Shown here one piece after another: positions 1-56,855 of a DNA stretch of 56,855 nt (position 1 is the first letter of the stretch; every line of letters starts with the position of its first letter). The notes under the pieces were generated by a model that saw nothing but the letters and a program-made list of their open reading frames with translations, searched no databases and was not told the DNA's origin. Position numbers and translations under genes: made by a program. Source of the DNA: Micrococcales bacterium (GTDB lineage Bacteria; Actinomycetota; Actinomycetes; Actinomycetales; WQXJ01); NCBI GenBank assembly GCA_009784895.1, contig WQXJ01000007.1, forward strand, positions 1 through 56,855, read 5' to 3'.

Positions 1-285
1 ACGCGACACCGGCCTGCAAGGCCGTGAGGGCCTAGCGGCACTGGCGGGCAGGGCCTTGAAGGCAGCGCGGCCTGGGCCAAGGGCGCAGGAGCGGCCGGTC
101 TGGCACTGGCGTGACAAGGCCAGCCGGTCCGGCCCTGCCAGGCCGGGGGAGTAGCCGCCGGTCCGGACCTGCCGGGACGCCGGGAAGGCAAGGATAATAG
201 GATGGACCGGCGATGCCACGTTAGCCATCGCTCGAAAGGCGTCCATGACGGTGCCTGTTCCTAGGGTGAAAGGGAAGGGAAAGCC
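1..285. other. Left edge, no gene called, upstream region of iorA
   Basis: About 285 bases with no convincing gene. One plus-strand frame is open from the window edge to a stop at 152-154, but its translation is a low-complexity Arg/Gly/Ala/Pro mixture typical of GC-rich non-coding DNA. It could be the tail of a gene cut by the window edge, and this cannot be decided here. An AT-richer patch near 191-201 (GGATAATAGGA) resembles a -10 box for iorA, without a clear -35 partner. Confidence 0.35.
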
Positions 286-2040
286 ATGGAGCTGCTGTCC
301 GGAAATGAGGCCATAGCCCAAGGGGCTTGGGAGGCCGGGGCAACCGTTGGCGTGGGCTACCCCGGTACCCCCTCAACAGAGGCCCTGGAGTCCTTCGCCA
401 GCAAAGACGGCGTCTATGCCGAATGGTCATGCAACGAAAAAGTAGCGCTGGAGGTTGGCCTGGGCGCCAGCGCAGCCGGCGCCAGAGTCCTAGTCACTAT
501 GAAGCATGTCGGGGTGAACGTCGCCGCCGACCCGCTATTCACCGCCGCCTACACCGGGGTCAATGGCGGCTTGGTTATCCTGGCGGCCGATGATCCGGGC
601 ATGCACTCTTCTCAAAATGAACAAGACTCCCGCTTTTACGCACTGGCCGCGCGTGTCCCGATTCTCGAACCGGCTGATTCGGCCGAGGCGCTAAGTTTCA
701 CCAAAGAGGCTTTCGTACTATCGGAGCGTTTCGACACCCCTGTCTTGATTCGCTCGACCGTGCGCATTTCCCATGCCAAAACCATCGTTGAAACCGGCCA
801 GCGAACCGAACCAGACCAACGCGAATACACCACCGATCCGGCCAAATGGGTCATGATGCCGGCCTTCGCCAAACCGCGCCGTGCCGTTGTCGACACCCGG
901 GTAGCCGACTTGAAAGACTGGGTTGAGACCAGCCCATTCAATGAGGTCTTCCTCAACGACAGCCAGATCGGCATTGTCTGTTCGGGTGCCGCCTATCAAT
1001 ACGTCACCGAGGCCCTGCCCAATGCCAGTGTTTTCAAGCTTGGCATCAGCTGGCCTTTGCCGGCCGCGTCGCTGCAGCGCTTCGCAGCCAGTGTCGAACA
1101 GCTCTATGTCGTTGACGAGGCCTCGGATTACCTTTCCAACCAGGTCAAAGCCCTGGGCATAAGAGTCACCCCGAGCCCGGCGCCACTGCCACTGGCCGGG
1201 GAACTAACCCAGGGGATTGTCAGCGCCGCCTTTGGACTGCCAGGTCCCGAAACGAACAAGGTCCGCTCAGATCTGCCCGGGCGTCCGCCAATGTTTTGCG
1301 CCGGCTGTCCTCACCGCCTGGCCTTCAAAGAGCTAGGTCGCCTAGGCGCCATAGTTGCCGGCGACATCGGCTGCTACACCTTAGGCGCCTTACCGCCTCT
1401 TTCAGCCATGGACACCATGGTGGACATGGGGGCTTCTGTCTCGATGGCGCACGGCTTTGAGCTGGTGCTAAGCGGCCAGGGCAAACGCCGTCCGGTGGTG
1501 GCGGTGATCGGGGATTCGACCTTTGCCCACTCCGGTGTCTCCTCCCTGATGAACACGGTCTACAACGCCGGTGGCGGCACAGTGGTGATACTCGACAACC
1601 GCACCACCGCCATGACCGGGCGGCAGGGCAACCCGGTTAGCGGGCAGACACTACAAGGCCGCCCAGCTAGAGAACTTGACCTTGAAGCGCTGGTGCGAGC
1701 CTTGGGAGTGGACGACGTCAAAACAGTCGACCCCCATGACATGAAGGCCGTACGTCGTTCCATAAAGGCCGCGATTCGACACGAAGACCTTAGTGTTCTG
1801 GTGTTCCGCGCCTCTTGCGCCCTGCTTGAAAGACAGCCCGGCCCACCGGTAACAGTGACTGAGGACTGCAACGACTGTGGGGTCTGCCTGATGCTGGGCT
1901 GCCCCGCCATCGCCCGTCTGGATGGTACCGGCCTACCATGCATCGATCAGGTCCAATGCGTTGGCTGCGGACAATGCGAGCAGTACTGCGCCCCCGGCGC
2001 AATTGTCGAGACCGGTCTGCTGGCGAGCACGGGGGTCTAG
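286..2040 (+). CDS. iorA: Indolepyruvate ferredoxin oxidoreductase, alpha subunit
   Basis: The 584-residue protein is the thiamine-diphosphate-binding subunit that oxidatively decarboxylates aryl pyruvates (indolepyruvate, phenylpyruvate) to aryl-acetyl-CoA while reducing ferredoxin. The N-terminal pyrimidine-binding domain contains VGYPGTPSTE. The diphosphate-binding region shows GDIGCYTLG and GDSTFAHSG. The C terminus carries a two-cluster ferredoxin domain: Cys528, 531, 534 and 539, then Cys558, 561, 564 and 568, enough for two [4Fe-4S] clusters. Length is normal for the family. The ATG at 286 follows a strong GGGAAGGGAAAG ribosome site. iorB lies 101 bp downstream, giving a complete heterodimer. 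The oxygen-sensitive chemistry suggests anaerobic amino acid metabolism. Family identification is firm; the actual substrate is inferred. Confidence 0.96.
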   Translation: MELLSGNEAIAQGAWEAGATVGVGYPGTPSTEALESFASKDGVYAEWSCNEKVALEVGLGASAAGARVLVTMKHVGVNVAADPLFTAAYTGVNGGLVILAADDPGMHSSQNEQDSRFYALAARVPILEPADSAEALSFTKEAFVLSERFDTPVLIRSTVRISHAKTIVETGQRTEPDQREYTTDPAKWVMMPAFAKPRRAVVDTRVADLKDWVETSPFNEVFLNDSQIGIVCSGAAYQYVTEALPNASVFKLGISWPLPAASLQRFAASVEQLYVVDEASDYLSNQVKALGIRVTPSPAPLPLAGELTQGIVSAAFGLPGPETNKVRSDLPGRPPMFCAGCPHRLAFKELGRLGAIVAGDIGCYTLGALPPLSAMDTMVDMGASVSMAHGFELVLSGQGKRRPVVAVIGDSTFAHSGVSSLMNTVYNAGGGTVVILDNRTTAMTGRQGNPVSGQTLQGRPARELDLEALVRALGVDDVKTVDPHDMKAVRRSIKAAIRHEDLSVLVFRASCALLERQPGPPVTVTEDCNDCGVCLMLGCPAIARLDGTGLPCIDQVQCVGCGQCEQYCAPGAIVETGLLASTGV

Positions 2041-2141
2041 AGGTTTGACTATGACGCGGGCCGCAGCCAGGAACAGCCGAAGCGCATTGCTGCCACCTGA
2101 CCAGGTACCTGCCATAACCACACGGCCTAGGGAGATAAACC

Positions 2142-2774
2142 ATGTCTGAGCCTGGCCAAGGCGCCGCCCCCTGCCCTGAGGCCAGCACAGGCCATTCACC
2201 AGTCACAATCCTGATGTGCGGGGTTGGGGGGCAGGGCACCATCCTGGCGGCGGATCTGCTGGCGCGTTGCGCCATGGCGGCCGGTTGGCAGGTGAAACTA
2301 TCCGAGATACACGGAATGTCCCAGCGCGGTGGCGCGGTTACCACGGTGGTCCGCTTCGGCCAGACGGTGGCCTCAATGGTGACCGACCCAGGCTGCGCCG
2401 ACCACATCATCGCCTTCGAAACAACCGAAGCCCTGCGCAACCTGGCCTTCTTGAAAGCCGGCGGCAACCTGATTGTCAGCCAGGAGGAAATCAAGCCACT
2501 GTCCGTGCTGGCGGGTAACGCTGAGATGCCAGCCGGCGCGAGGGACACTTTGCTTGGGGCGGGCGCGCGGCTAGTCCCGGCGGTGAGGTTGGCCCAAAAG
2601 GCCGGTAATCCCCAATGCTCCAATGTCGTGCTATTGGGGGTCCTAGCCAAGCAGCTCGGCTTCGCGCCGTCGATCTGGCAGGAACAGATTGAGTCGCGGC
2701 TTCCGGCCCATTTGGTCGCAGTCAACATCGCCGCCTTTGAAGCCGGCTTCAGCCTCGACGACCCGGCCACCTAA
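2142..2774 (+). CDS. iorB: Indolepyruvate ferredoxin oxidoreductase, beta subunit
   Basis: The 210-residue protein is the gamma-type (POR/KOR gamma) domain subunit that pairs with IorA. The family signature is visible in CGVGGQGTILAADLLA near residues 26-41 and in the EIHGMSQRGGAV segment. About 20 extra residues precede the conserved core. The ATG at 2142 is preceded by AGGGAGATAAACC, a good ribosome site, so this start is preferred. It is almost certainly co-transcribed with iorA despite the 101-bp gap, in which no other gene is seen. The only alternative is another 2-oxoacid:ferredoxin oxidoreductase gamma subunit, and the pairing with a two-domain iorA makes that unlikely. Confidence 0.95.
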   Translation: MSEPGQGAAPCPEASTGHSPVTILMCGVGGQGTILAADLLARCAMAAGWQVKLSEIHGMSQRGGAVTTVVRFGQTVASMVTDPGCADHIIAFETTEALRNLAFLKAGGNLIVSQEEIKPLSVLAGNAEMPAGARDTLLGAGARLVPAVRLAQKAGNPQCSNVVLLGVLAKQLGFAPSIWQEQIESRLPAHLVAVNIAAFEAGFSLDDPAT

Positions 2775-2798
2775 GGGCGTGGTTTTTGCGGCTGACGG

Positions 2799-2822
2799 GC
2801 CCTGACCGCCCGGCGGCAGGGC
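2799..2822 (+). terminator. Hairpin downstream of iorB
   Basis: GCCCTG at 2799-2804 pairs with CAGGGC at 2817-2822, and the 12-nt loop can fold further through CCG/CGG. It lies 25 bp after the iorB stop, between convergent transcription units. There is no T-tract, which is common for terminators in GC-rich actinobacteria. Confidence 0.4.
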
Positions 2823-2893
2823 GCGGCGCCACCAGCAAACACGCGGTGGGTGAGGGTTGACTTAGCGCCCGGGTGGCCGGCCTGACACAGCGC

Positions 2894-2915
2894 CCCAACG
2901 AAAACCGGCGTTGGG
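2894..2915 (-). terminator. Hairpin downstream of the ACT-domain gene
   Basis: CCCAACG at 2894-2900 pairs perfectly with CGTTGGG at 2909-2915 around an 8-nt loop. On the minus strand it sits six bases beyond the stop of the paaK-ACT unit. This is a plausible terminator, again without a T-tract. Confidence 0.4.
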
Positions 2916-2920
2916 CCTGG

Positions 2921-3346
2921 TCAGCCGAGCTGATAGATCTCGGTCGCCTGGACGATTTGGTAGCCGGCCTGGGACAGCCTCTGCTCGACGCCAATGCCTT
3001 CGACTTTGAGCACGTTGACGGCTGAGCCATCACTGATGGCGAAGCAGTAGCCGTATTCGATGTTGACATCGCCAGAATCGAGCAGCGTCAGCAGATCGGC
3101 CAGGGAGCCCATTTGATCAGGGATACGGACCGCCACAACCGGTGTGATACGGGCGCGGAAGCCGGCATCGCGCAGCTGTTGAACTGCAAAGTCGGGCCTA
3201 TCACAGAAAATCCGGGCGATGCCAAAATCGGCCGTGTCGGCCAGGAACAGGGCGCGCATGTTGATACCGGCATCGGCGATGGCGCGGCAGGCTCTGGCCA
3301 GGTGGCCCTTTCTGTTCTCAAGAAAAACAGTCAGTTGCGAAATCAC
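2921..3346 (-). CDS. Tandem ACT-domain protein linked to paaK and iorAB
   Basis: A 141-residue protein made of two consecutive ACT folds, roughly residues 1-70 (SQLTVFLENRKGHLARACRA) and 71-141 (VVAVRIPDQMGSLADLLTLL). ACT domains bind amino acids and regulate enzymes. Stand-alone double-ACT proteins of this kind are commonly found beside phenylacetate-CoA ligase homologues and indolepyruvate oxidoreductase genes. The GTG start at 3346 lies only three bases after the paaK stop, with GAAAGGAAA as ribosome site inside the paaK end, so the two genes are coupled. The likely role is sensing aromatic amino acids or their degradation products to control the ligase. That role is inference from context; no catalytic motif is present. 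Confidence 0.85.
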   Translation of the reverse strand: MISQLTVFLENRKGHLARACRAIADAGINMRALFLADTADFGIARIFCDRPDFAVQQLRDAGFRARITPVVAVRIPDQMGSLADLLTLLDSGDVNIEYGYCFAISDGSAVNVLKVEGIGVEQRLSQAGYQIVQATEIYQLG

Positions 3347-3349
3347 AGG

Positions 3350-4654
3350 CTATTTCCTTTCACGCCGGTCTACGATCCGTCGGGCCTTGCCCTCGAAGCG
3401 TTCTATCGTCTTCGGTTCAACTATCTTCACGTCGACGGCCACCTGGAGAGAACTCTTGAGCTCGCCTGAGATCGTTTTCCTCAGGGCTTCGAGCTTGCGG
3501 ACCTCATCAAAGGGGAACTCGGCGACGGTTTCGATCCAGAGCTCGGCCTGGTCTAACGGGGTCTTGGAGGTCAGGACTATCTGGTATTGGGCGGTGATGT
3601 CCTCGAAGCGGGTGATGACCTCCTCGATCTGGGAGGGGAAGACGTTGACGCCTCGAATAATCAGCATGTCATCGGTGCGTCCCCTGATCCGGTCAATCCG
3701 GCGAAAAGTCCGGCCGCAGGCACATTCGCCGGGCAAAATCCGAGTGACGTCATGTGTGCGGTAGCGGATCAGCGGCGAACACTGTTTGGTCAAGGTAGTG
3801 AACACTGCCTCACCCCATTGCCCGTCGCCAACCGGCTCTAAGGTTTCCGGGTCGACTATCTCAACGATGAAATGGTCCTCACAGACATGCAGCCCGTTTT
3901 GCTGGGCGCATTCGCAGGCTACGCCCGGCCCCATGACCTCAGACAGGCCGTAAATGTCATGCATCCTTAAGCCGAGTTTGGCCTCGATTTCCTGGCGCAA
4001 CCCTTCGGAACACGGCTCGGCACCAAGTAAGGCCGCCGAGAGCCTGAAATCCTTTGGTGGGTCGAAGCCTTGCTCAATCGCACTTTCGGCGATGTGCAGA
4101 GCGTATGAAGGCGTGCAGCAGAGAATGTCGGTGCCAAAGTCTTTGAAGCATTGGATTTGGCGCCTGGTGTTGCCTGAGGAAATTGGCACTACTGTGCAGC
4201 CAATCGCCTCGCCGCCTTGGTGAGCGCCCAAGCCGCCGGTAAACAACCCGTAGCCGTAGGCCACCTGGACCACGCTTTGGGCCGTGGCGCCGGCCGCTAC
4301 CAGGAAGCGACCAAAGCACTCGCCCCAGTCGGTCAGGTCATTTCTGGTGTATCCAACCACAGTGGCTTGGCCGGTGGTGCCGGAAGAGGCGTGGATGCGG
4401 ACCACCTCATCGCGTTCAACAGCGAAAAGCCCAAAGGGATAGGCATCTCTTAAGTGTTGCTTTTCGGTGAAGGGAAGCTTTGTCAGGTCACTCAGGTGCC
4501 CGATGTCGCTGGGAGACACGCCAGCATCGTCGAAGCTCTGCTTGTAGAAAGGGATCCGCTGGTAGACGTAGCTCACCATTGCTTTGAGGTGGTCGAGCTG
4601 CCATGCCTCCACGGCCTTTGCCGACATGGTCTCTTTGTCGGGTTGGTAATACAC
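3350..4654 (-). CDS. paaK: Phenylacetate-CoA ligase family protein (AMP-forming)
   Basis: A 434-residue adenylate-forming enzyme that activates phenylacetate or another aryl acid to its CoA thioester with ATP. The family signature is clear: the P-loop-like SSGTTGQ near residue 91, YGLSEVMGPGV in the centre, the adenylate-binding YRTHD, and the hinge region RTDDMLIIRGVNVFPSQIE. The length is typical of PaaK. The GTG start at 4654 follows AAGAAGGG; an ATG four bases upstream is out of frame. Clustered with iorAB and the ACT protein, it probably works on aryl acids made from aromatic amino acids: run in reverse it would harvest ATP from aryl-acetyl-CoA, run forward it would activate aryl acids. 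No other phenylacetate catabolon gene is nearby. Confidence 0.92.
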   Translation of the reverse strand: MYYQPDKETMSAKAVEAWQLDHLKAMVSYVYQRIPFYKQSFDDAGVSPSDIGHLSDLTKLPFTEKQHLRDAYPFGLFAVERDEVVRIHASSGTTGQATVVGYTRNDLTDWGECFGRFLVAAGATAQSVVQVAYGYGLFTGGLGAHQGGEAIGCTVVPISSGNTRRQIQCFKDFGTDILCCTPSYALHIAESAIEQGFDPPKDFRLSAALLGAEPCSEGLRQEIEAKLGLRMHDIYGLSEVMGPGVACECAQQNGLHVCEDHFIVEIVDPETLEPVGDGQWGEAVFTTLTKQCSPLIRYRTHDVTRILPGECACGRTFRRIDRIRGRTDDMLIIRGVNVFPSQIEEVITRFEDITAQYQIVLTSKTPLDQAELWIETVAEFPFDEVRKLEALRKTISGELKSSLQVAVDVKIVEPKTIERFEGKARRIVDRRERK

Positions 4655-4951
4655 GCATCACCCTTCTTGATCCGCCGCCCCACCGCGAGGCTGGCGCAAG
4701 TCGCGTCCACTGGCAGCCCGCAACCCCCACCGTCGCCGGCCGCCTCAGTGTACTAGGTGGCTGGTGAGCGGCCGCCGCGCTGACCCACGGCATCGGGCTG
4801 AAACGCTGTCGCAGCGTCCCCATGGTGAGCCGACCCGCCCGGCGGCTGGCCCTGAGGGTCGGGCGGCTGACAGAATTGGGGGAACAGAAACGGGCGCGAG
4901 ACGACGCCGGCCGCCCTGGGCAGCCGGCAACTTGGATAGAAGAGGTGCGTT
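4655..4951. promoter_or_regulatory. Divergent intergenic region between paaK and the antiporter gene
   Basis: About 300 bp separating two divergent genes, so promoters in both directions must lie here or nearby. The sequence is very GC-rich and I see no convincing -35/-10 pair. The antiporter start is preceded by AGAAGAGGTGCGTT. No additional coding region is supported. Confidence 0.4.
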
Positions 4952-6670
4952 ATGGAGCTAGTCACGATCGCCGTGGTTGGGGTGATTGTGGTTGTGCTAG
5001 TCACAACGGTAGCTCCGAAGATCGGCATCGCCTCGCCGCTGGTGCTGGTGGTACTGGGCGTTGGAGTCAGCCTGCTGCCAATGGTGCCGCCCTTGCACGT
5101 CGAACCCGAATTGATCCTGGGCGGCATCTTGCCGCCGTTGCTGTATTCGACCGCTGTCAACACCCCGGTCATGGAATTCCGCCGGGATTTGAGGATCATT
5201 TCGATCTTTGCGGTCTTATTGGTGGCAGTTTCGGCTGTGGCGGTTGGTTTCCTTCTGGTTTGGTTGGTGCCCGGACTGCCGTTGGGGATTGGCATCGCCG
5301 TGGGCGCCGTGGTCTCGCCGACGGACGCCGTGGCCACGACAATTGTGCGAAAATCCGGCGCCTCAAGCCGGCTGTTGCGGGTGTTGGAGGGCGAAGCTCT
5401 GTTCAACGACGCCACAGCCCTAGTGCTGCTGCGCTCAGCCGTGGCGGCGACAGCGGCGGGCTTTTCATTCTGGCGCATTAGCATCGAGTTCGTTTATGCG
5501 GTAGTGGTCGCGCTGATTGTGGGCTTCGTCGTTGGCCGGATCAACGTAGCGGTCCGCTCGCGTATCCCACATGTCGCTTCGAACGTCGCGTTTTCCCTGG
5601 CCGTGCCGTTTTTGGCCTATGTGCCCGCGGAACATCTAAGAGCCTCCGGCCTGGTAGCAGCGGCCATGGCCGGCCTGATCACCGGCCACCGCACGCCAAA
5701 GCGGCTGCCTTCGCAAATCAGGATCGCCGAGCGGGCCGTCTGGGAGACCGCCAATCTGATTCTGGAGAGCGCGATCTTCCTGCTGATGGGCATGCAACTG
5801 CGGGCTTTGTTGATGGACATCCACTACTCGACCACACTGGAGTGGCTGGCCTTGGAGTTGGGGGTGGCCTCGGCCTTGATCGTTTTGGCGGCGCGGACTG
5901 TCTTTGTATCCGCCTCGGTTTGGCTGCTGGCCCGGCGAACCGACCGCGTGGCCCGGCGACATGAGCGGATCGCGATCTTCACCGAGCGAGTAGATCAGCT
6001 GCGCGAGGCTGACACCGATGACCAACGCCGCCGGCGGGTCAGCCAGCGTCGATGGTCGCAGTTCAAGACGGTGATGTCGCGCCGGGCTGCCGATCTGGAC
6101 TATTTGACCAGTGAGCAGTTCGGCTGGAAGGACGGGGTCATCTTGGTGGCGGCAGGGATGCGCGGGGCCATTACTTTGGCTGCCGCCCAGTCCCTACCCA
6201 ACGGCACACCCAACCGGTCGCTGCTCATCCTGACGTCCTTCGTGGTGGCTGCGGGCACGCTGCTGATTCAGGGGGGCACGCTCTCGACCTTGGTCAAGGC
6301 GCTCATAGTCGAGCCGCGCGACACCAAGGCTGATGAGGTGCTGGCGCGACATTTGGATGTCGAGCTGAATCAGGCGGCGCTGAAGCAACTGGATTCCGGC
6401 AAATGGCACCATGCCGATGGCACGGCCTATTCCGAAGAATCGTTCGCCAGGGCGCGTTCGATCTTGGAGACCAACCTGGACGCCAAAAGGGTCAGACCGC
6501 GGCGGCAAAGGTCGCACGAGCTGGCCGCCTTGCGGCTGGAGATACTGGAGGCCCAGCGGGCGGAGCTGCTGCGGATTCGCGATGTCGGCAGTTACCCGGG
6601 CGAGTTGCTAACAGCCAAACTGGCCCAGCTGGATGCAGACCAGATCAGCATTGAGTCTCGGCAACAGTAG
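4952..6670 (+). CDS. CPA1-family Na+(K+)/H+ antiporter, NhaP type
   Basis: A 572-residue integral membrane protein with roughly 10-12 hydrophobic segments over residues 1-420. The transport core shows GAVVSPTDAVA, containing the conserved Asp of the ion site, and EGEALFNDATALVLL, the CPA1 counterpart of the ND motif. A charged loop around residues 325-385 interrupts the membrane region before the last helices, and a hydrophilic C-terminal tail of about 120 residues with a likely coiled coil follows; such tails often regulate pH response in NhaP proteins. It exchanges protons for Na+ or K+ across the cell membrane and helps pH and salt homeostasis. It stands alone, divergent from paaK. Ion specificity cannot be told from sequence. 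Confidence 0.9.
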   Translation: MELVTIAVVGVIVVVLVTTVAPKIGIASPLVLVVLGVGVSLLPMVPPLHVEPELILGGILPPLLYSTAVNTPVMEFRRDLRIISIFAVLLVAVSAVAVGFLLVWLVPGLPLGIGIAVGAVVSPTDAVATTIVRKSGASSRLLRVLEGEALFNDATALVLLRSAVAATAAGFSFWRISIEFVYAVVVALIVGFVVGRINVAVRSRIPHVASNVAFSLAVPFLAYVPAEHLRASGLVAAAMAGLITGHRTPKRLPSQIRIAERAVWETANLILESAIFLLMGMQLRALLMDIHYSTTLEWLALELGVASALIVLAARTVFVSASVWLLARRTDRVARRHERIAIFTERVDQLREADTDDQRRRRVSQRRWSQFKTVMSRRAADLDYLTSEQFGWKDGVILVAAGMRGAITLAAAQSLPNGTPNRSLLILTSFVVAAGTLLIQGGTLSTLVKALIVEPRDTKADEVLARHLDVELNQAALKQLDSGKWHHADGTAYSEESFARARSILETNLDAKRVRPRRQRSHELAALRLEILEAQRAELLRIRDVGSYPGELLTAKLAQLDADQISIESRQQ

Positions 6671-6773
6671 CTTGGCGCCAACCAGTTTTGCCTCGAGACC
6701 TGCCATCGACCAGGACGCGTCTTGGTTGACGCCACCGGTCAGGGGACCTATCGCCAGGCGGTGCCTTGGCTTT

Positions 6774-6789
6774 GTTACAGGTCGGTAAC
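6774..6789. promoter_or_regulatory. Inverted repeat upstream of the sugar operon
   Basis: GTTAC and GTAAC form perfect 5-bp arms around a 6-bp spacer, about 75-90 bp upstream of the binding-protein gene. AT-rich sequence follows at 6818-6833 (CATACTTATTACTTGA), where a -10 box could lie. Candidate operator for the ROK repressor encoded at 14003, unproven. Confidence 0.35.
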
Positions 6790-6864
6790 TATCGTTGCGA
6801 CTAGTTTGGCGTAGCGTCATACTTATTACTTGACCCAGAGTTCACCAACAGTGAGGAGATGCTG

Positions 6865-8139
6865 GTGTCGAAGTCTCGCAAGGCTCTAGTTTTGGGCGTG
6901 ACCGCCGCCCTGGCCCTAACAGTGGCCGCCTGCGGTTCGGACAACAAGTCAGGGGAGGGTGCCGGCTCGTTAACCATTGCGCTGACATCCAGTCCATCAG
7001 CAACGGCGCTGGAGGCCCTGGCCAAGGATTTCGAGAAGGAAACCGGGATCAAAGTCAGCGTTGTTCAGCTGACCTATGACCAGATCTCGACCAAGATCCT
7101 GTTGGCGGCCGGCCAGCCGGACGCCGCCTATGACGTGGTTCAGTTCGACTCGCCCATGTATCCGGCTTTGGTTTCCGGTGAGGCGCTGGCGGATCTAAGT
7201 GGTCACGTCAAAGGGTCGGACAAGTACGACTACGCCGATTTCCCAGATCAAGTCCAGCAATACGCCATGTTTGGCGAGGACATCAAGTCGATCCCGCTTT
7301 CGACCGAACCGTATGTCTTGTGGAGTAACTCCGATCTGCTGGCGGCTTCTGGTTTGGAGCCGGCCGACACGCTCGACGAGTATGTCGCCAACGCCAAGGC
7401 TTTCACCGAGGCCGGCGCCTATGGATCCGACAACGCCTTTGGCGCTCAGGAGAGCGCCTACTACTGGCTCCAGGCCGTCTACATGTTTGGTGGCCAAATC
7501 ACCAAGCCCGGTACCTGCGAGTCAGCCTTAGACAGCCCGGAAGTCGAGGCTGCCACCAAGTTCTACTTCGACATGCAGGCGACCACGCCGGCCATGACGC
7601 TGAACGGTGGCGGTAACGAAATGACCAGTGCCTTCATCCAGGGGGATGTGGGCCAAATGGTCAACGCCACCGGCTATTGGTCAATCGTGGCGGATCCAGA
7701 CCAGTCCAACATTCCCGAGTCGTTTGTCATGACCCTGCCACCGGCCGGGGATAACGGACGCCACACTTTGGTTTTCGGTTGGCTTATCGGCATCACCGCT
7801 AATTCCGCCGCCCAAGATCAGGCCTGGCAGTTCCTTGAGTTTGCCTTGGGTAAGGATTCGATGGACAAGCTGATCGAGCTGGGGGCACCGCCGCCGGCCA
7901 GGACATCGCTGGTGACCTCGCCTAACGCCCAAGAAGCCATCCCATATGTTGACCTTCTGGTAGAGGCCTCGTCCTACGGCGCGCATCTGCCTTACACCCC
8001 GGTGATGAACGAAATCATTACTGAGGTTTCGGCCGCCATCTCGGCGGCGGCCACAGACGGCTCCGGGGCGGACGGGTTCCTGCCCAAAGCCCGCGAAATG
8101 GTGGCCTCAATCTTGAGTGATGCGGACGTCTGTCTGTAA
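6865..8139 (+). CDS. Sugar ABC transporter substrate-binding lipoprotein (set 1)
   Basis: About 424 residues, an extracytoplasmic solute-binding protein of the UgpB/MalE (CUT1) type. A short basic N terminus and hydrophobic stretch end in a lipobox (LTVAAC), so Cys23 should be lipidated and anchor the protein to the outer face of the membrane. Later segments such as DYVANAKAFTE-like and FIQGDVGQMVNATGYW are typical of the family. I prefer the GTG at 6865, which has GAGGAG six bases upstream; the ATG at 6859 would touch that ribosome site directly. The stop overlaps the next gene (TAATG), so it is coupled to the permeases. The ligand is unknown; the neighbours suggest a substituted or amino sugar, or an oligosaccharide. 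Confidence 0.92.
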   Translation: MSKSRKALVLGVTAALALTVAACGSDNKSGEGAGSLTIALTSSPSATALEALAKDFEKETGIKVSVVQLTYDQISTKILLAAGQPDAAYDVVQFDSPMYPALVSGEALADLSGHVKGSDKYDYADFPDQVQQYAMFGEDIKSIPLSTEPYVLWSNSDLLAASGLEPADTLDEYVANAKAFTEAGAYGSDNAFGAQESAYYWLQAVYMFGGQITKPGTCESALDSPEVEAATKFYFDMQATTPAMTLNGGGNEMTSAFIQGDVGQMVNATGYWSIVADPDQSNIPESFVMTLPPAGDNGRHTLVFGWLIGITANSAAQDQAWQFLEFALGKDSMDKLIELGAPPPARTSLVTSPNAQEAIPYVDLLVEASSYGAHLPYTPVMNEIITEVSAAISAAATDGSGADGFLPKAREMVASILSDADVCL

Positions 8140-9059
8140 TGAGCGAGACTGGGCTGGTGGCGACGGGCTCAGCCCGTCGCCACCGCCGCGGTAAGCTGTC
8201 GCGCCGCCGGCGCGCTACCGGGCTTGCCTTTCTGTCGCCAGCACTAGCCCTATTGCTGGCGATTATGGCCATCCCAATGGGGCTTGGCCTCTACCAATCA
8301 CTAACCAACGAATCACTGGTCCGGCGGGGCCAGACCAAGTTCATCGGGCTAGAGAACTACGCCGACCGAGTCATCGCCCCCGGTTTCGCCAGCGCCGCCC
8401 TGGTGACGGCCATAATCATGGTGTTGAGCCTGGCGGTACAGCTGCCGATTGGCTATTGGCTGGCGCTCTGCCTGTCCAGGCGGATCGGCGCCAGTTCGGT
8501 CTTCAGGACCATCTTGACTTTGCCAATGATGTTGACCCCGGTGGCAGTCGGTCTGATGTGGCGGTTCCTGGCTGACCCAGATTTGGGAATCATCCGGTGG
8601 ATCGCCTCGACCATGGATTCTGCGGCCCATCCCAACGTTTTCGGTTCGCGTGTTTCCGCCACCATCTTGATAGTGGTGGTCAACTCTTGGATCAATATCC
8701 CCTTGGTCACACTGCTGTTGTTGGCCGGGCTGTTGGGTGTGCCAGACGAACTCTATGAAGCCGCCGCCATTGACGGTGCCAACCGCTGGCAGACCCGCTG
8801 GCACATCACAATTCCCTCCATCACGCCGGTAATCGCGGTGGTCTGTGTTTTGCGACTGGCCGGAGATTACTGCATGTTTGACCTGGTCTACACCATTACC
8901 CACGGTGGGCCAGGTACCTCGACCCGGAACCTGTCAATGCTGGCCTACCAGGAGGGTCTGGTCAACTACTCGATTGGACGGGCCACAGCCATTGCCATGA
9001 CCATGGCCATTTTGGCCCTGCCGGCCTACCTGGCCTTTAGGAAGGTGTCACGGGCATGA
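8139..9059 (+). CDS. Sugar ABC transporter permease, MalF type (set 1)
   Basis: A 306-residue inner-membrane protein with about six membrane spans, of the binding-protein-dependent permease superfamily. The cytoplasmic EAA loop, which docks the ATPase, is present as YEAAAIDGANRWQTRWHITI near residues 206-226. The N terminus is unusually rich in Arg and His before the first span, in keeping with the positive-inside rule. Its ATG shares one base with the stop of the preceding lipoprotein gene, and its own end overlaps the next permease by 4 bp. With the neighbouring permease it forms the translocation channel. No ATPase gene is present in the cluster, so a shared MsiK-like ATPase elsewhere probably energises it. 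Confidence 0.93.
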   Translation: MSETGLVATGSARRHRRGKLSRRRRATGLAFLSPALALLLAIMAIPMGLGLYQSLTNESLVRRGQTKFIGLENYADRVIAPGFASAALVTAIIMVLSLAVQLPIGYWLALCLSRRIGASSVFRTILTLPMMLTPVAVGLMWRFLADPDLGIIRWIASTMDSAAHPNVFGSRVSATILIVVVNSWINIPLVTLLLLAGLLGVPDELYEAAAIDGANRWQTRWHITIPSITPVIAVVCVLRLAGDYCMFDLVYTITHGGPGTSTRNLSMLAYQEGLVNYSIGRATAIAMTMAILALPAYLAFRKVSRA

Positions 9060-9889
9060 AACTGCGCCAGAGCCTGCCAAGGCGCGCCGGCTGGTGGCTG
9101 GTGATGTGCGGAGCGGCCGCCATGACCTTATGGCCGGTGCTGTGGACCATCTCGACCTCCTTCAAGTCCCAAAAAGAGACCTACCAGTTCCCGCCCACGA
9201 TCTGGCCTGAAGACGTCCGGTTGTCCAACTACACCAGGCTGTTTGAGTCGACTGACTTCAGATCGGCTTTGGTGACCTCAGTGGTGGTCACCGTGGGCGT
9301 GACAATACTGGTCCTGGTGATCGCCTACCCCTGTGCCTATGCCCTGGTCAGGATGCGGGCCTGGGGCTCGCGCCTAGTGCTGCTGCTAGTGGCCTTCGCC
9401 CAGACTGTACCGGCCATCGTGGTGCTGATTCCGCTCTACTCGATCAGCGTCAGGCTTCACCTTTACGACACCAGGACCGTCCTGATCTTGGTCTACACGG
9501 CCTTCCTGATTCCGTTCTCGACCCTGATTCTGATGGCCTTCCTGCGGGCCGTACCTACCGAGATTGAAGAAGCCGCCCTGGTAGACGGTTGTAGCCACGT
9601 CAGAGTGTTGACCCGGATAGTGCTGCCCATGACCCGGCCAGCCATCGCCACAGCGGCCGTCTTCACCGGCCTATTCGCTTGGAACGAGTTCCTCATCGCG
9701 GCCGTCCTGGGGGGCGACAAAGCCCGGCCGCTAACGGTCATGATCTCCCAGTTCGTATCGCAAAAAACCATTGAGTGGGGCCCAATGACCGCTGCCGTCT
9801 GCTTGGTGCTACTGCCGGTGGTAGTAGCCGTGGTCCTGCTGCAACGACATCTTGTCTCCGGCCTGGTGGCCGGAGCGCTGAAAGCCTAA
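9056..9889 (+). CDS. Sugar ABC transporter permease, MalG type (set 1)
   Basis: A 277-residue membrane protein with six predicted spans, the second half of the permease pair. The EAA loop reads EIEEAALVDGCSHVRVLTRI near residues 165-185. It begins inside the last codons of the MalF-type permease (ATGA overlap), which supports equimolar production. The C-terminal LVAGALKA ending is typical of MalG-type proteins. It functions with the upstream permease and binding protein to import a carbohydrate. Substrate not predictable from the sequence alone. Confidence 0.93.
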   Translation: MKLRQSLPRRAGWWLVMCGAAAMTLWPVLWTISTSFKSQKETYQFPPTIWPEDVRLSNYTRLFESTDFRSALVTSVVVTVGVTILVLVIAYPCAYALVRMRAWGSRLVLLLVAFAQTVPAIVVLIPLYSISVRLHLYDTRTVLILVYTAFLIPFSTLILMAFLRAVPTEIEEAALVDGCSHVRVLTRIVLPMTRPAIATAAVFTGLFAWNEFLIAAVLGGDKARPLTVMISQFVSQKTIEWGPMTAAVCLVLLPVVVAVVLLQRHLVSGLVAGALKA

Positions 9890-9918
9890 TAGGCCCAACA
9901 ACGCAAGGAGAAGTGGAC

Positions 9919-10920
9919 ATGAACCAACACAAGACCCAGGTGGCGATCATTGGCGCCGGCATCATGGGGGAGTTCTACGCCGGGACTTTACGGCAGTCCA
10001 ATTTGCGGTTTAGGACTGACCTAGTGGCGGTCTGCGACATTGATGCCTCCCGCGCCGCCGCCGTGGCCGGGGACGAGGCCACGGCCTACACCGATGTTTC
10101 TCAGATGCTGGCCAACGAGACCCTCGACTGGGTCTACCTGGCAACGCCTGATTTCGCCCACCGGGAACCGTTTGAGGCCTGTATGGCGGCCGGGGTTCCA
10201 TGCCTGGTTGAAAAGCCACTGGCGACAACGCTCGAGGATGCCAGGGCCATGCAGGCGGCGGCGCAGCGGGCCGGGGTGCAGGTTGAGGTCAACTTCTCTA
10301 ACCACATCAACCCGGCCTATGCCGCAGCCAAGACGGCCATCGAGGCTGGCGAAATAGGCCAGCCGCTAGGGGTCTATGCCCGGCTGTCGAACGTTTTCAC
10401 CTACCCCTTGAACAACCTCAGTTGGGCCCAAAAGTCCTCAGTTGCCTGGTTCCTGATTAGCCACACAGCCGACCTGGCGGCTTGGCTAACTGATTGGCAG
10501 GCCACATCAGTTCTAGCTCGCGGCTCAAAGGGTCGTCTAGCCGCCTTAGGCCTGGATACCTACGACCTGATCCAGTGTTTGGTGACCTACTCCGGCGGGC
10601 GCTCGGCCATTTTCGAGGCCTCATGGACGCTGCCGGAGTCGATGCCATCACTGGTCGACATGGCCTATGTGATTCACGGTGACGCTGGCCAAATCGCCAT
10701 TGACACCACTCGCCAAATGGTGACAGTGGCCGGCCCAGGCGGTTATGTCTACCCCGGCACGCTTGATTGGGACCAGCAGTGTATTACCGATTGCCTCGAG
10801 CGCCTGGACCAGCCCACCCCGGCCGAGCCGTTAGCTGAAGGGCTGGCCAACACCGCGCTGGTGGTGGCCCTGCACCGTTCACTGCAAAGTGGCCAAGTCG
10901 AAACCATCGAGGCGGGTTAG
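9919..10920 (+). CDS. Gfo/Idh/MocA family oxidoreductase 1
   Basis: A 333-residue NAD(P)-dependent oxidoreductase. The N-terminal Rossmann fold begins at once with VAIIGAGIMGEFYAG, and the family hallmark EKPLATT occurs near residue 96. The C-terminal alpha/beta domain contains WFLISHTAD, which probably bears the catalytic His and Asp. These enzymes oxidise or reduce hydroxyl groups of sugars, inositols or sugar acids, often at C3. The ATG at 9919 has AAGGAG upstream and fits the family start; longer readings would run into the permease gene. A clearly related paralogue lies at 15230 in the same island and shares PDFAH and EKPLATT, so the two may act as an oxidase/reductase pair. That pairing is inference. 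Confidence 0.9.
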   Translation: MNQHKTQVAIIGAGIMGEFYAGTLRQSNLRFRTDLVAVCDIDASRAAAVAGDEATAYTDVSQMLANETLDWVYLATPDFAHREPFEACMAAGVPCLVEKPLATTLEDARAMQAAAQRAGVQVEVNFSNHINPAYAAAKTAIEAGEIGQPLGVYARLSNVFTYPLNNLSWAQKSSVAWFLISHTADLAAWLTDWQATSVLARGSKGRLAALGLDTYDLIQCLVTYSGGRSAIFEASWTLPESMPSLVDMAYVIHGDAGQIAIDTTRQMVTVAGPGGYVYPGTLDWDQQCITDCLERLDQPTPAEPLAEGLANTALVVALHRSLQSGQVETIEAG

Positions 10921-10939
10921 GCGGGGGAGGACCAAGCCA

Positions 10940-11659
10940 ATGGCGGAAGCAGAGGCGCTAGCGGGGCTGATGGATCAATGGTCCAGCCAGCTACTGGCAC
11001 CCGCCCAGCAGGTGGTGTCAAACGACCGCCTGGCCATAGCCCGGGCCGCCCTTGCCATCGCCAGCCACCTCGACCCCCAGGGCCGTCTGATGTGCTTTGG
11101 CGCTGGCCACTCCTGGTGCCTGGCGGCTGAGCTTTGCTCCAGAGCCGGTGGCCTGCCCGGAGTAGTGGCAATGAGCCTGGCCGATCTGGGCCCAAAGCGC
11201 GACCAATGGCGCCAATTGGCGGATTCAGGCCCCGAACGCCAGGTCGAACTGGCCCAGCCAATGATCGACCACCACCGGCTGACCAGCCGAGACGTGCTGC
11301 TGGTGATATCAAACTCGGGGCGCAATTCAATGGTGATCGAATTGGCTCGGCTGGCTAGGGCCATGGGCTGCCTGGTGGTGTGCGTGGTCTCGCTGGCGCA
11401 CGCCAATTCGATCAAGTCACGCCACCCCAGCGGCCAGATGCTAATGGATCACGCCGACATTGTTCTAGACAACCATGGATCGCCAGGGGACGCCGGAGTT
11501 GAGGTGGCACCAGGCGTAGTGTCGGGTGCCACCTCAACTATCGCCGGTTCCTTGACCCTTCAATTGCTGGCCTGCTGCCTGGCCTACCACTTCAGCCAGA
11601 GCGAAAGTGGTTTTGCCACCATTCGCAGCGCCAATCTCGATTGTGAGGCGAGCCAATGA
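10940..11659 (+). CDS. SIS-domain phosphosugar-binding protein (COG4821-like)
   Basis: A 239-residue single SIS-domain protein. The phosphosugar-binding loops are visible as GAGHSWCLAAELCSRAGG near residues 54-71 and VISNSGRNSMVIELA near residues 121-135. Proteins of this size and organisation belong to the uncharacterised sugar-isomerase-domain family rather than to GlmS or GmhA. It probably isomerises, eliminates or senses a phosphorylated (amino)sugar in the cytoplasm. The ATG at 10940 follows GGGGGAGGACC. The stop overlaps the next gene, a ROK kinase, by 4 bp, so kinase and isomerase are made together. MurQ-like etherase activity is an alternative, but that enzyme is longer. Confidence 0.82.
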   Translation: MAEAEALAGLMDQWSSQLLAPAQQVVSNDRLAIARAALAIASHLDPQGRLMCFGAGHSWCLAAELCSRAGGLPGVVAMSLADLGPKRDQWRQLADSGPERQVELAQPMIDHHRLTSRDVLLVISNSGRNSMVIELARLARAMGCLVVCVVSLAHANSIKSRHPSGQMLMDHADIVLDNHGSPGDAGVEVAPGVVSGATSTIAGSLTLQLLACCLAYHFSQSESGFATIRSANLDCEASQ

Positions 11660-12615
11660 AAACAATCGGAACAGTCGATCTAGGTGGCACCTTCCTCAGG
11701 ACCGGTTGGTGGCGTCAGGACGCCTGGTTGATGACCCATGCCGAGCGGACCTGCACCAACGACGGTCAAGACGCGCTGACCAGCCAGATCATCCGGGCGG
11801 TCGAGGCCGGGCCGGACATCAGCGGCCTGGTAGTGGCCACCGCTGGTGGCCTGTCAACGGTCACCGGTCATATTCACCATGCTGCCAACCTGCCACTTGA
11901 CAACCTTGATCTGCGTGAGACCTTGGGCCAGCGGCTGGGGGTTCCGGTGGCGGTGCTGGGTGACGCGGCCGCCGGCACTGTGGCTGAGTTTGGCGCCGGC
12001 GCCGCCAAGGGCCTGTCCCACGGCGCCTTTTTGACCATTTCGACCGGCATCGGCATGGGTCTGGTCATCAACGGCAGGCTGGTCAGCGGCTTGAACCACC
12101 AGGCAGGGGAGCTTGGCCACATCCCGGTGGACACCTCGGCTGAAGCCCCTCAATGTCCCTGTGGTCAAAGTGGCTGCCTTGAGGCCTTCGCCTCCGGCAA
12201 CGGGCTGGTAGCGCGTTTTTGCGCCGATGGAGGTGCCACAGGCAGCCCGGTACCTGACGGACGGGCTGTGGTCGAGTTGGCGGAAAGAGGCCACCGGGGT
12301 GCCACCGTGGTAGTCAACCAGGGCGGGCAATTGCTTGGCGCGGCTTTGGCCATGTTGATACGGCTTTTGTCGCCACAGGTTTTGGTGCTAGGTGGCGGTT
12401 TAGCCAAGTCTCGTTACTACATCGGTTTGGCCACAACCTGGCTAGAGCGGATTCTGGCCCAGTCTCTACCCGGCTCCAGCCGGTTGATCTGCACCGGAAC
12501 CTGTGAACCGTCGAACCCATTAGTGGGCGCGGCTTTGGCCGGCGCCGGTGACCTGGCCGCGAGGCGGTTGCTAAAAGGCACCGGTTATGAAGAGCAATTG
12601 GAGGCATTGTGGTAG
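11656..12615 (+). CDS. ROK-family sugar kinase
   Basis: A 319-residue ROK kinase. The ATP phosphate-binding motif DLGGTFLRTG opens the protein, GDAAAGTVAEFGAGAAKG covers the interdomain part, and the zinc-binding signature of the family is intact (GELGHIPVD then CPCGQSGCLE near residues 173-183). Such kinases phosphorylate glucose, N-acetylglucosamine, N-acetylmannosamine or allose. No helix-turn-helix is present, unlike the regulator at 14003, so this is the enzyme. It overlaps the SIS gene upstream (ATGA) and the ceramidase-like gene downstream, placing it in the middle of a coupled catabolic operon. Substrate specificity is uncertain; an amino sugar is my favoured guess from the hydrolase next door. 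Confidence 0.9.
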   Translation: MKTIGTVDLGGTFLRTGWWRQDAWLMTHAERTCTNDGQDALTSQIIRAVEAGPDISGLVVATAGGLSTVTGHIHHAANLPLDNLDLRETLGQRLGVPVAVLGDAAAGTVAEFGAGAAKGLSHGAFLTISTGIGMGLVINGRLVSGLNHQAGELGHIPVDTSAEAPQCPCGQSGCLEAFASGNGLVARFCADGGATGSPVPDGRAVVELAERGHRGATVVVNQGGQLLGAALAMLIRLLSPQVLVLGGGLAKSRYYIGLATTWLERILAQSLPGSSRLICTGTCEPSNPLVGAALAGAGDLAARRLLKGTGYEEQLEALW

Positions 12616-14006
12616 TTAACGGCACAACCGATCAGCCACCTGGCATTTTTATGGTCGGCACTGCGACCCGTAACCTCGACTTCGCCGCCGGCCTGGCCAT
12701 GGCCGGCTACGCCCGGCGCCATGGACCCAGCCAGGGCACCTTGGAGCCACTGCAGGCCAGGGCCTTGGCCGTGGCCGACCCGCATGGCAATCGGGTCGCC
12801 TTGGTGGCACTGGACCTGGTCTATGTGACCAGGGCGATCGCACAGGCGGTCGAGGAACGACTGGCTCGCAGCGTCGGTCTGCCACATCAAGCCCTGGCGA
12901 TTAGCGCCACCCACACCCACTCCGGGCCTGATGTTGGCAACCCTGACGATCCCGCCGGCCAGATGGTGGTTGAAACCGCCGCTGAGGCGGTCCAAGCAGC
13001 GCTGGGGTCAATGGCGCCGGCCGAGCTGTGGAGTGATGCTGTTGGCGTTGAGGCCCTTGGCATGAACCGTCGCAACGGCACGGCCCCACCCTTGTCCGCC
13101 CACGTCATCGTGGCCACTAGGCCCGGCCGGCCCGGCGATGTCATGGCCACTCTGCTTGAATTCGCCTGCCATGCCACCATCTTGGAGCACGACAATGTCC
13201 GCTACTCGCCGGATTACCCCGGCCATGCCCGCCGACTGATCGAGCAGTTGGTCGGTGGGACCTGCGTTTTTGTCCAAGGGTGTTCCGGCGACATCAATCC
13301 GGTATTTGATTCCCACCAGCCTTCTGGGGCCCACCTGGCTGGCGCACTGCTGGCCGGCACGGTTGGCACCAGCCTGCTGCGCTCATTGCGTCACCAGGCT
13401 GGCGCCAAATACGTCAATCTGACCTGGAACGGCGACTACCCGGTAACAACAGTGTCGACATTGCGACCGGTGCCGGCCGGTCGAGTCTGGGCAGCCCAGG
13501 GGGACACCGTCGTTGATTTGGCCGCGCTAGCCGACCCGGCGGCGGCAGCGGCCCGGCTGGCGGCGGCCCGTCAAGCTTTCAAGGCGGGCCAAAACGGACC
13601 CGACCATCATGCCTTGGGCGCCGAGCTAGGCGAGGCCTGGGCACAGGACCTGCGCGCCAGCGGATACATGGACGCGGTCCCAGCCGACCCGCCCACCCAA
13701 CCAACCAATCTGACCAGCCGGGTCCTGGGCTTGGGCCCGGCCGCCGCCATCTGCGCCTTACCTGGCGAGGTCTTTTGGACCACCGGCCAGGACCTGCGAC
13801 AGCGTCTAGAAGCGCCACCGCATTTGCTCCTGGCGACCTGCGCTAACCAGGCCGTCGGTTACCTGCCGCCGGTCCATGAGTTTGCCGAAAAAGGCTACGA
13901 GATTGGTGAAGCCGGCTTGGCCAAAGGCGCGGCCGAGGCCGTAGTCGAGACCACAGCTGGTCTGCTGGCCGGAGGTGGACCCCCTGGGGTCCGGGCGGAA
14001 ACGTGA
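12609..14006 (+). CDS. Neutral/alkaline ceramidase-like hydrolase
   Basis: A 465-residue protein resembling the N-terminal zinc-amidase domain of neutral/alkaline non-lysosomal ceramidases. Visible signs are SATHTHSGPD near residues 98-107 and EFACHATIL near 181-189 (zinc ligands), VQGCSGDINPVF near 223-234, and the C-terminal AVGYLPP with a nearby Tyr. It lacks a signal peptide and the immunoglobulin-like tail of secreted ceramidases, so it appears cytoplasmic. The GTG at 12609 overlaps the ROK kinase end and follows TTGGAGG. In a sugar operon it more likely hydrolyses an amide, for example an N-acyl amino sugar, than a lipid. Family assignment is good; the substrate is inference. Confidence 0.82.
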   Translation: MVVNGTTDQPPGIFMVGTATRNLDFAAGLAMAGYARRHGPSQGTLEPLQARALAVADPHGNRVALVALDLVYVTRAIAQAVEERLARSVGLPHQALAISATHTHSGPDVGNPDDPAGQMVVETAAEAVQAALGSMAPAELWSDAVGVEALGMNRRNGTAPPLSAHVIVATRPGRPGDVMATLLEFACHATILEHDNVRYSPDYPGHARRLIEQLVGGTCVFVQGCSGDINPVFDSHQPSGAHLAGALLAGTVGTSLLRSLRHQAGAKYVNLTWNGDYPVTTVSTLRPVPAGRVWAAQGDTVVDLAALADPAAAAARLAAARQAFKAGQNGPDHHALGAELGEAWAQDLRASGYMDAVPADPPTQPTNLTSRVLGLGPAAAICALPGEVFWTTGQDLRQRLEAPPHLLLATCANQAVGYLPPVHEFAEKGYEIGEAGLAKGAAEAVVETTAGLLAGGGPPGVRAET

Positions 14007-15190
14007 ACACTAGTGCCGCAGGCCGGCCGTTCGTTGCCGGGCTGATTACCGTTTCGCAGATGGGCAGCTCGAACCGGGTGGGCCTGCTTTACGCCCTGGC
14101 CGAGCATGGTCCGACCTCACGCTCGGAACTGGCCCGTATGGCTGGCGTGCCGCGCGGGTCAATCGCACCAATCGTGGCCGGTCTAATCAAAGACGGCATT
14201 CTGATCGAGTTGGAGCCAACTGGAGAGACCCCCAAAGTGGGCAAACCATCGCGGCCATTGTGGTTTGGTCCACGGATTGGACACGCCGGCACAGTCAGAA
14301 TCGAAGCTGGCGTGGTCGAATGTGCCCGGGTCGATCAACGGGGCCAGGTCCGCGACTCGGCCCAAGCCGCCTTTGGCCGCGGTGCCACCACCGGCGAACT
14401 TGAGGACCTAGTGTTGAAACTGGCCCAGGAAGTCTTCGACCGGGCCACCGGCCCACTAACCGGTATTGGGCTGGTCTGGCCGGCCGTCTGGGACCGGGAC
14501 ACCGGACGAGTCTTGTCGTGCACGCCCATACCGGCACTCGAAGGATCGCAGCTGGTCGAACGCCTAGAGCAGCAGACTTCGCTTGAGGTCTTTGTCGAAG
14601 ACGACGCCCGGGCGCTGAGTGTGGGCCAACGCTGGTTTGGCCAGGCCCGTAATGACGATTCGTTTGCCGCTGTCCAGATCTCGGCTGGGATAGGCGCCGG
14701 GCTGATCGTGGACGGCCGGTTGTTTTCGATTGACGACCAATTCCCAGAAATCGGACACATGGTGGTGGACGTTTTTGGCGAGCCGTGCCGCTGCGGGCGG
14801 ACCGGCTGTTGGGAAACCATCGCCGGCCTAGGCTGGTTGCGCCAACAAGCCCGCCGCCACGGTCTGGCCAATTGGGCCACTGTCACGCCTGGCTACCTGG
14901 TCACGACCCAAGGCCCCCAAACTAAGAGGCTGCTTGACTCCTATGCCCGCAATATCGGCATCGGCCTGGCCAATATCGCCATTGCCTTTGGCATCAGCCG
15001 CTTCATTCTGCATGGCGAGGTTGTCAGCGGCGGCCCAACACTGCTGGACCAGGTCAGGCGGCACACTGCGGCCCAATGCGCCATGCCCGGGACGGGCCAA
15101 CCGACTATTGATCTGGCCGACTCAACCCACCCGACCGCCCTACTTGGGGCGGCCGCCATGCCACTTGTCCACGCCATCGAACGCGCCTAG
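14003..15190 (+). CDS. ROK-family transcriptional regulator
   Basis: A 395-residue repressor of the NagC/XylR type. An N-terminal winged helix-turn-helix covers about residues 20-70 (GLLYALAEHGPTSRSELARM, then GSIAPIVAGLIKDGIL), followed by a ROK sugar-binding domain with FPEIGHMVVD and the zinc motif CRCGRTGCWE near residues 258-268. The canonical phosphate loop is poorly kept, as expected of a sensor rather than a kinase. The GTG start overlaps the hydrolase stop (GTGA). It is the only regulator in the island, so it probably controls both sugar transport operons in response to their substrate or its phosphate. Targets have not been shown. Confidence 0.9.
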   Translation: MNTSAAGRPFVAGLITVSQMGSSNRVGLLYALAEHGPTSRSELARMAGVPRGSIAPIVAGLIKDGILIELEPTGETPKVGKPSRPLWFGPRIGHAGTVRIEAGVVECARVDQRGQVRDSAQAAFGRGATTGELEDLVLKLAQEVFDRATGPLTGIGLVWPAVWDRDTGRVLSCTPIPALEGSQLVERLEQQTSLEVFVEDDARALSVGQRWFGQARNDDSFAAVQISAGIGAGLIVDGRLFSIDDQFPEIGHMVVDVFGEPCRCGRTGCWETIAGLGWLRQQARRHGLANWATVTPGYLVTTQGPQTKRLLDSYARNIGIGLANIAIAFGISRFILHGEVVSGGPTLLDQVRRHTAAQCAMPGTGQPTIDLADSTHPTALLGAAAMPLVHAIERA

Positions 15191-15229
15191 AGCCCCTGCG
15201 ATGGCAGCCCAATCACAAGGAGAAACGAA

Positions 15230-16264
15230 ATGACCAAGTCACAAGTCCAAATCGGCATAGTCGGGGCTGGCATCTGGGGTGAAAAGCACGCCGAAATCTA
15301 CCAGGCCATGGATGGCTGTGAGGTTGTGGCGGTCTGCGACCGGGAACTAGCCAAAGCCAGCTCCTTGGCCTCAAAGCTTGGTCTCGATTCTGCCTATGGC
15401 GACTACAACGAGCTCTTGCGCCATGGCCGCATCGACGCGGTGGCGATTGTGACGCCAGATTTCGCCCACGCTGATATCGCCGTGGCGGCCGCTGCGGCCG
15501 GCAAGGACATGCTGATCGAAAAGCCATTGGCGACCACTGTCGATGACGTCGCCAGGACGGTCGAGGCCATCACCTCGGCCGGGGTTAGGGCCATGGTTGA
15601 TTTACATAATCGCTGGTCACCGCCGTTCAACACGGCGCATAGTTTGCTTGAATCGGGCCGAATTGGTCAGGCCTATTCGGCCTACTTCCGGCTCAACGAT
15701 ACGCGCTGGGTGGCCACGGACATGCTGCCCTGGGCGGCCCAATCTTCGATTCTTTGGTTCTTGGGCAGCCATTCGATTGACGCCTTGCGCTGGTTTTTCG
15801 ATGACGAGGTAGCTCGCGTCTTTACCGTGGCGCGCAAAGGCCTGCTGGTGGAGGAGGGTGTCGACGCCACCGACGTCTACTTGACCACCTTAGAGTTCAC
15901 AAAAGGCGGGATCGCCCAAATGGAGAACGGCTGGATCACCCCAAACGCCCATCCATGTATCAATGACATCAAATTCACGCTCCAGGGCACCAAAGGCACT
16001 ATCGCCATCGACGCTTCGAACCACAACCTGATCCAATGCTTCACCGATGACGATATGAATGTGCCAGATGTGGTTGTTCACAACTCGGTCTTTGGGCGGC
16101 CAGTTGGATTTGCTTTTGAGTCAATCAGGTCGTTTGTTGAGTGCCTCATTTCCGGCGAGGACTTCAAGGTCAGCCTGCTAGACGCCGCCAATGGCGCTTG
16201 TGCGCTAATCGCGGCGGAGGAATCAGCCGCTAAGCGCCAACCGGTGACAGTCCGCTACCTCTAG
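15230..16264 (+). CDS. Gfo/Idh/MocA family oxidoreductase 2
   Basis: A 344-residue NAD(P)-dependent oxidoreductase with the Rossmann motif IGIVGAGIWGEKHAEIY at the N terminus, the hallmark EKPLATT near residue 95, and WFLGSHSIDALRWF near residues 180-193 where the catalytic residues lie. It is a paralogue of the enzyme at 9919. The ATG follows AAGGAGAAACGAA, a strong ribosome site. It is the last gene of the plus-strand sugar operon and faces the second transporter set, from which a hairpin separates it. A role in oxidising or reducing a sugar hydroxyl is expected of the family; coupling with the first oxidoreductase in a 3-keto-sugar type route is speculative. Confidence 0.9.
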   Translation: MTKSQVQIGIVGAGIWGEKHAEIYQAMDGCEVVAVCDRELAKASSLASKLGLDSAYGDYNELLRHGRIDAVAIVTPDFAHADIAVAAAAAGKDMLIEKPLATTVDDVARTVEAITSAGVRAMVDLHNRWSPPFNTAHSLLESGRIGQAYSAYFRLNDTRWVATDMLPWAAQSSILWFLGSHSIDALRWFFDDEVARVFTVARKGLLVEEGVDATDVYLTTLEFTKGGIAQMENGWITPNAHPCINDIKFTLQGTKGTIAIDASNHNLIQCFTDDDMNVPDVVVHNSVFGRPVGFAFESIRSFVECLISGEDFKVSLLDAANGACALIAAEESAAKRQPVTVRYL

Positions 16265-16269
16265 CCCTC

Positions 16270-16289
16270 GGCGCGCCCCTCAGCGCGCC
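16270..16289. terminator. Hairpin between convergent sugar operons
   Basis: GGCGCGC (16270-16276) and GCGCGCC (16283-16289) form a perfect 7-bp stem with a 6-nt loop, five bases after the oxidoreductase stop and about 40 bases from the end of the opposing permease gene. A bidirectional terminator is likely; there is no T-tract. Confidence 0.55.
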
Positions 16290-16330
16290 AGAGGCGAGCT
16301 TTGGCATAGACCACCCGTTAGGGCCGGCCA

Positions 16331-17170
16331 CTAGCCTTTGACGGCGCCAGAGATAACTCCTTTGATGATGTGGCGCTGCCCTATCAGGTAGAAGGCAATA
16401 ATCGGGATGATGGCGATGACCAGCATGGCCATCAGGCCGCCCAGGTCCTTGGCGCCGTAAGAGCCGGTCATGTACTTCTGAACCGCGATTGGAATGGTCT
16501 GATAGTTCGATCCGATGACCAAGAATGGCAGCAGGTAGTCGTTCCAGATCCACATGGCGTTGAGAATGGCAACGGTGATGGCGGTGGGGCGCAGCACCGG
16601 GAAGATGACTTTGAAGAAAACCTGCCAGGGCGAGGCGCCGTCAACCATGGCGGCCTCTTCGATTTCGATCGGGATCGACCGGATGAAGCCGACAAAGATG
16701 AAGACTGACAGTCCGGCTCCAAACCCGGTGTAGAGGACCACAATGCCGAAGGGATTGTCCAACCGGGTCATATTGGCCACCTTGGACATGGTGAACATGA
16801 CCATTTGGAAGGGCACAATCATCGAGAAGACAAAAAGGTAGTACAGGGTCGAGGTCAGCTTGGATTTGACGCGGGCAATGTACCAGGCGGTCATCGACGT
16901 GACCAGCACAATCACCACTGTTGAAGCAATCGTGATGAAGAACGACCAACCGACCGCGCCAACAAAGTCACTCCGGCCCAAACCGTCAGCGTAATTCGAC
17001 CAGCCAGCAAAAGATTCCCCAGTTGGCAACGAGAACGGGCTGGTGTCAATGTAAACCTTGGACTTGAAGGAGTTCATCAAGATCAAGGCCATCGGTACTA
17101 GGTAAATGATCGAAAGCACCGTCATGCCAATGACGGCCACGACGCGGAAGACGCGCGAGGTCTTTTCCAT
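16331..17170 (-). CDS. Sugar ABC transporter permease, MalG type (set 2)
   Basis: A 279-residue inner-membrane permease with six predicted spans. The EAA loop appears as EIEEAAMVDGASPWQVFFKV near residues 168-188, and the protein ends in VISGAVKG, typical of the MalG branch. It overlaps the upstream permease gene by one base. It is the distal gene of the second transporter set, which converges on the first sugar operon. It belongs to the same superfamily as the set 1 permease but is clearly divergent from it, so the two transporters probably take different substrates. Confidence 0.93.
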   Translation of the reverse strand: MEKTSRVFRVVAVIGMTVLSIIYLVPMALILMNSFKSKVYIDTSPFSLPTGESFAGWSNYADGLGRSDFVGAVGWSFFITIASTVVIVLVTSMTAWYIARVKSKLTSTLYYLFVFSMIVPFQMVMFTMSKVANMTRLDNPFGIVVLYTGFGAGLSVFIFVGFIRSIPIEIEEAAMVDGASPWQVFFKVIFPVLRPTAITVAILNAMWIWNDYLLPFLVIGSNYQTIPIAVQKYMTGSYGAKDLGGLMAMLVIAIIPIIAFYLIGQRHIIKGVISGAVKG

Positions 17171-18024
17171 CAGCCGTCCGCCTCCTTGCTACGTGTGGCT
17201 CGTAGCTGGATGAAGGCGATCAGGGCCACCAGCAGGAAGAACATAACGGCCTTGGCTTGGCCCACACCTGAGAGGTTCTGGTTGTAGAAGGTGTTGAAAA
17301 TGTCCAAGGCTAGACCCTGGGTTCTTGGGCCTGGAGTCAGGGCGAGGTTTTGGTCGAACAGTTTGAAGCAGTTCGACAGGGTCAAGAACGTGCAGATAGT
17401 GATCGAGGGCATCAGCATGGGGATGGTGACGCGGAAGAGGCGGCGCCAGTAGCCGGCCCCGTCAATCTCCGCAGCCTCAATCACATCGCCGGGAATGTTC
17501 TGAATCCCGGCAATGTAGATAACCATCATGTAGCCGATCATCTGCCAGTTGACCAGCAAAACCAGACCCCAGAAGCCGTAGGCCGGCGAGAAGGTCAGGG
17601 GCTTGCCGATGGTGTTGATCAACAGGGCGTTGAGCAAAACCTGCCAGACGTAACCCAGCACAATCCCGCCAATCAAGTTGGGCAGGAAATAGATGGCGCG
17701 GAAAATATTGCGCCCCTTGATGGCTTTGGTCAGGATCGAGGCCAGGGCGAAGGCGAAAACGTTGACCATGATGACCGAGACAACGGTCAACAAGGTTGAA
17801 AACAGTAAGGCGCGCAGGACCGAAGGGGATCCGTTGATATCGGGTTGGAAAGCCTGCTGGTAGTTCCGCAACCCGACCCACTTGCCGTCTGTGACAGTGG
17901 TGAACTGGTTGAACGACAGCCAGAACCCTAAAACAAACGGCACTACGAAGGCCAAGATGAAGGCCAGGGTGGTTGGCAGTGCGAAGAGAGGAAACCACCG
18001 CTTGAGGTAAGACGAAATCTTCAT
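17170..18024 (-). CDS. Sugar ABC transporter permease, MalF type (set 2)
   Basis: A 284-residue membrane protein with six predicted spans. The ATPase-docking loop is DVIEAAEIDGAGYWRRLFRV near residues 183-203. It lies between the binding-protein gene and the MalG-type gene in the usual order. The 80-bp gap to the lipoprotein gene contains GC-rich sequence but no further gene. It forms the import channel together with the neighbouring permease. No ATP-binding subunit is encoded nearby, as for set 1. Confidence 0.93.
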   Translation of the reverse strand: MKISSYLKRWFPLFALPTTLAFILAFVVPFVLGFWLSFNQFTTVTDGKWVGLRNYQQAFQPDINGSPSVLRALLFSTLLTVVSVIMVNVFAFALASILTKAIKGRNIFRAIYFLPNLIGGIVLGYVWQVLLNALLINTIGKPLTFSPAYGFWGLVLLVNWQMIGYMMVIYIAGIQNIPGDVIEAAEIDGAGYWRRLFRVTIPMLMPSITICTFLTLSNCFKLFDQNLALTPGPRTQGLALDIFNTFYNQNLSGVGQAKAVMFFLLVALIAFIQLRATRSKEADG

Positions 18025-18104
18025 GAAAAAAGCTCCAGTTTTGGGGGCTGACTGGCCCGCCGGGGCTGGCTATTTGGCGAACCAGTCAGCCGGGCCGGGG
18101 GCGG

Positions 18105-19454
18105 CTAGCCCTGGCCCATATTGGCAGCCTCCTGCTGCCAGCCGTCGACAACAGTTCTGACGACGGCATCCCAATTGGCTGAACCTTGGGCGTATTGCAG
18201 CAAAGCGTCGCCAAACTGGTTTTTGAAGTTTTGACTTGGGAACAGCTGGAAGACCCAAGGCAAGTTGGTGATGCCCTCCTTGTCCCGCCAGGCCATTATG
18301 TCCTGGGCCAGTGGGTCGGCCGGCGCATCGGCCGCGGTGAAGGTGTCGAACGGGGCGATGAAGCCCAGGTCGTTGGTCACGAACTGTTTGCCCTTGTCAG
18401 AGCTGTAGAGCCACCAAAGGAAGTCGAGCGAGGCCTTCTGTTTGGCCTCGGAGGCATTGACGTTGATGGCCAAGTAGTTTTCTGTGCCAATGCAAATGCC
18501 TTGGCCTTCCTCGCCAGACACCCCGATATACAGGGGCAGGAACTTAACGTCTTCAGCCTTAACTGTGTTGCCCTGGACGCCGTTGATCTGGCCCCAGCCC
18601 CAGTTGCCGTTTTGGACCATGGCACTTTGACCAAGGGCGAATTCCGACATCGAATCGTCGACGGTCTTGGCCCCAAGCTGTTCCTTGGGCGTGGTCGAGT
18701 TGTTCAAGTACAGGTCAAACAGCTTCTTGAAGTCCTCGTTGTAGGAGAACTTGACCTCTGAGGGAACCTCGGTCTTGTCGAGGGCGCCGTCGTCCTTAAA
18801 CTCGTAGTAGAACGGCACATTGGCCAGGTGGGTCTGCCAGCGCCAGTCTTCACCGGTCTGGAGCGAGGTCGAAGAAAAGACGCCTTCGATCCCCAGTTTG
18901 TCCTTGTGTTTGGTCATATCTTCAACGACCTTTTTCAAGGTGGCAAAGTCGGTGATCTCCTCAACCGAGCCGACCGTAGCGGCCTTGTCAGGCAGCGCGA
19001 AGTACTCTTTCATAATGGCGTCGTTGTAGATGATGCCGTAGCCCTCGATGACATAGGCGACGCCGTAGACGCCATCGCCGTCGTGGATGGCCAAAGACTG
19101 GTCTGACAGATGAGCGTAGAGGTCAGAGCCAGAAAGATCGGCCGTGTAAGCCTTGGCGTTTTGGTAGCCGACCGGCCCGTTGACCTGGAAAATGGTCGGG
19201 GCATCAGACTTGGCGATTTCGCTGCGGAAAGTCTGTTCGTAGGTGCCCGAGGCGGCGGTCTCGACCCGGACCGAAACCCCAGTCTCTTTGGTGTACTCGG
19301 CCGCAATTTGCCTGTAAACATCAGCAACTTCAGGCTTGAAGTTGAGGAAATAGACACCGGCAGCGTCACTGCCGCCGCCGTTCCCTGAGCCGCAGGCCGC
19401 CAGGCCGGCGAGTCCTAGGCAAGCCGCCGCGGCGGCAACGATGATTCTCTTCAT
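18105..19454 (-). CDS. Sugar ABC transporter substrate-binding lipoprotein (set 2)
   Basis: A 449-residue extracytoplasmic binding protein of the CUT1 class. The signal peptide MKRIIVAAAAACLG leads to a lipobox (LAGLAAC), with lipidated Cys at about residue 21 followed by a Gly/Ser-rich linker. Downstream, APTIFQVNGP, VYGVAYVIEGYGIIYND and GQSAMVQNGNWGWGQI match the ligand-binding core of such proteins. The ATG at 19454 follows GGAAGAAGGGTCAT. It has little visible similarity to the set 1 binding protein beyond the fold, which points to a different ligand. It begins the second transporter operon, transcribed toward the first. The 197-bp upstream region probably holds its promoter, and no clear operator was recognised there. 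Confidence 0.93.
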   Translation of the reverse strand: MKRIIVAAAAACLGLAGLAACGSGNGGGSDAAGVYFLNFKPEVADVYRQIAAEYTKETGVSVRVETAASGTYEQTFRSEIAKSDAPTIFQVNGPVGYQNAKAYTADLSGSDLYAHLSDQSLAIHDGDGVYGVAYVIEGYGIIYNDAIMKEYFALPDKAATVGSVEEITDFATLKKVVEDMTKHKDKLGIEGVFSSTSLQTGEDWRWQTHLANVPFYYEFKDDGALDKTEVPSEVKFSYNEDFKKLFDLYLNNSTTPKEQLGAKTVDDSMSEFALGQSAMVQNGNWGWGQINGVQGNTVKAEDVKFLPLYIGVSGEEGQGICIGTENYLAINVNASEAKQKASLDFLWWLYSSDKGKQFVTNDLGFIAPFDTFTAADAPADPLAQDIMAWRDKEGITNLPWVFQLFPSQNFKNQFGDALLQYAQGSANWDAVVRTVVDGWQQEAANMGQG

Positions 19455-19651
19455 ATGACCCTTCTTCCATATGGCGCATCCATCTGGGGCATTGAACTGT
19501 TTTTAGGCCGGCGTGGGGCGGAGTCGAGAATGACGCCAGCGATGTCTCCCCACCAGTTTAAGCTTCAATGGCCGCCACTTTGGCCGGTTTTGGGGGTCTG
19601 GGCAGGTAACGGTTTGACAACACTTTTGCTGCCAAGGCTTTGGCCAAGGCG

Positions 19652-20593
19652 CTAGGAGGAGGCTTGGCCGATGGCGCTGGGCAAGTAGCTAGGCAGCGCC
19701 TGGGTGACAAGCTGTTCGTAGACCAAATCAGGGGCCAAGCAGCGCAGCTCCTCGGCCAGGCATTCGGCGGTTGAACGGCGAGACAGCACCAGATGCTGGC
19801 GATCATGCCCGCTTTGGCGAAGGACAGCCCCGGCTTGGGTGTGTTCCTTGTCCAAGACCAGGTGGCTGCCGCCGCGGAAGTAGAGCTCAATCGAGCTGAT
19901 CGAGCCGGTCAAGCCTGGGGCCCGGCGCACTGTTACGTGCAACGACTGGGCCACCCAAGCGGCCATCAAATCAGCCGCCACCGCGGTTGGGGCGCTGATA
20001 ACCGCACTGGTGACGGTGCCGGCATCGGACTGCGCCAGGGCGCCTGTCAACTGGGCTCGCCAGGGCGACAGCCGAGCCCAGGCCAGGTCGCCGTCACCTG
20101 GGTGATAGGCGGAGGTTAGGGCTTTGAGAGCGGCTTCGCGGTTGGGGGCCTCGCGGGAATCAGTGATGCGCCTAACCGCCATTCGCCCAAGGGCAGAGGT
20201 GGCCGGAACCTCAGGACGTGTGGCCGGCCACCAGACCACCACCGGCAAATCAGGCACCAGTAGCGGCGCCACTATGGCCTCGAGGCTAGTGGCGGCGCGG
20301 CCAATCGCCCTCAAGACGACTATCTCGCCGGAGCCGCCATCTGAGCCAAGGCGGATCTGGGCGTCCAGGGCAGCCGGTTCGTCAGGCGATTCGGTGGTGA
20401 CAACAATGGCCCGGCAGGGGTGTTCCATAGCCGCCACGCGTAGCACTTGGACTGAGCTTTCGAGTTCGCCTGGCTCACACTGGACCACCAAGTTCAAAGC
20501 CCGCGCCTGGGCGGCCACCCCAGCCTGGGCTCGCAATTCGACCAGGCGGGTGGCAACCTGGCTAACCGATGTGGCGTAAATCGGAATGATCAC
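19652..20593 (-). CDS. opcA: Glucose-6-phosphate dehydrogenase assembly protein OpcA
   Basis: A 313-residue protein of the OpcA family, needed in actinobacteria and cyanobacteria for assembly and redox control of glucose-6-phosphate dehydrogenase. Recognisable parts are the central HPCRAIVVT and LPVVVWWPATRP segments and the C-terminal domain with ISSIELYFRGGSHLVLDKE. The GTG at 20593 overlaps the zwf stop (GTGA), so the two are translationally coupled. No Pgl (6-phosphogluconolactonase) gene follows, whereas many relatives carry one here. Identification rests on sequence pattern plus the fixed position after zwf. Confidence 0.93.
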   Translation of the reverse strand: MIIPIYATSVSQVATRLVELRAQAGVAAQARALNLVVQCEPGELESSVQVLRVAAMEHPCRAIVVTTESPDEPAALDAQIRLGSDGGSGEIVVLRAIGRAATSLEAIVAPLLVPDLPVVVWWPATRPEVPATSALGRMAVRRITDSREAPNREAALKALTSAYHPGDGDLAWARLSPWRAQLTGALAQSDAGTVTSAVISAPTAVAADLMAAWVAQSLHVTVRRAPGLTGSISSIELYFRGGSHLVLDKEHTQAGAVLRQSGHDRQHLVLSRRSTAECLAEELRCLAPDLVYEQLVTQALPSYLPSAIGQASS

Positions 20594-22134
20594 GGCCGCC
20601 TCCAGGTTTTGCCGTCCCGGGCCAGCAGCCTATCGGCAGTTTTCGGTCCCCAACTGCCAGCCGGATATCGCGCCGGCGGCTTGTTTGAGGCCTGCCAAGC
20701 CTTCAGGACAGGTTCCACCACCCGCCACGATTCACTGACCTCACTAGATGAGGCCTGGTAGGGCGGGACACCGACCAGCACGTCAAACAGCTCCTGTTCG
20801 AAACCCTCCGGCAGGGCTTCGGCAAAGGTGTAACCATGAGAGAAATCGACTGTCACCGGGCGGACTTGAGTCTGGGTGTTTGGCACTTTGGTGTCGATGC
20901 GCATGGTCACACCCGAATCGGGTCGCATTCGGATAGTCAGGAGGTTGGGTTCCAGTTGGCCGGCTAGGGCCGGTACCGTCTGCGCCCAAGCAGTCGGTTT
21001 CAGTAGCAGGGTGATTTGGGTGATGCGCCGGCCCAGTCGCTTGCCGGTGCGGAGGTAGAAGGGAACGCCCCGCCACCGGTCTGTGTCAACCGCTAGCTTC
21101 AGGGCCGCGTAGGTCTCTGTGGTCGAACCTCCGATCACGCCGGGCTCATCCAAATAGCCCTTGACCTGGATGTTTCCCTGCCACCCGGCAGTGTACTGGC
21201 CGCGCGCGGCGGCTTTTGAGACTGGTCCGGCCAACTCGATTTGGCGCAAGGCGCACTGGCGGGCCGCCCTGACATCAACTGCCGCCATCGAAGCCGGTTG
21301 GTCCATGGCCGTCAAAGCCAGCAGTTGGAACATATGGCCGGTCACTATGTCGCGCAAGGCGCCAAGTTGGTCCCAGTAGCCGGCTCTAGCGCCAATTCCT
21401 TGGTCTTCGCCCATAGTGATTTCGACATGCGAAACGTGGTCTCGGTTCCAGACCGCATCGAAGAGCCGGTTGGCGAAGCGCAGCGCCACAAAGGTCCGGA
21501 CTAATTCGTTGCCTAGGTAGGGGTCCATACGACAGACCTCAGTCTCACAAAAACCCTGATCGATCAGGTAGTTCAGTTGCTTGGATGAGACCAGGTCAAA
21601 GCCGTAGGGACGTTCGACCACTAAGCGGCCACCATGCCCAGGGGCTCCGGCCAAACCAGAATCAAGTAGGCCCTGAACCGCCACCGGGCAGCGGTCCGGT
21701 GGCAGGGCTAAATAGAACAGACGCTGTTGTCTGGTCGAGTGGGCCACATCTGCGGCTTGGAGGGCCAAGGCCAAATCCTTGTAGGTGGCTGGGTTGGCCA
21801 CATCGCCGGAAACATAGTGCAGCCGGGCAGCGAAGTTCTCCCAAACCTGCTGACGGAACGGGGTGCGGGCGCCGCTGGCCACAGCCGCATGGGCCTCGCG
21901 CCGCAGGTCGGCTTCGGACCAGTCCCGGCGGGCTACGCCTACCAGGGCGAAGCCGGCTGGGAGCAGGCCGCGGTTGGCCAGGTCATAGAGTGCGGGCAGA
22001 AGCTTCTTATGCGCCAGATCGCCGCTGGCACCAAACAGGACCATGGCACAAGGCCCGGCCATTGGGGTCAGGCGCGGGTCCCAGGCAAAGCCCAATTGGC
22101 GCTCACTTGGACCTGGCAGGGCGTCCGCGGACAC
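20590..22134 (-). CDS. zwf: Glucose-6-phosphate 1-dehydrogenase
   Basis: A 514-residue NADP-dependent enzyme that starts the oxidative pentose phosphate pathway. The coenzyme-binding motif GASGDLAHKK lies near residues 34-43, the substrate-binding signature is seen as MDPYLGNE, and the C-terminal domain contains FYLRTGKRL. I chose the GTG at 22134, two bases after the tkt stop, because it gives the roughly 25-residue N-terminal lead usual in actinobacteria; a reading from 22290 would overlap tkt by about 150 bp without family support. opcA follows with a 4-bp overlap. Gene order tkt-zwf-opcA lacks the transaldolase gene that normally sits between tkt and zwf. Confidence 0.96.
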   Translation of the reverse strand: MSADALPGPSERQLGFAWDPRLTPMAGPCAMVLFGASGDLAHKKLLPALYDLANRGLLPAGFALVGVARRDWSEADLRREAHAAVASGARTPFRQQVWENFAARLHYVSGDVANPATYKDLALALQAADVAHSTRQQRLFYLALPPDRCPVAVQGLLDSGLAGAPGHGGRLVVERPYGFDLVSSKQLNYLIDQGFCETEVCRMDPYLGNELVRTFVALRFANRLFDAVWNRDHVSHVEITMGEDQGIGARAGYWDQLGALRDIVTGHMFQLLALTAMDQPASMAAVDVRAARQCALRQIELAGPVSKAAARGQYTAGWQGNIQVKGYLDEPGVIGGSTTETYAALKLAVDTDRWRGVPFYLRTGKRLGRRITQITLLLKPTAWAQTVPALAGQLEPNLLTIRMRPDSGVTMRIDTKVPNTQTQVRPVTVDFSHGYTFAEALPEGFEQELFDVLVGVPPYQASSSEVSESWRVVEPVLKAWQASNKPPARYPAGSWGPKTADRLLARDGKTWRRP

Positions 22135-22136
22135 TC

Positions 22137-24197
22137 CTACAAACCGGCCAGTTCGAGGCTGCGATGGGCCGCGTTGACCACGTTGGCAGCCGTGAAGCCG
22201 CGTTCTACCAGCAAATCTGCGCCCGGGGCCGAGGCCCCGAACTCCGTCACGGCGACGCATTGGCCAGCTGTGCCAACTAAACCACGCCAAGGCCCCGGGG
22301 TGCCGGCTTCGACAGAAACCCGGGCTCGAACCTTAGAGGGCAGAACCTGTTGGCGGTAGCTGTCGCTTTGCTGGTCGAACCACTCAAGGCAAGGAGCCGA
22401 AACCACCCGGGCGCCAATGCCCTCTTCTCCCAGCAGTTCACGGGCCTGAAGGGCCAATTGGACCTCGCTGCCACTGGCCAGCAGAATCACGTCGGTGGCC
22501 GCCAGCGGCGAGGCAGCCAAAACGTAGGCACCAAAACGCAGGTTTTCAGCGCTGGCCAGCGATTGGGCCGCCCGGTCTGGTACTGGCAGGTTTTGCCGGG
22601 ACAGCACCAGGCAAACCGGTTGGCTTGATTCGAGGATGTGGGCCCAGGCCTGGACGGTTTCGTCAGCGTCAGCCGGTCGAATAACGGCCATCCCGGGGAT
22701 GGCCCGCAACGACTCGAGATGTTCGATCGGCTGGTGGGTGGGGCCGTCCTCACCGACACCAAGCGAGTCATGGGTCAATACGTAGGTCACCGGCAGTTGC
22801 ATGAGGGCGCTTAGGCGCATGGCGCCGCGCATATAGTCGCTGAAGACCAGGAAGGTGCCACCATAGGGCACTGTCAATCCATCAAGGGCAATGCCATTGA
22901 GGATTGCGCCCATGGCGTGTTCGCGTACGCCAAAGTGGATAGTTCGCCCGGTCGGGTTGGCCGGCAGGAACGAGGTCTCACCTTCAATGGTGGTGTTGTT
23001 CGAGCCGGCTAGGTCGGCCGAACCACCCCAAAGCTCGGGTAGGACTGGCCCGATGCCGGCCAGCACCTTGCCAGAAGCCGCGCGGGTGGCGATGGGCTTG
23101 CCCGGGGCAAAGCTGGGCAGTGAATCGCGCCAGCCTTCGGGAAGCAGACCGGAACGCAGACGCTCTAGCAAAGCTGCGGCATCGGGCCGGGGGGCCAGCC
23201 AACTGGCCAGCTCTTGGTCCCAGGCGGCCGCCGCTTTGGCCCCCCGACCTAAAGCCCGCCGGGTGTGCTGCAGCACCTCGGGTGGAACGGCGAAGTCACT
23301 GGCTGGATCCAAGCCAAGGTTGCGTTTGAGGCCAGCCACTTCCTGGGGCCCAAGTTTGGCGCCGTGGATTGAGGCCGTGTTCTGCTTGGTGGGCGAGGGC
23401 CAGCCAATAATCGACCGCAGGCAAACAATCGACGGCGCGTCTGAGACCGCTTGGGCTTTCTTCAGAGCCTGGTAAAGCGCCTGGTAGTCCTCTGCGTAGC
23501 GACCGCCGTGGGTCCAATCGACTCTATCGGTGTGCCAACCGTAGGCGCGATACCGGGCCAGGACGTCCTCAGTGAAAGCTAAGTCGGTTGACCCTTCAAT
23601 CGAGATCTGGTTTTCGTCATACAGCACCACCAGGTTGGCCAGCTTGTGGGTGCCGGCCATCGAACTGGCCTCGGCGGTGATGCCCTCCTCAAGGTCACCT
23701 TCGCCGGCAATAACCCAAATGGTGTGGTCAAGAGGCTGCCTGCCGTCAGATCCGGGCTCCAGCATGGCGCCGAGTCGCCGTGCCGCCATGGCCATGCCGA
23801 CAGCCGAGGCCAGCCCCTGGCCCAAGGGCCCGGTCGACATTTCCACCCCAGGGGTCAGGCCGTGTTCTGGGTGTCCCGGTGTGATCGAACCGGCCGTGCG
23901 CAGCGCTTGGATATCCTCCAAGGAGACGTCATAGCCGGCCAGGAACAGTTGGACGTAGAGCAGGGCCACAGTGTGACCGGCCGAGAGAACCAGCCGGTCA
24001 CGTCCCAGCCACTTCGGGTTAGCCGGGTCGTGGCGCATCAGACGCTGGTAGAGCAAATAGGCTGGGCCGGCCAGCGAAATGGCACTGCCAGGGTGACCGG
24101 AGCCGGCCTTTTCGATGGCGTCTGCGGCCAGGGCCTTAGCGGTGGCGACGGCGAGGTTGTCAAGGTTGGACCACTCCAGGTCATAAGGCATGGCCAT
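22137..24197 (-). CDS. tkt: Transketolase
   Basis: About 686 residues, thiamine-diphosphate enzyme moving two-carbon units in the non-oxidative pentose phosphate pathway. N-terminal domain: AIEKAGSGHPGSAIS near residues 25-39, GPLGQGLASAVGMA, and GEGDLEEG...ENQIS, the cofactor motif. The middle domain holds FGVREHAMGAI and DSLGVGEDGPTHQP. Starts at 24197 (MAMPYDLEW) or 24191 fit the family; a longer reading frame running up to 24515 only translates non-coding repeats. No strong ribosome site is seen at either start. It heads a tkt-zwf-opcA operon and is divergent from xerD. There is no tal in the window. Confidence 0.95.
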   Translation of the reverse strand: MAMPYDLEWSNLDNLAVATAKALAADAIEKAGSGHPGSAISLAGPAYLLYQRLMRHDPANPKWLGRDRLVLSAGHTVALLYVQLFLAGYDVSLEDIQALRTAGSITPGHPEHGLTPGVEMSTGPLGQGLASAVGMAMAARRLGAMLEPGSDGRQPLDHTIWVIAGEGDLEEGITAEASSMAGTHKLANLVVLYDENQISIEGSTDLAFTEDVLARYRAYGWHTDRVDWTHGGRYAEDYQALYQALKKAQAVSDAPSIVCLRSIIGWPSPTKQNTASIHGAKLGPQEVAGLKRNLGLDPASDFAVPPEVLQHTRRALGRGAKAAAAWDQELASWLAPRPDAAALLERLRSGLLPEGWRDSLPSFAPGKPIATRAASGKVLAGIGPVLPELWGGSADLAGSNNTTIEGETSFLPANPTGRTIHFGVREHAMGAILNGIALDGLTVPYGGTFLVFSDYMRGAMRLSALMQLPVTYVLTHDSLGVGEDGPTHQPIEHLESLRAIPGMAVIRPADADETVQAWAHILESSQPVCLVLSRQNLPVPDRAAQSLASAENLRFGAYVLAASPLAATDVILLASGSEVQLALQARELLGEEGIGARVVSAPCLEWFDQQSDSYRQQVLPSKVRARVSVEAGTPGPWRGLVGTAGQCVAVTEFGASAPGADLLVERGFTAANVVNAAHRSLELAGL

Positions 24198-24267
24198 CAG
24201 CTTAGTCGGCGCAAGGAAAGTTGGGTTGGGCGCGCAGCACCTGCCACCCCCTCGCTCGCCAGTCCGA

Positions 24268-24350
24268 GCTTTGGCATCATTGGCTGAACCGCGAGTTTGG
24301 GCTTTGGCATCATTGGCTGAACCGCGAGGTTGGGCTTTGGCATGAAAAGG
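24268..24350. repeat. 33-bp tandem repeat between tkt and xerD
   Basis: Two full copies starting at 24268 and 24301, plus a partial third at 24334, with period 33. The shared core is GCTTTGGCATCATTGG followed by CTGAACCGCGAG; the third copy diverges after GCTTTGGCATGAAAAG. It lies in the 325-bp divergent intergenic region (24198-24522), which contains no supported gene. The core word GAGCTTTGGCAT also occurs at about 16296, and a similar TTTTGGCATGAAA occurs at about 32543. Confidence 0.8.
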
Positions 24351-24522
24351 CCGGGGCGGGGCCAGGCTCGTTGTCTCGCGCCTTGTCTTGGGGCAATGCC
24401 GCCGCATTGCCAAAGACAAATGCCCGGAGCCAATCCCAGACAACAATCCTCGCCCCGCCCCTCGCAAGGATGGGCTTTCGCACAATCGCCTTGGGCGAGG
24501 AACACTGCGGGACAATTGTCCG

Positions 24523-25446
24523 GTGGAACTAGATCAGGTGATCGCGGCCTATTTGGCCCATTTGCGCCTAGAGCGCGGCGCTAGCCTGGCCACACTCGAC
24601 GCCTACCGCCGTGACCTGCGGCGTTACCAGGAATACCTTGGTCCGGTCAAGCTTGAGTCGGTTTCCGCCAGGCAAGTTGAAACCTTTGCCCGCCAGTTGC
24701 GGGAACCTGGCGGCGGCGCGGCCTTGTCAGCCGCTTCGACGGCGCGGGCGATTAGCGCAGTCCGGTCGCTGCACCGTTTCGCCTTGGCTGAGTTCTATGT
24801 CACAAGCGACGTGGCCCGCGACGTAACCGGGCCAAAACTGTCCGCCCGTTTGCCTAAGGCTCTAACGGTCGAACAGGTCGAAGCCCTGTTGCAGGGGGCA
24901 AAAGGTGCCGGTGAGCCGCTTGACCTGCGAGCGGTGGCGGTGCTGGAGCTGCTCTACGCCGCCGGTTTGAGGATCTCCGAGCTGGTCGGGCTCGATCTTG
25001 ATGACGTTGACTTCTCAAATCAGCGCCCGGCTTTGAAAGTCCTTGGCAAGGGCGCTAAGGAGCGGATCGTGCCGGTGGGCGGCCCTGCCCACTTGGCCTT
25101 GGAGGCCTATCTGGTGCGCGGCCGGCCGGTCCTGGCCCGGCGCGGCCAGGGCACCCCGGCTTTGTTTCTGGGGGCTCGGGGTGGGCGGCTGGCCCGGCAA
25201 GCGGCCTGGCAGATAATCAGGCAAGCCGCCGATGCCGCTGGTTTAGGTGGCCTGGAAATCTCGCCGCACTCGTTACGGCACTCCTTTGCCACCCATCTGC
25301 TTCAAGGCGGAGCGGATATTCGTGTGGTCCAAGAACTGTTGGGTCACGCTTCGGTTACCACTACCCAGATTTACACCAAAGTCACCCCCGAACACCTGCG
25401 TGAGGTCTGGTTGGGGGCCCACCCAAGGGCTCGCGGAACGGGTTAG
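24523..25446 (+). CDS. xerD: Tyrosine recombinase XerD
   Basis: A 307-residue tyrosine recombinase that resolves chromosome dimers at dif with XerC at cell division. The N-terminal SAM-like domain covers about residues 1-90 and the catalytic domain follows, with AAGLRISEL (catalytic Arg), [12 protein letters not shown] (HxxR), [10 protein letters not shown] (His) and IYTKV (nucleophilic Tyr) in the expected order. The GTG at 24523 gives the normal length; the upstream extension reads through repeats. In actinobacteria this gene typically precedes parA-scpA-scpB as it does here, which supports XerD over XerC or an integrase. Confidence 0.93.
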
Positions 25447-25459
25447 CAGCCCAAGTAGG

Positions 25460-25590
25460 CCGGGAAGATGGCCAGACCAGGCCGGGGAATCGGCAGGGCC
25501 AAACCGGGAAGATAGCGGGATCTGGCCGGGAATCGGCAGGACCGGGACGGGAAGTCGGCAAAACCTGCTGGGGAATTGGCACAATCAGGC
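25460..25590. repeat. Degenerate ~43-bp repeats upstream of parA
   Basis: The block CCGGGAAGAT recurs at 25460 and 25504, and GGGAATCGGCAGG recurs around 25486 and 25529, a period of about 43-44 bp. A weaker third copy (GGGAAGTCGGCA) starts near 25549 and a remnant (GGGGAATTGGCA) follows. The repeats fill most of the 197-bp gap between xerD and parA. Function unknown; they do not match the usual parS palindrome. Confidence 0.65.
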
Positions 25591-25643
25591 CGGGGCCAGC
25601 GTGCCCAAGCCTGCGCCAGCCGGGGCCTTGATAACGTGGCCGC

Positions 25644-26495
25644 GTGAGTGCGCGGATCAAGCCAAACCCTGCGGCAGTCAAAGACGATTTCCCGCCCCCG
25701 CCAAAGCTGAGTGGCCACGGGCCTGCCCGGATTATCACCATGTGTAACCAAAAAGGTGGCGTGGGCAAGACCACCACCGCAATCAACCTGGGGGCGGCCC
25801 TGGCCGAATACGGCCGGCAGGTGCTGCTGGTCGATTTTGACCCGCAAGGAGCGGCCACCGTCGCCACAGGGGTCAACCTGGGCGAAGAAGACCCCACCGT
25901 CTACGAGGCCCTGATGAACCCTGAGGTCGAGCTGACTTCGGTGATCAAGTCAAGCAAGATTGCGGGCCTTGACGTGGCGCCTGCCAATATCGACCTTTCG
26001 GCCGCGGAGGTCCAATTGGTGGGCGAAGTCGCCAGGGAGAACACCCTGGCGCGGACGCTGCGAGGGGTCGCGGATGACTACGACATCATTCTGATCGACT
26101 GCCAGCCTTCATTGGGTTTGCTAACCGTCAACGCTTTGACCGCTGCCCACGGCGTTATCATCCCCTTGGAGACCGAGTACTTTGCCCTCAGAGGTGTAGC
26201 CCTGCTGGTTGAGACCATCTCCAAAGTGGCAGACCGGCTCAACCCAAGGCTGAAGATCGACGGCATTGTCGCCACTATGTTCGATGCGCGCACCTTGCAT
26301 TCGAAAGAAGTTCTGGACCGAGTGCATGAGGCCTTTGGTAGCGAGGTCTTCACGACTGTCATTGCCCGCACGGTCAAGTTCCCCGACGCCTCGGTGGCGG
26401 CAGAATCAATTCTGAGCTTTGCGCCGACCCACGCTGGCGCCGAGTCCTACCGGCGTCTGGCCCGCGAATTGGTGGCGCGCGGCGATGCCGCCTGA
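25644..26495 (+). CDS. parA: ParA-family ATPase
   Basis: A 283-residue Walker-type partition ATPase. The deviant Walker A motif is KGGVGKTTTAINLG near residues 37-50, the A' motif is LLVDFDPQGAAT, and Walker B is IILIDCQPSLG. It is a lone ParA with no parB beside it; in actinobacteria this copy is encoded with scpA and scpB, distinct from the origin-proximal parAB pair. It probably acts with SMC-ScpAB in chromosome organisation. The start is a GTG at 25644 after a weak ribosome site. The end overlaps scpA by 11 bp, the first link in an eight-gene coupled chain. Confidence 0.9.
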   Translation: MSARIKPNPAAVKDDFPPPPKLSGHGPARIITMCNQKGGVGKTTTAINLGAALAEYGRQVLLVDFDPQGAATVATGVNLGEEDPTVYEALMNPEVELTSVIKSSKIAGLDVAPANIDLSAAEVQLVGEVARENTLARTLRGVADDYDIILIDCQPSLGLLTVNALTAAHGVIIPLETEYFALRGVALLVETISKVADRLNPRLKIDGIVATMFDARTLHSKEVLDRVHEAFGSEVFTTVIARTVKFPDASVAAESILSFAPTHAGAESYRRLARELVARGDAA

Positions 26496-27273
26496 AGTCG
26501 AAACCTTCGCCGTCAACCTGGCCAACTTCACTGGCCCCTTTGACCTGCTGTTGTCACTCATCGCCAGGCACCAGTTGGATATCACCGAAGTGGCCTTGGC
26601 CCAGATCACCGATGATTTCATGGCCCATATCAAGGCCCAGGAAGACAATTGGTCGCTGTCCCAGGCCAGCGAGTTCGTGGTCGTGGCCGCGACCTTACTT
26701 GACCTGAAGGCGGCTTCGCTGCTGCCCGGTGGACTAGAGCAAAGCGAGGACTTCGAACTGCTCGAGGCCAGGGATCTGCTGGTCGCCCGCCTGCTGCAAT
26801 ACCGCGCCTTCAAGCTGGTGGCGCAGTCGATGCAGGTCGAGCTGGCGCAGCAGAGTCGCTACCGGCCGCGATCAGTAGGGCTTGAAGCGCACTTCGCCCA
26901 GCTGCTACCGGATCTGGTCTGGACGGCTAACCCCAGCGATTTGGCCCGGCTAGCGGCCAGCGCCTTGGCGCGCCCGCCAAAGCCAACTGAGGTTCCATTC
27001 GAACACCTACATGCGCCCAAAGTGTCAGTACCGGAACAGGTAGCCGTTTTGACGGCCCGACTGCGCCGGTCTCGCACCGCCACCTTTCGTCAGTTAGTGG
27101 CCGATGCCGGCCCAACAGTTAGCCTGGTGGTCGCCCGCTTTGTCGCCATCCTTGAGTTGTTCCGGGTCGGAGCGGTCACCTTTAGCCAAGGTGAAGCCCT
27201 AGGTGAACTGTCGATCCACTGGTCTGGACCGACCAAAGGCGAAGTCAGATTGGAGATGGGCTCGTGGAGATGA
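26485..27273 (+). CDS. scpA: Segregation and condensation protein A
   Basis: A 262-residue kleisin subunit of the SMC-ScpAB condensin-like complex. The conserved N-terminal domain reads FAVNLANFTGPFDLLLSLI, followed by DFMAHIKAQ and the VVAATLLDLKA segment; the C-terminal winged-helix part is near residues 190-260. The ATG at 26485 lies inside parA and overlaps its stop, the usual arrangement; a longer version would be read entirely over parA. It bridges SMC heads and binds ScpB. Confidence 0.93.
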   Translation: MPPEVETFAVNLANFTGPFDLLLSLIARHQLDITEVALAQITDDFMAHIKAQEDNWSLSQASEFVVVAATLLDLKAASLLPGGLEQSEDFELLEARDLLVARLLQYRAFKLVAQSMQVELAQQSRYRPRSVGLEAHFAQLLPDLVWTANPSDLARLAASALARPPKPTEVPFEHLHAPKVSVPEQVAVLTARLRRSRTATFRQLVADAGPTVSLVVARFVAILELFRVGAVTFSQGEALGELSIHWSGPTKGEVRLEMGSWR

Positions 27274-27875
27274 GCCAGGCCCGGGCCGCCCTGGAGGCGG
27301 TCCTGATGGTAATTGACGAACCGGCTAGTTCCACCGACTTGGCCATTGCCGTGGACCTGCCAGTACCTCGCGTGGAACAGTTGCTTGAAGAATTGGCGAC
27401 GGAATACCGGGGCGCCGGCTCGACCCGACCGCGCGGCTTCGAGCTGCGGCAGGTGGCAGGCGGCTGGCGAATCTACTCCAATCCGGATTTCGCCGAGGTG
27501 GTGGCACGTTTCGTCACAGACGGTGCTACCGCCAAGCTGACCCAGGCGGCCCTGGAGACGTTGGCGATTGTGGCCTACAAGGGCCCCATTAGCCGTGGTC
27601 AGATCGCCGCCGTACGTGGCGTCTCAGTCGATTCGGTAGTTAGAACCCTGCTAACGCGCGGTCTAATCGAGGAGGTCGAGGTCGACCCAGTGACTGGGGC
27701 ATCACTATTCGCCACCACCGGCGACTTTTTGCAGGCCATGGGATTGGCTAGCCTTGACCAGCTAGAACCGCTGGCGCCACACTTACCAGCCGGACAGGAA
27801 TTGGCCGAGATCGAGGAGCAGATTAGCCATGAACCAGCCTCAGCCGCGCCGAGAGGCGCCGCCCCACAGCGCTGA
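27264..27875 (+). CDS. scpB: Segregation and condensation protein B
   Basis: A 203-residue protein with two winged-helix domains, the accessory kleisin-binding subunit of condensin. The central signature is TQAALETLAIVAYKGPISRGQIAAVRGV-like, near residues 93-120. The GTG at 27264 has GGAG about ten bases upstream; the ATG at 27270 is an alternative that would give an ATGA junction with scpA. The C terminus overlaps rluB by 47 bp. Confidence 0.93.
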   Translation: MEMSQARAALEAVLMVIDEPASSTDLAIAVDLPVPRVEQLLEELATEYRGAGSTRPRGFELRQVAGGWRIYSNPDFAEVVARFVTDGATAKLTQAALETLAIVAYKGPISRGQIAAVRGVSVDSVVRTLLTRGLIEEVEVDPVTGASLFATTGDFLQAMGLASLDQLEPLAPHLPAGQELAEIEEQISHEPASAAPRGAAPQR

Positions 27876-28596
27876 CTCACCTAGGCTGCAGAAAACTCTG
27901 GCCCTGGCTGGTGTTGGTTCGCGGCGAGCCTGTGAGGCTCTGATCGAATCCGGCCGGGTCAGCGTCGACGGCCAGACGGTCAGGCAGCTAGGTATCAGAA
28001 TCGATCCAGCCAGGCATCGAATCGCGGTCGATGGTCTGACAGTAGAAACAAATGTACAAAAGACCACACTAGCTTTGCACAAGCCGTATGGTGTCATTTC
28101 GGCCATGGTCGAACCAGACGGACGGCCTTGCCTGGGGGAGTATGTACAACAAAGGAACGAGCGTCTGTACCACATCGGTCGTCTTGACACTGACAGTGAA
28201 GGCTTGATTCTGCTGACTAATGACGGCGAATTGGCCAACCGGGTGGCTCACCCAAAATACGAGCTGGTCAAAACCTACCTTGTGACCGTGGAGGGCAAGC
28301 TTTCTACCAAGACGGCCAACCGCCTGCGGCGAGGCTTCGAGCTGGATGACGGGCCGGCCAAAGTGGACCGGCTGAAACTGATTGACACCCTGCCAGGTGC
28401 GACCCTGTTAGAACTTGACATTCACCAAGGCCGCAACCGTGTCATCAGGCGACTGATGGATGCGGCCGGGCATTCAGTGACGGGCCTAGTGCGTACGCGA
28501 GTCGGGCCTATTCGATTAGGTGACCTCAAACCGGGGCGCACCAGGGTGCTCTCGGCCCCCGAGGTCGCCTCACTGAAACAGGCGGTTGAGCTGTGA
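27829..28596 (+). CDS. rluB: Pseudouridine synthase, RluB type
   Basis: A 255-residue 23S rRNA pseudouridine synthase of the RsuA/RluB/E/F group. The N-terminal S4 RNA-binding domain spans about residues 20-70 (RRACEALIESGRVSVDG). The catalytic motif HIGRLDTDSEGLILLTNDG contains the essential Asp near residue 107. It is preceded in the operon by scpB and followed by tyrA with a GTGA overlap. The position after scpB is characteristic of rluB across Gram-positive bacteria. The overlap with scpB is longer than others in this chain; a later start is possible but would trim the S4 domain lead only slightly. Confidence 0.92.
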   Translation: MNQPQPRREAPPHSADSPRLQKTLALAGVGSRRACEALIESGRVSVDGQTVRQLGIRIDPARHRIAVDGLTVETNVQKTTLALHKPYGVISAMVEPDGRPCLGEYVQQRNERLYHIGRLDTDSEGLILLTNDGELANRVAHPKYELVKTYLVTVEGKLSTKTANRLRRGFELDDGPAKVDRLKLIDTLPGATLLELDIHQGRNRVIRRLMDAAGHSVTGLVRTRVGPIRLGDLKPGRTRVLSAPEVASLKQAVEL

Positions 28597-29705
28597 GGCC
28601 GCATGCCACTACCGGACCGGTTCTGATAGTCGGCTGTGGGCTGATGGGCGCCTCAGCCGGCCTGGCGTTGACGGCCCGTAAGGTCGCCGTCCAGTTGGAG
28701 GACTCCTCGCCAACAGCTTTGGCGGTGGCAGTACAGGTCGGGGCTGGGCAGGCCAGAGATGACAAGGCACCGGCGCCAAAACTAGTTATCGTGGCGACAC
28801 CGCCGGATGTGACAGCCCGGGTGGTTGTTGAACAGCTCAAAGCCCAACCTGAGGCCGTGGTCACGGACCTGGCCTCAGTCAAGGCTGCCATCTTTGATGA
28901 ATTAGCCCAGGGGGCCAAAGACGACGGCTTGGACCTTGGCCGTTACGTCGGCTCGCATCCGATGGCCGGCAAGGAACGATCTGGACCGGCCGCGGCCACG
29001 GCCGATTTGTTCACTGGCCGGCCCTGGGTAATCGCGGCCACCGACCAGACCAACCAGGATTCGACTTTGGCCGTGCGTGACCTGGCGATTGATCTTGGCG
29101 CAACGGTGCACTACCTCGAACCGGCAGCCCATGACGCGGCCGTAGCCTTGGTCAGCCATGTGCCACAGGTGGTGGCCTCTTTGGTGGCCGCCCGCCTACA
29201 GGACGCCTCGCCGCAAGCTCTGGAGCTGGCCGGCCAAGGCTTGCGAGATGTCACCCGGATTGCCAAATCAGACCCGGCTTTGTGGGCCGCAATTCTCACA
29301 TCCAACGGCCCGGTGGTTGCGGCCCAGCTCAGGGCCATAACAGCTGACCTGGAGCGGGCGGCGGCGACACTTGAGGCGGCCAACCGGCCTAAAGCCCTGG
29401 GCCAAAGCCTGCTGGAAATCAGCAGCTTGATGATTGCTGGCAACCGGGGAGCTGAGCGGATTCCTGGTAAACACGGCGGCGCCCAAATCGCCTTTGACCA
29501 GTTGACCGTAGTGGTGCCGGACCGGGTGGGGGCTTTGGCTGGGCTGTTCGCGCTGCTCGACCAACTCAAAGTCAACCTGGAGGACCTCAACCTGGAGCAC
29601 GCCGCCGGCCAGGCGGTTGGTTTGGCTACGCTGTCGGTGCCTCAGGGCCGCGGCGGCCAATTGTCCGCCGAGCTGGAACTACACGGCTGGAAGTGCCTGG
29701 TATGA
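28593..29705 (+). CDS. tyrA: Prephenate dehydrogenase with C-terminal ACT domain
   Basis: A 370-residue enzyme converting prephenate to 4-hydroxyphenylpyruvate with NAD(P), the first specific step of tyrosine synthesis. The nucleotide motif is VLIVGCGLMGASAGLAL near residues 10-26, the active-site segment is GSHPMAGKERSG near 127-138, and HDAAVALVSHVPQV follows. Residues about 297-370 form an ACT domain (LTVVVPDRVGALAGLF), suggesting feedback by tyrosine. The GTG overlaps the rluB stop, and the end overlaps cmk. Its product class links to the aryl pyruvates handled by iorAB elsewhere in the window, but that connection is only metabolic. Confidence 0.93.
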   Translation: MRPHATTGPVLIVGCGLMGASAGLALTARKVAVQLEDSSPTALAVAVQVGAGQARDDKAPAPKLVIVATPPDVTARVVVEQLKAQPEAVVTDLASVKAAIFDELAQGAKDDGLDLGRYVGSHPMAGKERSGPAAATADLFTGRPWVIAATDQTNQDSTLAVRDLAIDLGATVHYLEPAAHDAAVALVSHVPQVVASLVAARLQDASPQALELAGQGLRDVTRIAKSDPALWAAILTSNGPVVAAQLRAITADLERAAATLEAANRPKALGQSLLEISSLMIAGNRGAERIPGKHGGAQIAFDQLTVVVPDRVGALAGLFALLDQLKVNLEDLNLEHAAGQAVGLATLSVPQGRGGQLSAELELHGWKCLV

Positions 29706-30385
29706 GTCTTGTTATCGCCATTGATGGCCCCTCCGGTAGTGGCAAATCGACGGTTTCGAGGGCTGTGGCCAAGCAGCTGAACCTGGCCTACCTTGACACC
29801 GGGGCGATGTACCGGGCGGCCGCAGTTGAGGTGGCCCGGCACGGCGCGCTCGACCAGGTCGAGGCCATGCCCGCCCTGGTTGAAGCGATGGAGCTGGTCA
29901 TCGCGCTGGACCCGACAGCCCCGGTGGTCTACCTCGACGGTGAGGACATATCTGAGCTAATCCGCAGCCCGGATGTCAGCGCCAAAGTCTCGCGCGTTTC
30001 GACCGTGCCGGGCGTGCGCCAAGTCATGATCGCGCTCCAACAGGCCGTGATTGGCCGCGAGCGAACGCCGGCCGGTTGGGCCCAGGGCCGCGGCGTGGTG
30101 GCCGAAGGCCGTGATATCACCACGGTGGTGGCGCCCGATGCCGAGGCTCGCCTTTTGCTGACCGCCTCGCCTAAGACCCGCCTGGCCAGGCGGGCTGCCG
30201 AGGTCCATGGCGCAGCCAGTGGCGCAGCTTTGGCGGCGACGGCCGATGCGGTTCACCGCCGCGACCGGGATGATTCAACAGTGGCCGAGTTCCTCCAACC
30301 GGCGCCAGGAGTGGTATTGGTCGATTCAACTGAGCTGTCCTTGGAGCAAACCATCGCCCAGGTCCTGGCCCTGGTGGCGTCATGA
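29702..30385 (+). CDS. cmk: Cytidylate kinase
   Basis: A 227-residue (d)CMP kinase. It opens with the P-loop IDGPSGSGKST, followed by YLDTGAMYRA, the nucleotide-binding DVSAKVS region and VVAEGRDITT, then the LID region RRDRDDST. The ATG at 29702 overlaps the tyrA stop (ATGA); a start 9 bases earlier is less likely. The chain rluB-(tyrA)-cmk-plsC-der is standard for actinobacteria. Confidence 0.95.
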   Translation: MSLVIAIDGPSGSGKSTVSRAVAKQLNLAYLDTGAMYRAAAVEVARHGALDQVEAMPALVEAMELVIALDPTAPVVYLDGEDISELIRSPDVSAKVSRVSTVPGVRQVMIALQQAVIGRERTPAGWAQGRGVVAEGRDITTVVAPDAEARLLLTASPKTRLARRAAEVHGAASGAALAATADAVHRRDRDDSTVAEFLQPAPGVVLVDSTELSLEQTIAQVLALVAS

Positions 30386-31086
30386 GCCCAACTGGCCGGC
30401 TGCCTGGCCGGCCGCCTGGTCGACTGCCTGGCCGCCTTCAAGCCGGCTGGGCTCACGCCCTTTGCGCCGCCTTTGACCGGGTCTTTTGGCGTTGTCGCAT
30501 CTCAGGTGCCGAGCAGATTCCGCCCGGCCCGGCCATATTGGCCGGTAACCACGCCGGGCTGATGGACGGACCGGTGGTGATGGGGGCGGCGCCGCGCGGC
30601 GTTCACTTCTTGATCAAACAGGAACTGGCCAAAGGGCTGCTGGGCCAAATCATGCTGGCCGGCGGTCAAGTGCCGGTCGATCGCAGTGCGGGCGGCCAAG
30701 CCCTGAAAGTCTGTTTGGCCCTGTTGCGGCGAGGCCGGCTGGTCGGCATTTTTCCCGAAGGCACCCGTGGCGATGGCCAAATGCGGCAGATCCAAGCCGG
30801 GGTAGGTTGGTTGGCGGTCCATTCCGGCGCCCCGGTGGTGCCATTTGCCTGTTTGGGTACGCGCCGCCAAGGTGAGTCGATTGGCCATTTCCCAGGGCCA
30901 GGCCGGCGCTTGGATGTCTCTTTTGGCCCACCGGTTGACTTGTCGATGCTGCAAGGCAGCCGGCGCCAAAGGGTCGGCGACAGCCTCGAACCAATCGCCC
31001 AAGCCATGAGGACTCAGCTGGCCGCGGCCGTGGCCAGGACCGGAATGACGCTGCCAACCGACCAAGGCAGGCGGGACCAGCCATGA
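30382..31086 (+). CDS. plsC: 1-acyl-sn-glycerol-3-phosphate acyltransferase family protein
   Basis: A 234-residue acyltransferase, probably making phosphatidic acid from lysophosphatidic acid at the membrane. The catalytic HX4D motif is NHAGLMD near residues 56-62, and the substrate-binding motif FPEGTRGDG lies near 130-138. The first 20 residues are an oddly regular Gly/Arg/Pro/Leu string ([15 protein letters not shown]), probably a short coding repeat expansion. ATGA overlaps with cmk upstream and der downstream place it in the coupled chain. The exact acyl acceptor is unproven. Confidence 0.88.
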
Positions 31087-32516
31087 CCAGCCCAAAGACC
31101 GAAGCCCTGCTTTCGGCCCTGCAGGCCTATGACCTTCAGCCAGAGGACATGGCCCTACTCCAGGATTCACCAGGTGGCCTGGCCCAAGGCCAAAGTGAGT
31201 TGTCTCTGGGAGCTTTGGCCGTCATCGGGCGTCCCAATGTTGGCAAGTCGACACTGGTCAACCGGATTTTGGGCCGGCGCGAAGCGGTCGTACAAGACAC
31301 CCCCGGAGTCACCCGGGATCGGGTCTCCTACCCGGCCAATTGGTCCGGCCGCAATTTCACCGTAGTCGACACCGGCGGCTGGGAGACCGACACGGCCGGG
31401 GTCCAGACCAGAGTGGCCGAACAAGCTGAGGTGGCCCTGGATCTGGCTGACGCCGCCATCTTGGTGGTCGACGCCACAGTTGGTCCAACCGACACCGATG
31501 AGGCCCTAGTCGCACTGATCAGGCGCAGCGGCAAACCGGCCATTGTGGCCGCCAACAAAGTCGATGGGGCCAAGGCCGAGGCTGACGCAGCCACATACTG
31601 GTCGCTGGGCTTAGGCGAGCCGTGGGCAGTTTCGGCCCTGCACGGCCGGGGCATGGGGGAGTTGCTGGACCAGGCGGTGGCCCTCTTGGAGCGGGCCGGC
31701 CCCAAGGACAACGCCGCTGACGCGCCGGGGGTTAGACGGGTGGCTTTGGTGGGCCGGCCCAATGTCGGTAAGTCATCGTTGCTCAACACCCTGGCTGGCA
31801 GCTCCCGGGCGGTTGTGGACTCGGTCGCCGGGACCACTCGCGACCCGGTCGACGAATTGGTCCAGCTGGATGACCGGGCCTGGCGGTTGGTTGACACAGC
31901 CGGCATTCGCCGGCGGGTACATCAGCAGGCCGGGGCAGACTATTACGCCTGGCTCAGGACTCAAGCGGCCCTGGAACGGGCCGAGGTGGCCGTGGCCCTG
32001 ATCGACGCCTCGCAGCCAATTGCCGAACAAGACGTCCGGATTCTCAATATGGTCGAAGCGGCCGGCCGAGCCTTGGTTATCGCTTTGAACAAATGGGATC
32101 TAGTTGACTCAGATAGGCGGTACTACCTGGAGCGCGAAATTGAAATGGACCTGGCGCCATGGGCTTGGGCGCCGCGGGTTAACCTCTCAGCCCTGACCGG
32201 GCGGCACACCAACCGTCTGGCTGGCGCCTTGGACCAGTCTTTGACCGGCTGGGATCAGCGCATCTCAACCGGCCGGCTGAACGCCCATTTGGGACAGCTG
32301 GTGGCGGCTAAGCCGCATCCGGTCCGCTCCGGCAAACAGCCCCGAATTCTCTTTGCCACCCAAGCTGAGGCTTGTCCGCCCCAGATTGTGATCTTCGCCA
32401 CTGGTTTTCTTCAGGCGCCCTACCGGCGTTTCATTGAGCGGTCACTGCGTGAGAGCTTCGATTTCACTGGCTCGCCCATCCTGATTTCCGTGCGGCAGCG
32501 TCAAAAACGCCGCTGA
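31083..32516 (+). CDS. der: Ribosome biogenesis GTPase Der (EngA)
   Basis: A 477-residue double GTPase needed for 50S subunit maturation. Two Ras-like G domains each carry a P-loop ([11 protein letters not shown] near residue 47 and [10 protein letters not shown] near residue 222), DTxGW/DTAGI switch motifs and the base-specificity motifs NKVD and NKWD. A KH-like C-terminal domain follows (residues about 385-477). The first 40 residues are an actinobacterial extension. It ends the eight-gene coupled chain begun by parA and is followed by a convergent kinase gene. Confidence 0.96.
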
Positions 32517-32590
32517 CCCGTACCAAATACCGCCAGGTTTGGTTTTGGCATGAAACAGGTCGGGAGTTGGCCGGCCTGGGCCCCGGCGCC

Positions 32591-33445
32591 CTAGTTGCCG
32601 CCGGGCAAAGCCGCGGCGAAGGCTTCGAGCAGGCGGGCCACGGCCAAGGCGTTCTGGGGGCGGCGGGCCGGATCTTTGTTCATTAGCAGGGCCATGAAGC
32701 TACGCACGTCACGGGGTAGATTGGCTGGTGCCACTGGCGATGGGGAAATGACGTGGGCCGTGGCGGTGGCTTCACGGCTGGCCCGGGAGTAAGGCTTTTG
32801 GCCGGTCAGGGCCTCGTAGAGGATAATCCCCAGGGAATAGATGTCGGCAGCCGGGGTGGCCGGTTGCCCGCGAGTCAGCTCGGGCGCCAGGTAGTCGGGG
32901 TTGCCTGGCACGGTTAGGTGGGTCGTGACTGAAGGCGAGCCGATCGGTGTGGCGATGCCAAAGTCAATCAACACGGGGTTTTCGGCCTGGTCAATGATGA
33001 TGTTGACGGCGCTAACATCGCGGTGGACAAGGCCGGCCGCATGCACTGCCCGCAAGGCCCGGGCGACTTTGGCCACGATCAGCAAAGCCCGCTTGGTCTC
33101 AATCGGTCCGCTCTGGGCAATCTCGGTGGCCAGCGAATGGCCTGGGGCGAGTTCCTGGACTATGACACCCGGTGGTGGCACGTCATCTTCGATCAAGCCA
33201 ATAGTGCGAGCCACGCCAGCGTGCTGGACGGCGCCGCCATGACTGGCCTCGTTGAGGAAACCGCGCACCGCTTGGGCGTCGTCGAGTCGGTCTGGTCGCA
33301 TTGTTTTGAGGACCACTGGCTGGTCAGTGGCCGTGTCAAGGCCGCGCCAGGTTTCGCCCAAACCGCCACAGCCCAATTGTTCTTCGACCCGGTACCGCCC
33401 TTGGCCCACAAGCTGCCCCTGATCCAACAAAGACGGCGGTTGCAC
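32591..33445 (-). CDS. Soluble serine/threonine protein kinase, altered catalytic loop
   Basis: A 284-residue kinase domain with no membrane segment and no sensor domain. Conserved positions are present: glycine loop LGCGGLGETW (25-33), Lys47, Glu66, catalytic Asp143 and Asn148, and DFG at 161-163, plus an APE motif. The catalytic loop, however, reads HRDVSAVN, so the Lys normally two residues after the catalytic Asp is Ser145. That is unusual for a Ser/Thr kinase and may lower or change activity. The GTG at 33445 is the start. The gene sits between der and malQ, converging on der. Whether it acts on a neighbour is unknown. Confidence 0.88.
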   Translation of the reverse strand: MQPPSLLDQGQLVGQGRYRVEEQLGCGGLGETWRGLDTATDQPVVLKTMRPDRLDDAQAVRGFLNEASHGGAVQHAGVARTIGLIEDDVPPPGVIVQELAPGHSLATEIAQSGPIETKRALLIVAKVARALRAVHAAGLVHRDVSAVNIIIDQAENPVLIDFGIATPIGSPSVTTHLTVPGNPDYLAPELTRGQPATPAADIYSLGIILYEALTGQKPYSRASREATATAHVISPSPVAPANLPRDVRSFMALLMNKDPARRPQNALAVARLLEAFAAALPGGN

Positions 33446-33506
33446 CGAGCCATATTCGCATGGATCATGGTCAGGGCCCTACTGCCACGCCCATTAGGGT
33501 TGAGTT

Positions 33507-35693
33507 ATGAGCCAAAGTGACAGCGCTAGAGCCAGGTTCGTCGCCACGGTGACCGGTTCCCCGCCGCCCAGCGCCGTCTTTGATCAGCTGGCCAAACTGG
33601 CCTCGTTGAACGGTGTTACAACCGAGTACACCGACTGGAAAGGAAACCCCCAGCGGGTGGCGGCCAAGACGATTAGAGCGGTGCTGGCTGCCCTAGGCCT
33701 TGAGGTGGGCACTGACGAGGCCGTGCTCAAGGCCCTGAAATTGGCCCAGGTGGCAAAAAGTCGAGCTGTGATTGCCCCTGCCACAGTCATGCGAGTTGGT
33801 CAACTTGGTGAGGTCGCCGTCCATCTGGCCCCGGGTACCAGCGCCGAGGCCTGGCTTGAACTCGACCAAGACCCGCTGCTTGGCAGCCAGGGCGGTCTAG
33901 TCGACTTGGCTTTCACGGACGATGGCGGCCACCTGGTTTTGCCTGAAGACTTGCCTTTGGGTTGGCATACGATCCGTTTGCGGATTGTCTCCGACTCACC
34001 GGCCAACTCCAGCCAAGAGGCTCAAACCAAGCCGGACCACCAGGCCAAACTGGTCATCTGCCCTGACCGGCTCGATCTGCCGCCCCATCTGGAACCGACC
34101 AGTGAATGGGGGCCAATGGTGCAGCTGTATTCGCTGAGATCACAACTGTCTTGGGGGTTGGGCGACTTCATTGACCTCGGAGCGCTCGGCCACGAAATGG
34201 CCAGGCTTCACGGCGCCGATTTCGTGCTGATCAATCCGATCCACGCGGCCGAACCAACACCACCCATCACCGATTCGCCATATCTGCCAACCACCAGGGA
34301 TTTCGTCAACCCAATCTATATCCGGCCGGAAGCCACAGCCGAATATGCCGCCGCTGGCCCGGCTGTGCGCCAAAACGTTGATCAGCTGCAAGTCCTAGCC
34401 GCGGCCGGTTCCGACACAGCCACCACCCTGGAGCGGGACGCCGCCTGGACGCTCAAACTGCGTGCTCTGGAGCTGCTATGCGACGTGCCGCGCAGCCCAG
34501 ACCGGCTCCAGGCGATCGAAGATTTCGCTAGCCAAGCCGGCAGTGGGCTGAACGATTTTGCCCTCTGGTCCGCCCTGGCTGAGGCCGGATTGGCCAGCCA
34601 AATCGAGTACGACTCGGCTGAAGCTGGAGAATTCGCCAAGACCCATCAAGCCCGGCTCGACTTCCACGTCTGGTTACAGTTCCTAGCCGACGAACAACTG
34701 GCCATAGCCCAAGCGGCCTGCCTTGAAGGTGGCATGAAGCTTGGTGTGATCAAGGATTTGGCCGTTGGAGTTCACCCGCATGGCTCTGACGCCTGGTCCC
34801 GGGCCAAGCTACTAGCCAAAGGCATCGAAGCCGGTGCCCCACCGGACTATTTCAACCAGGTGGGACAGGGCTGGTCAGAGCCACCGTGGCGGCCAGATGC
34901 ACTGGCAGCGGCCGGCTACGGACCATTGCGCTCAATGCTGCGGGCGATGCTTCGGCACGCTGGCGGGCTACGAATTGACCACATTTTGGGTCTGTTTCGC
35001 TTGTGGTGGATCCCGCTGGGCATGGAACCGGGTGATGGCACCTACGTCGCTTATGACCATGAAGCCATGGCTTCGATCCTGGTTCTTGAAGCCCATAGAG
35101 CAGGCGCCGTACTGGTGGGTGAAGACCTCGGGGTAGTGGCCCCCGGCGTGCGCGAATACTTGAAGTCGCGCGGCATTCTGGGCACGTCGATTGCCTGGTT
35201 TGAGCGGGAAGGTGATGGTCCAAACAAACTCCCGCCCAGCCAATACCGGCGCTTAGCGATGACCGCGCTAACCACCCACGACCTGCCGCCCACCAGCGCC
35301 TATCTGGCCGGCGAGCATATCAACCAGCGCCAGAGTTTGGGCCTATTGGATATGCCGCTGGACCAGGCTCTGGCTGGTGCCGCCCTCGACCGGAGCACCA
35401 TGGTTGACCTGCTGGTCTCCGAGGGTTTTCTGGAAGACCGCGAGCAAGACGACGACCCGAGCGTTGTCTTGGCTTTGCACAAGATGCTGCGCTCCATGCC
35501 GTCAGTGCTATTGGGAGTCTCCCTAGCCGATATGGTTGGCGACCGGCGCAGCCAGAATGTGCCAGGCACCGACCGTGAATATCCCAACTGGTCGGTGCCC
35601 CTAGCTGACGCCGAAGGCCAAGCCGTTTTCCTTGAAGAACTCGAGACCAATGCGACCTTTGGCGCCATAGCCCAAGTCATGCGCGCCAAGTAG
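33507..35693 (+). CDS. malQ: 4-alpha-glucanotransferase
   Basis: A 728-residue amylomaltase (glycoside hydrolase family 77) that transfers maltodextrin segments in glycogen or maltose metabolism. The catalytic triad is visible: nucleophile Asp491 in LRIDHILGLF, acid/base Glu539 in VGEDLGVV, and Asp592 in TTHDLPP. The approximately 180-residue N-terminal extension with a beta-sandwich-like module is typical of actinobacterial and proteobacterial MalQ. It is transcribed divergently from the kinase with a 61-bp gap. No other maltodextrin gene lies nearby. Confidence 0.95.
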   Translation: MSQSDSARARFVATVTGSPPPSAVFDQLAKLASLNGVTTEYTDWKGNPQRVAAKTIRAVLAALGLEVGTDEAVLKALKLAQVAKSRAVIAPATVMRVGQLGEVAVHLAPGTSAEAWLELDQDPLLGSQGGLVDLAFTDDGGHLVLPEDLPLGWHTIRLRIVSDSPANSSQEAQTKPDHQAKLVICPDRLDLPPHLEPTSEWGPMVQLYSLRSQLSWGLGDFIDLGALGHEMARLHGADFVLINPIHAAEPTPPITDSPYLPTTRDFVNPIYIRPEATAEYAAAGPAVRQNVDQLQVLAAAGSDTATTLERDAAWTLKLRALELLCDVPRSPDRLQAIEDFASQAGSGLNDFALWSALAEAGLASQIEYDSAEAGEFAKTHQARLDFHVWLQFLADEQLAIAQAACLEGGMKLGVIKDLAVGVHPHGSDAWSRAKLLAKGIEAGAPPDYFNQVGQGWSEPPWRPDALAAAGYGPLRSMLRAMLRHAGGLRIDHILGLFRLWWIPLGMEPGDGTYVAYDHEAMASILVLEAHRAGAVLVGEDLGVVAPGVREYLKSRGILGTSIAWFEREGDGPNKLPPSQYRRLAMTALTTHDLPPTSAYLAGEHINQRQSLGLLDMPLDQALAGAALDRSTMVDLLVSEGFLEDREQDDDPSVVLALHKMLRSMPSVLLGVSLADMVGDRRSQNVPGTDREYPNWSVPLADAEGQAVFLEELETNATFGAIAQVMRAK

Positions 35694-35712
35694 CCCAAGC
35701 CCTAAGCGCAGC

Positions 35713-35769
35713 TGGGCTGCCGACTCGGAGCTTGGCTGCCGACCCGCAGCTTGGCTGCCGGCCCAGACT
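35713..35769. repeat. 19-bp tandem repeat between malQ and the nuclease gene
   Basis: Three copies with period 19 begin at 35713, 35732 and 35751; the core is CTTGGCTGCCGACCC. They lie in the 98-bp gap between convergent genes. A similar word, GCTTGGCTGCCCAATG, occurs at about 39981 in the repeat-rich region before arc. Confidence 0.75.
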
Positions 35770-35791
35770 TGGCGACGCCGCTAGATCAGGC

Positions 35792-36604
35792 TCAAAGCCC
35801 AAGGCGAGCGCCGGCATCGGCCGGGAAAGGTGGTAAGACGCCGCCAAAGACTGGGCACTGGGCTTGGAAGGCACACCAATTGCACAATGGGTTTTGAACC
35901 GGCGGGAAGTTGGCGGCCAAAAAGGCCGCCGCAATCGCGTCCCACAAGGTCAACACCTTCAACTCGGTCCGTTCCAGGTCGCCTTGGCTAGGGGCCTCAC
36001 GCAGGATGTCGCGGTTGCCCAGGTAGAGCAGCATGTTTTGGGCCGGCAGCTGGCCGTGGCGGCGCCACCAGGCCAGCGCGTAGAAGCGAAGCTGGAAAAG
36101 GGCCTCGCCTTGGAACCGGGGCGAAGGCGATTTGCCGGTTTTGTAGTCAACTATGCGGACAGCGCCGGTGGCCGCAGCCACGTCAACTCGGTCAATGTAA
36201 CCGCGCAAGGTCAAGCCGCCCTCGAGCTGGGCTTCGATTCGAAACTCGCGGTGATGCGGCCGCAACGAGGCCGGGTCTTCGAGGTAAAAGTAGCTTTCGA
36301 CAAGGTCGTCAGCTGTTTTGAGCCAGTCTTGGCGCTCTTGAGGTGTGGCGAAGAGCTGGTCCAGGTCGGGTTGTCGCTGCTCCAACCTGATAACGGCCTG
36401 GGGCAGCAATCCATGGGCGGCTACGGGCGTGCGTTTGGGCGCTGGCAGATCAAAAAGCTCTTCGAGTACCAGGTGGACCAGGCTGCCGCGTAGGGCGGCG
36501 GCCGATGGCGGTTCGACCAGACGGTCAATCACGCGCAGCCGGTAGAGCAGGGGACAGCGTTCGAAATCGGCAGCACGAGAGGGTGACAGGCTCGGGCGCG
36601 ACAT
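35792..36604 (-). CDS. RecB-like PD-(D/E)XK nuclease with probable Fe-S cluster
   Basis: A 270-residue protein of the RecB/Cas4/AddB nuclease superfamily. The active site is LRGYIDRVDV (Asp near 137) and VRIVDYKTGK (Asp and Lys near 152-154). One Cys near the N terminus (ERCPLLYRLR, residue 17) and three near the C terminus (CNWC...C) match the four-cysteine pattern that holds a [4Fe-4S] cluster in Cas4 and AddB. Single-domain proteins like this are common in actinobacteria near trmI and arc. It probably processes DNA ends in repair. No helicase or Cas gene accompanies it, so CRISPR function is unlikely. Confidence 0.88.
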   Translation of the reverse strand: MSRPSLSPSRAADFERCPLLYRLRVIDRLVEPPSAAALRGSLVHLVLEELFDLPAPKRTPVAAHGLLPQAVIRLEQRQPDLDQLFATPQERQDWLKTADDLVESYFYLEDPASLRPHHREFRIEAQLEGGLTLRGYIDRVDVAAATGAVRIVDYKTGKSPSPRFQGEALFQLRFYALAWWRRHGQLPAQNMLLYLGNRDILREAPSQGDLERTELKVLTLWDAIAAAFLAANFPPVQNPLCNWCAFQAQCPVFGGVLPPFPADAGARLGL

Positions 36605-36624
36605 GACCCAACCATAGGCCAGGT

Positions 36625-37794
36625 ATGGTTGCGGGCGTGAGTCAGACAGGCCAAAGCTCAGGGCTGCAGCTAGGACGGATTGGCGGCGTGCCGCTGATCC
36701 TGACCTGGTCGTGGGCCCTGGTGGCCGTGTTCCTGGTTTGGATCTATTTGCCGTCGCTGGCCCGGGCTTGGCCTGACGTGCCTGATAGTGCCCGGCTGGT
36801 CATGGTGTTGGGCCTGGTGGCCTGCCTCTTCGTCTCGGTTCTGGTGCATGAGCTGGCCCACGGCCTGGCCGGCCGGGCGGTGGGGGTGCGGCCGCGTGAG
36901 TATGTCATGACTTTTTGGGGTGGGCATACCAGTTTCGACCAGCCAATGCCCCGGCCGGCCGCTTTAGCGGTGATCAGCGCGTCAGGGCCGGTGGCGAACC
37001 TGGCGTTGGCTGGTGCGGTTTACCTGGCCGGTCTACTAGCCAATCCGGCGGCGCCACTGGCCGGGCAGCGACCCAGCTACTTGGTCTTGGTGGCCAGTTT
37101 TGCTATCTGGATCAATTTGTTTGTGGGCATTTTCAATCTGATCCCCGGCGCGCCACTCGATGGCGGTGGCCTGGTCGAAGCCCTAGTTTGGGCCGCCACT
37201 GGCCGGCGGCAGCGCGGCCTGATGGCCGCTGGCGTGACTGGACTGGTTACGGCCGTGGGGATAGTGGTTTGGGGGGTTTGGCGACAGACCCAATCGGCTG
37301 GTTACGAATCGGCCCTGTGGCCGGTGTTGATCGCCTTGTTGGTTGGTCAAGGCGCCTATGCGGCTTTGCGTCAGGGCCGGGCCTTGGACCGATTTGAAGC
37401 CTTTTCCGTGGCCGGGCTGTCGATGGCGGCCGTGGCCCTGCCTCAATCCACCAACTTGGCCGGGGCCCAGGCCACTCTGGCCGGCGGTGGCCAGGCCACT
37501 TGGGTGGTGGTGACCGATTCGCAGGGTCAGCCCTGTGGCGTCATCTCACCGCAGGCTATGGCGGCGGTGCCAGCAGATCAGCGTGCCGAGTTGAGTTTGG
37601 ACGCTGTGATGCAGGCCTTGCCTGGCCCTTGGGCCGTTGACCAAGCGGCCAAGGGTCTAGATGCTCTCAGGGCCCTGGCAATACCGGCCCAACAGGTGGC
37701 TTATCTGCCGGTGGTGTCGGGGCGGGAAGTGGTCGGTGTGCTTGAAATGGCCAAGGTGCGCCGTATCGCTGGGATTGGTCAGGCCTCGCCATGA
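36625..37794 (+). CDS. Site-2 protease family zinc metalloprotease (M50) with CBS pair
   Basis: A 389-residue membrane protease, about six spans. The zinc motif VLVHELAHG holds His75, Glu76 and His79, and the third ligand is Asp179 in NLIPGAPLDGGG. Residues about 290-385 form a CBS pair (WVVVTDSQGQPCGVISP, REVVGVLEMAKV), as in the Rv2625c-like class. It cleaves membrane-embedded substrates such as anti-sigma factors; the CBS pair could sense adenine nucleotides. It begins 20 bp from the divergent nuclease gene, and its end overlaps trmI by 4 bp. This order is common in actinobacteria next to the proteasome genes. Confidence 0.92.
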   Translation: MVAGVSQTGQSSGLQLGRIGGVPLILTWSWALVAVFLVWIYLPSLARAWPDVPDSARLVMVLGLVACLFVSVLVHELAHGLAGRAVGVRPREYVMTFWGGHTSFDQPMPRPAALAVISASGPVANLALAGAVYLAGLLANPAAPLAGQRPSYLVLVASFAIWINLFVGIFNLIPGAPLDGGGLVEALVWAATGRRQRGLMAAGVTGLVTAVGIVVWGVWRQTQSAGYESALWPVLIALLVGQGAYAALRQGRALDRFEAFSVAGLSMAAVALPQSTNLAGAQATLAGGGQATWVVVTDSQGQPCGVISPQAMAAVPADQRAELSLDAVMQALPGPWAVDQAAKGLDALRALAIPAQQVAYLPVVSGREVVGVLEMAKVRRIAGIGQASP

Positions 37795-39047
37795 AGCAAC
37801 TAGACCCCGCCGGTCAAGACCCGGCCCAAGCCGCCGCCACTGGACCAGACGCGACTGGCCTCGACGCAACTGAACTAGACGCAGGCCGACCAGACCCCGC
37901 CGAAGCGAGCGCCATCGGACAAAGCCCCGCCGCAGCCGGCGTCATCGGACCAAGCCCCAATGAAGCAGGCGTCACCGGACAAAGCCCCAATGAAGCAGGC
38001 GTCACCGGACAAAGCCCCGCCAAACGACGGGCAGGGTGCACCAGAGCCATCCCCACAGGAGCGGCTGAACGCCGCGGCCAACTAAAACCGGGGGAAAGGG
38101 TCCAGCTGACCGATGCCAAGGGCCGGCATAACACCATCATCTTGGAGGCCGGCAAAGTCTTTCACTCCCATCGCGGCACCTTTGAGCACAACCAGATCAT
38201 TGGCCAAGACGAAGGCTGTGTGGTGACTACCGCGGCTGGCACCGAATACCTGGTGCTGCGGCCGCTGCTATCAGATTTCGTATTGTCGATGCCCCGCGGC
38301 GCCACCGTCGTCTACCCCAAAGACGCCGGGCAGGTTGTGCAAATGGCGGATATCTATCCCGGTGCCCGTGTGGCCGAGGCTGGAGTCGGCTCCGGTGCTT
38401 TGACCATGTCACTGCTCAGGGCCGTGGGTGACGACGGTTACCTGCTTTCGGCTGAACTTCGTCCTGAGTTTGCCACTATTGCCAAAGCCAACGTCGAGTC
38501 GTGGTTTGGCCGGCCGCATCCGGCTTGGGACTTGCGGGTTGGCGATATGGCTGAACTCCTAGTGGCCGCAGACGGTCCCGGTCCTGGTGGACTCGACCGG
38601 ATCGTCTTGGACCTGTTGGCGCCGTGGGATCTGGTCGAGCCCTGCGCCCAGGCCCTGGCCCCCGGTGGCGTTCTGATCAGCTACATTGCCACCACTACCC
38701 AGCTTTCCCGCCTGGTTGAGACACTGCGGGACCATGGCGGCTACACCGAGCCATATAGCTGGGAGTCGATTGTGCGCCCCTGGCATGTTGATTCTCTGGC
38801 GGTTCGCCCCTCCCACCGGATGGTTGGTCACACTGGCTTCCTGGTGACAACCCGCCGCCTGGCGGCCGGTTACACCGCCCCGGCGCGGCGCCGCCGGCCA
38901 GCGCCTGGAGCCCAAGATGCCGAAGGCCTTCAGTGGACGGCAGCCGCTTTTGGCCTGGCCGAGGTGTCCGAGCGTAAGCTGCGGCGCGTCACCCGGGCCA
39001 TCGAGGAAGGCCAGGCCATGGCGCCGGAAGCCGACGGCCGCAGCTAA
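37791..39047 (+). CDS. trmI: tRNA (adenine(58)-N1)-methyltransferase TrmI, extended N terminus
   Basis: A 418-residue SAM-dependent enzyme making m1A58 in the T loop of tRNA. Core: GTEYLVLRPLLSDFVLSMPRG, PKDAGQVVQMADI, the SAM motif AEAGVGSGALTMSLL, and LDLLAPWDLVEP. The family usually starts near the sequence RRGQLKPGERVQL, at about residue 94. The first ~93 residues here are a low-complexity Asp/Ala/Pro/Gly tail, including decapeptide repeats with core SPNEAGVTGQ. The ATG overlaps the protease stop. A downstream start could be real if the tail is not translated, but the open frame and the 4-bp overlap favour the long form. The gene traditionally precedes arc. Confidence 0.92.
   Translation: MKQLDPAGQDPAQAAATGPDATGLDATELDAGRPDPAEASAIGQSPAAAGVIGPSPNEAGVTGQSPNEAGVTGQSPAKRRAGCTRAIPTGAAERRGQLKPGERVQLTDAKGRHNTIILEAGKVFHSHRGTFEHNQIIGQDEGCVVTTAAGTEYLVLRPLLSDFVLSMPRGATVVYPKDAGQVVQMADIYPGARVAEAGVGSGALTMSLLRAVGDDGYLLSAELRPEFATIAKANVESWFGRPHPAWDLRVGDMAELLVAADGPGPGGLDRIVLDLLAPWDLVEPCAQALAPGGVLISYIATTTQLSRLVETLRDHGGYTEPYSWESIVRPWHVDSLAVRPSHRMVGHTGFLVTTRRLAAGYTAPARRRRPAPGAQDAEGLQWTAAAFGLAEVSERKLRRVTRAIEEGQAMAPEADGRS
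37921..38025 (+). repeat. 30-bp minisatellite inside trmI
   Basis: Three full 30-bp units (37921, 37951, 37981) and a half unit, with AGCCCCAATGAAGCAGGCG as the clearest core. Unit length is a multiple of three, so copy-number change would keep the reading frame. It encodes a disordered decapeptide repeat in TrmI, approximately residues 44-78. Confidence 0.85.
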
Positions 39048-39050
39048 GCG

Positions 39051-39143
39051 GACCAGCCACGACATAACACGAAAACAGCCTGACCAGCCACGACCTAGCA
39101 CCAAAACAGCCTGACCAGCCACGACCTAGCACCAAAACAGGTT
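39051..39143 (+). repeat. 31-bp repeat array, direct orientation, three units
   Basis: Three units start at 39051, 39082 and 39113, exactly 31 bp apart, with the core CCACGACCTAGCACCAAAAC; the first unit is slightly diverged. It begins four bases after the trmI stop. Confidence 0.88.
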
Positions 39144-39199
39144 GGGGTTCTTGGGCCGTTGATGTGAGCAGGCCCTTTGTGGCTCCTCCAGAATTCGCA

Positions 39200-39292
39200 C
39201 CTGTTTTCGTGCAAAGTCGCGGCGCCTTGACCTGCGTTGATACTAGGTCGTGGCTGCTTGACCTGTATTGGTGCAAGGTCGTGACGAACCGA
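39200..39292 (-). repeat. 31-bp repeat array, inverted orientation, three units
   Basis: Three units start at 39200, 39231 and 39262, again exactly 31 bp apart. They are diverged reverse complements of the direct array (for example CTAGGTCGTGGCTG and TTGGTGCAAGGTCGTG). The two arrays flank a 56-bp spacer, so the region could form large imperfect hairpins. Confidence 0.8.
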
Positions 39293-39619
39293 CCGGCTTT
39301 GACGGAAGAACTCTCATTCCCTCACTTTTGACCAAGCCGGCATCCGGCCAATCACCGCCATTACCACCATCGTTCGGGTGGACCACGCCACTTCGCCCTA
39401 GCCGAGCGCCGGCGAGCCTGCTCCGCTCCAACCTGGCGAGACACAACCGTCCACGACGCCCATCAGTTCACGAAACTGTGAGCGTCAGCGTCAGACTCGA
39501 TAACGCCTGCCAAGGGCGACGACTGCTGCACTTTGCAGAGCTGGACCACCCTGCTGCTGCACTTGGCATGCCGCCGCGAAACGATGGTTGCACCTGGCAG
39601 AAACCGCTCCCGGATCACC

Positions 39620-39790
39620 TGGGCGTACACCCGGCCGGTTATGCCAGGCGCAGCCGCAGAATCTAGGGAACATGCTCAGCGTCACAATCGACCGTGCCTT
39701 TTGTGCCAGGCGCGGCAATGAACGACTGTCGTTCTGCTAACCGTCACAATCAACACCCCCGATCATGCCAAGCGTTGCATCCGATCGAAG
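39620..39790. repeat. Diverged ~62-bp repeats
   Basis: The word TGCCAGGCG or a close variant occurs at 39642, 39704 and 39766, and GTCACAATC occurs at 39681 and 39743, all spaced 62 bp. These look like three old copies of a 62-bp unit. No coding potential was recognised in them. Confidence 0.6.
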
Positions 39791-39802
39791 GGCAATGGTT
39801 GA

Positions 39803-39902
39803 CCGGGCACGGTTCGCCTAGACGCTCGATGCGGCGGGGTTGTGGTGCCGGTCCGGGTGGTGTCGTCGGAGGTGGGTGGTGGATTCGGCGGGGCCAGGCT
39901 CA
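39803..39902 (+). repeat. ~100-bp direct repeat, copy 1
   Basis: The first 50 bp (starting CCGGGCACGGTTCGCC) are identical to 40054-40103. The following ~50 bp are diverged but still alignable, ending in CAGGCTCA. Confidence 0.85.
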
Positions 39903-39920
39903 GGGGCCTGGCTCTCTCCT

Positions 39921-39983
39921 GGGCCATCGAGGAAGGCCAGGCCATGGCGCCGGAAGCCGATGGCCGCAGCTAGGCGGACCAGC
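39921..39983 (+). repeat. Duplicate of the 3' end of trmI
   Basis: 63 bp matching 38995-39057 with two mismatches, covering the last ~17 codons of trmI, its stop codon (TAA changed to TAG) and the start of the downstream repeat. It lies between the two ~100-bp direct repeats and is not part of a supported gene. Confidence 0.9.
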
Positions 39984-40053
39984 TTGGCTGCCCAATGCCG
40001 GCGGCCCGGCCAAGGGCGGAACCTCGGTGTCGCTGGAACCCGTTAGGTCCTTG

Positions 40054-40162
40054 CCGGGCACGGTTCGCCTAGACGCTCGATGCGGCGGGGTTGTGGTGCC
40101 GGTCAGAGTGATGTCATCGAAGCTGGCGTGGTGGATTTGGCGGATTTGGCGGATCCAGGCTC
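40054..40162 (+). repeat. ~100-bp direct repeat, copy 2
   Basis: Second copy of the element at 39803, ending about 50 bp before the arc start. It includes short internal repetition of GGATTTGGC. Together with the other arrays it fills the non-coding region 39048-40212, in which the stretch 39293-39620 shows nothing I can name. Confidence 0.8.
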
Positions 40163-40212
40163 AGTCCGGGACCGGCGAGGATTGGGGGAGGGGCGCCGTA
40201 GGCTGGTACACC

Positions 40213-41775
40213 GTGAGCACTGATAGTCCGTATGACCGCCAGGTTAGACAGGTGGCCAGTTTGGAGGAAAAGAACCAGCGCCTGAGCCAGTCACTGGTAG
40301 CGGCGCGCCAGCAGCTGACCGAGCTACGCCGCCAATTGGCGGCCCTGAGCGCCCCGCCGGGTAGCTACGCCCAGTTCGAAGGTCCGGCCGCCGGCGGCAG
40401 TGCCAAAGTCATCCAAATGGGCCGGCGCTTGAGGGTGTCATGCGGGCCTGAAGTCAACCTGGCCCAATTGCGAGCCGGTCAAACCGTCGCCCTGAACGAA
40501 TCGATGGCGCTGGTAGCTGCTTTGGGTTTCGAGACCATTGGGGACGCAGTCAAGCTGAAAGACGTTTTGGACCGAGACCGGCTTTTGGTCACCTGCCGAG
40601 GCGAAGAGGAGCTGGTGGCCAGGCGGGCTGGGCCTTTGGTCGGAGTGGAGCTGCGCGGTGGCGAAACCCTGCTGTTGGACCACCGTTCGGGTTTCGCCTT
40701 CGAAGTCATTGCCCACTCACGGGCTGAAGATCTCATTTTGGAAGACGTACCGGATGTTACCTATGACGATATTGGCGGGCTGGACAAGCAGATTGCCCAG
40801 GTGCGCGATGCCGTCGAGTTGCCTTTCAATCACGCCGGGGTTTACGCCGACTACCAGTTGCGCGCCCCCAAGGGCGTCTTGTTGTACGGCCCGCCAGGTT
40901 GTGGCAAGACCCTCATTGCCAAGGCTGTGGCTCGGTCGCTGGCCGCCACAGCCGGCGGTCAGGCTTGCTTCTTGAACATCAAAGGTCCAGAGCTGCTAAA
41001 CAAATACGTCGGTGAAACCGAACGCCACATCAGGGCGATCTTTGCCCGAGCCCGGGACAAGGCCCGCGAAGGTGGGGCCGTAGTGGTGTTCTTCGACGAA
41101 ATGGAATCGCTCTTCCGTACCAGGGGCAGCGGGGTTTCCTCTGATGTCGAAACCACCGTGGTGCCCCAGCTGCTGGCCGAGATCGACGGGGTTGAAGCCC
41201 TGGGCAATGTCATTGTGATCGGGGCCTCGAATCGGGAAGACATGATTGATCCGGCCATTTTGCGACCCGGACGGCTGGACGTCAAAGTCCGGATCGACCG
41301 GCCCGATCAGGCCGGTGCCGCCCAAATCCTTTCGAAATACCTGCTGCCCTCCCTGCCCTTGGATCAGGCCGAATTGGCCCGTCATGACAACGACCGGCCA
41401 GCCACCACCAAGGCCATGATCGAGGCAGTTACGTCCCAGCTCTACGCCGAAATAGACGCCAACCAGTTCCTTGAGGTGACCTATGCTGGCGGCGACAAGG
41501 AGATTCTCTTCTACAAGGACTTCGCCTCTGGTGCCATGATTAGGGCTGTCGTTGACCGGGCTAAGACCGCCGCCATCAAATCTCAGCTCGACCAGGGTCA
41601 AGGCGGCCTGACAACCAGCCATCTACTCCAAGCTCTCGACCAGGAACTGACCCAGAACGAAGACCTGCCGGGCACAACCAACCCCGATGACTGGGCCAGG
41701 GTTTCTGGACGCAAAGGCGAACCGATCGTCTACTTGAGGACTTTGGCCGGCGGAGGGCGACACCTTGAGCTGTGA
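40213..41775 (+). CDS. arc: Proteasome-associated AAA ATPase ARC/Mpa
   Basis: A 520-residue hexameric ATPase that captures Pup-tagged proteins and unfolds them into the 20S proteasome. An N-terminal coiled coil (residues about 10-50, [20 protein letters not shown]) binds Pup; OB-fold domains follow; the AAA domain has Walker A GPPGCGKT at 226-233 and Walker B FFDE with Asp295-Glu296. The GTG at 40213 starts just before the coiled coil; a longer frame reads through repeats and is rejected. The protein ends in GGRHLEL, without the penultimate-Tyr GQYL tail that opens the proteasome gate in mycobacterial Mpa. The last 11 bases overlap dop. Confidence 0.95.
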
Positions 41776-43327
41776 CGGCCGGCGGATCATGGGCCTGGAA
41801 ACCGAATACGGCATAGCCCAACTCGGCGCCGAAGGCCACCAACGGGCCAATCCGATTCAGCTCTCGAGCCTGGTGGTGGCGGCCTATAAGGCCACCCAAG
41901 GCGACCACCTGGCGCCCTGGGACTACCAATCGGAAGACCCACTGGCTGACGCCCGCGGCTGGCGCCTGGACCGGGCCGCGGCCCACCCCAGCCAGCTGAC
42001 CAACGACGAAGCCCCCAAACTGGCGGCCCGGCGGCGGGACGGGGCCGGTGCCGCCTTGCTGTCAAATGGGGGCAGGTTGTACGTCGACCACGCCCACCCC
42101 GAATACGCCACCCCTGAGGTCACCAGCGCCAAGCAGGCCGCTTTGTGGGACCAAGCTGGTGAGGTTGTGATGCACCTGGCCGCCACCGCCTTGGCCGCAG
42201 GCGGTGGCCCGGAGGTTGGGTTATACAAAAACAACACCGATGGCAAAGGTGCTAGCTACGGCACACATGAGAACTACCTGGTCGAACGGCGCGTGCCGTT
42301 TGACCAGGTAGTTGCGGCCTTGACGCCGTACCTAGTGACCAGACAGGTTTTGACCGGCTCGGGCCGGGTTGGCTTGGGCCAAACCAGCCAAGAGGCCGGT
42401 TTTCAGTTGTCCCAGCGGGCCGATTTTGTCGAAGCCGAAGTGGCCCTAGAAACCACCATCAACCGGCCCATTATCAACACTCGGGATGAGCCGCACGCCG
42501 ATCCGGCGCGCTGGCGGCGCCTGCACATAATTGTGGGCGACGCCACCATGGCAGCCCAAGCCACCTACCTCCGCATGGGGTTGATGAACCTGGTTTTGGG
42601 CGCCCTGGAGGCCGGCGGCCTCGACGGCGGGTTTATCAAGGCGGTTGCGTTGAGGCATCCAGTCGAAGCCTTCCAGCAGGTCTCTAGGGATTTGACGCTG
42701 AGGCAGGAGCTCGAACTGGCCCACGGCGGGCGGGCCACCGCCCTTCAAATCCAGGGCCACTATCTCGAACAGATCAATAGCCTGGCGCCGGCTGCCAGCC
42801 TCCAATCAGAGGCCACCGACCTAATCAGCCGCTGGAGCAGGTTGCTGGAGCAGTTGGCCAAAGGCCAGCTAACCCAAGCCTCCAAACAGGTCGAGTGGCT
42901 GGCCAAGTACCAGCTGCTCGAACGCCTGCGGACCCGGTCAGCGCCTCACCTACCTTGGGATCATGCCAAGCTGGCGGCGGCCGAACTGCGCTGGACCGAT
43001 GTCGACCCGACGCGATGCTTGGCTCGACTGCTTCAGGCCAAGGCCGGCATTGGGTCGATGTTTGACCAGGCCACAGTGGTCGAAGCCGTGACCCATCCGC
43101 CCACCACAACCCGGGCCTACGTCAAGGGGCAGGCTTTGCGACGCTTGGCCGATGCCGTCCGAGCGGCCGGGTGGGACAGCCTAGCTTTGGCAGGGGAGAG
43201 GGGCCTAACCAGCCTCAAGCTGACCGATCCTTGGCGCGGCAACCAGGCGGATCTTGCGGCGCTGCCAGGGGGTCGATGGACGGTGGAGGCTCTGGTCAAA
43301 GTCCTGCAGACTGGTGACCCAGGCTGA
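41765..43327 (+). CDS. dop: Pup deamidase/depupylase Dop
   Basis: A 520-residue member of the glutamine-synthetase-like Pup enzyme family. It deamidates the C-terminal Gln of Pup to Glu and removes Pup from proteins. The N-terminal ATP/Mg site is [12 protein letters not shown], and further landmarks are [19 protein letters not shown] and [20 protein letters not shown]. The insertion around residues 35-85, absent from PafA, corresponds to the Dop loop region. TTG at 41765 is preferred because GGAGG lies eight bases upstream; ATG at 41789 would start inside the conserved motif. Pup here ends in GGQ, so a deamidase is required. Confidence 0.95.
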
Positions 43328-43409
43328 GTTGCGACCACCATTGCCTGACTAGTGATCCGAACTAGAGCCCTAAGCCCAGCCAAGTGGCTGGCAGCTGCAA
43401 CCAGGCTTT

Positions 43410-43426
43410 CGAGGCGCATTGCCTCG
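43410..43426 (+). terminator. Hairpin between dop and pup
   Basis: CGAGGC and GCCTCG form a perfect 6-bp stem with a 5-nt loop, about 80 bp after the dop stop. It may be a terminator or attenuator separating arc-dop from pup-prcBA-pafA. No T-tract follows. Confidence 0.35.
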
Positions 43427-43467
43427 CCAACTGCCCCGGGGCTGGCGAACCAGGTAGGCCTCGCCGT

Positions 43468-43473
43468 TAGAAT
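43468..43473 (+). promoter_or_regulatory. Possible -10 box for pup
   Basis: TAGAAT lies 42 bp before the pup start, in the 187-bp dop-pup gap and downstream of the hairpin. It fits the actinobacterial TAnnnT consensus. No good -35 is seen, so this is weak evidence for separate transcription of pup. Confidence 0.3.
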
Positions 43474-43514
43474 TGCCAAGCAGCAAATAGGTCCCCAGTG
43501 GCCCAGTAAGGCAG

Positions 43515-43721
43515 ATGATGGAACAGATCAAGGGCTCAGCCTCCTCGCGCCGGCGGGGCGAAGACCAAGCCGGGGGAGAACCGGGCGAAAGTGGTGCCAA
43601 CCAAACCCAGGCTCAAGCCGGCACCCAGGCCATCGACGACCTGCTCGACTCGATCGACGAGGTCCTTGAAACCAACGCCGAGGCTTTTGTCCGTTCTTTT
43701 GTGCAAAAGGGCGGCCAATGA
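43515..43721 (+). CDS. pup: Prokaryotic ubiquitin-like protein Pup
   Basis: A 68-residue, largely disordered protein ligated through its C terminus to lysines of target proteins, marking them for the proteasome. The C-terminal half carries the helix that docks on ARC (AIDDLLDSIDEVLETNAEAF), and the tail is SFVQKGGQ. The terminal Gln means Dop must deamidate it before PafA can use it. Starts at 43515 and 43518 are both possible (two adjacent ATGs). The stop overlaps the prcB start (ATGA), so Pup and the beta subunit are made together. Confidence 0.95.
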   Translation: MMEQIKGSASSRRRGEDQAGGEPGESGANQTQAQAGTQAIDDLLDSIDEVLETNAEAFVRSFVQKGGQ

Positions 43722-44509
43722 GCTCCGCCCGCGGGCTGAGTGGCCCCTACCTGACCCCTGGGAACAGCTTTGTCGGTTTTCTGGCGGCCGAGGCACCCGA
43801 ACTAATGCCCACGACCCGGCTGGTCCAGGCCAGCCAAGCAACTCCCGCGACGCCATCGGCCACCACGATTGTGGCCCTGACCTACCGCGACGGCCTGGTT
43901 ATGGCCGGCGATAGGCGGGCCACAGTGGGACATGCCATCGCCAGCCGCGAAATGGAGAAGGTCTACCCGGCCGATTCGACCACCGGCATAGGCGTGGCCG
44001 GCACTGCCGGGCCGGCCTTGGAATTGGTTCGGCTCTATCAACTTGAACTGGAGCACTACGAAAAAATCGAGGGCACGGCACTGTCCCTAGAAGGCAAAGC
44101 TAACCGCCTGGGTTCAATGTTGCGGGGACGGTTTGCTCAGGCCCTGCAAGGCTTGGCCGTGGTGCCGCTATTGGGCGGTTTTGACCGCAGCGAAGGACGC
44201 ATCTTCTCCTATGACCTAACAGGCGGCCACTATGCCGAACGCGATTTCGCCGCCGTGGGCTCCGGCGCTGTCTATGCCAAAGGGTCGCTGAAGAAACTGC
44301 ATAAACCGCGCGCCACCAGCCGGGCTGCTATCCGCACCGCCATCCGGTCGCTCATGGACGCGGCCGAAGACGACGCCGCTACCGCCGGTCCGGACTTTGG
44401 CCGCGAAATCTGGCCGGTGGTGGCCACCGTCACCGCGGCCGGCTACCGGCGCCTTGGCCAGGACGATTTGGCCCCAGTCATGGCCGCCTTGAGGCAGGAG
44501 GCGTCATGA
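43718..44509 (+). CDS. prcB: Proteasome subunit beta
   Basis: A 263-residue precursor of the catalytic 20S subunit. The propeptide is about 48 residues; the mature N-terminal nucleophile should be Thr49 in SATTIVALTYRDG. The expected partners GDRRAT (catalytic Asp) and EKVYPAD (catalytic Lys region) follow. The residue before the nucleophile is Ala, where mycobacterial and rhodococcal subunits have Gly; this may alter autocatalytic processing. It overlaps pup upstream and prcA downstream by 4 bp each. Confidence 0.95.
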   Translation: MSSARGLSGPYLTPGNSFVGFLAAEAPELMPTTRLVQASQATPATPSATTIVALTYRDGLVMAGDRRATVGHAIASREMEKVYPADSTTGIGVAGTAGPALELVRLYQLELEHYEKIEGTALSLEGKANRLGSMLRGRFAQALQGLAVVPLLGGFDRSEGRIFSYDLTGGHYAERDFAAVGSGAVYAKGSLKKLHKPRATSRAAIRTAIRSLMDAAEDDAATAGPDFGREIWPVVATVTAAGYRRLGQDDLAPVMAALRQEAS

Positions 44510-45177
44510 GCTTGCCGATGTATGTACCGCCGGAACAGCTGATCAAGGACCGGGCCGATTTCGCCCGCAAAGGTGTGCGCCGCGGCCGGCCCGCGGTGGT
44601 GCTGTCGTTTAGCGGCGGCGTTTTGCTGGCCAGCCACAACCCCTCACGGGCGTTGGTCAAAATTGGCGAAATCTACGACCGAATCGCTTTTGCCGCTGTG
44701 GGCAAGTACAACGAGTTCGAAACCCTCAGAGTGGCCGGAGTTCGCTTCGCTGACCTGCGCGGTTATGCCTACGACCGGTCAGATGTGTCTGGACGGGCGC
44801 TGGCCGGAGCCTACGCCCAGACCTTGGCGGCGGCCTTCACCACCGAAGCCAAACCGTTCGAAGTCGAACTGGCCGTGGCCGAGGTCGGTCCGGTGCCGGC
44901 CGAGGATGCGGTTTTCCACGTTTCCTACGACGGTTCGGTCAGCGACGAGCATGCTTGGGCCGTGTTGGGTGGCGCCAGCGATGAGGCACGCCAAACCGTG
45001 GCTGAGGGCTGGCGGGCGGATTTGACCTTGCCCGATGCCGCCCGGCTGGCTTTGGCTGTCTTGGGCAGCCAGTTGCCGCTGGGGCAAATTGAATCGGCTC
45101 TGTTACACCGCGGGCGCGACGGTCGGGCCTTTGAGAGGCTTGACGGCAGCTGGTGGCGAGCGGTCGGGCTGAAGTGA
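44506..45177 (+). CDS. prcA: Proteasome subunit alpha
   Basis: A 223-residue non-catalytic subunit forming the outer rings of the 20S core. Landmarks are the N-terminal gate region MYVPPEQLIKDRADFARKG, then VKIGEIYDRIAFAAVGKYNEFETLR. There is no N-terminal Thr nucleophile, as expected. The start overlaps prcB (ATGA), and the end overlaps pafA. The long C-terminal tail of mycobacterial PrcA is largely missing. Confidence 0.94.
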   Translation: MSLPMYVPPEQLIKDRADFARKGVRRGRPAVVLSFSGGVLLASHNPSRALVKIGEIYDRIAFAAVGKYNEFETLRVAGVRFADLRGYAYDRSDVSGRALAGAYAQTLAAAFTTEAKPFEVELAVAEVGPVPAEDAVFHVSYDGSVSDEHAWAVLGGASDEARQTVAEGWRADLTLPDAARLALAVLGSQLPLGQIESALLHRGRDGRAFERLDGSWWRAVGLK

Positions 45178-46589
45178 CCGGCCGCATTATTGGCCTGGAG
45201 ACTGAATACGGTATCAACCTTGACGGCGGCGAATTGGGCCCGGAGCAAGTCGCCCGCGAACTGTTCCAGCCGGTGGTCGAATGGGGCCGGTCAACTTCGG
45301 TTTTCACCTCATCCGGCGGCAGGCTGTATCTAGATGTTGGTTCGCATCCGGAGTTCGCCACGCCCGAATGCGCCTGTCTCAGCGACCTGGTGGCCCAAGA
45401 TGTGGCCGGGCAGCGGATCATGGCTGGACTGGCCCAAGCGGCCACGGCTCGTTTGGCGGCGTCAGGACAGGCCGGACGCGTCCATTTGATCAAGAACAAC
45501 GCCGATTCGGCTGGTAGCTCCTTTGGTTGCCACGAAAACTATTGCGTGCCTAGAGCCAAAGCCGCCCAATGCGCCGAGTTGCTGATCCCCTTCCTGGTCA
45601 GCCGGCAAATCTTGGTTGGCGCCGGGCATGTGCGTGTCGACCCGGTTGGGGCCAGGCTGACCTTGTCTGCCCGCTCGGATCATGTCTTTGAGGCCACCAG
45701 CTCGGCCACAACCCGGGCTAGGCCCATGATCAATACCCGCGACGAACCTCACGCTGATGGCTCGATCTGGCGACGCTTGCACGTGATTGTCGGAGATTCG
45801 TCAATCTGTCAGGCCACCACTTGGCTGAAGGTCGGCTCGACCGATCTGGTGCTGCGAGCCATCGAACAGGGTTTGGCCTCTGGCCACTTGGAGTTGGACC
45901 AGCCGGTTCAGGCCCTCAGGCAAATTGCCCATGGTTACCTCGATCAACCGGCCGTGGCCTTGCGGGCCGGCGGCACCGTTACGGCGCCGCAGCTGCAACA
46001 GGCCTATTTCGAGCTGGCGGAAAAGGTAGCTGACTCCGAGGCCGACTTGGCTCTGCTTGACCTTTGGCGGCGGGTGCTTGAGGGCTGGCAGTCAGGCGAT
46101 TTCACGGCCGTGGCCGGTGAAATTGACTGGGTCATCAAAGACAGGTTGATCCGGCGATACCAGGAAAGGACAGGCGCCTCACTGTTGGATCCGCGGGTGG
46201 CGCGGCTCGACCTGGCCTACCACGACATCGGCACTGAGGGTCTGGCTGGCCGGCTGGAAGCCTCCGGCGGTATGACCCAGGTGGTGGCGAGCCAGCGAGC
46301 GGCCGCCGCCGTGCTGGCGCCACCGGCCGGGACCAGAGCCCAGGTGCGTGGCGCTTTTGTCGATGCGGCCCGGGCGGCCGGCCAAGACTACGTCGCTGAC
46401 TGGACCAATCTGAAACTGGCCGGCCCAGGCGGCGGGCAGGCCGTGACTGTGTTGGATCCTTATGGTCAAGACGCCGAGCCGGCTTGGGCTTTGGTCGAGC
46501 AACTAGGCCTGCAAGCCAGGGCCGGCCAGGTCTTGGCCCTTGACGGCATAATGGCCCAGCAGGCCCAGACAACAGAAAGGACCGATTAG
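45174..46589 (+). CDS. pafA: Pup-protein ligase PafA
   Basis: A 471-residue ligase that joins the C-terminal Glu of deamidated Pup to substrate lysines using ATP. The N terminus shows [11 protein letters not shown], with the acidic residues of the active site, and later LIKNNADSAGSSFGCHENY and [19 protein letters not shown]. It is a clear paralogue of Dop at 41765 but lacks the Dop-loop insertion. I chose the GTG at 45174, which overlaps the prcA stop and starts at the usual point; an earlier GTG at 45153 would add seven residues. hisF follows with no gap; the regulators pafB and pafC, often next in mycobacteria, are absent. Confidence 0.94.
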   Translation: MTGRIIGLETEYGINLDGGELGPEQVARELFQPVVEWGRSTSVFTSSGGRLYLDVGSHPEFATPECACLSDLVAQDVAGQRIMAGLAQAATARLAASGQAGRVHLIKNNADSAGSSFGCHENYCVPRAKAAQCAELLIPFLVSRQILVGAGHVRVDPVGARLTLSARSDHVFEATSSATTRARPMINTRDEPHADGSIWRRLHVIVGDSSICQATTWLKVGSTDLVLRAIEQGLASGHLELDQPVQALRQIAHGYLDQPAVALRAGGTVTAPQLQQAYFELAEKVADSEADLALLDLWRRVLEGWQSGDFTAVAGEIDWVIKDRLIRRYQERTGASLLDPRVARLDLAYHDIGTEGLAGRLEASGGMTQVVASQRAAAAVLAPPAGTRAQVRGAFVDAARAAGQDYVADWTNLKLAGPGGGQAVTVLDPYGQDAEPAWALVEQLGLQARAGQVLALDGIMAQQAQTTERTD

Positions 46590-47360
46590 ATGAGTGTGGC
46601 CATTAGGGTGATTCCCTGTCTGGACGTGGACGCCGGACGGGTGGTCAAAGGCGTTAATTTCCTAAATCTGCGTGATGCCGGTGACCCGGCTGAGCTGGCC
46701 GCCCGCTACGACTCTGAGGGTGCGGACGAGTTGACCTTCCTGGACATTTCGGCCTCGGCCAGCGGCCGGGCGACCATGGTTGAAGTGGTTGAACGCACGG
46801 CCGAACACGTTTTTGTGCCACTGACTGTGGGTGGTGGCATCCGCTCCGTTGAGGATGTTGACCGGCTGCTTCGAGCTGGAGCCGACAAAGTCTCGCTCAA
46901 CACTGCCGCCATCACCAGGCCGGAGCTGATTGGTGAGATTGCCGCGCGTTTCGGTTCGCAGGTATTGGTTTTGTCGGTTGACGCCAGGCGCTGTACCGAT
47001 GGCGTCGAAACTGATTCGGGTTATCAGGTCACTACCCACGGCGGGCGTCAAGGCTGCGATCTCGATGCCGTGGCTTGGGCCAAACGCGGTCAGGAGCTCG
47101 GCGTGGGTGAGGTTCTGCTCAACTCGATGGACGCCGACGGCACAACCGACGGTTTCGATCTGGAGATGCTAAAGGTAGTGCGTCAGGCCATTTCGGTTCC
47201 GTTGATCGCCAGCGGTGGTGCCGGCCAAGTCGAGCACTTCGTCGAAGCCGCCAAGGCCGGCGCGGACGCCGTCCTGGCGGCCAGCGTTTTCCACTTTGGT
47301 GTCCTGACAATCGCCCAGGTCAAGCAGGGCCTGCGGGCGGCCGAGTTGGATGTGCGTTAG
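46590..47360 (+). CDS. hisF: Imidazole glycerol phosphate synthase subunit HisF
   Basis: A 256-residue TIM-barrel cyclase that, with HisH, makes imidazole glycerol phosphate and AICAR in histidine synthesis. [17 protein letters not shown] includes the catalytic Asp11; [13 protein letters not shown] and the second catalytic Asp in VLSVDAR follow; [10 protein letters not shown] binds phosphate. The ATG comes immediately after the pafA stop codon, in the same frame. hisH and hisA are not in the window. Confidence 0.96.
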
Positions 47361-47423
47361 ATGCAAGGAGAACCCTTGGGCGATATGGTTCAAGACCCTC
47401 TGGTCCGGCAAGGGGTGTCCTAG
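47361..47423 (+). other. Possible 20-codon mini-ORF between hisF and hisI
   Basis: An open frame begins with ATG right after the hisF stop and ends with TAG right before the hisI ATG, filling the gap exactly. It is in phase with both genes. Its product, beginning MQGEPLGDMVQD, is not recognised. It may be chance, a spacer, or a coupling device keeping ribosomes moving from hisF to hisI. The AAGGAG inside it lies too far upstream to serve hisI directly. Confidence 0.35.
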
Positions 47424-47747
47424 ATGAGGCCTGAGCGGCTCAGTTTTGATGACCGGGGCCTAATCCCGGCCATTGTCCAGCAGGCGGGCAGCGGCGAAGT
47501 GCTGATGCTGGGGTACATGGATCTTGAGGCTGTCAACAGGACTTTGACGACCGGCCGGACCTGGTTTTGGTCCCGTTCACGCCAGGAGTACTGGTGCAAA
47601 GGGGAGACCTCAGGCCATATCCAAAAGGTGGTGTCGGTGGCGGCTGACTGCGACGCCGATGCGCTTTTGGTGACGGTCGAACAGACTGGGCCGGCCTGCC
47701 ACACCGGCGCCAATAGTTGCTTCGACACCAACCCCCTGACCGGCTAA
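47424..47747 (+). CDS. hisI: Phosphoribosyl-AMP cyclohydrolase
   Basis: A 107-residue zinc enzyme opening the adenine ring of PR-AMP in histidine synthesis. The signature motifs [31 protein letters not shown] and [12 protein letters not shown] contain the metal-binding Asp and Cys residues. No HisE domain is fused. The ATG at 47424 is spaced by a 63-bp mini-ORF from hisF. Confidence 0.96.
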
Positions 47748-47823
47748 GACCTATATTCACGACCTACCCACGCCGAAGAGAGGCCCGGCTGGCTACTTGA
47801 CGGCGTGGCTGTAGATTTGGTCT

Positions 47824-48327
47824 ATGACCGTGCACTGGCCAGGCGACCATGAGCCGGCTGGAGAGGCCGCGACTGATGCCGCGCCTCCGCCGCCCGATCC
47901 CGAGGCCTACGCGCCGGCATCGGCCTACCCGGGCTACCAGGCTTACCCTGGCTACCAGGGCTACGCGCCTTACCCAATGAGTCCCGGCTACTATCCAACT
48001 GCCTGGCCGGGCCAGTTCGCCCCGCCAGACCGCTCGCATAACGGCCTGGGTGTGGCCGCCCTTGTTTGCGGCATCGCTGGCCTCTTGCCCTTCTATTTGA
48101 TTCCGGCCACGATCGCCGCTGTCATTACCGGCCACATGGGGCTGGCCGCGGCCAAAAAGCAACGGGCGGATAATCGAGGTTTAGCCTTGGCCGGGCTGAT
48201 CTGCGGCTATATCGGCGTTGGGCTAAACCTATTGGCTATTGCGCTGCTGGCTTTCTTCCTGGCCAACGTTGAGCGTGGACTGTATGAAGGCCCGACTCTC
48301 GTGTCGCTGGCGGCGGGGTATCTTTGA
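47824..48327 (+). CDS. DUF4190-like membrane protein, Tyr/Pro-rich N terminus (copy 1)
   Basis: A 167-residue protein with a disordered N-terminal half rich in Pro, Tyr, Gly and Ala (AYPGYQAYPGYQGYAPYP repeats at about 38-55) and two hydrophobic helices around NGLGVAALVCGIAGLLPFYL and GLALAGLICGYIGVGLNLLA. That layout is the DUF4190 pattern, widespread in actinobacteria with no known function. A TAGATT hexamer ends six bases before the ATG, and no ribosome site is visible, so a leaderless transcript is possible. A paralogue follows three bases downstream. They sit where trpE lies in many relatives. Confidence 0.8.
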   Translation: MTVHWPGDHEPAGEAATDAAPPPPDPEAYAPASAYPGYQAYPGYQGYAPYPMSPGYYPTAWPGQFAPPDRSHNGLGVAALVCGIAGLLPFYLIPATIAAVITGHMGLAAAKKQRADNRGLALAGLICGYIGVGLNLLAIALLAFFLANVERGLYEGPTLVSLAAGYL

Positions 48328-48330
48328 TGT

Positions 48331-48717
48331 ATGAGTCAGACACCGACGCAACCTGAATACCCCGGCTATCAGCAAAACCCCTACGGTGCCCCACCCCCGG
48401 CGCCATATGGCGCCTATCCCTACCAACAAAACCAGGCGCAGCTGATGTCCCAGTCCAAGAACGGTCTGGGCGTGGCCGCGCTGATCTGCGGCATTGGGTC
48501 GTGGGTGATTTTGCCGCTGCTGGCGGCGGTCGCGGCGATCATCCTGGGTTCAATGGGCAAAAAGGCGGCAGACCAGGGTCTAGCCAACAACCGCGGCATG
48601 TCGCAAGCCGGTTCGATTCTGGGCTGGATCAACGTTGGTATTACGGTTTTCGTGGGCGTGCTGGTATTGATTCTCTTCGTCGCCGGCGTCCTGGTCATCA
48701 ACTCCACCACCTACTAG
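48331..48717 (+). CDS. DUF4190-like membrane protein, Tyr/Pro-rich N terminus (copy 2)
   Basis: A 128-residue paralogue of the preceding protein. A Pro/Tyr/Gln-rich N terminus (YPGYQQNPYGAPPPAPYG) precedes two hydrophobic helices, NGLGVAALICGIGSWVILPL and QAGSILGWINVGITVFVGVL. The shared NGLGVAAL...CGI word shows the two arose by duplication. The start lies three bases after the previous stop, so both are in one transcript. The likely location is the cell membrane with the Tyr-rich tail in the cytoplasm. Function not known. Confidence 0.8.
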   Translation: MSQTPTQPEYPGYQQNPYGAPPPAPYGAYPYQQNQAQLMSQSKNGLGVAALICGIGSWVILPLLAAVAAIILGSMGKKAADQGLANNRGMSQAGSILGWINVGITVFVGVLVLILFVAGVLVINSTTY

Positions 48718-48755
48718 CAGGCAGGGCGCCCCACGGCCAGGCCGGGCGGGACGAT

Positions 48756-48786
48756 TTGGCAGTGGACCCCTGGCATCTTGTAGGGT
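48756..48786 (+). promoter_or_regulatory. Candidate promoter of trpCBA-lgt
   Basis: TTGGCA at 48756-48761 and TAGGGT at 48781-48786 are separated by 19 bp, about 70 bp before the trpC start. The spacing is one or two bases long for sigma-70 type promoters. No Trp-rich leader peptide or obvious attenuator is visible in the 138-bp gap. Confidence 0.4.
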
Positions 48787-48855
48787 CAAGGCACGCGCCT
48801 TTACAAGGTCAGACAGCGTTGTCCAAGCGCGAATGTAGCCCCCGAGGAGTCAGCC

Positions 48856-49668
48856 GTGTCCGTTCTAGATGCCATAGTCGAGGGCGTGCGGCTGGATTTG
48901 GAGGAGCGTCAAAGACGCTTGCCGCTTGACGCAGTCAAGGAACAAGCCCAGCGTGCCCCTGAGGTGCGTGAATGTCTGGCGACGTTGGCCGATAGGTCGG
49001 CAGTTTCGGTGATTGCCGAGGTCAAGCGGGCCAGCCCGTCAAAAGGCGACTTGGCTTCGATTCCTGACCCGGGGCGACTGGCCAGCCGGTACGAGCAGGG
49101 CGGCGCGGCCGCTATTTCGGTGCTGACCGAATCACGCCGCTTCAAGGGCAGCCTCGATGACCTCGACCGGGTCAGGCGGGCCGTGGACATCCCGGTTCTG
49201 CGCAAAGACTTCATTGTTAGCTCATATCAGGTTTGGGAGGCCCGGGCGCACGGAGCCGATCTAGTGCTGCTGATAGTGGCCGCTTTGAGCCAGCCGGCCC
49301 TGGTTTCGCTAGTTGAGCGGACCGGGTCTTTGGGCATGACCGCTCTGGTCGAAATTCACGACAGCGACGAGTTGGACCGTGCCTTGGCCGCCGGCGCCAA
49401 GCTAGTTGGGATCAACGCCCGCGATTTGACCACCTTGAAAGTTGATCAGGGCCTTTTCGCATCGCTGGCCCCGCGGGTGCCGAAAGGCATCACCTTGGTG
49501 GCCGAATCGGGCGTGGCCGGGCCGGCCGATCTAGTGGCCTACGCTCGGGCTGGCGCCCGGGCCGTGCTGGTGGGCGAATACCTGGCAACCTCAACTGACC
49601 CGAAACAGGCCGTTTGCCAGCTGGCCTGCCTGGGCGCCCATCCATCGACCAGGGTCAACCGGGTATGA
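48856..49668 (+). CDS. trpC: Indole-3-glycerol phosphate synthase
   Basis: A 270-residue TIM-barrel enzyme of tryptophan synthesis. [15 protein letters not shown] holds the catalytic Glu and Lys, followed by [25 protein letters not shown] and VAESGVAG. The GTG at 48856 has GAGGAG six bases upstream. The stop overlaps trpB (ATGA). trpE and trpD are not in the window, so the pathway genes are split. Confidence 0.96.
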
Positions 49669-50837
49669 AGGGGCCTTACTACGGCCCCTATGGCGGCCGT
49701 TTTGTGCCCGAAGCCCTTATCGGTGCGCTCGACCAGCTGACCGAGGCCTTTGAAAAGGCCAAGCTTGACCCGGCCTTCACCGACCAGAGCAACCAGCTAC
49801 TAAGCCAATACGCTGGCCGTCCCACGGCCCTAACCGAAGTGCCGCGGTTCGCCGCCCAGGCCGGTGGCGCCCGCATTTTTCTCAAACGCGAGGATCTGGC
49901 CCACACCGGCTCGCATAAGATCAACAACGTCATTGGCCAGGCGTTGTTGACCAAACACCTGGGCAAACAACGTATCATTGCCGAAACCGGCGCCGGCCAA
50001 CATGGTGTTGCCACCGCCACCGCGGCAGCTTTGATGGGCCTGGATTGCACCGTCTACATGGGTGCGGTTGACACCCAGCGCCAGGCGCTGAACGTGGCCC
50101 GGATGAAACTGCTCGGTGCCACGGTGGTGCCGGTCGAAACTGGCACGGCCACGCTCAAAGACGCCATCAACGAAGCCCTGCGCGACTGGGTCACTAACGT
50201 CGAAACAACCAACTACGTTTTTGGCACGGCTGCTGGCCCGCATCCCTTTCCGGCTTTGGTGCGCCACTTCCAATCCGTCATTGGCACCGAAGCTCGCGCC
50301 CAGCTGCTTGAGCGGACCGGCCGGCTGCCGGTGGCCGTGGCCGCTTGTGTGGGCGGGGGTTCGAATGCGATTGGTACTTTCTCTGCCTTCTTGGCCGATG
50401 CCGCAACTCGCCTTTGCGGTTTCGAGGCCGGTGGCGAATCGCTGGCCTCGGGCCGCCACGCCGCGCCTTTGTCTGCCGGCACACCGGGCACTTTGCATGG
50501 CGCGCTGTCATATCTGATGCAGGATAGTGACGGCCAGACGCTGCCAACGCATTCGATTTCGGCCGGATTGGACTACCCCGGGGTTGGGCCAGAGCATTCG
50601 TTCCTGAAAGACACCGGCCGGGCCGAATACTCCGACGTGACCGACGCCGAAGCTATGGCAGCCTTCGAGGCCTTATGCCGCACCGAGGGCATCATGCCGG
50701 CCATCGAGTCGGCCCACGGGCTGGCCGGGGCGTTGAAGCTGGCCGGGGGCTATGGGCCGGAGGATGTTGTGCTGGTCTGCCTGTCAGGCCGGGGTGACAA
50801 AGATGTTGAGACAGCGGCGAGGTGGTTTGGACTATGA
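49665..50837 (+). CDS. trpB: Tryptophan synthase beta chain
   Basis: A 390-residue PLP enzyme joining indole and serine. The PLP lysine is Lys85 in HTGSHKINN, the phosphate cup is [10 protein letters not shown], and [13 protein letters not shown] marks the active site. I chose the ATG at 49665, which overlaps the trpC stop; longer readings overlap trpC and add nothing conserved. The N terminus [14 protein letters not shown] is that of the classical TrpB1 type. Coupled to trpA by a 4-bp overlap. Confidence 0.97.
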
Positions 50838-51649
50838 GCCAGCTGGACCAAACTCAGACCGCGGCGACCAGCCCAACCGAACGAGCCATTGATCAGGCTC
50901 TAAGCCAAGGCCGAGCCGCCTTGATTGGCTACCTGCCAGTTGGTTTCCCATCCTTAGCCGCTTCGATCGAAGCGGCCGAGTCTTTGATCGACCAGGGCGT
51001 AGACATCATCGAATTGGGCCTGCCCTACTCTGACCCGGTCATGGACGGGCCAGTCATCCAAGAGGCGGTGGCGGCGGCGCTGGAAGCCGGTTTCCGGGTT
51101 GACCACTGCTTCGAAGCCGTTGAGAAGTTGTCCACCAAGTCAGCTCCGGTCCTAGTAATGACCTACTACAACCCGGTATTGAGGCGCGGCCTGGACCGCT
51201 TCGCGGCCGAGTTGGCCGCAGCCGGTGGGGCCGGCACCATCATCCCGGATTTGGTTCCAGACGAGGCCGCCAATTGGATCGCCCAAGCCAAGGCCCACCA
51301 ACTCGACCGTGTCTTCTTGGTGGCGCCGGCATCGGACAATGAACGCTTGACCCAAGCAGCGCGGGCCTGCCGAGGTTTCACCTACGCCACTTCGACTATG
51401 GGGGTGACCGGAACCAGGGCGACGCTGTCGCGGCGGGCGGCCCAGCTGGTTGGGCGAGCCCGCGCGGCCGGAGCAGCTCGGGTTTGCGTCGGGGTGGGAG
51501 TGTCAAGTGCCGCCCAGGCGGCCGAGGTGGCCAGCTTTGCTGACGGTGTCATAGTCGGCTCGGCCCTGGTTAATGCGCTGGCCGGGCCGGGCGGTCTAGC
51601 CCAGATGGCGGCACTGGCCGGGGAGTTGGCCCAGGCGGTGCGGCGGTGA
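50834..51649 (+). CDS. trpA: Tryptophan synthase alpha chain
   Basis: A 271-residue TIM barrel that releases indole from indole-3-glycerol phosphate to Trp[17 protein letters not shown] holds the catalytic Glu60 and Asp71; [13 protein letters not shown] and GVGVSSAAQ bind phosphate. The ATG at 50834 overlaps the trpB stop. The 3' end is tandemly duplicated just downstream (see the repeat at 51605). Confidence 0.96.
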
Positions 51650-51716
51650 GGCTGGCGGAAATGGCGGCTTTGGCTGGTCAGCTGGCCCAGGCGGTGCGGC
51701 GATGAGGCTGGCGACG
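51605..51716 (+). repeat. 56-bp tandem duplication at the trpA/lgt junction
   Basis: 51605-51660 and 51661-51716 are two adjacent 56-bp copies. Each includes the trpA C-terminal coding end (MAALAG(E/Q)LAQAVRR), a stop, and the overlapping lgt start (GTG or ATG, then AGGCTGGCG). Between the copies most changes are synonymous. The spare copy forms a 19-codon frame at 51646-51705 linking trpA (GTGA overlap) to lgt (ATGA overlap). Confidence 0.9.
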
Positions 51717-52613
51717 GGCGACGGCTCGACCTGGTTGGCCCTGTTGCCCAGTCCGTCGCGTAACGTCTGGCACCTTGGCCCGCTGCCAATTAGGGCCTAT
51801 GCCATGTGCCTGCTAGCCGGGATCGTAGTGGCCTGCGTGGTCGGGGCAAAACGGCTGGGTCAGCGTGGCTACCCCCCTGAGCTTATGTATGACGTGGCCA
51901 TCTGGGCGGTGCCGTTTGGCATTGTCGGGGCTAGGATCTACCACGTTTTGTCCTCGCCTGGGGCCTACTTTGGGCCAGGCGGCGACCCAATGAAGGTCTT
52001 TTCGATCTGGGAAGGCGGTTTGGGCGTCTGGGGTTCGATCGCTTTAGGCGCGGTGGGTGGCCTGATCGCGGCCAAACGGCACAAGATCCCAGTTGGCATT
52101 TTGGCCGATTCCCTGGCGCCGGGCATTGTCTTGGGTCAGGCGGTGGGGCGTCTGGGTAACTGGTTCAACCAGGAGCTATTCGGTGGCCCAACCACTTTGC
52201 CGTGGGGTTTGAGGGTCTCGGCCGACAGGGCCTTGGCAGCCGGCCAGCCGGACGGTACCTTGTTCCACCCGACTTTCGCCTACGAGCTGGTTTGGAACCT
52301 GTTGGTATTTGTGACCCTGATCTGGTTGGACCGGCGTTTGCGCCTGCGCCACGGCCAGGTCTTTGGTCTGTACATGGCGCTGTATTGCCTGGGCCGGCTG
52401 TGGATAGAAATGCTGCGAGTCGACCCAGCCTCGCATCTGCTGGGCCTGCGACTGAACGTCTGGACGTCCGTCGTGATTGGCCTGGCCGGCCTGGCCATTT
52501 TCGCCTGGTCCAGGTACCACTTCCGCGACACCGAGGAAGAGGACCCTGACTCAGAGACAGAACCAGTTACCACTGCCGAGCCTGGCGCCGATGACGCCGA
52601 ACCAGAGTCCTAA
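51702..52613 (+). CDS. lgt: Prolipoprotein diacylglyceryl transferase
   Basis: A 303-residue polytopic membrane enzyme that transfers diacylglycerol to the lipobox Cys of prolipoproteins, such as the two binding proteins in this window. IRAYAMCLLAGIVV, FGIVGARIYHVLSSP and the Lgt signature GQAVGRLGNWFNQELFGGPT with its essential Arg are visible; about seven spans. The C-terminal tail (residues 275-303) is acidic. The ATG at 51702 overlaps the duplicate trpA end. In actinobacteria lgt commonly follows trpA. Confidence 0.96.
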   Translation: MRLATGDGSTWLALLPSPSRNVWHLGPLPIRAYAMCLLAGIVVACVVGAKRLGQRGYPPELMYDVAIWAVPFGIVGARIYHVLSSPGAYFGPGGDPMKVFSIWEGGLGVWGSIALGAVGGLIAAKRHKIPVGILADSLAPGIVLGQAVGRLGNWFNQELFGGPTTLPWGLRVSADRALAAGQPDGTLFHPTFAYELVWNLLVFVTLIWLDRRLRLRHGQVFGLYMALYCLGRLWIEMLRVDPASHLLGLRLNVWTSVVIGLAGLAIFAWSRYHFRDTEEEDPDSETEPVTTAEPGADDAEPES

Positions 52614-52626
52614 GGCCTGCGCAGCT

Positions 52627-52642
52627 GGCCCCGGAAGGGGCC
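52627..52642 (+). terminator. Hairpin downstream of lgt
   Basis: GGCCCC-GGAA-GGGGCC, a perfect 6-bp stem with a GNRA-type tetraloop, 14 bases after the lgt stop and before the vapB operator. Probable terminator of the trp-lgt operon; no T-tract. Confidence 0.55.
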
Positions 52643-52674
52643 GAGGTTACGGCAGGGAACACGCCTGAGTAGGG

Positions 52675-52703
52675 TGTATGCTGGCAGCAGCTGTTTGCAT
52701 ACA
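52675..52703. promoter_or_regulatory. Palindromic operator of the vapBC operon
   Basis: TGTATGC and GCATACA form perfect 7-bp arms 15 bp apart, ending ten bases before the vapB ATG. The left arm contains a possible -10 hexamer (TATGCT). Toxin-antitoxin operons are usually autorepressed through such palindromes bound by the ribbon-helix-helix antitoxin. Confidence 0.65.
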
Positions 52704-52713
52704 GGGAGGTGCC

Positions 52714-52956
52714 ATGCCGTTACTCCAAGTCAGGAACTTTCCACCCGATCTGCACAACGCACTGTTGGAACGAGCGGAACAAGAACAACGCACTGTGTCG
52801 CAGCAGACCATTGTGCTGCTGCGAGCGGCGCTGTCGTCACAGCATGACAACTTGAGCAGACGCCGGGCGGTCCTGGCGCAGATCCGGGACAATCCGCCCA
52901 AATCAACCGCTGACCTTGACGTGGTGCAAGGGCTTCGCCAGGATCGGGAACGTTGA
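52714..52956 (+). CDS. vapB: Antitoxin, VapB/FitA ribbon-helix-helix type
   Basis: An 80-residue protein. The N-terminal part LLQVRNFPPDLHNALLERA is a ribbon-helix-helix DNA-binding fold close to FitA/VapB antitoxins; the polar C-terminal tail (about 50-80) would wrap the toxin. The ATG at 52714 follows AGGGAGGTGCC; an upstream ATG would overlap the operator. Its end overlaps the toxin gene (TTGA), so the two are made together. It neutralises VapC and represses the operon. Confidence 0.88.
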   Translation: MPLLQVRNFPPDLHNALLERAEQEQRTVSQQTIVLLRAALSSQHDNLSRRRAVLAQIRDNPPKSTADLDVVQGLRQDRER

Positions 52957-53390
52957 GGATTGTGCTCGACGCGAGCGCCGGTATCGCCGTTGCGCTCGAC
53001 CGCCCCGAGGGTAGAGCAATAGGACGGGTTTTGGGTAGCGTTCAGGAGGTCCTGGCGCCCAGCCTTTACACGTTCGAAACTGCGAATGCAGTGTGGAAAC
53101 ACCAAATGGCCGGCGGGCTCGACCCGGTCAGGGCTGCGGCGGCCTTTAGAGCGGCGCAGGGTCTTGTTGACAAGTTTGTCGACGATGAAGGTGTGGTAGC
53201 CAGCGCGCTGGTCGATGCCGCAAAGCTGGGGCACCCGGCCTATGACCTTGTCTACACGGCCCTGGCTCGGCAAGCCGGAGCCTACCTTTGTACTCTTGAC
53301 CAGCGGCTAGAGGTGTTGGCTGGCGAACTGGGCGTGCCGGTTGTGAAGACGGCACACTGGCCCTCGGCCGGTGACCAATCGGCTGACTGA
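52953..53390 (+). CDS. vapC: PIN-domain toxin, VapC type
   Basis: A 145-residue PIN-domain ribonuclease. The four acidic metal ligands are Asp6 (VLDASAG), Glu42 (FETANAVWK), Asp98 (PAYDLVYTALA) and Asp116 (TLDQRL), all intact, so the toxin looks active. It begins with TTG overlapping the antitoxin stop. VapC enzymes cut tRNA or rRNA when freed from the antitoxin. The pair interrupts the usual lgt-pyk neighbourhood, suggesting horizontal gain. Target RNA unknown. Confidence 0.9.
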   Translation: MRIVLDASAGIAVALDRPEGRAIGRVLGSVQEVLAPSLYTFETANAVWKHQMAGGLDPVRAAAAFRAAQGLVDKFVDDEGVVASALVDAAKLGHPAYDLVYTALARQAGAYLCTLDQRLEVLAGELGVPVVKTAHWPSAGDQSAD

Positions 53391-53455
53391 CCAGAGGTCC
53401 CGCTGGTGTTGCGGAAGTTGCGCAAGCCGTGGCACAAGGTCGGCGAGAAGGAGGA

Positions 53456-53479
53456 ATGATGTGGTCCACGAGACAGTGA
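53456..53479 (+). other. Seven-codon ORF with strong ribosome site before pyk
   Basis: AAGGAGGA stands directly before ATGATG, and the frame reads MMWSTRQ then stops, 45 bp upstream of the pyk start. It could be a leader peptide, a remnant of a decayed gene, or chance. Confidence 0.25.
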
Positions 53480-53524
53480 GATACAGGCGTCCCCGAAACT
53501 ATGAGCGGGCCATCAGGAGGAAAG

Positions 53525-54955
53525 ATGCGGCGAGCCAAGATTGTTTGCACTATTGGACCGGCCAGCAATGACCAGGCCTCGATCAGGTCCTTGATCCAGG
53601 CCGGGATGAACGTGGCCCGGTTCAACCTGTCGCATGGCAGCCGGGCCGAACACGCGGTTGTTTACCACCGGGTCAGGAAAGCCAGCCAGGAGTTAGGTGT
53701 GCCGGTGGCGATTCTGGCGGATTTGCAGGGGCCCAAGATCCGACTGGGCGCCTTTGGCGGCGGACAACCGGTCGAGCTGACGGCCGGTGATAGGTTCACC
53801 ATTACAACTGAGGACGTGGTCGGCAACGCCAAGCGGGCTTCGACCACATATCAGGCCCTACCCAAGGACACCAAACCCGGCGATGTGGTGCTGATAGACG
53901 ACGGCAATGTTGTGCTGCGGGTCGAATCAATTGACAAGACCCAGGTGATTACCAGCGTGCGGGTTGGGGGCAAAGTTGGCGACCACAAGGGCATCAATCT
54001 GCCCGGAGCCGCTCCTTCGGCGCCAACTCTCTCAGCTAAGGATCGGGCAGATCTGAGCTTTGCCCTCGACCTTGGCGTGGACTGGGTGGCTCTGTCCTAT
54101 GTCCGCTCGGCCGCCGACCACGCCGAAGTGGTCAGAGCCATGGACATGGTCGGGGTGCAACGGCCGGTCATAGCCAAGATCGAAAAACCCCAGGCCGTCG
54201 ACGTCCTCGAAGAGATCATCGAGTCATTCGACGGGGTCATGGTGGCGCGCGGCGATTTGGGAGTCGAACTACCACTCGAAGACGTGCCGCTGGTCCAAAA
54301 GAGAGCCATCGACCTGGCCCGCAGCTTTGCCAAACCAGTCATCGTGGCGACCCAGATGCTCGAATCAATGACAACCAACCCAAGGCCCACTCGAGCCGAG
54401 GCCTCGGACTGCGCCAACGCGGTGCTAGATGGGGCTTCAGCTTTGATGCTGTCTAGCGAGACCTCGATTGGAGCGTACGCCGCCAAAAGCGTCCAAACGA
54501 TGGCCAGAATCATCGAAGTGACCGAGGCTGGGGGACAGGCCCGGATGGCCCCAATGACGGTGATGCCGCACACTCGCTCGGGCATTTTGACCCAGTATGC
54601 CGCCAGCATTGGTGACCGGGTGGAGGCCAAATACCTGGTGGCCTTCACCGAGACGGGCGACACTGCCCGCCGCCTGTCGAGGCTACGCTCGGCTCTGCCA
54701 ATGATCGCCATGACCCCTGACCCAGAAGTTCGCCGGCAGCTGTCCTTGGTTTGGGGTGTGGAAGCCTTTGAGGTGGCCAATCAGAGCAGCAGCGATGAGA
54801 TGGTGGCGGCGGCCGATGTCGTGCTTAAGGCCCAGGGTCTGGCCGTCGAGGGCGAAACGATCGTCATCGTCTCCGGCGCGCCTGTTGGCACGGCCGGTTC
54901 GACAAACCAGATCCTGGTCCACCAAATTGGCGGCCTGGACGCACCTGTCGACTAG
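53525..54955 (+). CDS. pyk: Pyruvate kinase
   Basis: A 476-residue glycolytic enzyme making pyruvate and ATP from phosphoenolpyruvate. RRAKIVCTIGPAS opens the barrel, NVARFNLSHGS and the central MVARGDLGVELPLEDVPLVQ follow, the active-site lysine lies in VIAKIEKPQA, and the C-terminal effector domain spans about 350-476. The ATG at 53525 follows GGAGGAAAG. Its stop shares the tetranucleotide CTAG with the stop of the opposing gene, leaving no intergenic space. Confidence 0.97.
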   Translation: MRRAKIVCTIGPASNDQASIRSLIQAGMNVARFNLSHGSRAEHAVVYHRVRKASQELGVPVAILADLQGPKIRLGAFGGGQPVELTAGDRFTITTEDVVGNAKRASTTYQALPKDTKPGDVVLIDDGNVVLRVESIDKTQVITSVRVGGKVGDHKGINLPGAAPSAPTLSAKDRADLSFALDLGVDWVALSYVRSAADHAEVVRAMDMVGVQRPVIAKIEKPQAVDVLEEIIESFDGVMVARGDLGVELPLEDVPLVQKRAIDLARSFAKPVIVATQMLESMTTNPRPTRAEASDCANAVLDGASALMLSSETSIGAYAAKSVQTMARIIEVTEAGGQARMAPMTVMPHTRSGILTQYAASIGDRVEAKYLVAFTETGDTARRLSRLRSALPMIAMTPDPEVRRQLSLVWGVEAFEVANQSSSDEMVAAADVVLKAQGLAVEGETIVIVSGAPVGTAGSTNQILVHQIGGLDAPVD

Positions 54956-55584
54956 AAGCCCCGGGTCGTTTCCCGCCCCAGCAGGCGGTCTCTGGTCTCC
55001 TGAGACCAGCCTCTATTGACCATGGACCGTTCGTACGCCGTCAGAACGTCTTGGTCGCTCAATCCGAGCCTGTTGGCTTGGCTGGTCGCAGCCGCCAGGC
55101 CTGCAAACAGCCCGGTTGGGAGAGCAATAAGGGGCAGCATCGCGGCCAGAGCCAGTGCCACTATGGCCTTCGCCTTTGGCCGCGCTTTCACCACTGCCAC
55201 AGTCGCCAAGGCCACCACGGCCGTCGAGGCGACAATGAGGGCCACCGCTACATAGGCCGAGGCGAATGTGGCCTTCATCGGGTCGTGGCCTAGCCAATTG
55301 GTGAGGCCAAACATGGTCCAGCCGACAATGGCCCAGGCAACGCCAAGGGCAACGGCACCGATCAGGGCCGTCAAGCTCATACGCCCGGCTCGTTTGGGTG
55401 GAACCGGCGGAGGCATGGGTGCCCCAGACCAATACCAGGCCGATGCCGGCCCTGGCGGCGGGCCATAGCCAACAGCAGGCTGGTCTTGAGGCCAGGTCAC
55501 CGGGCCGGGCGGTGCGGCAAGACGGGAGGGGTCACCGGCCTGGGCAGGGACTGAACCTGACGCTGGGTCGGATGGGCTGGTCAT
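54952..55584 (-). CDS. Proline-rich membrane protein of unknown function
   Basis: A 210-residue protein. A disordered N terminus rich in Pro, Gly and Ala (about residues 1-65) precedes three or four hydrophobic helices (around MSLTALIGAVALGVAWAIVG, YVAVALIVASTAVVALATVA and IVALALAAMLPLIALPTGLF) and a short polar C-terminal tail with QDVLTAYERSMVNRGW. The layout resembles small actinobacterial DUF4190/DUF4352-neighbour proteins, but I recognise no family. The ATG at 55584 follows GGAGCAACA. It converges on pyk with overlapping stop codons. Confidence 0.7.
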   Translation of the reverse strand: MTSPSDPASGSVPAQAGDPSRLAAPPGPVTWPQDQPAVGYGPPPGPASAWYWSGAPMPPPVPPKRAGRMSLTALIGAVALGVAWAIVGWTMFGLTNWLGHDPMKATFASAYVAVALIVASTAVVALATVAVVKARPKAKAIVALALAAMLPLIALPTGLFAGLAAATSQANRLGLSDQDVLTAYERSMVNRGWSQETRDRLLGRETTRGF

Positions 55585-55913
55585 TGTTGCTCCGATCACG
55601 GTGATTCGCACCTGGCCACGGTCACGATTTAGGTTTGGTCCCCGGTGCCGACGCGGCTATCAGTCAGGAAGCGCGATCCAGCCAAGCTATCACGCCCTTG
55701 GCTTGTGGTGGTCGGCCGCGCCACCGGTGCAAAAGCGGCGATGCTATCCGCGCCTGGTAGAGCCATTCGGAGCTGCTGCCCATTGGCCCCAGCCGTATTT
55801 TGGCCCAGGCCCACCGCGAGACCTGCTCAATCTGTCGCGCCCCGGAGGAGCCACCTACTAAAGCAGCTGGTCAAGGAGTTTCGATACAAATTCAGTCGGC
55901 AGACCCACCTGGT
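55585..55913. other. Intergenic region without recognised gene
   Basis: About 330 bases between divergent genes. Open frames exist but have no recognisable similarity, ribosome site or consistent codon pattern. The right part leads into the promoter of the next gene. Confidence 0.4.
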
Positions 55914-55944
55914 TTCGCGGAAGTGCGAATGGGTGTTGTAGAGT
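55914..55944 (+). promoter_or_regulatory. Candidate leaderless promoter with operator-like repeat
   Basis: TAGAGT at 55939-55944 lies six bases before the ATG at 55951, the spacing expected if transcription starts at the A of the start codon; no ribosome site is present. Just upstream, TTCGC and GCGAA (55914-55929) form perfect 5-bp arms around a 6-bp spacer. Confidence 0.45.
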
Positions 55945-55950
55945 CTGGGC

Positions 55951-56550
55951 ATGTCATACCTGGATGTTGAAGCGCGATTGCGCACAGCCCTAATTACCCT
56001 CATCCTGGACGAATACTCATTGCTCCAGTCGGTTCGCCTGCCAGTTCCGGCCTCACAACGGGTGATTGCCACCCAGCTGGCCTGGCGACTGCGCACGGAG
56101 TATGAACGGTCCTGGGACGTTGACGTCGAGTACAACCGGATTGGCCACGGCTACAAGCCCGGTACCCGGCCGGATGCTCCGGATCCGGCGGCGCGGCCGG
56201 TCGACATTTCGATCCATCACCGCGGTCTAACCGGTCCGGCCGCCAACTTGCTGGTTATCGAACTCAAGACCCACGGCGTGGACGACCTGGCCGCGGAGCT
56301 GGCCCAGTTGAACGCGACCAAGGTTGGTTTCAAGTATCGGCACGCAGCGCTGCTTGACCTTGGCATGCGCGAGGGTGATGACCCCAACGGACCGCCGGTG
56401 GTGCTGGAGCCAGCCTGGCTCTGGTTGCCCGGTGGCCGCGACATGTCGCCGGTCTTTGACGGCGATCAGGCCAAGCAACTTTCCCGCGAAGGCTGGCAGG
56501 CTCACGAGCTCAGAGTGGCCACGCGCAAAGCCCTGGAGCAGGCCAGCTAG
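55951..56550 (+). CDS. Hypothetical protein, possible PD-(D/E)XK-like fold
   Basis: A 199-residue soluble protein not recognised with certainty. The central segment contains a VDISIHHR strand and then LLVIELKTHG, spaced like the D...ExK core of PD-(D/E)XK nucleases (Asp near 90, Glu-Leu-Lys near 109-111). The N-terminal helical part SLLQSVRLPVPASQRVIATQLAWRL-like precedes it. It may be a defence or repair nuclease, or an inactive relative. The probable promoter is leaderless. No partner gene is adjacent, and repeats follow downstream. Confidence 0.6.
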   Translation: MSYLDVEARLRTALITLILDEYSLLQSVRLPVPASQRVIATQLAWRLRTEYERSWDVDVEYNRIGHGYKPGTRPDAPDPAARPVDISIHHRGLTGPAANLLVIELKTHGVDDLAAELAQLNATKVGFKYRHAALLDLGMREGDDPNGPPVVLEPAWLWLPGGRDMSPVFDGDQAKQLSREGWQAHELRVATRKALEQAS

Positions 56551-56692
56551 CCTGACCGCCCAGGGCCACTCGGCCCAAATGGCCTGGTCGGCAGGCTTCA
56601 AGCGGCTCAAGGACGCAAGCGTCCTGACCCTCGCCTCAATCATGGTGCTCCTCGGCGCTGCGCGCCTCGTCAACAATTTCGTTGGCCTCACA

Positions 56693-56712
56693 AAACCAAG
56701 CATGCTTGGTTT
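56693..56712. repeat. Perfect 20-bp palindrome
   Basis: AAACCAAG-CATG-CTTGGTTT is a perfect palindrome in the non-coding right end, about 140 bp after the last gene. With its T-rich right arm it could act as a terminator hairpin, or it may be a protein-binding site. Confidence 0.6.
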
Positions 56713-56752
56713 GACTCGGCCTGCCTCATTGTGCCCTGGGTGGTGTTGTGGT

Positions 56753-56842
56753 TCAGGACATAGGAAACCCATGTCTCAGGACATAGGCAACTAGTGTCTC
56801 TGGACACCGGAAACCAACACTGGGCTCAGACACCGGGAACCA
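56753..56842. repeat. 23-bp tandem repeats at the right edge
   Basis: Units start at 56753, 56776 and 56799 with period 23 (core TCAGGACATAGGAAAC), and a shifted, degraded fourth is near 56826. The GACAT/GACACC words resemble sequences that in my memory often stand beside IS3/IS481-like elements in actinobacteria, so a mobile element may begin just outside the window. Confidence 0.65.
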
Positions 56843-56855
56843 TCCCCGCCACGTC

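Follow-up and report, generated by a model that had tools for sequence, protein, structure and literature searches.

In the window, the whole 56,855-nucleotide stretch of DNA that was analysed and that comes from a probable termite-gut actinobacterium, a run of plus-strand genes faces a convergent minus-strand transporter unit. The run opens with a CUT1-type ABC importer, consisting of the sugar-binding protein SBP1 (6859..8139; PF01547/PF13416) and permeases 1a (8139..9059) and 1b (9056..9889; both PF00528). These are followed by a Gfo/Idh/MocA oxidoreductase (Gfo/Idh 1; 9919..10920; PF01408/PF22725), an SIS-domain protein of the PRK02947/COG4821 subfamily related to NagS and MurQ (SIS; 10940..11659), a ROK-family sugar kinase (11656..12615), a putative cytosolic zinc hydrolase built on the neutral ceramidase catalytic domain (CER; 12609..14006), a ROK-family transcriptional repressor with a ROK domain and an N-terminal MarR-like helix-turn-helix (14003..15190) and a second Gfo/Idh/MocA oxidoreductase (Gfo/Idh 2; 15230..16264; PF01408) that is 34% identical to the first. 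The convergent minus-strand run holds open reading frames for permeases 2b (16331..17170) and 2a (17170..18024) and for SBP2, the sugar-binding protein of the second transporter (18105..19454; PF13416). Every gene named in an earlier, sequence-only reading of this DNA is present and intact. We revised two starts: the most likely start of Gfo/Idh 1 is the ATG at 9919, with AAGGAG ~8 bases upstream, and that of SIS is the ATG at 10940.

Successive plus-strand genes either overlap by 1-7 bases or are separated by 19-39 bases, consistent with one coupled operon. There is no gene for an ATP-binding protein beside either ABC set. A domain search of 6859-16264 returned neither NagA nor NagB, and so this is not a canonical GlcNAc operon. 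Elsewhere in the same genome (contigs C58 and C24) there is a NagB (266 bits, cut-off 237) and a NagA-like gene (204 bits, cut-off 226). The kinase matches PF00480 with 164 bits and, in the alignment, has the DLGGT motif, the catalytic Asp, ExGH and the CxCGxxGCxE zinc motif; it reached no equivalog cut-off, so no substrate is assigned. Comparison of the sugar-binding proteins with the PDB gave mixed sugar-binding matches only, from which the ligand is not predictable.

The first eight genes (6859-15190) form a core whose order, SBP-permease-permease-Gfo/Idh 1-SIS-ROK kinase-CER-ROK repressor, recurs in two other actinobacterial genomes (in full in L016 and, for the part of the cluster covered, in L017) at identities of 41-71%. 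The shared order shows that the core run is no chance arrangement. The L016 cluster opens with a gene 65% identical to that of SBP1, and its permeases are 71% (1a) and 69% (1b) identical to ours; identities in L016 and L017, respectively, are 66% and 55% for Gfo/Idh 1, and 61% and 51% for the repressor. A third locus (L018) has a related order in which a genuine NagA (TIGR00221, 261 bits, cut-off 226) separates the kinase from CER. The sequence-only reading had staked its proposed pathway on the hydrolase co-occurring with the kinase and oxidoreductases in other genomes, and in L016 and L017 the hydrolase is indeed conserved together with the kinase, SIS and Gfo/Idh 1.

The same reading had joined both ABC sets and both Gfo/Idh enzymes in one pathway. 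Neither Gfo/Idh 2 nor the second transporter set was found downstream of the repressor in L016, where ~9 kb of unrelated DNA follows, or in L017, which covers part of the cluster only and ends ~1.4 kb after the repressor. Because they are missing from the related clusters, a single pathway with two transporters and two Gfo/Idh enzymes is unsupported. Gfo/Idh 2 and the second ABC set are probably parts of a separate, adjacent sugar system that merely faces the core operon. Besides the absence of these genes beside the core in L016 and L017, this is favoured by the position of the second set where the G+C content of the window is lowest (0.558) and by the lack of an operator-like word common to the promoter regions of the two sets; a shared operator was sought, not found and dropped. 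Against it, Gfo/Idh 2 is on the same strand and starts 39 bases after the repressor, and could be co-transcribed with the core in the window genome.

CER matches the Pfam family Ceramidase_alk (PF04734) with 52.2 bits (gathering threshold 32.1), although only over residues 26-108. A profile built from 52 CER relatives matched the neutral ceramidase structure 2zws across the whole catalytic domain (E 1.4e-50). A model from a sparse alignment was weak (mean pLDDT 70.5) and the 52-row alignment was used instead; the resulting predicted structure has a mean pLDDT of 92.3 and superimposes on 2zws with a Z score of 37.3 over 381 residues (rmsd 2.9). Seven CER residues that are invariant in the 52 relatives, H102, H104, R154, H188, E387, Y418 and Y430, align in order with H97, H99, R160, H204, E411, Y448 and Y460 of the Pseudomonas aeruginosa enzyme (PaCD), which we take to be its zinc ligands and catalytic residues. 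The 465 aa protein aligns up to residue 491 of the 646-residue 2zws chain; the C-terminal domain that follows the catalytic domain is absent and no signal peptide is visible. Judged by sequence and predicted structure, CER belongs to the neutral ceramidase fold (PF04734 superfamily) but consists of the catalytic domain only. It is very improbable that CER is a true ceramidase that lies beside sugar genes incidentally. CER shares its fold and active site with neutral ceramidase, but the score against the neutral ceramidase equivalog NF041649 (NCBIfam) falls far from its cut-off (26 versus 1200 bits), the missing C-terminal domain and signal peptide also speak against it, and the sugar neighbourhood of CER is conserved across several phyla.

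The SIS protein scores 181 bits against NF002805 (PRK02947; cut-off 135). All nine NagS residues H53, S54, R64, S91, E94, S119, S121, D179 and N228 are conserved, as H74, S75, R85, S113, E116, S141, S143, D201 and N249 (numbered on the open reading frame from 10889). True NagS proteins are at least 58.7% identical among themselves and linked to dmdR1 (PMC12680351). The best relatives of the window protein among the sampled actinobacterial copies are 30-40% identical, and its neighbours are Gfo/Idh and ROK kinase genes rather than dmdR1. SIS homologues only 26-36% identical to NagS showed no significant GlcNAc-6P dehydration when assayed (PMC12680351). On identity, neighbourhood and this published inactivity of distant homologues, we rejected the assignment of the window protein as NagS. 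Its assignment as MurQ was likewise rejected, on score (TIGR00274, 26 bits versus a cut-off of 302).

The neighbourhoods of CER were compared in 80 loci chosen by CER sequence alone; recovering homologues from genome contigs needed an alignment query, as the single window sequence gave no matches. Similar amounts of DNA were searched near to CER (<4 kb) and further away (4-10 kb). A COG4821/PRK02947-type SIS gene was near in 22/80 loci and at the greater distance in 0/80; the corresponding counts were 18 and 2 for NagA-like genes, and 9 and 0 for NagB-like genes. On the CER tree, SIS linkage falls into clusters (7 changes, versus 24.7 when shuffled), and it is spread over Actinomycetota, Pseudomonadota, Bacillota, Chloroflexota and others. 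A mannose/Aga-type PTS is present in eight distinct SIS+CER loci, whilst the window-type ROK kinase is limited to the window clade, where ABC import is paired with the kinase, and is never together with a PTS. Plasmid operons have the order LacI-NagB-SIS-NagA-CER-ABC-AGE epimerase, and one locus (L059) has NanE, NagB-II and an HAD phosphatase near CER. The neighbours of CER relatives thus include SIS, NagA-like and NagB-like proteins, AGE epimerase, NanE, NagB-II and the Aga-type PTS. The linkage of SIS, NagA-like and NagB-like genes, with import by either an Aga-type PTS or an ABC transporter plus ROK kinase, makes a phosphorylated N-acylated hexosamine very probable as the class of substrate handled.

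The association has its bounds. Three quarters of the 80 sampled loci have no SIS gene near CER. In the reverse direction, only 1/29 actinobacterial SIS loci had CER within 1.5 kb, so that, seen from SIS, the linkage is a loose one. CER homologues of Agrobacterium, Enterococcus and haloarchaea lie in other gene contexts, and so an amino-sugar role is not assignable to the whole superfamily. Nor can CER simply be "the" deacetylase, since it adjoins NagA in most SIS-linked relatives. The idea that CER is the missing deacetylase of NagA-less genomes was weakened by these same SIS-linked clusters and by the NagA-like gene of the window genome.

The bond cleaved by CER could also be an ester. Such zinc hydrolases could act on esters, lactones or keto sugars are frequent products of Gfo/Idh enzymes, and one distant CER homologue has an esterase gene next to it and a tannase gene close by; CER might then remove an O-acyl group or open a lactone made by Gfo/Idh 1. 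We consider such an esterase or lactonase unlikely: the characterised members of the ceramidase fold are amidases (ceramidases), the neighbours in the SIS-linked clade are recurrently N-acetyl-sugar enzymes, and many SIS-linked loci have no Gfo/Idh gene. We know of no enzyme assay for close relatives. Our preferred reading of CER is a soluble zinc amidase that would act on a phosphorylated N-acylated hexosamine.

On balance we lean, by a modest degree, towards the plus-strand run 6859-15190 being an operon for the uptake and breakdown of an N-acylated amino sugar. This reading builds on the parts, their conserved order, active sites that are intact as far as sequence can tell and the amino-sugar genes around CER relatives. 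What we infer from these is the class of substrate, the sequence of steps and the chemistry of CER, SIS and Gfo/Idh 1. SBP1 and permeases 1a and 1b would import the sugar and the ROK kinase would phosphorylate it. CER would hydrolyse an amide, perhaps of a second or non-acetyl acyl group, on a sugar or sugar phosphate not handled by ordinary NagA. SIS, being NagS/MurQ-like, may carry out a rearrangement or elimination on the phosphorylated product, which would then enter the GlcNAc-6P/GlcN-6P trunk via the NagA and NagB encoded elsewhere in the genome. Gfo/Idh 1 would catalyse some redox step, and the ROK repressor would control the operon. The lack of NagA and NagB in the operon itself counts against this course. 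The original proposal that an imported N-acyl sugar is phosphorylated and de-acylated survives in outline, CER keeping its full catalytic set and its relatives lying beside N-acetyl-sugar genes.

A different fate for the sugar phosphate is suggested by the nine NagS residues kept in SIS. In an elimination route, SIS would dehydrate an N-acetylhexosamine 6-phosphate as NagS does, CER or NagA would strip the acyl group, ammonia would be lost, and Gfo/Idh 1 would oxidise the 3-deoxy-osone to KDPG, which KDPG aldolase would split into pyruvate and glyceraldehyde 3-phosphate. NagS followed by NagA yields an unstable enamine and then an imine; a KDPG-type aldolase (PF01081) is present in the window genome, DeoC in two CER loci (L051 and L056), and a Listeria DagF-like aldolase adjoins an SIS gene. 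However, the assayed SIS homologues from outside Streptomycetaceae had no dehydratase activity, the aldolase of the window genome is unlinked to the operon, and most related clusters lack both Gfo/Idh and aldolase, making this route rather improbable. Equally doubtful is a broader reading: a widespread amino-sugar pathway whose substrate, a phosphorylated N-acyl hexosamine, would be acted on first by a cytosolic zinc amidase of the ceramidase fold and then by a NagS-type SIS enzyme, either ahead of NagA or in its place, and whose product Gfo/Idh 1 would take on to a 2-keto-3-deoxy acid phosphate. If true, it would give a function to the cytosolic single-domain ceramidase branch and to COG4821 proteins outside Streptomyces.

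Muropeptide salvage, in which CER would cleave imported muramyl peptides at the lactyl-peptide amide and SIS or MurQ would take the MurNAc-6P-type product, also seems a poor prospect. One locus (L074) has the order NagA, CER, SIS, HAD phosphatase and a genuine MurQ (TIGR00274, 360 bits, cut-off 302), and SIS shows a low-scoring relationship to MurQ. This is nonetheless a single locus on a very long CER branch, and the window SIS is far below the same cut-off. No other SIS_2 protein was seen in the window genome, which therefore probably has no MurQ, and the Aga-type PTS of other loci favours a monosaccharide.

Although neutral ceramidases are known for acting on lipids, their catalytic domain, with its active site intact, recurs here beside N-acetyl-sugar enzymes in the sugar operons of several phyla. 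The CER/SIS association points to an undescribed step in the breakdown of acylated amino sugars. The literature searched, which did not include subscription papers or preprints, contained no description of a ceramidase-fold hydrolase associated with a COG4821 SIS protein. An amino-sugar role for CER is testable with a small set of sugars. It provides a specific proposal for what proteins annotated "neutral/alkaline non-lysosomal ceramidase N-terminal domain-containing protein" might do, and also a physiological setting for COG4821 SIS proteins, for which the description of NagS had left the role outside Streptomyces open.

Compared with known systems, CER shares with the neutral ceramidases (P. 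aeruginosa PaCD, 2zws/2zxc; human, 4wgk) the catalytic-domain fold (Z 35-37) and, with PaCD, all seven zinc/catalytic residues. It differs in having only 18-21% identity in structural alignment, in lacking the C-terminal domain, the insert after the active-site Arg and a visible signal peptide, and in sitting in sugar operons. The loci of CER/SIS relatives resemble canonical nag/aga operons (NagA-NagB, Aga PTS) in their NagA-like, NagB-like, Aga-type PTS, NanE and AGE epimerase genes; canonical nag operons have both NagA and NagB, whereas the window operon has neither. To our knowledge, neither a ceramidase-fold hydrolase nor a COG4821 SIS protein is part of any described nag or aga pathway. 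The window SIS shares with NagS (Streptomyces SCO4393, 9eol; PMC12680351) the PRK02947 subfamily and the nine substrate-binding/catalytic residues, but has another gene neighbourhood and lies at a distance at which NagS homologues are inactive on GlcNAc-6P. MurQ, the MurNAc-6P etherase, is a distantly related SIS protein that acts on a 3-substituted GlcNAc-6P.

Nine consecutive plus-strand genes (6859-16264) run through the window with junctions that are either overlaps or gaps of <40 bases. They encode, in order: the binding protein SBP1; two permeases; Gfo/Idh 1 (best start 9919); a SIS-domain protein (SIS, best start 10940); a ROK kinase; a ceramidase-fold protein of family PF04734 (CER, 12609-14006); a ROK repressor; and Gfo/Idh 2. 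A second transporter set is convergent to this run (16331-19454). The genes are therefore as the sequence-only reading described them. That reading also combined two ABC sets and paired Gfo/Idh enzymes in one pathway, which is unsupported by related loci collected using the CER sequence alone. Locus L016 (Propionibacteriaceae Gx481_bin45) has SBP, permease, permease, Gfo/Idh 1, SIS, ROK kinase, CER and ROK repressor in the window order at 42-71% identity, with unrelated genes 3' of the repressor; L017 keeps the order from Gfo/Idh 1 onward. Since Gfo/Idh 2 and the second transporter are in neither, the conserved unit is the eight-gene core from SBP1 through the ROK repressor. On the CER tree, support for the window, L016 and L017 is 100/100, and 97/83 with L018 (Actinobacteria 69-20) added. 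L018 has, in a row, a repressor, transporter, SIS, ROK kinase, genuine NagA, CER, two CoA-transferase genes and Gfo/Idh. The CoA-transferase subunit genes (11348-13125) lie immediately 3' of CER, as if to activate a CER-released acid to its CoA ester.

An ATP-binding protein gene adjoins neither importer (6859-9889; 16331-19454), and both likely share a MsiK/UgpC-type ATPase encoded elsewhere. The draft genome (2.36 Mb, 96.5% complete) carries on other contigs NagB above cut-off, a KDPG-type aldolase and a NagA-like gene at 204 bits, slightly below the NagA cut-off. Relatives of the organism include the Bifidobacteriaceae MAG Pcl387_bin30, whose sample prefix is also used for a lower-termite gut metagenome; thus, it is likely, but not proven, to be a termite-gut actinobacterium.

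The neighbours of CER bear on whether it is simply a stray ceramidase. HMMs made from the window and annotated plasmid operons were run on all 80 CER loci. A PRK02947-type SIS gene was found ≤4 kb from CER in 22/80 loci and at 4-10 kb in 0/80, with slightly more DNA searched in the outer interval. NagA-like genes were near CER in 18 loci versus 2 at 4-10 kb, and NagB-like genes in 9 versus 0. SIS linkage changed 7 times on the CER tree versus 24.7 with shuffled labels, the SIS-linked CERs forming three main groups that include the window clade. The CER operons on annotated plasmids from Ponticoccus, Devosia, Microvirga, Nitratireductor and Martelella include LacI, NagB-like/6PGL, SIS, a NagA-like amidohydrolase, a binding protein, permeases and an AGE epimerase-kind protein. 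However, the link is one-sided: CER was ≤1.5 kb from SIS in 1/29 actinobacterial SIS loci. For the kinase, SIS and Gfo/Idh 1, conserved co-occurrence with CER in related clusters leaves the sequence-only reading unrefuted on this point. NagA accompanies CER in most SIS-linked relatives, which suggests that CER is more than a second GlcNAc-6P deacetylase. A role as a muropeptide amidase would draw on L074 (587-5598), where NagA, CER, SIS, a HAD phosphatase and genuine MurQ form one short run; this was the sole muramic-acid link found.

Other arrangements were also seen. Two or three COG4821-type SIS genes are in tandem beside CER (L051, 12435-14717; L049, 12495-13969) or alternate with NagA (L056, 11273-14357), possibly giving hetero-oligomers or successive enzymes. 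L059 also has NanE and a NagB-II-like protein. On an Agrobacterium pAt plasmid (L139, 8872-10209), a CER homologue adjoins an esterase and a multicopper oxidase, with a tannase nearby; it is found on conjugative plasmids of walnut Agrobacterium isolates, in a context different from the sugar operons.

The loci with a mannose-family PTS are L012/L053 (both from one genome), L047, L049, L051, L056, L059, L068 and L080. In L080, IIC and IID are fused, and the fusion resembles the N-acetylgalactosamine and galactosamine transporter models with scores that fall short of the cut-offs; a weak BMC shell-protein match, also below cut-off, is near the CER/SIS/PTS cluster of this locus (1192-1869). A window-like ROK kinase beside CER and SIS occurs only in L016, L017 and L018, and a PTS never in the same locus. 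Phosphorylation by PTS or kinase therefore looks interchangeable, which argues that a sugar phosphate is what the enzymes after this step work on. At the catalytic Asp, where ND is found in many ROK sugar kinases, the window kinase (11656-12615) has GD, as do L016 and L017, so its sugar specificity may be unusual.

SIS, the only SIS_2 protein in the genome, meets the PRK02947 subfamily cut-off. A NagS-type elimination route leading to KDPG would accord with the retention of 9/9 residues discussed for NagS, the Streptomyces GlcNAc-6P dehydratase, but NagS homologues at 26-36% identity are reported to give no significant GlcNAc-6P dehydration (PMC12680351). The fair inference is therefore that SIS eliminates on another phosphosugar or isomerises. 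NagS is inhibited by 6-phosphogluconate, and the minus-strand OpcA, glucose-6-phosphate dehydrogenase and transketolase genes directly past the second transporter (19652-24515) are perhaps of interest in this regard. A same-subfamily SIS on a Listeria monocytogenes plasmid record (L099, 5521-10801) accompanies an ascorbate-type PTS, phosphotriesterase, creatininase-family protein and DagF-like aldolase; a different amide hydrolase may thus lie next to SIS there.

On balance, we lean slightly towards a route in which the ABC importer would bring in a sugar, the ROK kinase would phosphorylate it, CER would hydrolyse an amide and SIS would convert the product, which would join the NagA/NagB trunk. 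The sequence itself shows the parts, the gene order and the active sites; the substrate, step order and redox step are what we infer here. The novelty would be an amino-sugar operon carrying an unexpected hydrolase. We found no paper on a CER-SIS-amino-sugar association in the open-access literature, which is not proof as subscription papers and preprints were outside the search.

A further alternative is that CER is an esterase or lactonase. In Pfam, the match to the ceramidase domain stops after roughly its first hundred residues. A profile of 52 CER relatives, however, matched Pseudomonas aeruginosa neutral ceramidase (PaCD, 2zws; E 1.4e-50) and human neutral ceramidase (E 2.2e-42) across the catalytic domain. 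Ten columns are invariant among the 52; seven of these residues (H102, H104, R154, H188, E387, Y418 and Y430) align with PaCD H97, H99, R160, H204, E411, Y448 and Y460, which are zinc ligands and catalytic residues. CER belongs to the ceramidase superfamily, but at 26 bits against the curated cut-off of 1200 it does not class as a neutral ceramidase. No signal peptide was seen by eye at its N-terminus. The AlphaFold2 model (mean pLDDT 92.3) superposes on 2zws with Z 37.3 over 381 residues, the last at PaCD residue 491, so that the neutral ceramidase C-terminal domain is absent. PaCD and the human enzyme also carry an insert after the active-site Arg, whereas CER does not.
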